Shown here piece by piece: positions 1 to 37,018 of a stretch of 37,018 nt of DNA. Position numbers and translations under genes: made by a program. Under the pieces are notes generated by a model, which saw nothing but the letters and a program-made list of their open reading frames with translations, had not been told where the DNA came from and searched no databases. Numbering within the stretch: the stretch's first letter is position 1; every line of letters begins with the position of its first letter. The stretch spans positions 100,174-137,191 of the forward strand of contig JALUAG010000066.1 of assembly GCA_027045875.1 (NCBI GenBank), given 5' to 3'. Origin of the DNA: Alphaproteobacteria bacterium (GTDB taxonomy: Bacteria; Pseudomonadota; Alphaproteobacteria; Geminicoccales; Geminicoccaceae).

Positions 1-1
1 C

Positions 2-412
2 TTCGAGGCCGGGCGCCTCCTCGAAGCTGCCGACTGGGCGCGCGGCCGGCCCGGCCTCGAAGCGCTGCCCCTCGGCCTCTTCGGCGCCAGCACCGGGGCG
101 GCGGCGGCGCTGGTGGCGGCGGCGGAGCGACCGGCGTCGGTGGCGGCGGTGGTCTCGCGCGGCGGCCGTCCCGATCTCGCCGGTGCCGCCCTCGCCCGGG
201 TCGAGGCCCCGACCCTCCTCATCGTCGGCGGTCTCGACCATGTGGTGATCGAGCTCAACGAGCTCGCGCGGCGGCAGATGCACGGTCCGGTGGAGCTGCG
301 GATCGTGCCCGGGGCCGGGCATCTGTTCGAGGAGCCGGGAACCCTGGAGCAGGTGGTCGAACTCGCCCGCGACTGGTTCCTGCGCTGGCTGCCGACGGCT
401 GCCGAGGGCTGA
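2..412 (+). CDS. alpha/beta hydrolase (dienelactone hydrolase-like), 3' part only
   Basis: The gene is cut by the left edge; 136 codons are readable. The visible part carries the whole catalytic triad of an alpha/beta hydrolase: a nucleophile elbow GASTG near the window start, an acid Asp in IVGGLDHVV, and a His in GAGHLFEEPG close to the C-terminus. In known genomes such domains stand alone or are fused behind a phosphoribosyltransferase domain; the N-terminal part needed to tell these apart lies outside the window. The substrate cannot be inferred. Its stop codon directly abuts the convergent lepA stop with no base between them, so no room exists for a dedicated terminator. Confidence 0.8.
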   Translation, partial: FEAGRLLEAADWARGRPGLEALPLGLFGASTGAAAALVAAAERPASVAAVVSRGGRPDLAGAALARVEAPTLLIVGGLDHVVIELNELARRQMHGPVELRIVPGAGHLFEEPGTLEQVVELARDWFLRWLPTAAEG

Positions 413-2212
413 TCAGCCGGAGACCTTGAGAGCCGCGAGGAACGCCTCCTGGGGGATTTCCACGCGCCCCACCTGGCGCATGCGCTTCTTGCCTTCCTTC
501 TGCCTTTCGAGGAGCTTGCGCTTGCGACTGACATCGCCGCCGTAGCATTTGGCGGTGACGTCCTTGCGGTAGGCGCGGACCGTCTCGCGGGCGACGATGC
601 GACCGCCGATGGCGGCCTGGATGGCGATCTGGAACATCTGGCGGGGGATCAGTTCCTTGAGCTTCTCGCAGATCGCCCGCCCCCGGGATTCGGCCATCGA
701 GCGATGGACGATGAGCGCCAGGCTCTCCACCGGCTCGCCGTTGACCAGGATCGATAGCTTGACGAGATCCGATTCCCCGTAGCCGTCGAGCTGGTAGTCG
801 AAGCTCGCATAGCCGCGGCTGATCGACTTCAGACGGTCGTAGAAGTCGTAGACCACCTCGTTGAGGGGCAGCCGGTAGACCACCATCGCCCGGTTGCCGA
901 CATAGGTGAGGTCGAGCTGCTCGCCGCGCCGCTCCTGACAGAGCCGGAGCACCGAGCCGAGATGGGCGTCGGGCACCAGGATGGTGGCCCGGATCCAGGG
1001 CTCCTCGACCTTCACGATCTTGGTGGGATCGGGATAGTCGGCGGGGTTGTGCAGCTCCTGCACCGTGCCGTCCGTGCGATGGACGCGGTAGACCACCGAG
1101 GGCGCGGTGACCACGAGCTCGAGACCGAACTCCCGCTCCAGCCGCTCCTGCACGATCTCGAGATGCAGGAGGCCGAGGAAGCCGCAGCGGAAGCCGAGGC
1201 CGAGCGCCGTCGAGGTCTCCGGCTCGTACTCGAAGCTGGCGTCGTTGAGGCGCAGCTTGGCGAGGCTCTCGCGCAGATGGTCGTAGTCGTTGGAATCGAC
1301 CGGGAAGATGCCGCAGAACACCACCGGCTGGCTGGGCCGGAATCCCGGCAGCGGGGCGGCGGCGGGGCGCCGTTCCTCGGTGATGGTGTCGCCCACCCGG
1401 GCGTCGGCGATCTCCTTGATGCCGGCGGTGACGAAGCCGATCTCGCCGGGCCCCAGGGCCTCCACCAGCACCGGCTTCGGGGTGAACACCCCGACGCGGT
1501 CGATCTGGTGCACCGCCCGGGTGCCCATGAAGAGGATCTTCTGGCCCTTGCGGACCGTCCCGTTGCGCACCCGGATCAGGGTGACGACCCCCACGTAGGG
1601 ATCGTACCAGGAATCGACCACGAGCGCCTGCAGGGGCTCCTCGGCCCTCCCCTCGGGCGGCGGCAGGCGGGTGACGATGGCCTCCAGGAGATCGTCGATG
1701 CCCTCGCCGGTCTTGGCGGAGATCATGAGCGCCTCGGAGGCATCCAGCCCGATGATGTCCTCGATCTGCTCCCGGACGCGGTCGGGATCGGCGGCCGGCA
1801 GGTCGATCTTGTTCAGAACCGGCAGGATCTCGAGATCGGCGTCGATCGCCTGGTAGGCGTTGGCGAGCGTCTGGGCCTCGACGCCCTGGGTGGCGTCCAC
1901 CAGCAGCAGCGCGCCTTCGCAGGCCCGCATGGAGCGGCTGACCTCGTAGGAGAAATCGACGTGACCCGGCGTGTCGACGAGGTTGAAGAGGTAGCGCCGG
2001 CCGTCCCGCGCCTCGTATTCGAGACGCACGGTCTGGGCCTTGATGGTGATGCCGCGTTCGCGCTCGATGTCCATCGAATCGAGCACCTGCGAGGTCATCT
2101 CGCGCGCCTGCAGCGCCCCGCAGCGCTCGATCAGGCGATCGGCGAGGGTCGATTTGCCGTGGTCGATATGGGCGACGATCGCGAAATTGCGGATCCGCGA
2201 AAGCTCTTCCAT
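413..2212 (-). CDS. lepA: elongation factor 4 (LepA), ribosome back-translocating GTPase
   Basis: The protein has 599 residues, the usual LepA length. The start is the ATG at 2212, preceded by GGGAG about 5 nt upstream; it gives the family N-terminus [20 protein letters not shown]. The P-loop AHIDHGKS is at residues 14-21, followed by DTPGHVDF (G3) and NKID (G4). The C-terminal LepA-specific region ends in a lysine- and arginine-rich stretch ([21 protein letters not shown]). LepA is a cytoplasmic translational GTPase that acts on ribosomes during initiation or stalled elongation. It lies 31 nt downstream of pheT on the same strand and is probably cotranscribed with it. An in-frame upstream extension to 2317 has no family similarity and was not used. 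Confidence 0.97.
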
Positions 2213-2243
2213 GGAGTCTCCCGACTGCCGGTCGCGGCCCGGA

Positions 2244-4640
2244 TCATCCCCGCAGCTCGGCACCGAGCCGGCTGCGTGCCGCCTCGATGATATGGTGCGC
2301 CACGCGCTCGATCTCACCCTCCGAAAGGGTGTGATCCTGCGCCTGGAGACGCACCGTGACGGCGAGCGACTTCTTGCCCTCGGGCACGCCGGGTCCCGTG
2401 TAGACGTCGAACAGCCGCACCTCGCGCACGAGCCTGCGGTCGGCCGAGCGGATCACCTTCAGGAGATCCTCGGCCGGCAGATCGGCGTCCACCAGGAAGG
2501 CGAAGTCGCGGTCGGCGGGCGGGAAGGGCCAGGCCTCGAGCGGCGGTCGCGTCTTGCTCGCCTTCGCCTTGGGGCGCGGCAGCGCCTCGAGGTCGAACTC
2601 GAAGGCCACCACCGGGAGCTCGATGTCGAAGGCCTCGAGAACGCCGGGATGCAGCTCGCCGAAGCTCGCCAGCGGATTGGGACCGAGGGTCACGGTGGCG
2701 GCCCGTCCTGGGTGGTACCAGGAGGGCGGCCCGGCGATCTGCAGGGCCTCCACCCGCACGCCGAGATCGGCGAGCAGGGCGTAGAGATCGCTCTTGGCGT
2801 CGATGGCGTCCACGGGACGCCTGGGGACGTCCCAGTGGCGGGGCGCGAAGGCGCCGAAGCGCAGCCCCGCCACCGCGGTCCGCTGCTCGCCCGGTCCGGC
2901 CCCCAGAAAACGCGGCCCCACCTCGAACAGGGCGCCCGTCTCCTGCTTGCGGGCGATGTTGCGGGCGGCGGCGGCGAGCAGCCCCGGCAGCAGCGACGGC
3001 CGCAGCACCGAGAGATCGGAGGAAAGGGGGTTGCGCAGCCGGATCGGTTCCCCGTCCGAGAACAGCCGCGCCTGCTCCTCGCCGACGAAGGACCAGGTCA
3101 CCGCCTCCAGATAGCCCAGCGTCGCCGCCCTGCGGCGGGCCTGGACACGTCGCCGCTGGTCCGGCGTCAGTACGCCCCTGCCCACCGCTTCGGTGCGCGT
3201 GACCGGCACCGGCGGCACCCGGTCGTAGCCGTGCAGCCGCGTCAGCTCCTCGACGATGCAGGCCTCGGTGGTGATGTCGTGGCGCCAGCTCGGCACCGTG
3301 AGATCGTAGGTCTCGGGGCCGCCGGCGACACCGAAGCCCAGCGCTTCGAGGATGCGCACCATCTCCTCGGGCTCGAGGCGGATGCCCGCAAGGCGCGGCA
3401 GCTGCTCGGCCCGGAAGCGGATCTCCCGGCGCGTCTCGGGAACGCGCCCGGCGAGCACCGCCGGCCCCGCCTCGCCGCCGCAGAGATCGAGAATGAGGCG
3501 GGTCGCGTACTCGGCGCCGGGCAGCAGCATGGCCGGGTCGAGACCGCGCTCGAAACGCGTGCGGGCGTCGCTCTCGATGCCGAGCCGGCGACCGGTGGCG
3601 GCCACCCTCGGGGGATCGAACAGCGCCACCTCGAGGAGCACGTCGGTGGTCTCCTCGGTAACCCCCGTGCTCTCGCCGCCCATGATGCCGCCCAGCGCCA
3701 CGGGACCCGTATCGTCGGCGATCACCACCATCGTCTCGTCGAGCTCGTACTCCCGCTCGTCGAGGGCGAGCAGCCGTTCGCCGGGACGCGCGAACCGCAG
3801 CACGAGATCCCCCCGGATCTTCGCCGCGTCGTAGACGTGGAGCGGGCGGTTGAGGTCGAACATCACGTAGTTGGTGATGTCCACGAGAGCCGAGATGGGA
3901 CGCAGGCCGATGGCGCGCAGCCGGCGCTGCAGCCAGGGCGGGCTCGGCCCGTTCCTCACCCCGCGGATGATGCGCCCGAGGAAGGCCGGGCAGGCGTTCT
4001 CCGCCCCGGCCGGGAAGGCGAGGCGGATGTCGGGGCCCGGGGTGCCAGTCGAGGGCACGGCGGTGATGGTGCGGGGCCGGAAGCTGCCGGCGCCGGCGGC
4101 GGCGAGATCGCGGGCGATCCCGGAAACCCCGAAGCAGTCGGCGCGGTTGGGGGTGACGGCGAGGTCGATCACCGGCCCCTCGAGCCCCAGCACCTCGGCG
4201 GCCGGGGTGCCGATCTCCCAGCCGCCCTCGAGGTCGATGATGCCCTCGTGGTCCTCGCCGATGCCCAGTTCCCAGGCCGAACACAGCATGCCGCGGCTCT
4301 CGACGCCGCGGATCACCGCCCGCTTGAGGGGCTGGCCGGTGGCCGGAATGACCGTCCCTTCGGGGGCGAAGATGCCGTACATGCCGCTCCGGGCGTTGGG
4401 CGCGCCGCACACCACCTGCACCACCCCCGAGCGCGTCTCCACCTCGCACAGCTTGAGCTTGTCGGCGTTGGGATGGGGGCGCGCCTCGCGCACGCGGGCG
4501 ACGGTGAAGCCGGCGAGCCTGGCCGCCGGGTCGGCCACCTCCTCCACCTCGAGCCCCAGACCGGTGAGCCTCTCGGCCAGCGCCTCGGCGCCGGCCTCGG
4601 TCTCCAGATGTTCGCGCAGCCAGGGAAGGGTGAACTTCAT
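2244..4640 (-). CDS. pheT: phenylalanine--tRNA ligase beta subunit
   Basis: The protein has 798 residues, typical for bacterial PheT. The N-terminal [14 protein letters not shown] is characteristic. An OB-fold tRNA-binding domain follows ([12 protein letters not shown] near residue 50), then the B3/B4 editing module, the B5 domain and the catalytic-like core. The C-terminus is the ferredoxin-fold anticodon-binding domain ([20 protein letters not shown]). With PheS it forms the alpha2-beta2 enzyme charging tRNA-Phe in the cytoplasm. Its ATG overlaps the pheS stop as ATGA (4637-4640), so translation is probably coupled. A much longer open frame in the same reading frame reaches past pheS and is only a high-GC shadow. 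Confidence 0.97.
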
Positions 4641-5716
4641 CGCGACAGCCCGCCGTAGGTCGTCGGTATGTCGAGCGGCACGAAGCCGTAATGACGTAGC
4701 CAGCGCAGGTCGCCTTCGAAGAAGGTCCGCAGATCGGGAATGCCGTATTTGAGCATCGCCAGACGGTCGATGCCGAGGCCGAAGGCGAAGCCCTGCCACA
4801 CGTCCGGCTCGAGACCGACGCCTTCGAGCACCCGCGGGTGGACCATCCCGCAGCCCAGGATCTCGAGCCAGTCGTCGCCGGCCCCCACCACGAGCTGGCC
4901 CTTGCCCCGCCGGCAGCCGATGTCCATCTCCGCCGAGGGCTCGGTGAAGGGGAAGAAGCTCGGGCGGAAGCGGACCGGAATGTCGTCGCGTTCGAAGAAG
5001 GCCCGCACGAAATCGATCAGGCAGCCCTTGAGATGGCCCATGTGGGTGCGGCGGTCGATCAGCAGCCCCTCGACCTGGTGGAACATGGGCGTGTGGGTCA
5101 TGTCGTAGTCGCGGCGATAGACCCGCCCCGGGGCGATGATGCGGAAGGGCGGCCTGCCGGCCAGCATGGTGCGGATCTGCACCGGGCTCGTGTGGGTGCG
5201 CAGCAGCAGCGGGGCGCCCTCCTCCTCGGCCTCGAGGAAGAAGGTGTCCTGCATCTGGCGGGCGGGATGCTCGGGCGGAATGTTGAGAGCGGTGAAATTG
5301 TGGTAGTCGTCCTCCACGTCCGGCCCCTCGGCGACGGCGAAGCCCATGTCGGCGAGGATGGCGACGATCTCCTCGGTGACCTGGCTCACGGGATGGACGC
5401 GCCCTTCGGGGCGCGGGCGCGGCGGCAGGGTGACGTCGATGCGCTCGCGGGCGAGCCGGCGTTCGAGCTCGATCCGCTCCAGTTCGGCGCGCCGGCGGGC
5501 GATCGCCTCCTCGACGGTGCGCTTGAGGGCGTTCACCGCCTGGCCCGCCGCCCGCCGCTCCTCCGGCGGCAGCCGGCCGACCGCCTTCGCCAGCGCCGTC
5601 ACCTCGCCCCTGCGCCCGAGCGCCCGCACCCGGATCTCCTCGAGCGCCCGCAGATCGGCGGCGGCGGCGATGGCCGCCAGCAGCTCGCCTTCCAGCCGTT
5701 CCCGCTGTTCCTCCAT
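4637..5716 (-). CDS. pheS: phenylalanine--tRNA ligase alpha subunit
   Basis: The protein has 359 residues. It starts with a coiled-coil N-terminal region ([16 protein letters not shown]) and carries class II synthetase signatures: [10 protein letters not shown] and FHQVEG around motif 2, and [14 protein letters not shown] as motif 3. The ATG at 5716 was chosen because GAGGGGGA stands just upstream; an in-frame ATG at 5758 lies inside the terminator region and is unlikely. It is the catalytic subunit for Phe-tRNA synthesis. A strong intrinsic terminator separates it from rplT, so pheST expression depends on readthrough or on an unseen promoter in the short gap. Confidence 0.97.
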
Positions 5717-5756
5717 GCTCGTCCCCCTCGCCGCTGCGCCCCCGTCCGCCTGTGGC

Positions 5757-5784
5757 AAAAAGCAAAGGGGCCGACAAGGCCCCT
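5757..5784 (-). terminator. intrinsic terminator between rplT and pheS
   Basis: On the minus strand a perfect 7-bp stem, AGGGGCC-loop TTGTC-GGCCCCT, is followed by TTGCTTTTT. It begins about 47 nt after the rplT stop and ends about 40 nt before the pheS start. I see no Phe-rich leader peptide in the 47 nt between rplT and the stem, so this looks like a plain or partial terminator rather than a pheL-type attenuator. Confidence 0.8.
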
Positions 5785-5831
5785 CTCGCGGCGGTCCTCG
5801 CTCGGGGGCCGGCGCCGCCGGCCCCCCGGTC

Positions 5832-6191
5832 TCACGCCTGGAGAGCGGCCTGCGCTTCCTCGACCAGACGCGCGAACGCGCCCGCGTCCCGCACCGCGAG
5901 ATCGGCCAGCACCTTGCGGTCCACCTCGACGCCGGCGAGCTTGAGACCGTGCACCAGTCGGCCGTAGGTCATGCCCCGCTCGCGGGCGGCGGCGTTGATG
6001 CGCTGGATCCACAGGCTGCGGAAGTCCCGCTTGCGCTGGCGGCGATCGCGGTAGGCGTACTGCATGGCGCGCTCGACCGCCTGCTTGGCGGTCTTGATGC
6101 AGTTCTTGCGCCGCCCGCGGTAACCCTTGGCGAGCTTGAGAACCTTCTTGTGCCTGGCGTGGGAGGTCACGCCCCGCTTCACTCTTGCCAT
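5832..6191 (-). CDS. rplT: 50S ribosomal protein L20
   Basis: The 119-residue basic protein has the L20 N-terminus [24 protein letters not shown]-type and the internal [26 protein letters not shown] stretch (given here as a family landmark at about residues 59-84). L20 binds 23S rRNA early in large-subunit assembly and, in several bacteria, represses its own operon. It follows rpmI by 27 nt and shares its promoter. The stop is 47 nt ahead of the terminator stem. Length and sequence are typical. Confidence 0.98.
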
Positions 6192-6218
6192 GATGGTCGA
6201 TCCTTCTGCGCGCGTCCG

Positions 6219-6419
6219 TCAGGCGCCGTAGGGCAGCATGCGCTTGATCAGCTTCGCGTCCGAGGGCGAGGCGATGGTGGTGCCTCGCGTCCGGCGCTTG
6301 GTCTTGCGCGAGAGATGGGAGAAATTGTGGCTGTGGAACGCGTGCGCCCGGCGCACCTTGCCGGTGCCGGTCAAGGAGAAGCGCTTCGCGGCCGCGCGCT
6401 TGGTTTTCATCTTCGTCAT
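6219..6419 (-). CDS. rpmI: 50S ribosomal protein L35
   Basis: The protein has 66 residues, starting MTKMKTKRAAAKRF, nearly the standard L35 N-terminus, and ending KLIKRMLPYGA. The ATG at 6419 is preceded by GGAGAG about 10 nt upstream; the alternative ATG at 6410 would remove three residues. It is the first gene of rpmI-rplT. The infC gene that often precedes rpmI is absent here; the upstream neighbour is an MttB-family gene, and a promoter lies directly between them. Confidence 0.97.
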   Translation of the reverse strand: MTKMKTKRAAAKRFSLTGTGKVRRAHAFHSHNFSHLSRKTKRRTRGTTIASPSDAKLIKRMLPYGA

Positions 6420-6480
6420 GGTCGGGAACTCTCCGGAAGTCCGCCGCCGCGGCGCATCGGAGCGCGGCGAGAGCCCGCGC

Positions 6481-6509
6481 CTTATAGCCAAGGCCTCGAC
6501 GCCGCGCAA
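6481..6509 (-). promoter_or_regulatory. rpmI: sigma70-type promoter for rpmI-rplT
   Basis: On the minus strand TTGCGC (6509-6504) is followed after exactly 17 nt by TATAAG (6486-6481), within GGCTATAAGG. A transcript starting near 6474 would have a leader of about 55 nt before the rpmI ATG. It lies in the 106-nt gap between the mttB-like stop and rpmI, where a ribosomal protein promoter is expected. Confidence 0.7.
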
Positions 6510-6525
6510 CCGTCCGCGGGGGCGC

Positions 6526-8052
6526 CTATTCGCCGCTCTCGGGCAGCCTCTCCTCGCGTTTCCGGACATAGGCTTCGAGGGCCTCGGCGACAGCGGGATC
6601 GAGGGGCGGCGCCTCGTAGTCCTCGAGCAGGGAGCGGGCCGCCTCGAGGGCGCGGGCCGCCGCGTCCCGGCCGCCCTCCGCCTGCCACTGTTCGAAACTG
6701 TTGTTGTCGAACAGCTCGGCCATGAAGAAGGCGGCCCGGAATTGCGCCTGGGTATGGGCGGTGCCGAAGAAGTGGCCACCCGGGCCGACCTCGGCGATGG
6801 CCGCCATCGCCTCCTCGAAATCGGCGAAGCGGGGGCCCTGCCCGAAGCGATACAGCATCGCCATCTGCTCGGCGTCCAGCACGAACTTGGCGAGGCTCGC
6901 GGTGAGCCCGGCCTCCGTCCAGCCGGCGCAATGCATGACGAGATTGCAGCCTGCGAGCAGGATGGGCAGCATGTTGAAGGCGCTCTCGTAACCGGCCTGG
7001 GCGTCGGTGATCTTGCTGCCGGTGAGCATGCCCGAGGAACGCCAGGGCAGGCCGTAGCGGCGGGCGAGCTGGCCGATCATCAGGTTCATGGCGGCGAGCT
7101 CGCCGGTGCCGGCCATCGGCGCCCCCGACTTCATCGACACCGCGGCCAGGAAGTTGCCGTAGATCATCGGACAGCCGGGCCGGCAGAGCTGGGCGAAGGC
7201 GATGCCGGCGAGCGCCTCGGCGTTGAGCTGGGCCACGGTGGCCGGTGCCGAGGCCGGAGTGTTGGCGCCGGCCATGGTGAAGGGGCTCACGATCACCGGC
7301 TGACCGGCGCGGGCGTAGACCTTGAGCGCCCCCAGCATGGTGGCGTCCCAGACGAGGGGCGAGTTGCAGTTGACGAGCGAGACCATCACCGGCTGGCGGC
7401 CGACCACCTCCTCCCCGAACAGGATCGCCGCCATGCGGACCGCGTCCTCGGCCCGCTCGGGCGCCGTCACCGGCCCCATGAACACCTTGTCGGAATGGCG
7501 GATGGCCGACAGCGTGACGTGCAGATGCCGGCGCGGCACCGGCACGTCGACCGGTTCGCAGGTGACGGCCCCGGTGCCGTGGAGGGCGGGACTCAGATGG
7601 GCCAGCCTGTGGAAGACGGTCAGATCCTCGAGCGTGCCGTAGCGCCGCTCGCCGTCGAACATGCGCACGAAGGGCGAGCCGTAGCTGGGGAAGAACACCG
7701 TGTGCTCGCCGCCGATCGCGAGCGATCGCGCGGAATTGCGGGCCCGGATGGTGAACCGCGCGGGCGCCCTGGCGACGAGATCGAGCAGCAGCTCGCGGGG
7801 GATCCGCACCCGCGTCTCCTCGACCCGCGCCCCGGCCGCCCGCCACAGGGCCAGCGCCTCGCCGTCCTGGAAGGCGATGCCGGTCTCCTCCAGGATCCGC
7901 ATCGAGGCCTCGTGCAGGCGTTCGACGCCTTCCCCGTCGAGGATCTCGTAGACCGGAATGCCGCGTTCGAGGGGCGGCAGCATGGCGCTTTCCGGTCGCG
8001 ATCGCGCCTGCCGCCGCGCCGCCCGACCCCCTCTGCGTCCCTCGCGTGCCAT
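6526..8052 (-). CDS. MttB-family (non-pyrrolysine) trimethylamine/betaine methyltransferase-like protein
   Basis: The 508-residue protein matches the trimethylamine methyltransferase family in overall layout: an N-terminal region with LHEASMRILEETGIAF, a TIM-barrel core containing HTVFFPSYGSPF, PVIVSPFTMAGAN, and a C-terminal helical part with HTQAQFRAAFFMAELFDNN. The family comprises archaeal pyrrolysine MttB enzymes and a large non-pyrrolysine group, some of which demethylate glycine betaine or related quaternary amines and pass the methyl to a corrinoid protein. No in-frame TAG occurs, so this is of the non-Pyl type. No corrinoid protein gene (MttC-like) is nearby, so the substrate is open. 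The ATG at 8052 has GGAG about 7 nt upstream; an ATG at 7983 is possible. Confidence 0.85.
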   Translation of the reverse strand: MAREGRRGGRAARRQARSRPESAMLPPLERGIPVYEILDGEGVERLHEASMRILEETGIAFQDGEALALWRAAGARVEETRVRIPRELLLDLVARAPARFTIRARNSARSLAIGGEHTVFFPSYGSPFVRMFDGERRYGTLEDLTVFHRLAHLSPALHGTGAVTCEPVDVPVPRRHLHVTLSAIRHSDKVFMGPVTAPERAEDAVRMAAILFGEEVVGRQPVMVSLVNCNSPLVWDATMLGALKVYARAGQPVIVSPFTMAGANTPASAPATVAQLNAEALAGIAFAQLCRPGCPMIYGNFLAAVSMKSGAPMAGTGELAAMNLMIGQLARRYGLPWRSSGMLTGSKITDAQAGYESAFNMLPILLAGCNLVMHCAGWTEAGLTASLAKFVLDAEQMAMLYRFGQGPRFADFEEAMAAIAEVGPGGHFFGTAHTQAQFRAAFFMAELFDNNSFEQWQAEGGRDAAARALEAARSLLEDYEAPPLDPAVAEALEAYVRKREERLPESGE

Positions 8053-8164
8053 GCCGCCTCTCCAGGATCACCGACCGGCTCCGCCGACGGAGCCGCACCG
8101 CCTCTATCATGGCCGCCACCGGGCCTCGGGAGCCTGCGCGACACCGGCCGTCGGCGAGGCGACA

Positions 8165-9055
8165 TCAGCGGCCGGCGGTCTCCCGCTCCTCCTCGGCGGC
8201 GGAGGCGGCGCCTGCGGTCCCGGTCCCGCCCGCGGGCGGTGCGGGGTCGCCGGCATCGGCGGCGGACGCCTCTCCTTCCCCGGCCGCCGCCTCGCCCGCG
8301 GGATCGGACGCGGCCTGCCCGGCCTTCGCCGTCTGCGCCTGGCGGTGCCGCTCGCGCGCCCGCGCGGCCATCAGATTGAGGGCCTCCACCATCGCCGAGA
8401 AGGCGATGGCGAAATAGAGGTAGCCGCGCGGGATGTGGTACTGCAGCGCGTCGCCGACGAGCGCCATGCCGATGAGCAGCAGGAAGGCCAGCGCCAGCAT
8501 CTTCACCGAGGGGTGATTGTTGACGAAGCGGGCGGTGGGCTCGGCCGCCACCAGCATCACGATCATGGCGATCACCACCGCGGTCACCATGATCTCGATG
8601 TGCTCCGCCATGCCCACGGCGGTGATCACCGAATCGAGCGAAAACACCACGTCGAGCAGCGCGATCTGGACCACCGCCGCGGCCATGGTGGTGCTGCCGG
8701 GGCGGGAGGTCTCGACGCGCCCCTCGGTCATCTCGAAGATCTCGATGGTCGCCTTGGCGAGCAGGAAGAGGCCGCCGAGGCCCAGCACGATGTCCCGCCA
8801 GGAGACCACCCAGCCGAAGATGGAGAAGGCGGGCTGGGTGAGGCCGACGATCCAGCTGATGGAGAACAGCAGCATCAGCCGCATGAGGAGCGCGAGACCG
8901 AGGCCGAGGCGCCGGGCGAAGGGCTGCTGATGCATCGGCAGCCGGGCGGTGACGATGGAGATGAAGATGATGTTGTCGATGCCGAGGACGATCTCGAGGG
9001 CGGTCAGGGTGAGCAGACTCGCCCACGCCTCGAAACTGAACAGGAGATCGAGCAT
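8165..9055 (-). CDS. TerC-family integral membrane protein
   Basis: The 296-residue protein has about seven hydrophobic segments. It shows the two TerC signature stretches, EIVLGIDNIIFISI near residue 21 and DVVFSLDSVITAVGM near residue 135, each with conserved acidic residues in membrane helices. TerC proteins are inner-membrane proteins linked to tellurite resistance and, in better studied members, to manganese efflux and metalation of exported proteins. The C-terminal 60 residues are Ala/Gly/Pro/Glu-rich, low-complexity and probably disordered in the cytoplasm. It lies 10 nt downstream of the maoC-like gene and probably forms an operon with it. Confidence 0.9.
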   Translation of the reverse strand: MLDLLFSFEAWASLLTLTALEIVLGIDNIIFISIVTARLPMHQQPFARRLGLGLALLMRLMLLFSISWIVGLTQPAFSIFGWVVSWRDIVLGLGGLFLLAKATIEIFEMTEGRVETSRPGSTTMAAAVVQIALLDVVFSLDSVITAVGMAEHIEIMVTAVVIAMIVMLVAAEPTARFVNNHPSVKMLALAFLLLIGMALVGDALQYHIPRGYLYFAIAFSAMVEALNLMAARARERHRQAQTAKAGQAASDPAGEAAAGEGEASAADAGDPAPPAGGTGTAGAASAAEEERETAGR

Positions 9056-9065
9056 GGTGATGGTC

Positions 9066-9527
9066 TCAGTCGCTCCGGCCCGCCGCCCGCTTCAGGATGT
9101 GCGTGACGGTGAAGGTCATCACGGCTTCGCCATGCTGATTGGTGACGGTATAGGCGATGCGCGCCGTTCCCCGATCGGGGCGGCTCTTCGAGGGGCGCAC
9201 TTCCAGCACCTCCGCCTCGACCCGCAGGGTGTCGTCGGGGCGCACCGGCAGCAGCCAGCGGATCTCCTCCATCCCCGGCGAACCCATGGAGGCGGCGTTG
9301 AAGATCCGTTCCTGGAGGATCAGGCGGAAGGCGACGAGGAGGGTGTGGAAGCCGCTGGCGATGACGCCTCCGTAGGGGCTCCGCGCCGCCGCCGGCTTGT
9401 CGATGTGGAAGGGCTGGGGATCCCATTCGAAGGCGAAGGCCATGATCTGGGCTTCGCTGAGCGTGGCTCCTTCGGTCGTGAAGCGCTGGCCGGGACGGAA
9501 ATCGTCCAGCCAAAGATCGCGGGTCAT
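9066..9527 (-). CDS. MaoC-like hotdog-fold (R)-enoyl-CoA hydratase family protein
   Basis: The 153-residue single-hotdog protein has the hydratase 2 motif FEWDPQPFHID with candidate catalytic D36 and H41, then GGVIASGFHT. MaoC-like proteins hydrate or dehydrate acyl-CoA thioesters in fatty acid, PHA or dicarboxylate metabolism. The exact acyl substrate is not visible. The start ATG at 9527 is preceded by GAGG about 8 nt upstream. It is the first gene of a minus-strand pair with terC and diverges from alkB across a 95-nt gap that must hold both promoters. Confidence 0.85.
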   Translation of the reverse strand: MTRDLWLDDFRPGQRFTTEGATLSEAQIMAFAFEWDPQPFHIDKPAAARSPYGGVIASGFHTLLVAFRLILQERIFNAASMGSPGMEEIRWLLPVRPDDTLRVEAEVLEVRPSKSRPDRGTARIAYTVTNQHGEAVMTFTVTHILKRAAGRSD

Positions 9528-9622
9528 CCTCGTTCCCTCGGTTGCGCCGGGAAAATGGCGAATGCGGGGGTGCCTGACAAGGGGCGGCTTGTCGGTCCGC
9601 CGGTCGCCGCCATATCCGCCCC

Positions 9623-10300
9623 ATGAGGAAAGGCCACGCAGGCGATACGGTCGATCTGCCGCCGGGGCTGCGCCATCTCCCGGGCCATCTCGACGCGCGC
9701 ACCCGCCGCCTTCTGCTGGCGGAGGTGATGGCGCGCGTCGAACGGGCCGGCTGGTTCCAGCCGGTGATGCCGAAGAGCGGCCGCCCGTTCTCCGTGCGGA
9801 TGTGCAATTTCGGCCGGCTGGGCTGGATCAGCGACGTTCGCGGCTACCGCTACAGCGCCACCCATCCCGACAGCGGCCGCCCCTGGCCCTCGATCCCCGC
9901 CCCGCTGCTGGAGCTCTGGCGGGAGCTCGCCGCCTATCCGCATCCGCCGGAATGCTGTCTCGTCAACCACTACCGCCCGGGAGCCAGGCTCGGCCTCCAT
10001 CAGGACCGCGACGAGGAGGAGCTGGCGGCGCCCATCCTCTCGGTGTCCCTCGGCTGCGCCGCCTGGTTCCGCATCGGCGGCCTGCGGCGCCGCGATCCCG
10101 CCCGCCGGCTGCTCTTGGAGCCCGGCGACGTGCTGATCATGGGCGGCCCCTCCCGCCTGATCTATCACGGCATCGACCGCATCCTGCCGGGCACGGGCGA
10201 GCCGGTTCCCGGCGAGGGCCGGATCAACCTGACCCTGCGCCGGGTGACGCGGCCGGCGCCGGCCCAGAGCTCGCCCCCGAGACGGTGGTCGGTGGAGTAG
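9623..10300 (+). CDS. alkB: AlkB-type Fe(II)/2-oxoglutarate DNA/RNA dealkylase
   Basis: The 225-residue protein has the AlkB double-stranded beta-helix. Iron ligands are H126 and D128 (LGLHQDRDE) and H182 (LIYHGIDRI). The 2-oxoglutarate-binding arginines are R200 and R206 in RINLTLRR. NHYRPGARL precedes the iron site as in E. coli AlkB, and all catalytic residues are at nearly the same positions as there. AlkB removes methyl groups from 1-meA and 3-meC by oxidative demethylation. No clear ribosome binding site is seen before the ATG. The last ~15 codons run antisense over the end of the decayed doxX gene, so the original alkB stop may have been different. Confidence 0.92.
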   Translation: MRKGHAGDTVDLPPGLRHLPGHLDARTRRLLLAEVMARVERAGWFQPVMPKSGRPFSVRMCNFGRLGWISDVRGYRYSATHPDSGRPWPSIPAPLLELWRELAAYPHPPECCLVNHYRPGARLGLHQDRDEEELAAPILSVSLGCAAWFRIGGLRRRDPARRLLLEPGDVLIMGGPSRLIYHGIDRILPGTGEPVPGEGRINLTLRRVTRPAPAQSSPPRRWSVE

Positions 10301-10632
10301 CGCCCGCCGCCCCGGACGAGGACGAACACCAGCGCCGCCAGGGGCCGGGAAAGGAAACCGAGGGCGATGGCGATGCCGCCGAAGAACTCGAGGCTGCCGA
10401 CGACGAACGCCCACCACGGCCTCGGCGTGTAGCCGACGCCCTCGAGGAACTTGGCGGTGCCGGCGAGTCAGCCGCCCAGCGTGCCGGACAGCTTCCGCGT
10501 GCCGTGCGGCGCCTGCGACAGCCCGACGGTGACGCGCACGAGCGCGGCCATGTAGGGATCGAGCGCCCGGTAGAGGCGGCCCGGCGCAAGGACGACGGGC
10601 TGCGGGCGATCCTCGGCGGTCGGGTGCGCCAT
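10265..10632 (-). pseudogene. DoxX-family membrane protein, disrupted by an in-frame TGA and an internal deletion
   Basis: A start at 10632 with a strong AGGGAGGA leader gives MAHPTAEDRPQPVV, then LVRVTVGLSQAPHGTRKL, the DoxX N-terminal hallmark, and stops at a TGA (10470-10468) after 54 codons. In the same frame, reading continues as LAGTAKFLEGVGYTPRPWWA and then GSLEFFGGIAIALGFLSRP, again clear DoxX sequence. It then passes directly from AALVFV to LVRGGGRYSTDHRLGGELW, the usual DoxX C-terminus. About 35-40 residues normally found between these parts, including two membrane segments, are missing. Intact relatives are about 150-170 residues; this remnant would be about 125. Two independent lesions argue for decay rather than one sequencing error. 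The 3' end overlaps alkB on the other strand. Confidence 0.8.
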
Positions 10633-10767
10633 GATCGATCCTCCCTGTCGATTGGCCCGGACGGTTTTCCGTCCCGGCCATGTACAGGTCCCGCGATGCC
10701 GGTAACATGCCGCGACACCGCCACGGATCGTTCGGCGCCCGTCGACAATCTCTCGCCGACCGAAACG

Positions 10768-10792
10768 TAAAGACGGACCCTGGACGGGTCCG
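10768..10792 (-). terminator. possible weak intrinsic terminator downstream of the methyltransferase gene
   Basis: On the minus strand CGGACCC-GTCCA-GGGTCCG forms a 7-bp stem followed by TCTTTACG. It lies about 150 nt after the stop of the methyltransferase gene and before the doxX remnant. The T-tract is interrupted, so the call is tentative. Confidence 0.35.
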
Positions 10793-10914
10793 CCGATCAC
10801 GTGCGAGCTTTGGGCAGGGGTGAGACGATGTGCCGACCAGTCCCCGGACTGCGCCGGTGGAGGAGTATGGACAGGACCAGAGCTATCGGTCGCGAGGCTA
10901 GCGCCGGGGCGGCC

Positions 10915-10944
10915 CGCGATCTGTGGCATTTGCCACAGATCGCG
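10915..10944. repeat. perfect 14-bp inverted repeat with a 2-nt loop
   Basis: The arms CGCGATCTGTGGCA and TGCCACAGATCGCG are perfectly complementary around a central TT. The repeat begins 1-2 nt beyond the stop codon of the minus-strand methyltransferase gene (10946). A transcript would form a very stable hairpin at the 3' end of that mRNA. No T-tract follows on either strand, so a Rho-protected 3' end or a protein-binding palindrome are both possible. Confidence 0.8.
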
Positions 10945-10945
10945 C

Positions 10946-11767
10946 TCACGGCCGCCGGCAGTGGATTTCGAACGCGCCCAGGCGCCGCTCGCCGAGAGCG
11001 GCGGCGGTGTTGGCGATCTTGGCCCGGAAATCGCCGCCCATCACCACCGGGGCCGACGCCCGGGCGGCGGCCTCGGGATCGGCGATGCGGCGCGCGCTCT
11101 CCGCCATGGCGGCGGCCCCCTCCGCGGTGCGATCGATCACCTCCCGCACCTCGAAACCGAGCTCCCGCAGCAGCTCTTCGAGCATGTCCGGCGTCGCCAG
11201 ATGGCTCGTCGCCGGGCTCTCCGCCCAGGGCACCGGATAGTCGGGCTCCCCCGTGAGCCGCACCACGTCGTAGAGGGCGAAGAATCCTCCGGGCTTCACC
11301 ACCCGGAAGGCCTCGCCGTAGAAGCGGCGCTTGTCGGCGACGTTCATGCCGACGTGGATCGTGTAGGCGCCGTCGAAGCTCCCGTCGGGAAAGGACAGAT
11401 CGAGGGCGCTCCCTTCCTCGAACCGCACCCGGTCGCCCATGCCCACGCGCTCCGACAGGGTACGGGCAGCGGCTACGAGCGCCGGGGTGAGGTCGATGCC
11501 GGTGACCCGGCAGCCGTAGGCGAGCGCCAGATAGCGGGCCGCGCCGCCGAGCCCGCTGCCGATGTCGAGGATCTCCATCCCCGGCTGGAGCGGCAGGGAC
11601 CGGGCGAAGCGCTCGGTGGCCGCACGGCCGCCCACGTGCATGTCCTCGACACCGACCAGATCCTCGGGCCGCAGACGGGCGGGATCGCGTCCCTGCGCTT
11701 CCAGAAGGCTCAGCAGCCGTGTCGCCAGATCCTCGCGCGTGTAGTGGGCCGCGACCCGTTCCTCCAT
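10946..11767 (-). CDS. class I SAM-dependent methyltransferase
   Basis: The 273-residue protein has the SAM-binding motif I ILDIGSGLGGAARYLA, the acidic motif II end VTGIDL, and motif FPDGSFDGAYTIHVGMNV. The stretch GGRAATERFARSL just before motif I and the IHVGMNV stretch resemble UbiE- and sarcosine/dimethylglycine-type small-molecule methyltransferases, but the substrate is not fixed by this. The ATG at 11767 was chosen for its AGGGAGGA leader; an upstream in-frame extension overlaps the TRAP permease gene and is not family-like. It is the last gene of a minus-strand run and ends at a strong palindrome. Confidence 0.85.
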   Translation of the reverse strand: MEERVAAHYTREDLATRLLSLLEAQGRDPARLRPEDLVGVEDMHVGGRAATERFARSLPLQPGMEILDIGSGLGGAARYLALAYGCRVTGIDLTPALVAAARTLSERVGMGDRVRFEEGSALDLSFPDGSFDGAYTIHVGMNVADKRRFYGEAFRVVKPGGFFALYDVVRLTGEPDYPVPWAESPATSHLATPDMLEELLRELGFEVREVIDRTAEGAAAMAESARRIADPEAAARASAPVVMGGDFRAKIANTAAALGERRLGAFEIHCRRP

Positions 11768-11840
11768 CGCTCGTCCTCCCTCGCCCGATGATGCCCGGAT
11801 ATAGAGGCGCGGCCGGTGAGAAACGAGCCCCCGCCCCGGG

Positions 11841-13628
11841 TCAGGACGGGCTCGGACCCGCGAGCGGCAGCGCGAGGAGCAGCAGCGCCAGCCCCGCCAC
11901 CAGCCCACCCAGTGCGGGTCGGGCACGGAGCTCGCCGAGCGCCCAGGCGAGGGCCGCGAGCACGAGGCCGATCTTCACGAAGGCGAGCAGCGCCGCCAGC
12001 GGCGCGCCCAGGGGATCGATCAGCGCCGGCTCGACGACGAAGCCCAGGGGAACGAGGTAGAGACCGAGCCCCAGCCGCATGGCGTGCAGGGCGGTGGCGA
12101 ACCAGGGAGCGCCGAGCATGCCCGAGGCGATGAATACGGTGCCGCAGACGGGCGGCGTGATGGTGGAGAGGAGCGCGTACCAGAAGACGAAGAGATGGGC
12201 CATGAGCCCCTCGAGCCCCAGCTGCTGGAGCGCCGGGCCGGCCACCGAGACGGCGATCACGTAGGCGGCGGTGGTCGGCACCTCCATGCCGAGGACGAGG
12301 CAGGCGAGCGCCGTCAGCAGCAACGCCGGCAGCAGGTGCCCGCCGGACAGACCGACGATGACGCTCGTCACCTTCACCCCGAGCCCCGTCAGATTGAGCA
12401 CGCCGATCACCAGCCCGGCGCAGATGATGATGGAGGCGATGGCGGCGATCTGGCGGGCGGCGTCCAGGAGCGCCTTCTCGTACCGGCGCAGCGCGGCGGC
12501 GAGATCGAACCGCAGTTCGCGGTCGGTGAGCAGCAGCGCGAGGGCGAGAAAGACCGCCCAGGCGGCGGCGAGCTGGGCGGTCGTGCCGCGTCCCAGGAGC
12601 AGCCAGAGAAGGAGCCCCAGGGGCAGCAGAAAGAAGGGCACCGTGCGCAGCAGCAGCTCGGTGGAGGGCAGCTCGCGCCGGCTCACCGCCCCGAGATCGT
12701 GGCGCCGGGCGGCGAGGTCGATGCCCACCCAGCAGGCGAGAAAGAACAGCAGCGCCGGCAGCAGCGCGGCGCTCATCACCCGGCTGTAGGGGATCTGCAG
12801 CAGCTCCACCATGACGAAGGCGCCGGCCCCCATGAGCGGTGGCATGATCTGGCCGCCGGTGGAGGCCACCGCCTCCACCGCCGCGGCCAGTGGCGGCGGA
12901 TATCCGAGGCGCTTCATCATCGGCAGGGTCACCGCGCCGGTGGAGGCGACGTTGGCACTGGCGGAGCCCGAAAGCGAACCGAACAGGGCCGAGGCCAGCA
13001 CCGCCACCTTGGCGGCGCCGCCCCGCAGCCTGCCGGCGATGCGCATGGCGAGCGCCATGAAGCCGGTGCCCGCCTCGCCCGCCGAAAGGACCGCCCCGAG
13101 GATGACGAAGATGGCGACGATGTTCACCGAAACGCCGGTGAGCGGTCCCCAGATGCCCGTCTCGGCGATGGTCAGATTGCCGAACAGACTGGCCCAGGGG
13201 ATGCCCGGGTGGCCGAACTCGCCCGGCACGTACTGGCCGAACATGCCGTAGAGGAGCGCCGCCACGGCCACCGTCGGCAGGGCGAGCCGCACCACCCGCC
13301 GCGCCATCTCGAGAACGGCGAGGACGAGCACCACCGCGAGCCCGTACTGGAAGGTGCCGACGAGCATGCCGTACTGCTCGTCCAGCAGGCGGTAGTTCCA
13401 GACGATCCACAGGGCGGCGGCGATGGCGGCGAGGCCCAGCACCCGCCCGAACCACAGCGCCAGGCGGTTGGCGCAGGGCGCCAGCAGCAGCACCCAGGGC
13501 ACCGCCAGAGCCATGTGGATGGGCCGGCTCACGAGGTTCGAAACCAGCCCCTCGAACAGCAGCCAGAGATGGAAACCGACGGTGAGGGCGGCGAGGACGC
13601 GCTCGGCCCAGCGCCGCACCCCCGTCAT
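11841..13628 (-). CDS. TRAP transporter fused permease (4TM/12TM type)
   Basis: The 595-residue protein is almost entirely hydrophobic. An N-terminal small-subunit-like part (about residues 1-110) is followed by the large DctM-like permease. The core contains LFGSLSGSASANVASTGAVT and EAVASTGGQIMPPLMGAGAF, hallmark stretches of TAXI-type TRAP permeases, and MEVPTTAAYVIAVSVAGPAL. It would import an organic acid or similar solute across the inner membrane with ion coupling, fed by the periplasmic binding protein encoded 10 nt upstream. The ATG at 13628 is the natural start. It is somewhat short for this fused class. Confidence 0.92.
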   Translation of the reverse strand: MTGVRRWAERVLAALTVGFHLWLLFEGLVSNLVSRPIHMALAVPWVLLLAPCANRLALWFGRVLGLAAIAAALWIVWNYRLLDEQYGMLVGTFQYGLAVVLVLAVLEMARRVVRLALPTVAVAALLYGMFGQYVPGEFGHPGIPWASLFGNLTIAETGIWGPLTGVSVNIVAIFVILGAVLSAGEAGTGFMALAMRIAGRLRGGAAKVAVLASALFGSLSGSASANVASTGAVTLPMMKRLGYPPPLAAAVEAVASTGGQIMPPLMGAGAFVMVELLQIPYSRVMSAALLPALLFFLACWVGIDLAARRHDLGAVSRRELPSTELLLRTVPFFLLPLGLLLWLLLGRGTTAQLAAAWAVFLALALLLTDRELRFDLAAALRRYEKALLDAARQIAAIASIIICAGLVIGVLNLTGLGVKVTSVIVGLSGGHLLPALLLTALACLVLGMEVPTTAAYVIAVSVAGPALQQLGLEGLMAHLFVFWYALLSTITPPVCGTVFIASGMLGAPWFATALHAMRLGLGLYLVPLGFVVEPALIDPLGAPLAALLAFVKIGLVLAALAWALGELRARPALGGLVAGLALLLLALPLAGPSPS

Positions 13629-13638
13629 GCCGGGCCGC

Positions 13639-14589
13639 CTACTGGAGACTGGCGGGCAGCGCGAAGCCGGCCTCCTCGTAGTAGCGTCTGGCGCCCGGGT
13701 GGAGCGGTGCCGCCAGGGTCGCGAGACCCTCCGCCGTCACCCCCTTCCACCAGGGCGAACCGGCCGCCCGCTGCTCGCGGGTCTCCCAGAAGTAGCGGGT
13801 GAAGAGATAGGCCGCCTCCTCCTCCATCGAGGCCACGGTGTAGGCACCCACCGGCAGCGAGGTGGTGACCACGTCGTAGTCGACGCCGGGATAGGTACCG
13901 GCGGGGATCACGAGGCGGGTGCGGCCGGTCTTCTCCACCTGCGCGTCGGTCATCGAGAGGATGCGCACGGGCACCGAGGCGGCCGCCTCGACGACGTTGG
14001 GCGCCGGCCAGGAGCCGGCGGTGGCGAAGCCGTCGATCTGGCCGTTCTTGAGGGCCGCCACCGCGTTCGAGAGCTCGCTGTCGATCAGCTCCACGCCCTC
14101 GACCCCGAACAGCTCGAGGGTGCGCTTGGCCTCGCGGGCACCGAAGCTGCCCTTGCCGATGAGGAAGGTCTTGCCGGAGAGATCGGCGAAGCTCTCGATG
14201 CCGCGATCGGCCCGCACCACGAAATGCATGGTCAGGCTCGGGATCGGGAACAGCGACCGCAGGTTCTCGAAGGCCGGGTTCTTGGGCGCGAAGGGCTTCT
14301 TGCCGGCCACCGCACGCGTGATCAGCCCGGGCGGGCTCGTGAACACGTAGTTGCCGGTGCGGACCGCCGCCTCCTTGACGTTCTGCACCGAGCCCTGGCT
14401 CTCCTCGACGGTGACGATCACCGCCCCGTCGGAGGCCTTCTTGACCGCCTCCGCCAGTTCCACCGCCATCTGATAGTAGGAGGTGCCGGCCTTGGCCGAT
14501 TTGTAGGTGATCCGGGTCTCGGCCCCGGCCGTCTGGCCGAGGCCCACCGCCACGGCGACGGCCAGCGCGGCCGTCCTGAAGATGCGCAT
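13639..14589 (-). CDS. TAXI-family TRAP transporter solute-binding protein
   Basis: The 316-residue precursor has a signal peptide of about 23 residues (positive N-terminus, Ala/Val-rich core, TAGA before Glu). The mature part begins with RITYKSAKAGTSYYQMAVEL, close to the G-T-x-Y-x-x-A pattern of TAXI binding proteins. Later it has DLSGKTFLIGKGSFGAREAK and the C-terminal HPGARRYYEEAGF. It binds substrate in the periplasm for the fused TRAP permease next door. The ligand cannot be read from sequence; TAXI members bind glutamate-like or other organic acids. A strong GGGAGG stands 8 nt before the ATG. Confidence 0.92.
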   Translation of the reverse strand: MRIFRTAALAVAVAVGLGQTAGAETRITYKSAKAGTSYYQMAVELAEAVKKASDGAVIVTVEESQGSVQNVKEAAVRTGNYVFTSPPGLITRAVAGKKPFAPKNPAFENLRSLFPIPSLTMHFVVRADRGIESFADLSGKTFLIGKGSFGAREAKRTLELFGVEGVELIDSELSNAVAALKNGQIDGFATAGSWPAPNVVEAAASVPVRILSMTDAQVEKTGRTRLVIPAGTYPGVDYDVVTTSLPVGAYTVASMEEEAAYLFTRYFWETREQRAAGSPWWKGVTAEGLATLAAPLHPGARRYYEEAGFALPASLQ

Positions 14590-14673
14590 TGCACGGTCCT
14601 CCCTTGCTCTTTCTGGCTCCCCCCGGGCGGCGCTAGCACAGATCCGGCGTCCCGGCCAGACGGCGGGAGGCGA

Positions 14674-15498
14674 TCAGGAGCTCGCGAGCACCACCAGCTC
14701 GGCCGCGGCGAAGACGTGGCGGGTGGTGCCGCCGAGCACCAGCTCGCGCAGCCGCGAATGGCCGTAGGCGCCCATCACCAGGGTGTCGCAGTCGCGCGCC
14801 GCCGCCCGCGCCAGCAGCAGCGCCCCGATCGGCTGCCCGGCCTCGGCCAGCTTCTCCGCCTCCACCTCGATCCCGTGCCGTCCCAGAAGGGCCACGGCGT
14901 CGTCGGCGCTCTCCAGCGCCTCCTCGCCGGCCGCCAGCAACGTCACCCGATCGGCGTGGGCCAGGAGCGGCAGGGCATCGTGCAGGGCGCGGGTGGCCTG
15001 CCGCGAGCCGTTCCAGGCCACCAGCACGCGGCGCCCCGGATCCGGCTTCCAGCCGACGCGCGGCAGGATCAGCACCGGCACCCCGCCTCCCATGGCCAGA
15101 TGCTCGGCGATGTCCGGCTCCAGGAGGTCGATCCCGCGGAGATCGCTCTGCGGCGCCAGCACCAGATCGGCGAGGCGGGCCTGGCTCACGGCCACCGCGG
15201 CGGCGTCGCCCTCGATCGCCCGCCAGGCGAAATCCGGCGCGAGCTCGGCCATCGCCGCCTCGAAGCGCTGCCGCAGCCGGTCCGCCAGCTCGGCGGCGGC
15301 GGTGCGCTGGGCCTCGATGAGCTCGGGACCGACGTAGGCCGCCGCCTCGCCGTAGCCGAGGGGCACCACCGGCAGCGGCATCACGTGCAGCCCGAGCACA
15401 TGGGCGCCGAAGCGCTGGGCGAGCATGCGGGCGGTGGTCAGCCGCTCGTCGAGCCTCGGATCTTCGGTGACCAGGACGAGGATGGTGCGATAGCTCAT
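14674..15498 (-). CDS. universal stress protein, two UspA domains in tandem
   Basis: The 274-residue protein has two UspA-like alpha/beta domains, about residues 1-145 (starting MSYRTILVLVTED) and 155-274 (starting RRVLVAWNGSRQATRAL). The second ends with MGAYGHSRLRELVLGGTTRHV-type sequence (about residues 241-261), which fits the ATP-binding G-x2-G-x9-G-T pattern. The ATG at 15498 has GGAG 8 nt upstream; a GTG at 15507 is possible. UspA tandem proteins are cytoplasmic stress or energy-status proteins. It lies 84 nt upstream of the TAXI binding protein gene on the same strand; UspA proteins often accompany TRAP transporters and may modulate them. Confidence 0.9.
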   Translation of the reverse strand: MSYRTILVLVTEDPRLDERLTTARMLAQRFGAHVLGLHVMPLPVVPLGYGEAAAYVGPELIEAQRTAAAELADRLRQRFEAAMAELAPDFAWRAIEGDAAAVAVSQARLADLVLAPQSDLRGIDLLEPDIAEHLAMGGGVPVLILPRVGWKPDPGRRVLVAWNGSRQATRALHDALPLLAHADRVTLLAAGEEALESADDAVALLGRHGIEVEAEKLAEAGQPIGALLLARAAARDCDTLVMGAYGHSRLRELVLGGTTRHVFAAAELVVLASS

Positions 15499-15559
15499 GG
15501 CGGGCACTCCGGCTGCAGGCGGAATCCGTCTATGACGGCTCGCGCGGGCGGCGGCAAGT

Positions 15560-16180
15560 TCACGAAGGACGCGGCAGCCGCAGGACGCGCCAGGCGGTGG
15601 CGATGCGGGCGGCGGTGGTGATCCAGCACATCGCCCCGAACAGGAGGGCCAGCAGCGGAAAGCGCGCGGGCATCAGCATGGCGAGGACGAAGAACAGGAT
15701 GGTCTCGGTGCCCTCGGTGAGGCCGCCCAGATAGTAGAGCGACTTCGGCCCCCGCGCGCGGGTCTCGAGCCCGCGCCGGGCGGCCATGACGGCGAAGGCG
15801 AGGAAGGAGGAGCCGGTGCCCATGAAGGCGAACAGCAGGAAGGCCGCCACCAGGGCGTTCGCCGCCGGATCGGCGAGGGCGAAGCCGAACACGAGGCCGG
15901 CGTAGATCAGGAAATCGAGCACGATGTCGAGAAAGCCGCCGAGATCGGTGATGCGGTGCCGCCGCGCGAGGGCGCCGTCGATGCCGTCACCGAGGCGGTT
16001 GATCAGGAACAGCAGCAGCGCGGTGCCGTAGGCCTCGAGGGCCACCGCGCAGATGGCCGCCAGCCCGAAGGCGAAGGCCAGCAGGGTGATCCCGTCGGCG
16101 GTGATCCCCCGGTGGTCGAGCGCCGCTGCCAGACGGTCGAGGTGGGGATCGACGAGCGGGCGCAGGCGGGCGTCGAGCAC
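15560..16180 (-). CDS. CDP-alcohol phosphatidyltransferase family membrane protein
   Basis: The 206-residue protein has about six membrane segments and the CDP-alcohol phosphotransferase motif between residues 65 and 89 (GDGIDGALARRHRITDLGG then FLDIVLD). Metal-binding Asp residues would be D65, D68, D85 and D89. Counting from AR to the next Gly, the spacing is seven residues rather than the canonical eight. It would transfer a phosphatidyl group from CDP-diacylglycerol, or a related alcohol phosphate, at the inner membrane. The start is a GTG at 16180 with GAGG 9 nt upstream, overlapping the end of the leader just past the pssA stop. It is the third lipid gene of a psd-pssA operon. Confidence 0.88.
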   Translation of the reverse strand: MLDARLRPLVDPHLDRLAAALDHRGITADGITLLAFAFGLAAICAVALEAYGTALLLFLINRLGDGIDGALARRHRITDLGGFLDIVLDFLIYAGLVFGFALADPAANALVAAFLLFAFMGTGSSFLAFAVMAARRGLETRARGPKSLYYLGGLTEGTETILFFVLAMLMPARFPLLALLFGAMCWITTAARIATAWRVLRLPRPS

Positions 16181-16191
16181 GACATCCGGCC

Positions 16192-17055
16192 TCAGCCCCG
16201 GGGATGGCGCTGGTCGAGGGGAAGGACGCGTACCGAGGCCGAATCCTCGGGCGCCTCCTCGCGCGGACGCGGTTCCGGCTCCCGCCGCTGCATGCGCTGG
16301 GCGACCATCACGCTCACCGGGATCGAGAGCAGATAGAGGACGCCCATCACCGACAGGGTGGCCCAGGGTTCGGTGACCAGGAACACCACCACCAGCATCG
16401 CCACCACCAGGAGCGGCACGATGTACTGGGGCGCCACGCGGATGCGCTTGATGGAGAAGGTCGGGACCCGGCTCACCATCATCAGCGCCACGAACAGGAA
16501 CATGGCGGCGTTCAGGGTCCAGGCGCGCATCACCGTATCGCCCAGCACGAAGGAGGCGATGAGCGGCAGGAGCGCGAGACCGGCCGCCGCCGGTGCCGGG
16601 ATGCCCGAGAAAAAGTAGAGGGTCCAGCGCGGCTTTTCCGGATCCTCCAGCTCGACGTTGAAGCGGGCGAGCCGCATGGCGCAGCAGGTGGCGAAGAGCA
16701 TCGCCAGCGCCCAGCCGACACCGCGTACCTCATGCAGGCTCCAGAGATAGACGATGATCGCCGGCGCCACGCCGAAGCTCAGGAAGTCGGCCAGGCTGTC
16801 GAGCTGCGCGCCGAGCTTGCTCGTGATGCGCAGCATCCGCGCCGAACGGCCGTCGAGCCCGTCGAACAGGATGGCCACGCCGATCAGCGCCACCGCCAGC
16901 TCGTAGCGGGAATCGAAGGCGTAGCGCATGCCGGTGAGCCCCGCCCCGAGACCGAGGATGGTGAAGAGATTGGGCAGCAGGTGCAGGAGCGGCCGTGCCC
17001 GCAGCCGGCGACGGCGTTCCCGCGCCAGCAGCATCTGTCGACCGGATGGTTTCAC
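16192..17055 (-). CDS. pssA: CDP-diacylglycerol--serine O-phosphatidyltransferase
   Basis: The 287-residue integral membrane protein carries a canonical CDP-alcohol phosphotransferase motif ([16 protein letters not shown] followed by [10 protein letters not shown]), then [15 protein letters not shown], as in type II PssA. It makes phosphatidylserine from CDP-diacylglycerol and serine, the substrate for the psd product encoded just upstream. The start chosen is the GTG at 17055, which overlaps the psd stop as GTGA and has GGAGG 5 nt upstream; an ATG at 17034 is the alternative. The C-terminus has a charged, proline-rich cytoplasmic tail. Coupled psd-pssA is the usual alphaproteobacterial arrangement. 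Confidence 0.94.
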
Positions 17056-17765
17056 GACACCCTCCCCTCGCGCGGCACCTGCGGTCCCTCGAGGGAGGCC
17101 AGCACCGTCTCCCCGGCGATCGCCCGCTGTCCGACACAGACGAGCGGCGCGGTCCCCGCCGGCAGGTAGACGTCGCAGCGGCTGCCGAAGCGGATGAGAC
17201 CGATGCGATCGCCCGGCGCGAGCCGCGCCCCCTCCTCGACGAACGCCTTGATGCGGCGGGCGACGAGACCGGCGATCTGCACCAGCCCCACCTCCTTGCC
17301 GCCGTCCGAGAGGATCCGGAAGCTCTGGCGCTCGTTCACCTCGCTGGCCTTGTCGAGGGACGCGTTGAGGAAGCTGCCGGCGTGATAGGCCTTGCGGACG
17401 AGGCGGCCGGGCACCGGCGTGCGGTTCACATGGACGTCGAACACGTTCATGAACACGCTGACGCAGGGAAGCGGCGCATTCCCGAGTTCCAGCTCCGGCG
17501 GCGGCACCCGGCTCGCCACACTCTGCACGACGCCGTCGGCGGGACTGGTCACGAGCCCGGGATCGAGCGGCGTCACCCGCGGCGGATCGCGGAAGAAGAA
17601 GGCGCACCAGGCGGTGGCGAGGAGGCCGAGCCAGAAAAGGGGTTCCCAAAGAAACCCGAGGATCACCGCCACCGCGAAGAACAGCGCCAGGAAGGGCCAG
17701 CCCTCGCGATGGACGGGCACCAGCAGGCGGTCGAACAGGCCGATCGGCGGTCGGACGTTGCTCAC
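17052..17765 (-). CDS. psd: phosphatidylserine decarboxylase proenzyme
   Basis: The 237-residue protein is of the short PSD type. Two hydrophobic helices lie at residues 25-57. The PSD landmarks follow: SPADGVV (D77), [11 protein letters not shown] (H112), and the self-cleavage site RFGSR, where cleavage between G194 and S195 would give the pyruvoyl group on the small alpha chain. It converts phosphatidylserine to phosphatidylethanolamine at the inner membrane. The ATG overlaps the stop of the upstream FkbM methyltransferase gene (ATGA at 17762-17765) and its own stop overlaps the pssA GTG, so the three genes are translationally coupled. Confidence 0.95.
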
Positions 17766-18571
17766 CCGTCTCTCTCCTCCGCGGCATCCCGCCGGTAGAA
17801 GACCCCGTCCACCTGCAACTGCCGCCCGAGCTTGCGCTCGAAATAGCCGGGGATCAGCAGGTGCAGGTCATAGCCCCGGGCCTCCATGGCGGCGATGGTG
17901 GCACGGAACTCCCGTTCGCCCTCATAGAGCGGAACCAGCGCCATTTCCAGTTGCACGCCGAGAATGCGCGGCCACAGGCTTCCGACCCCCGCCAGCACCT
18001 GCGGCTCGTAGCCCTGGACGTCGATCTTGAGGAACAGGCGCCGCCAGGCGGGATCGATCTCGGGGATCGAATCCAGCCGTCGCAGCGTCACCGTGATCCG
18101 CTCCCGCACCGCCGAGCTCGGCGAAATCGCCCGCAGCAGACGGTTCTGGGGCAGGATGGAACTCATGTCGCTCTCGGCCGAGCGGGCGATCGCGACCTCG
18201 CCGTCGGCGGCGCCCAGGGCCATCGGCGGCGCCACCCGCCAGGAGGGATCGCCGCGCGCCCCCGCCTCGAGCACCGCATGCACCTCCGGCAGTGGCTCGA
18301 AGGAGAGGATCGGTCCGTCGTAGCCCGCACCCCGCAGGGCCCTTGCGTACTGGCCGGTATTGGCACCGACATCGAGCACCGCGTCGACGCCGAAATGCCG
18401 GAGGGTGGCGACCAGCTGGGCCGCGGGCTCGCGCGGCTTGTCGACGCGCTCCAGCCGGTAGCCCAGACGGGCGGCTAGGCGGCGCAGGCGCGCCTCAGAG
18501 GCCTTCGAGGGCAAGCGCGATCCCCCGGCCGTCACCGAAGGCCGGCCCACGGGCGGGGTCGCCGTGGTCAC
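17762..18571 (-). CDS. FkbM-family SAM-dependent methyltransferase
   Basis: The 269-residue protein has SAM motif [30 protein letters not shown], then [17 protein letters not shown], which is the FkbM signature. FkbM enzymes methylate hydroxyls, mostly on sugars or lipids of surface polysaccharides and natural products. The start is uncertain: a GTG at 18571 gives the full frame but has a weak leader, and a TTG near 18512 has a better GGGGGA. Its overlap with psd places it in the phospholipid operon, which may mean a membrane-lipid or glycolipid substrate; this is inference. Confidence 0.88.
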
Positions 18572-18755
18572 CGGCCCGGAAGAGATCGGCGGAGACGATC
18601 CCGTCCTCGGGGGCCGGAGCGGGACCCGCCCGCTTCGGCGATCGCCGGAACGCCGGCATCCCGGATCCGGTGGGGGGTCGCGATGCGCGGCTGCCGCCGA
18701 CGCCGCCGATGGCCGCGCACTCGGGCGCGCGGCGTCCCGGTTTCACGATCGACAT
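18495..18755 (-). CDS. possible small ORF overlapping the FkbM gene start
   Basis: An 86-codon frame begins with ATG at 18755 behind a strong leader (GAGG, 8 nt, ATG) and runs into the 5' end of the FkbM gene in another frame. The product starts MSIVKPGRRAPECAAIGGVG, is rich in Gly, Ala, Pro and Arg, and has no family I recognise. The good ribosome binding site favours translation; the composition and the overlap argue for a chance frame. It may serve as a leader coupling translation to the FkbM gene, whose own start is poorly marked. Confidence 0.25.
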   Translation of the reverse strand: MSIVKPGRRAPECAAIGGVGGSRASRPPTGSGMPAFRRSPKRAGPAPAPEDGIVSADLFRAGDHGDPARGPAFGDGRGIALALEGL

Positions 18756-18822
18756 CTCCCTTCCCTCGTCCTCTCCTCCAGGCTTCGCGCTCCCCATATC
18801 GTGGTCGCCGACCGCGATTTCC

Positions 18823-18847
18823 ACGGCGGGTTGCCGCCGTAACCCGC
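18823..18847 (-). terminator. hairpin downstream of the DUF3604 gene
   Basis: Two alternative 7-bp stems share this site: ACGGCGG-GTTG-CCGCCGT (18823-18840) and GCGGGTT-8 nt-AACCCGC (18826-18847). It starts about 20 nt after the DUF3604 stop. There is no T-tract, so a factor-independent terminator is not assured. Confidence 0.35.
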
Positions 18848-18868
18848 GGCGGCCGCGGTACGGGCGTC

Positions 18869-21109
18869 TCAACGGAAGATGTAGACCGGACTCGACCAGG
18901 CCCGGTGGCCGTCCTCGGTGGTGACCCGCACGTAAACGGCGTTGTCGCCCCGCTCACGAAGGGGGATGCGCCGTTCGAGCACGATCCTGCGATGCGGGTT
19001 CTCCTCGGGCAGCCGGAAGACCCGCAGCCGACGATCCAATCCCCCGGCCTCGAACACGATGTCCTCGAGGCCGATCTCGGCCACCGGCAGCGCGCAGCTC
19101 ACGAGGGGCGTCTCGATGTACAGCCGGCCGGCATCGGCCTCCTCGAGCCAGGCGTCGAAGCCCGCGACATTGCCGGTGGTCAGCGAACTCCATTCGACGC
19201 CGTCGGGCCCCGTGCGGGCGAAACGGCGGTCGAGGTTCCAGAAATTGATCGGCGCGAGGCGGCGGAACGCGTTGCCCTCGAGCCATGCGCGACCGTCCCA
19301 CACAGTCTCTCGGCCGCGACCGCGGTAGGCGGCGCCCTCCCAGAGGACACGGATCCGCGCCCCGAGCTCCTCCTCCCGGTAGGGGCGGAACACCTCCAGC
19401 GTCTCGGTGCCGTTGCGGATCTCGACCCGCTCCACCGGCGCCGGCGCGTGAACGTCGAGGGACACGGTCACCTCCGGGTCGGCGGTGCGGAGGATGTCGC
19501 CCATGCCGGCCTCGCGCACGGCGCGCGACGAGGTGGGTCCGAGCGCGGGATCCTCGTCGAACAGCTCCGCTGGACGATCGAAGGCGAGCCGCAGGTCGAG
19601 GACGATGCGGCTGCCCGTCGTACCGTAGTGGCGGCGCCGGCGGTAGGCGTCGAGAATGGCCGGCCGCGTGAGCTCGGGCGCCAGCAGGCAGGTGAGACCG
19701 CCGTAGGCGCCGAACATGCTGGCGCCGGGGTGGCTCGCCCCCGGCCGCCCCTTGTGGCCGTCCGAGTTGCAGACGATGCCGACCCGATAGCCGAGGGCGA
19801 AGGCGTCCTCGAGCAGCCATTCGAAGGTCCCCCAGGCCGAATGGATCTCCACCGAGCGCTCCAGACGGCCGTCGTGGGCCCGACGGATGTCGGCGTAGCG
19901 CCCGCCCACATGGGCGATCACGAGACAGTCCTCGCCGGCGAGGGCGGCGAACAGTTCCTCCGCCGTGGTGACGTCCGTGTCCAGGTCGGAGAGATCGTCG
20001 ACGAGGGCGTGGGAGGAGCGGCGGATGGGGCGGCCCTCGCGGGCGAAGAAGACGTTGCGATCGCCGCCCAGCCCGGTATTGCCCGACCATTCGTAGCCCG
20101 GCAGGGCGACGAACCGGCCCGGTTCGTCGAACTCGGCCGTGAGTTCGTTGAGCTCGCGCCAGAATTCCCGCGTGATCTGGAAGTCGTTGCCCTGATGGCC
20201 GGTGACGTCGAGAAAGGCACGGTCGCGGGCGAAGGTGAAGTAGGCGCGGGCGGAGTTGGTGCCGATGGTCTCCTCCGACTGGCCGTGGATGTCGGCCCAC
20301 CAGGCGATTCGCTCGCGATCGGCGATGCGCAGCGGGTTGCTGGCCGCGACCACCCTGCCCTCGGTGTCGAGGAGCTCGACGAAGAGATCGCCGGGCTCGT
20401 CGGCCACGAGCCCCTCGATACGGGCGGCGAAGCGGCCGGGCGCGAGGGCGACGCGTTCCGGCAGACCGCGCACCGGGCGGCTCGCGCGCAGCGTGAAGAC
20501 GGCGTCGCAACGATCGGAGGGATTGCCCCAGCGGTCCTCGCCCCGGACGAAGAGGGCGAAGGGCTGGCCCGGCCGGCGCAGGGTGGGCAGTACCGCCTTC
20601 CAGGTGACGGGCGGCCCCGGCACGATGGCTATCGTCGGCTGCTCGGCGAGCGCCTGGTAGCGGTAGGTGGCGAAGGCGTCCACCAGCACGCGGAATTCGA
20701 AACGCTCCTCGCAGAAGGTCTGCAGGCGCATCCCGGGCGAGCCGCCGCGCGGGTCGCCGAAGCGCACGACGATCTTGTCTCCTTCGCGAAGGAAACCCCG
20801 TACCACCTTGATATACAGGGTCTTGTCCCAGGGCCTCACGTTCTGCTTGACGTCGTAGCGCACCTCAAGCGTGGCGCCGTTCGAGGCCTCCACGGTCACG
20901 TAGTTGGGCGCTGCCGGATCGTCGAACTGGGGTCGGCCCATGTCGCTCGCGAAGCGGTGGACGATCTTCAGGCTGCCGGTGTCGTCGATGCCGTAGATGC
21001 CGGCGGTGTAGGTCAGGGTGAAGGAGACGAACGATCCCGCCTCGAAGGCCCCGGCGGGCGTGATCTCGGCCCGCCCCATCGCCTCCCGCCTGTCGTGCGC
21101 ATGTGCCAT
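18869..21109 (-). CDS. DUF3604 family protein, PHP-like metallohydrolase
   Basis: The 746-residue protein starts MAHAHDRREAMGRAEITPAG behind GGGAGG 6 nt upstream. An N-terminal beta-rich part (about residues 1-265) has no signal peptide. It is followed by a PHP-like catalytic region: WWADIHGQ (H275), DVTGHQGND (H305), GYEWSGN, VIAHVGG, SVEIHSAWG and CNSDGHKGRPG. These His/Asp/Glu clusters could bind a multinuclear metal centre as in PHP phosphoesterases. The C-terminal part is again beta-rich (APVERVEIRNG). DUF3604 proteins are poorly characterised and their substrate is unknown. It lies downstream of the ABC exporter gene on the same strand, next to a surface-glycan cluster, but a functional link is not shown. 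Confidence 0.85.
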   Translation of the reverse strand: MAHAHDRREAMGRAEITPAGAFEAGSFVSFTLTYTAGIYGIDDTGSLKIVHRFASDMGRPQFDDPAAPNYVTVEASNGATLEVRYDVKQNVRPWDKTLYIKVVRGFLREGDKIVVRFGDPRGGSPGMRLQTFCEERFEFRVLVDAFATYRYQALAEQPTIAIVPGPPVTWKAVLPTLRRPGQPFALFVRGEDRWGNPSDRCDAVFTLRASRPVRGLPERVALAPGRFAARIEGLVADEPGDLFVELLDTEGRVVAASNPLRIADRERIAWWADIHGQSEETIGTNSARAYFTFARDRAFLDVTGHQGNDFQITREFWRELNELTAEFDEPGRFVALPGYEWSGNTGLGGDRNVFFAREGRPIRRSSHALVDDLSDLDTDVTTAEELFAALAGEDCLVIAHVGGRYADIRRAHDGRLERSVEIHSAWGTFEWLLEDAFALGYRVGIVCNSDGHKGRPGASHPGASMFGAYGGLTCLLAPELTRPAILDAYRRRRHYGTTGSRIVLDLRLAFDRPAELFDEDPALGPTSSRAVREAGMGDILRTADPEVTVSLDVHAPAPVERVEIRNGTETLEVFRPYREEELGARIRVLWEGAAYRGRGRETVWDGRAWLEGNAFRRLAPINFWNLDRRFARTGPDGVEWSSLTTGNVAGFDAWLEEADAGRLYIETPLVSCALPVAEIGLEDIVFEAGGLDRRLRVFRLPEENPHRRIVLERRIPLRERGDNAVYVRVTTEDGHRAWSSPVYIFR

Positions 21110-21408
21110 CTGGTGCCTCCCCCGAGGTTTTCCCGATATCCCATCAGCGCCGGCGGGTGGATCTCCCTTCCTGCCGTGCCGGCCGCGACGTCGAACCGGG
21201 CGTTCCGTCGACCGCCCTCCCGTCCCTAGCGGAACGATGGCCACCCGGTAGCGTGAACCTCGTCGCACGATCGAACCGATACGAGGAGATTCGGCGAAAT
21301 CCCGCCAGGAGCCGCCGATGACGTCGCCCGGCTCGCGGACCCGGCGGAAACCGGTCACCGGCGAACACCGTCCACACGCCTGCCGGCAGCCGCGGGCGAT
21401 GCGCCCAT
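21110..21408. other. 299-nt gene-free spacer between the DUF3604 and ABC exporter genes
   Basis: No gene with a plausible start or recognisable product is seen here. A short 5-bp hairpin GGGCG-ATG-CGCCC lies at 21394-21406, just after the ABC gene stop. The DUF3604 ribosome binding site is at the other end. A promoter for DUF3604 would be expected here, but I cannot point to clear -35 and -10 boxes. Confidence 0.5.
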
Positions 21409-23190
21409 CTAGGAGCGCGAAGTCTGCAGGGTGGCGGTGCCGCCCGCCGCCGGAGGACCCGGCACCCGGCCGTCGCGGACGCGCGGCACGCCCCCGTCGA
21501 GCTCGACGATCCGGTCGGCGATGTCGAACCAGGCCGGACGGTGGGTGACGGAAAGAATGGTCATGCGATCGGCGAGGGCCCGCAGGTTCGCGCAGACCCG
21601 GCGTTCGACCGCCGGATCGAGGGCGCTCGTCACCTCGTCGAGCACCAGCAGCGCGGGCCGGCCGACGAGCGCCCGGGCGAGGGCGATGCGCTGGCGTTGC
21701 CCGCCCGAAAAGCGCATGCCGCGCGCCCCCACCACGGTGTCCAGCCCCTCCGGCAGCCGGCGCACGAAATCGCGGGCTTCGGCGATCTCCAGCGCCTCCT
21801 CGATGGTCGCATCGTCGACGGCGGGATCGCCGAGGCGGATGTTGTCCCGGAGGCTCGCGTGCAGCAGCGTCAGGTCCTGCGGCGCGTAGCCCACCATCCG
21901 CCGCCAGGCGCGCAGATCGAGCTCCCCGAGGGGCACACCGTCGATGCGGATGACCCCGCGGTCGGGCTCGATCAGGCCGAGGATGAGATCGAGCAGGGTG
22001 GTCTTGCCGGTGCCCGAGGGACCGGCGAGCACGGTCACCGCGCGGGCCGGGATCTCGAGCTCGGCGTCGCGCAGGATCGGCACCTCGTCGTAGGCGAAGC
22101 TCACCGCCTCGAAACGGATCGACCGCCGCAGCGTGGGCGTCCGCCCGCCGGCGGGAAGCTCCTCCGCCTCCCGCTCGGTGTCCTCCATGAGCTGGGCCAC
22201 GGCGAGATAGCTGGGTTCCAGCTGCACCGCCCGCACGTAGGCCTTCTGCACCTTGGTGAAGCTGGAGACGGTCCGGCGCAGCACGATGGCGCTGACGATG
22301 AGTTCGGCGATGGGGACCCGCCACAGCACATGGGCGACGTAGAAGCCGCCGGCCAGCAGGAGCACGAGCGCCCCCTCCTGGATGTAGCTCAGGGCCTGGG
22401 CGTCGCTGGTCTGGCGTCGCAGCGCCCGCTTCATCCGGCGGATGCGGTCGTCGATGAAGGCGAGGAAGTGCTGCTCGCGGCCCATCGCCTTGATGGGCTT
22501 CATGTTGGCGACGGTCTCGTTGAACACCACCCCCATGGCCTCGGCGTGGCGAGTCTGTCGCCGCCCCGAGACGCGGGCGCGGTCGATGAACACCCTGAGC
22601 AGCACCGCGATCACGGTGCTGACGGCGATCCCGAACAGCGCGATCTTCCACGACACCAGGAAGGAGAGGGCGAAATAGGCCACCCCCTGGATGGCGAAGG
22701 CGATGCTGTCGGCGGCGGCGAGATAGCCCTGCGACACCCGCGCGATCTCGTTGACGAGCACGTTGGTGAAGCGGCCGATCGGCTGGCTCACGAAGCAGGA
22801 CCAGCGGGCGGCCAGGATGCGTTCCACCAGCCGCCGGCGCAGCGCCGCCGTCACCGCCGCCGCGCGGAAGGCGACGATGCGCTGGACCAGCACCATGAGC
22901 GCCGCCTTGGAGGTGAGCAGGACGGCCATCACCAGGGTGAGGACGCCGAGCGAGGGGGCGAGGCCGACGGTGCCCAGCGCCTGCACGAGAAAGGCCTGGA
23001 GGGCCGATCCGCCCGGCTCCTGCCCGGCCGCCATGGCCAGCACCGGCAGCAGGGTCGCGATGCCGATCCCCTCGAGGGCGCTGGCGAGGAGCAGGCAGGC
23101 GATCACCAGGAAGGGCCGGGATCCGGGCAGGGTGAAGATACCCCGGATCGCGGCGGGCAGGCGTTTGGGCGAGAAAGGCGTCGAACGCAT
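21409..23190 (-). CDS. ABC exporter, fused membrane and ATPase domains (MsbA/lipid-flippase type)
   Basis: The 593-residue half-transporter has six membrane helices (about residues 20-330) and then a nucleotide-binding domain. The ATPase part has Walker A AGPSGTGKTTLL, the Q-loop YAPQD, the signature FSGGQRQRIALARAL, Walker B LLVLDEVTSALD and the switch SVTHR. It would act as a homodimer in the inner membrane exporting a lipid, glycolipid or peptide. The ATG at 23190 is chosen because the membrane domain starts soon after; no strong ribosome binding site is seen and the far-upstream extension is not conserved-looking. It is transcribed divergently from the glycosyltransferase that opens the nonulosonate cluster, so export of a lipid-linked glycan is a reasonable guess. 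Confidence 0.9.
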   Translation of the reverse strand: MRSTPFSPKRLPAAIRGIFTLPGSRPFLVIACLLLASALEGIGIATLLPVLAMAAGQEPGGSALQAFLVQALGTVGLAPSLGVLTLVMAVLLTSKAALMVLVQRIVAFRAAAVTAALRRRLVERILAARWSCFVSQPIGRFTNVLVNEIARVSQGYLAAADSIAFAIQGVAYFALSFLVSWKIALFGIAVSTVIAVLLRVFIDRARVSGRRQTRHAEAMGVVFNETVANMKPIKAMGREQHFLAFIDDRIRRMKRALRRQTSDAQALSYIQEGALVLLLAGGFYVAHVLWRVPIAELIVSAIVLRRTVSSFTKVQKAYVRAVQLEPSYLAVAQLMEDTEREAEELPAGGRTPTLRRSIRFEAVSFAYDEVPILRDAELEIPARAVTVLAGPSGTGKTTLLDLILGLIEPDRGVIRIDGVPLGELDLRAWRRMVGYAPQDLTLLHASLRDNIRLGDPAVDDATIEEALEIAEARDFVRRLPEGLDTVVGARGMRFSGGQRQRIALARALVGRPALLVLDEVTSALDPAVERRVCANLRALADRMTILSVTHRPAWFDIADRIVELDGGVPRVRDGRVPGPPAAGGTATLQTSRS

Positions 23191-23348
23191 CCGAAATCCC
23201 GAGCCGTGCGCGCATGTCGTAGCACAGTTCGCCCCGGCGCGCAGGCGTGCCGTACGGCCCCGGAAGATGGCGCCCGCCCCCGGGGTCCGGGGTGCGGCCT
23301 CGCGTCGCATCCCGCGGGCGGCGATTACGCTGCCCGCCGTTGATTTTC

Positions 23349-23363
23349 CGTGCCGCCGGCACG
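23349..23363. promoter_or_regulatory. inverted repeat in the divergent promoter region
   Basis: CGTGCCG-C-CGGCACG is a perfect 7-bp inverted repeat with a 1-nt centre. It lies in the 237-nt gap between the divergent ABC exporter and glycosyltransferase genes, next to a TTGATT-17 nt-GACAAC stretch that is a weak promoter candidate on the plus strand. It could be an operator serving both directions; this is position-based inference. Confidence 0.3.
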
Positions 23364-23427
23364 ACAACGTCGGTGGCGGCGGACGACGCGCCGCACCCCA
23401 GCGACCTTCCGGGACCCTCCATCCTCG

Positions 23428-24684
23428 ATGCGATCCGCTCCGAGCACGACCTCCCCCGCCCGCGCGGCCGCCGCCCCGGCACCGCGGCACCTCGCCTTCC
23501 TGCTGCCCAATCTCAAGGGGCGCGGCGTGCAGCGGGTGGTCACGGTGCTGAGCGCGGCGCTCCTGGCCCGCGGTCACCGGGTGGACATCGTGACCTGCGA
23601 GGCCCGCGGCGAGCTGCTGGAGGCGGTCCGGGAGGGCGTGCGCATCGTGCCCCTCCCGGCGAGTTCGCGCCTCGCCGCGGCGGCGGCCGCCTTCCGCGCC
23701 GATCCCGGCGGCTTCCGCCTGCTCCTTCCCTTCTTCCTCGGGCGCAAGCTCCGGACATCCCGCACCGCCCCCCATCTGCCGGCACTGGCCGAATATCTGC
23801 GCTCGGAACGCCCGGCCACCCTGTTTTCCGCCGACATTCACCAGAACGTCGAAGCGGTGCTCGCGCGCCGTCTCGCCGGTGTGCCGCTGCGCATCGTCCT
23901 GAGCGAGCGCAACCACTTCTCAAGCGGCAAGCCGATCAAGCGCTGGCGTGCCCGCAGGCTCGCCCCGGCCATGCGCCGCGCCTATCTCGAGGCCGATGCG
24001 GTGACGGCGGTGTCGGCGGGCGTGGCCGACGACCTCGCCGCCAGCCTGGACATCCCCCGCGCGCGCATCCGCGTCCTCCACAACCCGACGATCGGTCCGG
24101 ATTTCGCCGAGCGGATGGCGGCGCCGGTGGATCATCCCTGGTTCCTCGACAAGCCGGCGCCGCTCGTCGTCGGCGTGGGCCATCTCGGCTACCAGAAGGA
24201 TTTCGAGACCCTGCTGCGGGCGTTCGCCCGTGCCCGCCGCCGCCGTCCGATGCGGCTCGCGATCGTCGGCGGGGCGAAGAAGCCCGCGCCCTTCCTCGAG
24301 CTCGCCGGGCGTCTCGGGGTGCGCGAGGAGGTGGCGCTCCTGGGCTATCGGGCCAATCCGGTCGCCTACGTGGCGCGCGCCGACCTGTTCGTGCTGTCCT
24401 CGCGCTACGAGGGGTTCCCGAACGTGCTCCTCGAGGCGCTGGCCTGCGGGACGCCGGTGGTGGCCACCGACTGTCCCCACGGTCCGAGGGAGATTCTCGA
24501 CGGCGGCCGCTACGGCCGGCTGGTGCCGGTGGCCGACGAGGAACGCCTCGCCGAGGCCATGCTGGAGACGCTCGACAGCCCGCCGGACCCGGCCTATCTG
24601 AGAAGCCGCGCCGGGGTCTTCGGCTACGACGCCGCCATCGACGCCTACGAGCGGATACTGCTGGGTGATCCGGAACCGGAATGA
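23428..24684 (+). CDS. GT4-type retaining glycosyltransferase
   Basis: The protein is 418 residues from the ATG at 23428; an in-frame GTG at 23350 would add 26 Arg/Pro-rich residues with no family character. The N-terminal Rossmann domain begins HLAFLLPNLKGRGVQRVV. The C-terminal domain has VVGVGHLGYQKDFETLLRAF, then SSRYEGFPNVLLEALACGTP, which contains the E-x7-E donor-binding motif of GT4 enzymes. It would transfer a sugar from a nucleotide donor to a surface glycan on the cytoplasmic face of the inner membrane. Its stop overlaps the start of the NeuB-family gene (ATGA), tying it to nonulosonic acid synthesis. Confidence 0.92.
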   Translation: MRSAPSTTSPARAAAAPAPRHLAFLLPNLKGRGVQRVVTVLSAALLARGHRVDIVTCEARGELLEAVREGVRIVPLPASSRLAAAAAAFRADPGGFRLLLPFFLGRKLRTSRTAPHLPALAEYLRSERPATLFSADIHQNVEAVLARRLAGVPLRIVLSERNHFSSGKPIKRWRARRLAPAMRRAYLEADAVTAVSAGVADDLAASLDIPRARIRVLHNPTIGPDFAERMAAPVDHPWFLDKPAPLVVGVGHLGYQKDFETLLRAFARARRRRPMRLAIVGGAKKPAPFLELAGRLGVREEVALLGYRANPVAYVARADLFVLSSRYEGFPNVLLEALACGTPVVATDCPHGPREILDGGRYGRLVPVADEERLAEAMLETLDSPPDPAYLRSRAGVFGYDAAIDAYERILLGDPEPE

Positions 24685-25778
24685 AGAAGGCTGCACGCAC
24701 GGTTCGCTTCGGCTCGCGCGAGATCGGCGAGGACCATCCCTGCTTCGTCACCTTCGAGGCGGGACCGACACATGACGGCGTGGAGAGCGCCAAGCGGCTG
24801 ATCGACGCCGCCGCCGAGGCCGGTGCCGACGCCATCAAGTTCCAGATCCTCGACCCCGACCGGCTGGTCGCCGACCGGCGCCAGATGTTCCGCTACGACG
24901 TCCTCCTCGACCGCGAGACCGGCGCCACCGAGACGGTCGAGGAACCCCTCTACGACATCCTCCGCCGCCGAGCGCTGGAACCCGCCCAGTGGCGGGAGGT
25001 GAAGGCGCACGCCGACCGGCGGGGCCTCGCCTTCTTCGCCACCGTGGGCTTCGAGGACGAGATCGCCTTCCTCGAGGAGCTGGGCTGCGCCTCGATCAAG
25101 ATCGCCTCGGCCGACGTCAACCATCTGCCGCTGATCCGTCGGGCGGCCCGCTCCGGCATGTGCATCCAGCTCGACACCGGCCGCTCCACCCTGGGCGAGA
25201 TCGAGACCGCGATCGACACCATCCTCGAGGAAGGCAACGACCAGATCATCGTCCACCAGTGCCCCTCCGGCTATCCGGCGCGGGTCGATTCCATCAACCT
25301 GCGGATCATCCCCACCCTCAAGCGGATGTTCGAGCTGCCGGTCGCCTATTCCGACCACACCCCGGGCTGGGAGATGGACATCGCCGCGGTGGCGCTGGGC
25401 GCCGATCTCGTCGAGAAGACCATCACCTTCGACCGCACCACCCGCAGCGTCGAGCACATCATGTCCATCGAGCCCGGCGAGATGCGTGCCTTCGTGCGTG
25501 CGATCCGCGATCTCGAGCGGGCGCTCGGCGTCCCCCGCCACGTGCTGACGCCGGAGGAGCGGCGGGCGCGCGACGCCATCCGGCGCAGCGTCCATCTCCT
25601 CGAGGACTCCCCCTCGGGGGCCCGGCTGGGCGATCTGCGGGTGGAATTCCGCCGCCCGGGCCACGGCATCGGACCGGATCTCTACGAGCGGCTGCTGGAC
25701 TTCCGCCTCGCCCGCGACCTGCCGGCCGGACACCGTCTCTCCCTCGCCGATCTCGCCGGGTCCGCGGAAGGGGCATGA
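24681..25778 (+). CDS. NeuB-family nonulosonic acid synthase (divergent clade)
   Basis: The 365-residue protein has the NeuB TIM-barrel followed by a C-terminal antifreeze-like (SAF) domain. Residues matching NeuB active-site positions include E26 (TFEAGPTHDG) and K53 (DAIKFQ), with SDHTPGW further on and RRSVH and RPGHGIGP in the SAF domain. NeuB enzymes condense phosphoenolpyruvate with a 6-carbon amino sugar to give sialic, legionaminic or pseudaminic acid. The motifs differ from textbook NeuB: EAGPTHDG replaces the usual AEIGxNHxG, DTGRST replaces STGMST, and VHQCPSGYP has a longer loop. The sugar specificity is therefore open; pseB, pseC and pseG nearby favour a pseudaminic-type substrate. 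Confidence 0.88.
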   Translation: MKKAARTVRFGSREIGEDHPCFVTFEAGPTHDGVESAKRLIDAAAEAGADAIKFQILDPDRLVADRRQMFRYDVLLDRETGATETVEEPLYDILRRRALEPAQWREVKAHADRRGLAFFATVGFEDEIAFLEELGCASIKIASADVNHLPLIRRAARSGMCIQLDTGRSTLGEIETAIDTILEEGNDQIIVHQCPSGYPARVDSINLRIIPTLKRMFELPVAYSDHTPGWEMDIAAVALGADLVEKTITFDRTTRSVEHIMSIEPGEMRAFVRAIRDLERALGVPRHVLTPEERRARDAIRRSVHLLEDSPSGARLGDLRVEFRRPGHGIGPDLYERLLDFRLARDLPAGHRLSLADLAGSAEGA

Positions 25779-26464
25779 AGCGGCTCGCCATCATTCCCGC
25801 CCGGGGCGGCTCGAAGCGTCTGCCCCGCAAGAACCTGCTTCCGGTCGAGGGCCGGCCGATGCTCGCCTACCCCATCGCCTGCGCCCGCCGCTCGGGCCTC
25901 TTCGAGCGGGTGGTGGTCTCGACCGAGGACGAGGAGATCCGCCGCCTCGCCGAGGCCGAAGGGGCGGAGACCGATCGCCGCGATCCGGCCCTCGCCGACG
26001 ATCGCACCGGAGTGGTCGAGGTATGCCGCGAGCTCCTCGCGCGGCTCGAGGCGGCGGGCCGGCTGCCGGATCTCTTCTGCTGCCTCTACGCCACCGCCAT
26101 CTTCCTCGAGCCCGGGGATCTCCTGGCCTCCGAGCGCCGCTTCCACGAGCCGCCGGAACCCGAGGTGGTGATGGGGGTCTCCGCCTTCCCCCTCCATCCC
26201 TTCAAGGCGATGGAGCCGCGCGACGGCTACCTGCGGCCGGTGGATCCCGAGCGGGTGCTCCGCAAGGGCGAGGAATGTCCCCGCTACCTCGCCAGCAACG
26301 GCACCTTCTACTGGGCGCGCAGCCGCTCGTTCCTCGAACGGCCGTCCTTCTACGTCGAGCGCCTGGCCGGTCACGAGATCCCCTATCACCGGGCGATCGA
26401 CATCGACACCGAGGAGGATCTGGCCTTCGCCCGTCTGCTCGCCCGAGGGATGTTCCGGCCGTGA
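25775..26464 (+). CDS. pseF: CMP-nonulosonate cytidylyltransferase (PseF/NeuA family)
   Basis: The 229-residue protein begins MKRLAIIPARGGSKRLPRKN, the CTP-binding P-loop of CMP-sialate synthetases. It continues with RVVVSTEDEEIRRLAEAEGA, then ASNGTFYWAR and RAIDIDTEEDLAFA with metal-binding Asp residues. It would activate the nonulosonic acid made by the preceding gene product as its CMP derivative. Length and motifs fit the PseF type better than long NeuA proteins. The ATG overlaps the NeuB-family stop (ATGA) and its own stop overlaps the GTG of the hisH-like gene. Confidence 0.88.
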   Translation: MKRLAIIPARGGSKRLPRKNLLPVEGRPMLAYPIACARRSGLFERVVVSTEDEEIRRLAEAEGAETDRRDPALADDRTGVVEVCRELLARLEAAGRLPDLFCCLYATAIFLEPGDLLASERRFHEPPEPEVVMGVSAFPLHPFKAMEPRDGYLRPVDPERVLRKGEECPRYLASNGTFYWARSRSFLERPSFYVERLAGHEIPYHRAIDIDTEEDLAFARLLARGMFRP

Positions 26465-27087
26465 GAGTGGCGATCGTCGACTTCGGCATGGGCAATCTGC
26501 GTTCGGTGGCCAACGCCCTCGAGTTCGTCGGCGTCGAGGTGCGGCTGGCCCGCCGCCCGCAGGAGCTCGCCGATGCCGCGGCGCTGGTGCTGCCGGGCGT
26601 GGGCGCCTTCGGTGCCGGCATGGAACACATCCGCGGCTTCGGTCTCCTGGAGCCGCTGCTGCGCCTCGCCGGCGAGGAGGGTCGCCCCCTGCTCGGCATC
26701 TGCCTCGGCATGCAGCTTCTCGCCGACGGCAGCGAGGAGTACGGTTCCCATCGGGGCCTCGGGCTGATCCCGGGGCGGGTGAAGCGGCTCGCCCCCGCCG
26801 ATCCGGCCTGCAAGGTGCCCCATATCGGCTGGAACGACCTCGAGGTGGTCCGGCCCGATCCGCTGTTCCGCGGAATCGCGGAGATGCCCGACTACTATTT
26901 CGTCCACAGCTGGCATTTCGTGCCGGAACGCGAGGCTGACGCCGCCGCCTACTGCGACCACGGCCAGCGCTTCGTGGCGGCGGTGGCCTCGGGTCCGGTG
27001 ACCGGGGTGCAGTTCCACCCCGAGAAGAGCCAGCGCGACGGCATCGCGCTGCTCCGCAACTTCTGCGAGTTCGCCCGCCGATGCTGA
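26461..27087 (+). CDS. hisH: HisH-like glutamine amidotransferase subunit of a sugar-amidation system
   Basis: The 208-residue protein is a class I glutamine amidotransferase: nucleophile C81 in GICLGMQLL, with H186 and E188 in VQFHPEKS completing the triad. It starts at a GTG (26461) giving MRVAIVDFGMGNLRSV, overlapping the previous stop as GTGA. HisH releases ammonia from glutamine and passes it to HisF. Here the pair is embedded in a nonulosonate cluster next to a WbpG/PseA-type amidotransferase, as in the WbpG-HisH2-HisF2 systems that amidinate surface sugars. No other histidine gene is present, so a role in histidine synthesis is unlikely. Confidence 0.93.
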   Translation: MRVAIVDFGMGNLRSVANALEFVGVEVRLARRPQELADAAALVLPGVGAFGAGMEHIRGFGLLEPLLRLAGEEGRPLLGICLGMQLLADGSEEYGSHRGLGLIPGRVKRLAPADPACKVPHIGWNDLEVVRPDPLFRGIAEMPDYYFVHSWHFVPEREADAAAYCDHGQRFVAAVASGPVTGVQFHPEKSQRDGIALLRNFCEFARRC

Positions 27088-27842
27088 AGAAGCGGGTCAT
27101 CGCGGTGCTCATCCTGCGCCAGGGCGAGGTGGTGCAGAGCGTGCAGTTCCGCCACACCAACGTGATCCACAAGGATCCCCGCTTCGCCGTCGAATACTTC
27201 AGCAAGTGGGACGCCGACGAGCTCGTCATCCTCGACGTCACCCGCACCGACGAGCACCGGGCGCGCTTCCTCGATACCCTGGAGCGTCTGTCGCGCACCT
27301 GCTTCGTGCCGATCAGCGCCGGCGGCTGGCTGCGCAGCTGTGCGGACATCGACGGCGTCCTCTCCCGCGGCGCCGACAAGGCGGTGATCAACACCGAGGC
27401 GCTGCACCGGCCGGTCTTCCTCGAGGAGGCGGCGAGGCGCTTCGGATCCCAGTGCATCGTGGTGGGCATCGACTGTCGGCGGGACGACCGGGGCGAGCAC
27501 ATGGTCCATGTCGACCGCGGGCGCGAACCCACGGGATGGCGCGCCGAGGCCTGGGCCCGCGAGGCGGTGGCCCGGGGCGCCGGCGAGATCTTCCTCTGCT
27601 CCATCGACAACGACGGCATGCGCTGCGGCTACGACCTGCCCCTGCTGCGCAAGGTGGTGGACGCGGTGTCGGTGCCGGTGATCGCCTTCGGCGGCGCCTC
27701 GAGCGCCGAGCACATGGCCGAGGGCCTGCGGCAGGGCGGGGTGGAGGCGGTGTCGGCCGCCAACGTGTTCCACTACAGTGAAAACAGCATGCGCAAGATG
27801 AAACGGGCGCTGCGGGCGATGGGCATTCACGTCCGCCGCTGA
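27081..27842 (+). CDS. hisF: HisF-like ammonia-channel subunit (HisF2/WbuZ type) lacking the first catalytic Asp
   Basis: The 253-residue TIM barrel is clearly HisF-related (MLKKRVIAVLILRQGEVV; FGSQCIVVGIDCRRD; SIDNDGMRCGYDLP). In true HisF the general acid/base pair is D11 and D130. Here position 11 is Ile (VLILRQG instead of CLDVKDG), while the second Asp is kept as D131 and the D176 equivalent as D178. Loss of D11 should abolish imidazole glycerol phosphate synthesis but leave the barrel able to conduct ammonia from HisH. It overlaps hisH by 7 nt. The natural partner is the amidotransferase encoded 54 nt downstream. Confidence 0.92.
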   Translation: MLKKRVIAVLILRQGEVVQSVQFRHTNVIHKDPRFAVEYFSKWDADELVILDVTRTDEHRARFLDTLERLSRTCFVPISAGGWLRSCADIDGVLSRGADKAVINTEALHRPVFLEEAARRFGSQCIVVGIDCRRDDRGEHMVHVDRGREPTGWRAEAWAREAVARGAGEIFLCSIDNDGMRCGYDLPLLRKVVDAVSVPVIAFGGASSAEHMAEGLRQGGVEAVSAANVFHYSENSMRKMKRALRAMGIHVRR

Positions 27843-27845
27843 TCC

Positions 27846-27868
27846 GGCCCGCGGCCGCACCGCGGGCC
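27846..27868 (+). promoter_or_regulatory. strong hairpin between the hisF-like and amidotransferase genes
   Basis: GGCCCGCGG-CCGCA-CCGCGGGCC is a perfect 9-bp GC stem starting 4 nt after the hisF stop. There is no T-tract. It sits inside an otherwise tightly packed plus-strand operon and could stabilise the upstream mRNA segment or reduce transcription of the downstream genes. Confidence 0.6.
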
Positions 27869-27896
27869 AGCCCGTTCGCCGGACGGAGGAGACAGG

Positions 27897-29207
27897 ATGC
27901 GTTACTGTGCCCGTTGCACCTTTCCCGAGAACGCCCGCCCGACCATCATCTTCGACGAGGAGGGCGTCTGCAGCGGCTGCCGTGTGGTCGAATCGAAGCA
28001 GCGGCTCGACTGGGATTCCCGCGAGAAGATGTTCCGCGAGCTGATCGCGGAATACAAGGCCAAGGCGCGGGAGAAGGGCCAGCCCTACGACTGCATCATC
28101 CCCGTCTCGGGCGGCAAGGACAGCCATTATCAGGTCTATCTGGCGACGCAGGTGTACGGTCTGCGACCGCTGCTCGTGACCTACAATCACGGCTTCAACA
28201 CCCGCCTCGGACTGCGCAACCTCCGCAATCTGGTGCGCAGCTTCAACTGCGATCTCCTGCGGGTGTCCTCGGGCCTCGATACGGTGCGGCGGCTGAGCCG
28301 CTACATGCTGCGCCGCTGCGGCGACGTCACCTGGCACTATCACGCCGGCATCTTCACCGTTCCTTTCCAGGTGGCGGTGGAGAAGCGCATTCCCCTCGTA
28401 CTCTGGGGCGATCACGCCCGCAGCGAACTCTCCGGCCAGTTCCGGCTGGAGGACATGCCGGAGTTCACCAACTGGTGCCGGCAGCAGTACGATATGCGCG
28501 GCATCGAGATCGACGACATCGTGGCCGATCCGGAGAGCGGCCTCGAGCGTCACGAACTCGCCCCCTTCACCTTCCCCGACATGGACCTGATGGACGAGAT
28601 CGGGGTGCGCGGGGTCTACATGGGCGTCTACATCCGCTGGGACGCGCTGCAGACCACCAAGATGCTGATGAAGGACTGGGGCTTCGCCGTCCACCCGGGG
28701 CCGCGGGAAAAGACCTTCAACCTCTACCACAAGATCGACGACCATGCGAACGAGGTGCACGACTATCTCAAGTACCTCAAGTTCGGCTACGGCCGGGCCA
28801 CCGATCACACCGCCGAGGAGATCCGCGCCGGCCGCATGACCCGCGAGGAGGGCATCGCGCTCGTGCGGCGCTACGATGCCGTGCGTCCCTCCTCCCTCGA
28901 CCTCTATCTCGATTTCCTCGGCATTTCCGAGGAGGAGTTCGAGGCGGCGATCGAGGACCAGCGGGATCCCGAGGTGTGGGAGAAGGGGCCCGACGGCAGA
29001 TGGCGGGCCAAGCACGCCATCTGGAAGAGCGACAGCGTCACCTCCAACATGCTGGAGGCGGCCCGCCCCGCCCTGGTGCCGGAGGCCGACCGCACCTTCG
29101 GCTACAACAACCGCCATCTCTACTATTCGGACATCCACGAGCCCTGGCCGCATCCCGACGACCGTTTCGTGGTCGAGCGGGAGGGCCCGGAATTCGTGGT
29201 CGTGTGA
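27897..29207 (+). CDS. N-acetyl sugar amidotransferase (WbpG/PseA family)
   Basis: The 436-residue protein starts MRYCARCTFPENARPTIIFD after GGAGG and 7 nt. It has a zinc-knuckle pattern C4-x2-C7 ... C25-x2-C28 and an ATP-pyrophosphatase loop SGGKDS at residues 71-76. This is the layout of PseA, LegA and WbpG-type enzymes, which use ATP and ammonia supplied by HisH/HisF to turn an acetamido group into an acetamidino group on a sugar or nonulosonic acid. A C-terminal extension (about residues 330-436, HAIWKSDSVTSNMLEAARPA) follows the core. The neighbouring hisH and hisF complete the three-protein amidation unit. The target could be the nonulosonic acid made here or another sugar of the glycan. 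Confidence 0.92.
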   Translation: MRYCARCTFPENARPTIIFDEEGVCSGCRVVESKQRLDWDSREKMFRELIAEYKAKAREKGQPYDCIIPVSGGKDSHYQVYLATQVYGLRPLLVTYNHGFNTRLGLRNLRNLVRSFNCDLLRVSSGLDTVRRLSRYMLRRCGDVTWHYHAGIFTVPFQVAVEKRIPLVLWGDHARSELSGQFRLEDMPEFTNWCRQQYDMRGIEIDDIVADPESGLERHELAPFTFPDMDLMDEIGVRGVYMGVYIRWDALQTTKMLMKDWGFAVHPGPREKTFNLYHKIDDHANEVHDYLKYLKFGYGRATDHTAEEIRAGRMTREEGIALVRRYDAVRPSSLDLYLDFLGISEEEFEAAIEDQRDPEVWEKGPDGRWRAKHAIWKSDSVTSNMLEAARPALVPEADRTFGYNNRHLYYSDIHEPWPHPDDRFVVEREGPEFVVV

Positions 29208-29222
29208 GGTCCGCCGGCGGCG

Positions 29223-30473
29223 ATGGACACGGTGCTGCTGCGGGCCTGGCGGTTCCTCGTGGACTTCCAGTACCGCTGGGTCCTGAAGCAGCCCGCGGAC
29301 ACCCTCGACCGCGGGCCGGCGCGGCTCGCCCCCCTGTTCGACCGCATCCCCGCCCTCTTTCCCCTGATGGCGGCCGCGGGCTGTCGCGTCTCGGCCCGCC
29401 CGCCCGGGAGCGCCGGCCGGCTCTGGCTCGGCCATCGCTCACCCAGGGTCGAGGCCGACCTCCACCGTCTCGGCCGCGAGCTCGGCCTCGAGCTCGTGGC
29501 GACGGCTCCGCCACGGCGGCGGGTATGGCGCACCGGGCTCGTGTCGCCGGCGCTGACGCTCAGGATCGCGCGCACGGTGGGCCACAGGGCCCGCCGCCTC
29601 GACCGTCACGTGCAGAGGGCGCTGGTCGAGATGCTGCTCGAATACGCGGCCCTGCGACGCCTGTTCGCCCGCCGCCCGCCCGGGCTCGTGCTGGTGCCCT
29701 GCGATCTCTCTCCGCGCCGCATCGCCGCCGGCGCCGCCGCCGAACGTGAGGGGGTACCCTGCCTCTACCTGCAGCTCAGCCTCTTCAACACCTACCTGCC
29801 GCCCTTCCGCCCGAGCCGGGCGCTGATCGTCAACCTGGCGGCGGAGCGCACGCTCGCCGCCGCCGGCATTCCGACGGTGCGGCGGGTCCTGCGTCGCGAG
29901 GTGCCGGAGCTGCGGCTTCCGGACGACCGCCCGCGGAGTATCGGCGTCGTCCTCAACTACTACCTCGATCCCGAGCGGCTGGGACCGACTCTCGCCGCGG
30001 TCCGCAGGCACTTCCCGGAAGCCCGCATCCGCCTTCGCCGGCATCCCCGGAGCCGGCGCGACCCCGAGCGACTTCCGGCGGGCGTCGAAACGGACCCGCC
30101 CGAGCGTCCCCTCGCGGAGTTCGCGGCCGGGATCGCGTTCGCCCTCGCCGGCAACAGCGTCGCCCAGCTCGATCTCCTGGGTCTCGGGGTGCCGGTGGTC
30201 CATCTCGACGGTCTCGACGCCCTCGCCTTCGATCACTGCGGCTTCGTGGCCGAGGATCTCGTGTTCGGTGTCCGGCGGGTCGAGGAGATCGAGCTCGATC
30301 GGCTGCGAGCCTTCTACACCCGGCCGGAGTGGCGTCCGCGACTGCTCGTGCGATTGGGCCTCTTCCCGGAGGACGGGCGGGATGCAGCCGAATGGCGGGC
30401 GTTCCGCCGCTGGCTCCAACACCGTCTCGACGGCGGATCTTCCGCCCGACCGGCACCATGTGCGGCATCCTAG
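29223..30473 (+). CDS. putative GT-B-fold glycosyltransferase, unassigned family
   Basis: I do not firmly recognise this 416-residue protein. There is no signal peptide or clear membrane segment. The C-terminal half looks like a GT-B nucleotide-binding domain: RSIGVVLNYYLDPERLG, then ARIRLRRHPRSRRDPERLP, EFAAGIAFALAGNSVAQLD and LGLGVPVVHLDGLDALAFDH. The last stretches resemble the donor-binding region of capsule or polysialyl/nonulosonyl transferases. Being within this cluster, it may transfer the CMP-activated nonulosonic acid; this is inference. Its 3' end overlaps the asnB start by 16 nt. Confidence 0.6.
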   Translation: MDTVLLRAWRFLVDFQYRWVLKQPADTLDRGPARLAPLFDRIPALFPLMAAAGCRVSARPPGSAGRLWLGHRSPRVEADLHRLGRELGLELVATAPPRRRVWRTGLVSPALTLRIARTVGHRARRLDRHVQRALVEMLLEYAALRRLFARRPPGLVLVPCDLSPRRIAAGAAAEREGVPCLYLQLSLFNTYLPPFRPSRALIVNLAAERTLAAAGIPTVRRVLRREVPELRLPDDRPRSIGVVLNYYLDPERLGPTLAAVRRHFPEARIRLRRHPRSRRDPERLPAGVETDPPERPLAEFAAGIAFALAGNSVAQLDLLGLGVPVVHLDGLDALAFDHCGFVAEDLVFGVRRVEEIELDRLRAFYTRPEWRPRLLVRLGLFPEDGRDAAEWRAFRRWLQHRLDGGSSARPAPCAAS

Positions 30474-32389
30474 GCGCCCTCGGCCCGCCCGGCGCCGTCA
30501 CCCGGGAGGAGCTGTCACGGGGACTCCGCGCCATCGCCCATCGCGGACCCGATGCGGAGGGCGTGTTCGTCGAGCCGGAGGCGGGCGTCCTGCTCGGACA
30601 TCGGCGGCTTTCGATCCTCGATCTCTCCGAGGCCGGCGCCCAGCCCATGCGTTCGGCGAGCGGCCGCTACGTCATCGGCTACAATGGCGAGGTGTACAAT
30701 TTCCGCGAGCTGCGGCGGGAGCTCAAGGCCTCCGGTCACCCCTTCCGGGGCCATTCCGACACCGAGGTGATCCTGGCCGCGGTCGAGCGCTGGGGGGTCG
30801 AGGAGGCCGTGCCGCGCTTCGTCGGCATGTTCGCCTTCGCCCTCTGGGACCGGGCGGCGCGGCGGCTGTGGCTGGTGCGCGACCGCCTGGGAAAAAAGCC
30901 CCTCTACCTCGCCCTCTTCGGCGACACCCTGCTGTTCGCTTCCGAGCTCAAGGCGCTGCACGCCTTCTCCCTCTTCCGCCCCGGGATCGATCGCGACGGC
31001 CTCGCCCTCCTCCTCCGCTACCGCTATCTGCCCGATCCCCGGACCATATACCGCGAAGTGGTGAAACTGCCGCCGGCCTGCCTTCTGTCGGTGGAGGCCG
31101 ACGCCCTCGCCGCAACGACGCCGGCATCCCTGCTCGCCTCCTGCCGGCGCTACTGGTCGGCGCGCGAGGTGGCCCTCGCCGGATGCCATCGGCCGGTGCG
31201 GGACGAACGACGGGCGGAGGAGACGCTGGAGGCCCTGCTCGAGGAGGCGGTGGCCTGCCGCATGGTGGCCGACGTGCCGCTCGGGGCGCTCCTTTCGGGC
31301 GGCATCGACAGCACGCTCGTGGTGGCGCTGATGCAGCGCCGCAGCCCCGAACCGGTGCGCAGCTTCACCATCGCCTTCGACGATCCGGCCTACGACGAAT
31401 CCGCCTTCGCCCGCGACATCGCCCGCCATCTCGGGACCGAGCACCGGGAGCTGCGGGTGACCGCCGCCGACGCCCTGGAGCTCGTCCCCTCGCTGCCGGC
31501 GATGTTCGACGAACCCCTCGGCGACGCCTCCGTCATCCCCACCGCCCTCGTCTGCCGGCTCGCCCGCCGCCACGTCACCGTGGCGCTCTCGGGTGACGGC
31601 GGGGACGAGACCTTCGGCGGCTACAACCGCTACTTCCGGGCCCTCCGGGAAGCGCGCGCGCTCGCCCTGCCGCCGTGGATCCGCCGCCCCGCCGCCGCCG
31701 GCCTCGAGCTCCTCGCGGCGACCGCGCCGCGTCTGGGCCTGCGCGCCAAGGGGCTCGGCAAGCGGGCGGAGCGCCTCCGCCATCCGGATTTCGCCGCCCT
31801 CTACCGCGCCCGGGTCTCCCACTGGGAACGGGCCGAGCGTCTCGTGGTCGGTGCCGGGAGGCCGGAGATGCCCGTCTTCGCCAGCCCGCCGCCGGCCTTC
31901 GCCGAGCCCGCCCAGTTCATGATGTGGGCCGACACGGAAAGCTATCTCCCGGGCGACGTGCTGGTGAAGGTCGATCGGGCCAGCATGGCGGCCAGCCTCG
32001 AAATCCGCTCGCCACTGCTCGATCATCGGGTAGTGGAGTTCGCCTGGCGCCTGCCGACCTCCCTCCGCATCCTGGATGGTACCGGCAAGCGCATCCTGCG
32101 GCGGATCCTCGGCCGGCACCTGCCGCCGCAGCTGTTCGAACGCCCCAAGCGCGGCTTCAACGTGCCCCTCGCCGCCTGGCTGCGTGGGCCGCTGCGCGAC
32201 TGGGCGGAGGATCTGCTGGCCGAGGACCGGCTGCGGGCGGAGGGCTATCTCGATCCCGGGCCGATCCGCGCCCGCTGGCGCGAGCACCTCGAGGGCCGCC
32301 GCAACTGGGGGCACGCGCTGTGGGACGTCCTCGCCTTCCAGGGCTGGCTCGCCCACTGGCACCGGGGCCGGCCGCCCCCGGCCGGCTGA
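30458..32389 (+). CDS. asnB: asparagine synthetase (glutamine-hydrolysing)-type amidotransferase
   Basis: The 643-residue protein begins MCGILGALGPPG with catalytic C2 of a class II glutamine amidotransferase domain. HRGPDAEG, LGHRRLSILDLSEAGAQPM and YNGEVYNFREL follow, as in AsnB. The C-terminal synthetase domain has the ATP-binding SGGIDSTLV and SGDGGDETFGGYNRY. In housekeeping roles AsnB makes asparagine; members inside polysaccharide clusters often amidate a sugar carboxylate or a polymer. Placement here, overlapping the upstream gene, favours the second role, without proof. It ends 22 nt before a convergent methyltransferase gene, with a short CGGCGG/CCGCCG hairpin in the gap. Confidence 0.9.
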   Translation: MCGILGALGPPGAVTREELSRGLRAIAHRGPDAEGVFVEPEAGVLLGHRRLSILDLSEAGAQPMRSASGRYVIGYNGEVYNFRELRRELKASGHPFRGHSDTEVILAAVERWGVEEAVPRFVGMFAFALWDRAARRLWLVRDRLGKKPLYLALFGDTLLFASELKALHAFSLFRPGIDRDGLALLLRYRYLPDPRTIYREVVKLPPACLLSVEADALAATTPASLLASCRRYWSAREVALAGCHRPVRDERRAEETLEALLEEAVACRMVADVPLGALLSGGIDSTLVVALMQRRSPEPVRSFTIAFDDPAYDESAFARDIARHLGTEHRELRVTAADALELVPSLPAMFDEPLGDASVIPTALVCRLARRHVTVALSGDGGDETFGGYNRYFRALREARALALPPWIRRPAAAGLELLAATAPRLGLRAKGLGKRAERLRHPDFAALYRARVSHWERAERLVVGAGRPEMPVFASPPPAFAEPAQFMMWADTESYLPGDVLVKVDRASMAASLEIRSPLLDHRVVEFAWRLPTSLRILDGTGKRILRRILGRHLPPQLFERPKRGFNVPLAAWLRGPLRDWAEDLLAEDRLRAEGYLDPGPIRARWREHLEGRRNWGHALWDVLAFQGWLAHWHRGRPPPAG

Positions 32390-32411
32390 CCGCGGCGGGA
32401 CGTCGCCGCCG

Positions 32412-33146
32412 TCACATGAAGCGGGCGCGGTGCCCCGCCCGCCGGCGGAACTCCGCCGCCAGCCCGGCGTCGTTGGTGCTCAGATAGGTGGGCCCCGCCT
32501 GCAGGCAGTAGGGGGCCCGGAAGCCGAGGCGGTTGAACGGCCGCTCGTAGCGGGAGGGCTTGAGGGCGTTGAGGCGCAGGTTGTGGCGGAAGGCGAGGGA
32601 GAGGAAGCGCCGGTAGCCGAGATCGGTGAAGCGGCGCAGGTGCGGATCCCCCCATTCCGGCTGATCCGCGTGCCAGTAGACGCTCTCCTCCCGTCCCAGC
32701 ATCACCCGCAGCATCTTACCGAGGCGGAACTCGTTCGGCACGTGCGAGAACAGCACCCCCTTCGGGCTCATCACGCGCTGGATGCGGGCGAGCGCCTTCT
32801 CGGGATGCAGCAGATGCTCGAACACGTCGGTGCAGACCACGATGTCGAAGGGACCGAGATCGTCGAGATCCTGTCGGTCGAGATCGCGCAGATGGAACGC
32901 GATGCCGGCCTCGCGGAAGCTGTCGGCGTAGTAGGGTTCGACGTCGAGGGCCGCGCGTCGCGGCACCGGCACACGCAGCAGGAAGTCGGGCATGCCGGCG
33001 CCCACCTCGAGGATGGCATCGCCGAACAGGTCACGGTGCCGTTCGAGGATCCGCAGCAGCAGTCTCCGGGTCGATCCGAGGCCCCGCTTGTCGAGGACGT
33101 CGCGAAGGTACGACTTCCCTTCCCCTGCCCCGGTGCCCACCGCCAT
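32412..33146 (-). CDS. class I SAM-dependent methyltransferase
   Basis: The 244-residue protein has a Methyltransf_11-type core: AILEVGAGMPDFLLRV (motif I), ALDVEP (motif II), and FDIVVCTDVFEHLLHPEKAL, typical of sugar or lipid methyltransferases. The ATG at 33146 is used; an ATG at 33203 with GGGGGA 9 nt upstream would add 19 residues and is a fair alternative. It is the only minus-strand gene between the two nonulosonate gene blocks, transcribed divergently from pseB. It could methylate a sugar or aglycone of the surface glycan. Confidence 0.85.
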   Translation of the reverse strand: MAVGTGAGEGKSYLRDVLDKRGLGSTRRLLLRILERHRDLFGDAILEVGAGMPDFLLRVPVPRRAALDVEPYYADSFREAGIAFHLRDLDRQDLDDLGPFDIVVCTDVFEHLLHPEKALARIQRVMSPKGVLFSHVPNEFRLGKMLRVMLGREESVYWHADQPEWGDPHLRRFTDLGYRRFLSLAFRHNLRLNALKPSRYERPFNRLGFRAPYCLQAGPTYLSTNDAGLAAEFRRRAGHRARFM

Positions 33147-33305
33147 CGCTTCCGTCCCGCGATCCTCGCGAGCGGCCACCGAACCCTCCACCCGTCGCCG
33201 CATTGACGCTGGTCCCCCGTTCGCGTATCGGCAACGCGGCGTGCCCCTGCCCGCCCCGCCTCCTGGATCCGGATTCCCATGTATCGCAGTTTCCTCGAGC
33301 CTGCC

Positions 33306-34316
33306 ATGGATTTCGACGACGCCTCGGTGCTGGTCACCGGCGGCACCGGCTCCTTCGGGCGGCGCTTCGTGCGCCTCCTGCTGGAGCGCTGCCGGCCGCG
33401 GCGCCTCGTCGTCTTCTCCCGCGACGAGCTCAAGCAGAGCGAGATGCGGGAGGCCCTGCAGGCCGTCCTCGACGCCGACACCTTCCGGAGGCTGCGCTTC
33501 TTCATCGGCGACGTGCGCGACCGGGCGCGCCTCGAGCTCGCCATGCGCGAGGTGGACTACGTGGTCCACGCCGCCGCCCTCAAGCAGGTACCGACCGCCG
33601 AGTACAATCCCTACGAGTGCCTGCGCACCAACATCGGCGGGGCGGAGAACGTGGTGTGGGCGGCGCTGCGCAACCAGGTCCGCAAGGTGATCGCCCTTTC
33701 CACCGACAAGGCCTGCAACCCGATCAACCTCTACGGGGCCTCCAAGCTCGCCTCCGACAAGACCTTCGTCGCCGCCAACAATCTCTCGGGGGATCTCGGC
33801 ACCCGGTTCTCGGTGGTCCGCTACGGCAACGTGGTGGGCTCGCGGGGCAGCGTGGTGCCCTTCTTCCGCCGGCTCGCCGAGCAGCGGTCGGAGACGGTGC
33901 CCATCACCGACCCGCGCATGACCCGCTTCTGGATCACCCTCGATCAGGGGGTGAACTTCGTCCAGAGCTGCTTCGCCCTGATGCGCGGCGGCGAGATCTT
34001 CGTGCCCAAGATCCCGAGCATGCGCATCGTCGAGCTGGCGCGGGCGATGCTGCCCTGGGCGCGGCAGGAAGTGGTGGGCGTCCGCCCCGGCGAGAAGCTG
34101 CACGAGATGATGATCTCCGAGGACGATTCGCGCAGCACCGTCGATCTCGGCGACCGCTTCGTGATCGAGCCCGTGTTCGCCGAGTGGGAGCGCACCTCCT
34201 TCGCCGCCGAGGGGTTCCCCCGGGTGCCGGACCGTTTCGCCTACGCCAGCGACACCAACGACGAATGGCTCGACGGGGCGGGGCTCCAGCGGCTCCTCCG
34301 AGAGACCCCGGCATGA
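33306..34316 (+). CDS. pseB: UDP-N-acetylglucosamine 4,6-dehydratase (5-inverting)
   Basis: The 336-residue SDR protein begins MDFDDASVLVTGGTGSFGRR, matching PseB N-termini (about 333-336 residues); an ATG at 33279 would add nine residues. The catalytic set LSTDKACNPINLYGASK contains D134, K135, Y143 and K147, the PseB pattern rather than the Ser-Tyr-Lys of other SDRs. It starts the pseudaminic acid route by converting UDP-GlcNAc to UDP-2-acetamido-2,6-dideoxy-beta-L-arabino-hexos-4-ulose. It overlaps pseC by ATGA and heads the pseB-pseC-pseG operon. Confidence 0.93.
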   Translation: MDFDDASVLVTGGTGSFGRRFVRLLLERCRPRRLVVFSRDELKQSEMREALQAVLDADTFRRLRFFIGDVRDRARLELAMREVDYVVHAAALKQVPTAEYNPYECLRTNIGGAENVVWAALRNQVRKVIALSTDKACNPINLYGASKLASDKTFVAANNLSGDLGTRFSVVRYGNVVGSRGSVVPFFRRLAEQRSETVPITDPRMTRFWITLDQGVNFVQSCFALMRGGEIFVPKIPSMRIVELARAMLPWARQEVVGVRPGEKLHEMMISEDDSRSTVDLGDRFVIEPVFAEWERTSFAAEGFPRVPDRFAYASDTNDEWLDGAGLQRLLRETPA

Positions 34317-35518
34317 GCCGCGAACGGCCGTTCCTCCCCTACGGCCGGCAGCGGATCGCGCGGGAGGACGTCGAGGCGGTGGTGGCGGTGCTGGAAAGCG
34401 ACTTCCTGACCACCGGCCCCGCCGTCACGGCCTTCGAGCGGGCCTTCGCCGCCGCCGTCGGCGCGCCCTTCGCGGTCTCCTGCTCGAGCGGCACGGCGGC
34501 CCTCCATCTCGCGCTGGCGGCCCTCGACATCCCGGCCGGGGCGGTCTGTCTCGTGCCCGCCCTCACCTTCGCCGCCACCGCCAACGTGGTGCGGCACTGC
34601 GGCGGCCGGGTGGTCCTGACCGACGTCGATCCGCACACGGGGCTGATGCGCCCCGAGGATCTGGAGGCGGCGATCGCGCGGGCGGGGGGCGGTCGCATCG
34701 CCGCGGTCCTTCCCGTCCACTATGCGGGCCAGCCCGTGCCGCTGGCGGAGATCCGCGAGATGGCCATGAAACGGGGCGCCGCGGTGATCGAGGACGCGTG
34801 CCACGCCCTCGGCACCCGCTTCCGGGACGGTTCCGGCGAAGCCGTGGTGGGCGACGGAAGCCGCGCGGACCTCGCCTGTTTCTCCTTCCATCCCGTGAAG
34901 ACCATCGCCTGCGGGGAAGGCGGCATGGTGACCACAGCGGACCGCTCCCTGGCCGAGCGGATCCGGCGCCTCCGGAACCACGGCATCGAGCGGGATCCCG
35001 CCCGCTTCGTCGCGCCGGATGCGGGACGCGACCCGGGACCCTGGTACTACGAGGTCCAGGAGCCCGGCTTCAACTACCGGCTTTCCGACATCCACGCGGC
35101 ACTGGGATGCAGCCAGCTCCGCAGGCTCGATCGCTTCGTCGCGGAGCGACGGCGTCTCGTGGAAGTCTACGACCGGCTGCTCGCTCCGCTGGCGCCGGCG
35201 GTCCGTCCCATCGGGAGAGTTCCGGGAGCGCGGCCCGGATGGCATCTCTACGTCGTGCAGGTGGCGTTCGAGCGGACGGGGACCGATCGGGCGACGGTGA
35301 TGCGGCGGCTTCGCGATCGGGGCATCGGCACCCAGGTCCACTACGTTCCGCTCCATTTCCACCCGCTCTTCCGGGCCGGAAATCCCGATCTGCGTCTTCC
35401 CGGCGCGGAAGCCTTCTACGCGCGCTGCCTCTCCCTGCCGCTGTTCGTGGGCATGTCGGAGGAGGACGTCGAGCGGGTGGTCCGCGACCTCGCCGCAGCG
35501 CTCGGGATACGGGGATGA
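34313..35518 (+). CDS. pseC: UDP-4-amino-4,6-dideoxy-L-AltNAc aminotransferase
   Basis: The 401-residue protein is a DegT/DnrJ/EryC1-type PLP enzyme. The internal aldimine Lys is K196 in FSFHPVKTIACGEGG. Before it are SCSSGTAALHLAL and VIEDACHALGT with the PLP-ring Asp. GFNYRLSDIHAALGCSQL and HYVPLHFHPLF follow. PseC aminates the C4 keto group of the PseB product. Immediate coupling to pseB (ATGA) and pseG (ATGA) fixes the assignment better than sequence alone, since the family is broad. Confidence 0.93.
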   Translation: MSRERPFLPYGRQRIAREDVEAVVAVLESDFLTTGPAVTAFERAFAAAVGAPFAVSCSSGTAALHLALAALDIPAGAVCLVPALTFAATANVVRHCGGRVVLTDVDPHTGLMRPEDLEAAIARAGGGRIAAVLPVHYAGQPVPLAEIREMAMKRGAAVIEDACHALGTRFRDGSGEAVVGDGSRADLACFSFHPVKTIACGEGGMVTTADRSLAERIRRLRNHGIERDPARFVAPDAGRDPGPWYYEVQEPGFNYRLSDIHAALGCSQLRRLDRFVAERRRLVEVYDRLLAPLAPAVRPIGRVPGARPGWHLYVVQVAFERTGTDRATVMRRLRDRGIGTQVHYVPLHFHPLFRAGNPDLRLPGAEAFYARCLSLPLFVGMSEEDVERVVRDLAAALGIRG

Positions 35519-36567
35519 CGCCCGGCCTCGCCGTATTCCGCTGCGACGCCTCGCCGGCCACGGGAATCGGTCACGCGATGCGATGCTTGGTGCTCGCGGA
35601 GGCCCTCGCGGCGCGCGGCTGGCGGGTTCTGTTCGCCTGTCGGCCGCCGACCCGCGACGCGGTGGCCCGCCTCGATGCGGTCGAGGTGTTCGATCTGCCG
35701 CCCGGGATTTCCCGGACCTCCGAGCCGGATCTCCTGGGCGAGCGGGTCGGTCGGGCCCGACTGCTGGTCGTCGACCATTACGGCTGGGATGCCGGGCTCG
35801 AAGAGCGTTGCCGCGACTGGGCCGAACGCATCCTCGTGGTGGACGATCCGGCGGACCGGACCCACGATGCCGACTGGCTCGTGAATCCCAATCTCGGCTG
35901 TGGCGCCGAAGCCTATCGAGGCCGCGTGCCGGCCTCCTGCCGACTGCTGCTGGGTCCCGCTTACGCCTTCCTCCACCCGGCCTTTCGCGCGGCGCGGCAG
36001 CGGAGCCGACTGCGGCCCGAGGTCCGGCGGCTGCTGGTCGCGATGGGCGGGACGGATCCCACCGACGCCACCGGCGTCGCGCTTTCGACCCTCGCCGAGC
36101 TCGGCTACGACGGTACGGTGGACGTCGTGCTCGGTCCCTCCGCCCCGCACCTCGAACGGATACGGGCCTTCGTCGCCCGACAACCGAACTTCCGGCTTCG
36201 GGTCGGCCTCGAGCCGGCGGCCATGGCCCGCCTTCTCGCGGGCTGCGATCTCGCCCTGGCCGCCGGCGGCTCGAGCAGCTGGGAACGGTGCTGCGTCGGT
36301 CTGCCCAGCATCGTCTCCCCGATTGCCGACAACCAGGACATGGCGGCACGCGGGCTCGCCGAGCGCGGGGTCGCTCTGGTGATCGGGAATCTCGCCCGCG
36401 AGCAGGGCCGCTCGGAGCTGCGGGCGGCGCTTCGCCGCCTGCTTGCCGATGCGAAGCTGCGGGCTCAGTTTCGGGAACGCGGCCGTCGCCTCGTGGACGG
36501 CACGGGAGCGGAACGGGTTTCGGAGCTGATCGAAGGTGGAGAACCCGCGAGCCATGCCTTCGGATGA
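35515..36567 (+). CDS. pseG: UDP-2,4-diacetamido-2,4,6-trideoxy-altropyranose hydrolase
   Basis: The 350-residue GT-B-like protein has RCDASPATGIGHAMRCLVLA, containing the G-x-G-H-x-x-R motif of PseG with the candidate catalytic His at H20. VVDDPADRTHDADWLVNPNL and AAGGSSSWERCCVGLPS in the donor-binding domain follow, and IADNQDMAARGLA near the end. PseG removes UDP to give the free 6-deoxy-AltdiNAc that is condensed with phosphoenolpyruvate by the synthase. It overlaps pseC by ATGA and ends just before the formyltransferase-like gene, which starts 14 nt inside it. Confidence 0.93.
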   Translation: MTPGLAVFRCDASPATGIGHAMRCLVLAEALAARGWRVLFACRPPTRDAVARLDAVEVFDLPPGISRTSEPDLLGERVGRARLLVVDHYGWDAGLEERCRDWAERILVVDDPADRTHDADWLVNPNLGCGAEAYRGRVPASCRLLLGPAYAFLHPAFRAARQRSRLRPEVRRLLVAMGGTDPTDATGVALSTLAELGYDGTVDVVLGPSAPHLERIRAFVARQPNFRLRVGLEPAAMARLLAGCDLALAAGGSSSWERCCVGLPSIVSPIADNQDMAARGLAERGVALVIGNLAREQGRSELRAALRRLLADAKLRAQFRERGRRLVDGTGAERVSELIEGGEPASHAFG

Positions 36568-37018
36568 CGTGCCCGATTGGTGGCGGAAGCCGCGTCGGGT
36601 GAGCGTGGTGGTCGACAATCCCAACTGGATGACGCCCTTCGCCCGACAGCTCGTCGCGGAGCTCGCGGCGGGCGGCGATCACGCCCGTTTCCTCGAGGAT
36701 CCCGGGTCGGTGCCGGCGGGCGGCATCACCTTCTATCTCAACTGCCACTCGCGCATCCCGGACACGATTCTGGCGCGCAGCCGGCACAATCTCGTGGTCC
36801 ACGCGAGTCGACTGCCGCACGGCCGCGGCATGTCACCGTGGGTGTGGCAGATCCTGGAAGGCGCCCGCACCCTCCCCCTGAGCCTCTTCGAGGCGGTCTC
36901 CGAAATCGACGCCGGTCCCGTGTACCGTGTCGTCGAAATCCCGCTCGAGGGGCACGAACTGGTGGACGAACTGCGCGACAGGCTCGGTCGGGCCACCGTC
37001 GAGCTGTGCCGCTGGTTC
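36554..37018 (+). CDS. formyltransferase-family protein, 5' part (cut by window end)
   Basis: The frame opens with ATG at 36554, overlapping the pseG 3' end, and runs 155 codons to the last base without a stop. NLVVHASRLPHGRGMSPWVW then LSLFEAVSEIDAGPVY matches the catalytic region of methionyl-tRNA/sugar formyltransferases (usual pattern N-x-H-P-S-x-L-P ... D-x-G). The His (H83) and Asp (D119) positions are kept; the usual Asn two residues before the His is Val, with an Asn at 79 instead. It stands where pseH, the GNAT acetyltransferase, usually stands, and may N-formylate the C4 amine of the PseC product, giving a 7-formamido nonulosonic acid. The rest of the gene is outside the window. Confidence 0.8.
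   Translation, partial: MPSDDVPDWWRKPRRVSVVVDNPNWMTPFARQLVAELAAGGDHARFLEDPGSVPAGGITFYLNCHSRIPDTILARSRHNLVVHASRLPHGRGMSPWVWQILEGARTLPLSLFEAVSEIDAGPVYRVVEIPLEGHELVDELRDRLGRATVELCRWF

Follow-up and report, generated by a model that had tools for sequence, protein, structure and literature searches.

Bacterial surfaces and flagella carry coats of nonulosonic acids, which influence how cells interact with phages, hosts and one another. The Pse (pseudaminic) pathway runs in the order PseB, PseC, PseH, PseG, PseI and PseF, and PseJ carries out an N-formylation in a Pse pathway. For the known classes, the pathway is reported to be assignable from the NeuB-type synthase alone (PMC7371886). Pse5Ac7Fo is reported as a natural sugar of Pseudoalteromonas distincta (PMC3210612), Campylobacter jejuni as a producer of Pse5Am7Ac (PMC3068675), and RkpQ of Sinorhizobium fredii NGR234 as a functional Pse synthase (PMC7591256). 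Among the literature matches listed, from a search with most subscription journals outside its scope, the accessible text held no description of a SynA-type second synthase or of a formylated and amidinated Pse locus. In the present study, we analyzed a window of 37,018 nucleotides, by which we mean the whole stretch of DNA, from an alphaproteobacterial genome (G000), together with two congeners (G001 and G002). We consider it likely that the locus encodes a complete Pse-type nonulosonate pathway with surface-glycan genes and a formylated, amidinated product, with a second synthase, SynA, that is probably active.

Gene content of the locus and its continuation

Genes were identified by NCBIfam curated cut-offs and Pfam profile searches, all positions are those of the whole window, and genes lie on the plus strand unless stated otherwise. 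A single divergent gene on the minus strand (21409..23190) encodes an ABC transporter with fused permease and ATPase (Pfam ABC_membrane, ABC_tran), a candidate glycan exporter; HepA, CydD, LssB, MsbA and PglK models are among its NCBIfam matches, and the 25 listed of 185 are all under cut-off. Its counterpart in G002 (76%) is divergent and adjoins the SynA gene. A GT4-family glycosyltransferase (23350..24684; Pfam Glyco_trans_1_4, Glyco_transf_4), for which tblastn of the G002 stretches L038 and L039 gave no match, is followed by SynA (24681..25778), a NeuB-family synthase other than PseI, and by a PseF-like CMP-nonulosonate cytidylyltransferase (25775..26464; TIGR03584, 178 bits, cut-off 205.7). 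The latter is the only TIGR03584 match in G000 at E <= 0.001; the model matched in seven control genomes, over cut-off in none. Next come a HisH-like glutaminase (about 26461..27087, start codon not fixed; TIGR01855, 221.5 bits, cut-off 105.4), a HisF/WbuZ-like subunit (27081..27842; under both the WbuZ and the hisF cut-offs) and a WbuX/WbpG-class N-acetyl sugar amidotransferase, the amidine former (27897..29207; TIGR03573, 337.3 bits, cut-off 203.2).

A protein conserved in the alignment of the three congeners (29223..30473) has no NCBIfam or Pfam match, and its structure prediction from three sequences (pLDDT 42) was too poor for use; its aligned RxHP and GNS stretches make it a candidate glycosyltransferase. 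Of the two glycosyltransferase candidates named by an earlier note on this DNA, the GT4 enzyme is supported by Pfam and the second has no family match. An AsnB-type glutamine amidotransferase (30458..32389; TIGR01536, 469 bits, cut-off 267; Pfam Asn_synthase) has as its top match the XrtA/PEP-CTERM amidotransferase, under that model's cut-off, and a minus-strand SAM-dependent methyltransferase (32412..33146; Pfam Methyltransf_23) shares 80% identity with its counterparts in both G001 and G002. The inverting UDP-GlcNAc 4,6-dehydratase PseB (33279..34316; TIGR03589, 498.5 bits, cut-off 407.75), the transaminase PseC (34313..35518; TIGR03588, 466.7 bits, cut-off 423.5) and the UDP-sugar hydrolase PseG (35515..36567; TIGR03590, 237.2 bits, cut-off 153.55) lead to a sugar N-formyltransferase in the PseH slot (about 36536..37018, start codon not fixed, cut by the window end). 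Given that PseB, PseC, PseG and WbuX exceed curated cut-offs, the block is not a chance assembly. The gene content described in the earlier note was confirmed, as were its short gene overlaps (24681/24684, 25775/25778, 34313/34316 and 35515/35518), except that only one of its two methyltransferases was identified in the interval; an FkbM methyltransferase (17762-18571) lies outside the block.

The window ends where contig C66 ends (137191 of 137191), and contig C43 overlaps that end by exactly 127 identical bases. On its minus strand, C43 supplies the remainder of the formyltransferase (240 aa when joined), a Pse methylase (L005:18987-19628; TIGR03587, over cut-off) and PseI (L005:17935-18990; 479 bits, cut-off 340). 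A misjoin is thought unlikely given the one-contig versions in the congeners: part of HisH through PseI, including the formyltransferase, in G001, and SynA through PseI in G002. Since the next contig completes the formyltransferase and adds the methylase and PseI, the locus holds the full Pse pathway, with PseB, PseC, PseG and PseI together and each over its curated cut-off. The rightward search that the earlier note had suggested therefore yielded pseI; PseH (TIGR03585) had no match at E <= 0.001 genome-wide in G000 or G001.

Based on established pathway knowledge, PseB and PseC would convert UDP-GlcNAc to UDP-4-amino-4,6-dideoxy-L-AltNAc, and the formyltransferase, in place of PseH, would N-formylate the new amine. 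PseG would then free the sugar, PseI would join it to PEP, and the PseF-like enzyme would make the CMP sugar, giving Pse5Ac7Fo with the formyl group presumably at 7-N. HisH and HisF would supply ammonia to the WbuX-class enzyme, which would convert an N-acetyl group to acetamidino, in the simplest case at C5 (5-N), and so yield Pse5Am7Fo; the amidine could instead form on the formyl nitrogen or on the product of SynA. The methylase probably adds a methyl group, and the candidate glycosyltransferases and ABC exporter may attach the sugar to a surface glycan or to flagellin. The Pse genes, PseI included, fit the product that the earlier note had predicted, a surface glycan bearing a modified pseudaminic-like acid.

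The amidination genes and the second synthase

G000 has two NeuB-family genes in total. PseI of C43 forms a supported group with RkpQ of S. fredii NGR234 in our tree, and SynA, which the earlier note had taken as the pathway synthase, proved to be a second enzyme in a separate NeuB clade. SynA belongs to the NeuB superfamily by Pfam PF03102 (220.8 bits, cut-off 22.1) and by fold (top PDB matches 8h2c and 1xuu); it is neither a NeuB equivalog (TIGR03569, 248.9 of 399.65 bits) nor a PseI equivalog (TIGR03586, 209.2 of 340.25 bits), and it lies outside the PseI group. In the tree, a quick build with several long rows and weak support for type D synthases as sister group, all 30 sampled SynA rows fell together (SH-aLRT 100). 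Thr247 of SynA replaces the second metal-binding His, aligning with H236 of 1XUU, and Ala144 stands where Pse synthases carry Phe. The Thr was present in 10 of 10 rows of an alignment (A1) built from the window and whole-protein searches, with L067 (cut by a contig end) and L072 (broken frame) omitted; in the larger set, the best 80 of 100 confirmed loci, it was partly selected for because one of the two search patterns contains EKT. Given that this synthase is conserved yet outside all curated classes, pathway predictions made from the synthase miss a branch.

For the locus survey, gene calls were tblastn matches at thresholds that we set. Of the 80 SynA loci, 32 with less than 9 kb on a side were dropped, leaving 48 with full flanks. 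The control Pse loci were drawn from 65 genomes, out of 385, that exceeded the PseI cut-off; 40 were hand-picked, mostly one per genus and with SynA-positive loci omitted, and 34 were kept after 6 shorter than 19 kb were dropped, total length being the sole flank criterion. The amidination trio was found in 20 of 48 SynA loci and 5 of 34 controls (p 0.014); the corresponding comparisons gave p 0.003 for PIG-L, 0.07 for the window-type formyltransferase, 0.51 for other formyltransferases and 0.06 for the methylase, none being corrected for descent and all resting on mixed taxa.

The trio is a WbuX/WbpG unit, an amidotransferase with a dedicated HisH and HisF alongside. We considered the HisF (27081..27842) as a histidine-pathway gene and rejected this, the true hisF being elsewhere (C64, 336.8 bits). 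Amidination on the Pse pathway is supported because HisH, HisF and WbuX lie inside single-strand PseB-PseC-...-PseG runs in other genomes (e.g., L069, L087 and L125). The gene order in L125, from Methylophilus aquaticus VKM B-3159, is PseB-PseC-SynA-HisH-HisF-WbuX-PseF-PseG-formyltransferase-PseI. According to the earlier note, the occurrence of the two gene blocks separately in relatives, with different products, would count against a joint product, and neighborhood comparison bore this out by half: the trio is optional elsewhere (L108 of Thalassospira profundimaris, for example, lacks it), and is therefore a detachable decoration, and each of the three genomes examined from this genus has it.

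We regard it as unlikely that two independent nonulosonates are made, SynA and the amidination unit giving an amidinated acid of their own and PseB, PseC, PseG, the formyltransferase and PseI a separate formylated Pse, with no molecule carrying both groups. That account would fit the two NeuB-family genes of different clades, the two same-strand runs with a minus-strand methyltransferase between them, the higher frequency of the trio in SynA loci, and the Ala, Gly or Ser found at the Phe position in 79 of 80 SynA sequences (best 80 of 100), a position reportedly tied to C2 specificity (PMC7371886). However, the genome has a single PseF-type match and no PF02350 epimerase match, and the two parts come apart, the trio occurring without SynA in those five control loci and SynA without the trio in 28 of 48 loci. 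It is likewise unlikely that SynA draws on a Neu5Ac or legionaminic pathway of its own, because the PF02350 (NeuC/LegG-type) epimerase family, which we take to include NeuC and LegG, was not matched in G000 or G002; it was matched in 11 of 14 control genomes. LegG has been equated with NeuC (PMC6137143).

A canonical synthase also occurs in 45 of the 48 full-flank SynA loci, usually with PseB, PseC and PseG, and its clade is changeable: 31 loci have a PseI-type partner, 10 one of type D and 4 one of another kind, with no partner seen in the remaining 3. This pairing, the Thr at the metal site, and locus L072, where the SynA frame appears broken and PseI matches in one piece, would suit SynA as a partner or regulatory subunit in a heterodimer with the canonical synthase, or as a decaying paralogue. 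We find either rather improbable, given that the clade keeps most other active-site positions examined, that SynA is 91% identical between G000 and G002 and thereby ranks with the best-conserved proteins that the locus encodes in the congeners, that its identity to PseI of only about 33-38% disfavors a mixed dimer, and that a Mn-coordinating His-to-Ala change in Caulobacter crescentus NeuB is reported to have kept partial activity (PMC7591256). SynA is probably active as a second nonulosonate synthase that takes its substrate from the PseB/PseC/PseG route. A bolder proposal, which we hold tentatively and lean somewhat against, is that SynA typifies a functional class of nonulosonate synthases, so far undescribed, whose metal site is altered and which occurs in Pse loci of many bacterial phyla. 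Such enzymes would convert a product of the PseB/PseC/PseG route into a nonulosonic acid that is a new isomer or of a new kind, made alongside the one from PseI.

The formyltransferase and its natural swap

The formyltransferase scores slightly under the Pfam gathering cut-off; one His and one Asp are conserved in all 12 rows of its family alignment. The family is related to the ArnA formyltransferase, and its profile matched 1zgh at 7e-22 and the PseJ structure 6ci2 at 8.5e-7, so that the enzyme sits nearer to 1zgh and ArnA than to the subfamily of the solved PseJ. In G001 the gene is whole on one contig (L041:1959-2630, 70%). In G002, where G000 has PseG and the formyltransferase, there is an inverted PseG-GNAT fusion (L038:4947-6473), with a PseG part of 191 bits against 153.55 and a GNAT part identified by Pfam. 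PseH is the only NCBIfam match of the GNAT part (26.6 of 93.1 bits), and this fusion is the only PseH match genome-wide in the three congeners; the match alone is weak because 13 of the 14 control genomes also give weak matches to the PseH model. G002 has no close relative of the formyltransferase, its only match (29%) having itself a 31% counterpart in G000. Across the swap the amidination genes are unchanged, with the WbuX-class protein at 92% identity in both congeners.

Formylation in the PseH slot is thus strongly supported by the congener swap as read from the sequences. That the enzyme acts on another glycan sugar and not on the Pse intermediate is very unlikely: its closest solved relatives, 1zgh (named a methionyl-tRNA formyltransferase) and ArnA, and its Pfam score would allow it, but the gene overlaps pseG, both are replaced together by the fusion in G002, and further Pse loci hold relatives of it (11 of 80 SynA loci, best 80 of 100, and 1 of 34 controls). 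The combination of amidation and formylation genes, which the earlier note had singled out as the most unusual element, recurs: the trio accompanies a window-type formyltransferase in 7 of 80 SynA loci (best 80 of 100) and, among the 40 Pse loci retrieved that lack SynA, a formyltransferase of another type in 1 (L153). With close relatives swapping formyl for acetyl while the amidination genes stay constant, acyl specificity becomes directly testable.

Comparison with known systems

Compared to the PseB-PseC-PseH-PseG-PseI-PseF pathway, the locus is alike in having PseB, PseC, PseG and PseI over cut-offs and a PseF-like enzyme, and differs in the formyltransferase in place of PseH, the extra synthase and the PseF score under cut-off. 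The proposed formylation step is that of PseJ (PDB 6ci2, 6ci4), whereas the subfamily is different. The sugar expected here before amidination is the same as the natural Pse5Ac7Fo reported for P. distincta (PMC3210612). As in the C. jejuni Pse5Am7Ac and WbuX/WbpG-HisH-HisF systems, a WbuX-class amidotransferase has its own HisH and HisF; here formylation would replace acetylation at the PseH step, and the amidine position is a presumed one. The oxonium ions given for the acetyl forms (PMC3068675) lie at m/z 316 and 317; by calculation, Pse5Am7Fo and Pse5Ac7Fo would give ions near m/z 302.13 and 303.12, with 14.02 added on methylation.

The Caulobacter flm and Sinorhizobium rkp systems (PMC7591256) share the alphaproteobacterial Pse route, with our PseI grouping with RkpQ, and have one NeuB each in the accessible part of that report, which makes no mention of amidination or formylation genes. 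The Geobacillus flagellin glycosylation islands (PMC5109656) are similar in having Pse genes without PseH together with formyltransferase and methyltransferase genes, one formyltransferase, in a dTDP-sugar set, being reported at a site that an acetyltransferase occupies in relatives; unlike here, an amidination unit and a second NeuB are not mentioned in the accessible part of that source. SynA shares its fold and most active-site residues with NeuB, PseI and SpsE, and is set apart from them by its own clade, the Thr for the second metal His, a longer loop with a predicted strand pair (69-77 and 82-89), and the signatures EAGxTH, CPxGYPAR and SDHxPGWxMD.

Locus layout and its continuation on a second contig

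The locus is a variant of the established pseudaminic acid (Pse) pathway. Rightward from position 23350, it encodes GT4, the NeuB-family synthase SynA (24681-25778, plus strand), a PseF-like transferase and an amidination trio (HisH, HisF and a WbuX-class amidotransferase), followed by an unknown gene, an AsnB-type enzyme, a minus-strand methyltransferase, PseB, PseC, PseG and a formyltransferase of which only the beginning is included; the window (C66:100174-137191) ends where its contig, C66, ends. In this assembly of source genome G000 (110 contigs, 3.53 Mb, 99.93% complete), contig C43, when reversed, has an exact 127-base overlap with the end of C66. C43 carries the remainder of the formyltransferase (a 240-aa protein once joined), a Pse methylase (TIGR03587, 255.5 bits; cut-off, 112.05) and the canonical synthase PseI (TIGR03586, 479.2 bits; cut-off, 340.25), and thus the rightward extension for pseI proposed in the earlier note recovered that gene. 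The join is supported by two congeners, given that each holds the corresponding gene run on a single contig: SynA through PseI in G002 and a partial HisH through PseI in G001. No further nonulosonate gene was seen in the approximately 18 kb of C43 beyond PseI, where ORF translations were read and a part was scanned. Flagellin gave two matches in G000.

Several neighboring genes were also observed. A DUF3604 protein (18869-21109, minus strand) adjoins the ABC transporter and is kept in G002. Near PseI on C43, DndC-like and PbeC/DndD-like genes, suggestive of DNA phosphorothioation or a similar defense, and a weakly matching ATPase (L005:11703-16679) are flanked by tRNA-Arg and tRNA-Ser genes. 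Small ORFs just past PseI (L005:17046-17612 and a neighboring ORF) may represent a nucleotidyltransferase/HEPN-like pair; PADLOC returned no match for the one ORF of the pair that was scanned.

The SynA clade and its metal-binding position

We consider the clade of the second synthase, SynA, to be the part of this locus most worth specialist attention. SynA scored 248.9 against NeuB and 209.2 against PseI, both well under cut-off, and clade members in other genera showed 51-68% identity in whole-protein searches. The 10 aligned members share EAGxTH, CPxGYPAR, SDHxPGWxMD and EKT, whereas all 8 other synthases of a second alignment have EKH at the last motif. The counterpart of the EKT Thr in N. 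meningitidis NeuB is, by alignment, His236, which we take to be one of the two Mn-coordinating His residues. A pattern scan (80 loci, the best 80 of 100 confirmed) gave Thr at this position in 79/80 and Ser in one, with Thr partly selected given that one of the two patterns contains EKT; His was present in 67/67 other NeuB-family sequences of >200 aa from the same loci. At the PseI Phe position, SynA had Ala (52), Gly (19), Ser (8) or Gln (1), and the 67 others had Phe (44), Asp (12), Ala (5), Gly (2), Thr (2), Cys (1) or a gap (1). A tree of 90 rows placed the 30 SynA sequences sampled for it on one side of a branch (SH-aLRT 100) and the PseI of this locus in a group containing RkpQ. The AlphaFold2 model of SynA (pLDDT 89.5) best matched the solved structures of PseI and NeuB. 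Of the plasmid records, 92 gave a match and none of these contained a clade member, 38.7% being the top value among the matches listed.

The excerpted literature describes two His residues coordinating Mn in the NeuB family (PMC7591256) and links the PseI Phe position to C2 specificity (PMC7371886). A His-to-Ala change at a metal-binding His of C. crescentus NeuB left partial activity, as excerpted from the former paper, and, by analogy, the Thr need not mean that SynA is dead. Counting against activity, the SynA frame is apparently broken at L072:9227-10287, a locus in another genome, where PseB, PseC, PseG, formyltransferase and PseI matches are also present. Likewise, the literature searched, which took in few subscription journals, yielded no account of an assayed enzyme from this clade. 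G000 holds two NeuB-family genes and one PseF-type match, with no PF02350 epimerase match anywhere in the genome, which suggests that SynA would most likely be supplied by the PseB/PseC/PseG route and share the one CMP-transferase.

Gene company of SynA loci

For the 48 of 80 SynA loci flanked by 9 kb or more on both sides, we counted PseB in 41, PseC in 38, PseG in 40, a PseF-like gene in 45 (exactly one match in 42/48), a canonical synthase in 45 and the full trio in 20. G002 is one of the three counted without a canonical synthase; its PseI lies outside that stretch. Across all 80, the nearest same-strand marker within 500 bases was PseC upstream in 39, and the PseF-like gene (41) or HisH (12) downstream. 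The trio occurred in 20/48 SynA loci versus 5/34 SynA-free, full-length Pse loci of the same class (Fisher p 0.014), and a PIG-L gene in 20/48 versus 4/34 (p 0.003), both uncorrected for descent. Formyltransferases and the methylase did not differ significantly between these sets, likewise uncorrected.

In the 48 loci, the partner synthase was of PseI type in 31, of type D in 10 and of another kind in 4, and in 3 none was seen. Type D, with a KxGSD motif, is an uncharacterised NeuB type; it adjoins SynA at L086:12776-13807, L097:12796-13818 and L100:14087-15109, and the four proteins scored (including one from L129) were all under the NeuB and PseI cut-offs. These loci carry a PIG-L deacetylase (9/10) in place of PseI, formyl and amidine genes, with the trio and formyltransferase in none.

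Amidination and a proposed formyl-to-acetyl replacement

The HisF of the locus fell below both the hisF and WbuZ cut-offs and the true hisF lies on contig C64 (336.8 bits), indicating that the amidination unit is dedicated. The earlier note had judged amidation with formylation the most unusual element; given that the trio and a window-type formyltransferase occur together in 7/80 SynA loci, the pairing is recurrent, and so interesting but not unique.

Gene order in G002 is that of G000, except that GT4 is missing and the PseG slot differs. Identities were 92% for WbuX, 91% for SynA, 88% for PseB, 87% for the methylase and PseI, 84% for PseF-like, 81% for HisF, 78% for AsnB, 77% for HisH, 72% for PseC and 64% for the unknown. 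The formyltransferase is kept in G001 (70% identity). G002 is without it and without a matching PseG, and has in that slot an opposite-strand 508-aa PseG-GNAT fusion, with a PseG part of 191 bits (cut-off, 153.55) and a GNAT part whose sole NCBIfam match is PseH (26.6 bits; cut-off, 93.1). This fusion was the sole PseH match genome-wide in G000, G001 and G002, and a formyltransferase search of G002 gave only a 29% match, with a 31% counterpart in G000; presence of the two is reciprocal genome-wide among the congeners. The PseH model weakly matched 13/14 control genomes, and thus the slot position, rather than the score alone, is the strong evidence. From this gene placement, we read the replacement as a putative natural swap between formyl and acetyl transfer in the reaction otherwise done by PseH. 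Given that the amidination genes are unchanged across the swap, the simplest target would be the C5 N-acetyl of Pse, which the two products share.

Pse loci L078, L080, L108, L116, L119, L123, L144, L147 and L148 carry a second type of formyltransferase, marked by an FHMTDxP or FHITDLP motif and about 29-35% identical to window-type queries, and L098 holds one too.

Production of Pse5Am7Ac has been reported for C. jejuni (PMC3068675), Pse5Ac7Fo is a known natural sugar (PMC3210612), and formyltransferase genes were already noted in Geobacillus Pse islands without PseH (PMC5109656). One His and one Asp are invariant in 12/12 aligned members of the formyltransferase family, and the enzyme probably works like PseJ. 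However, it belongs to another subfamily than PseJ, its profile being closer to 1zgh (7e-22) and ArnA (3.5e-18) than to PseJ (8.5e-7) among solved structures.
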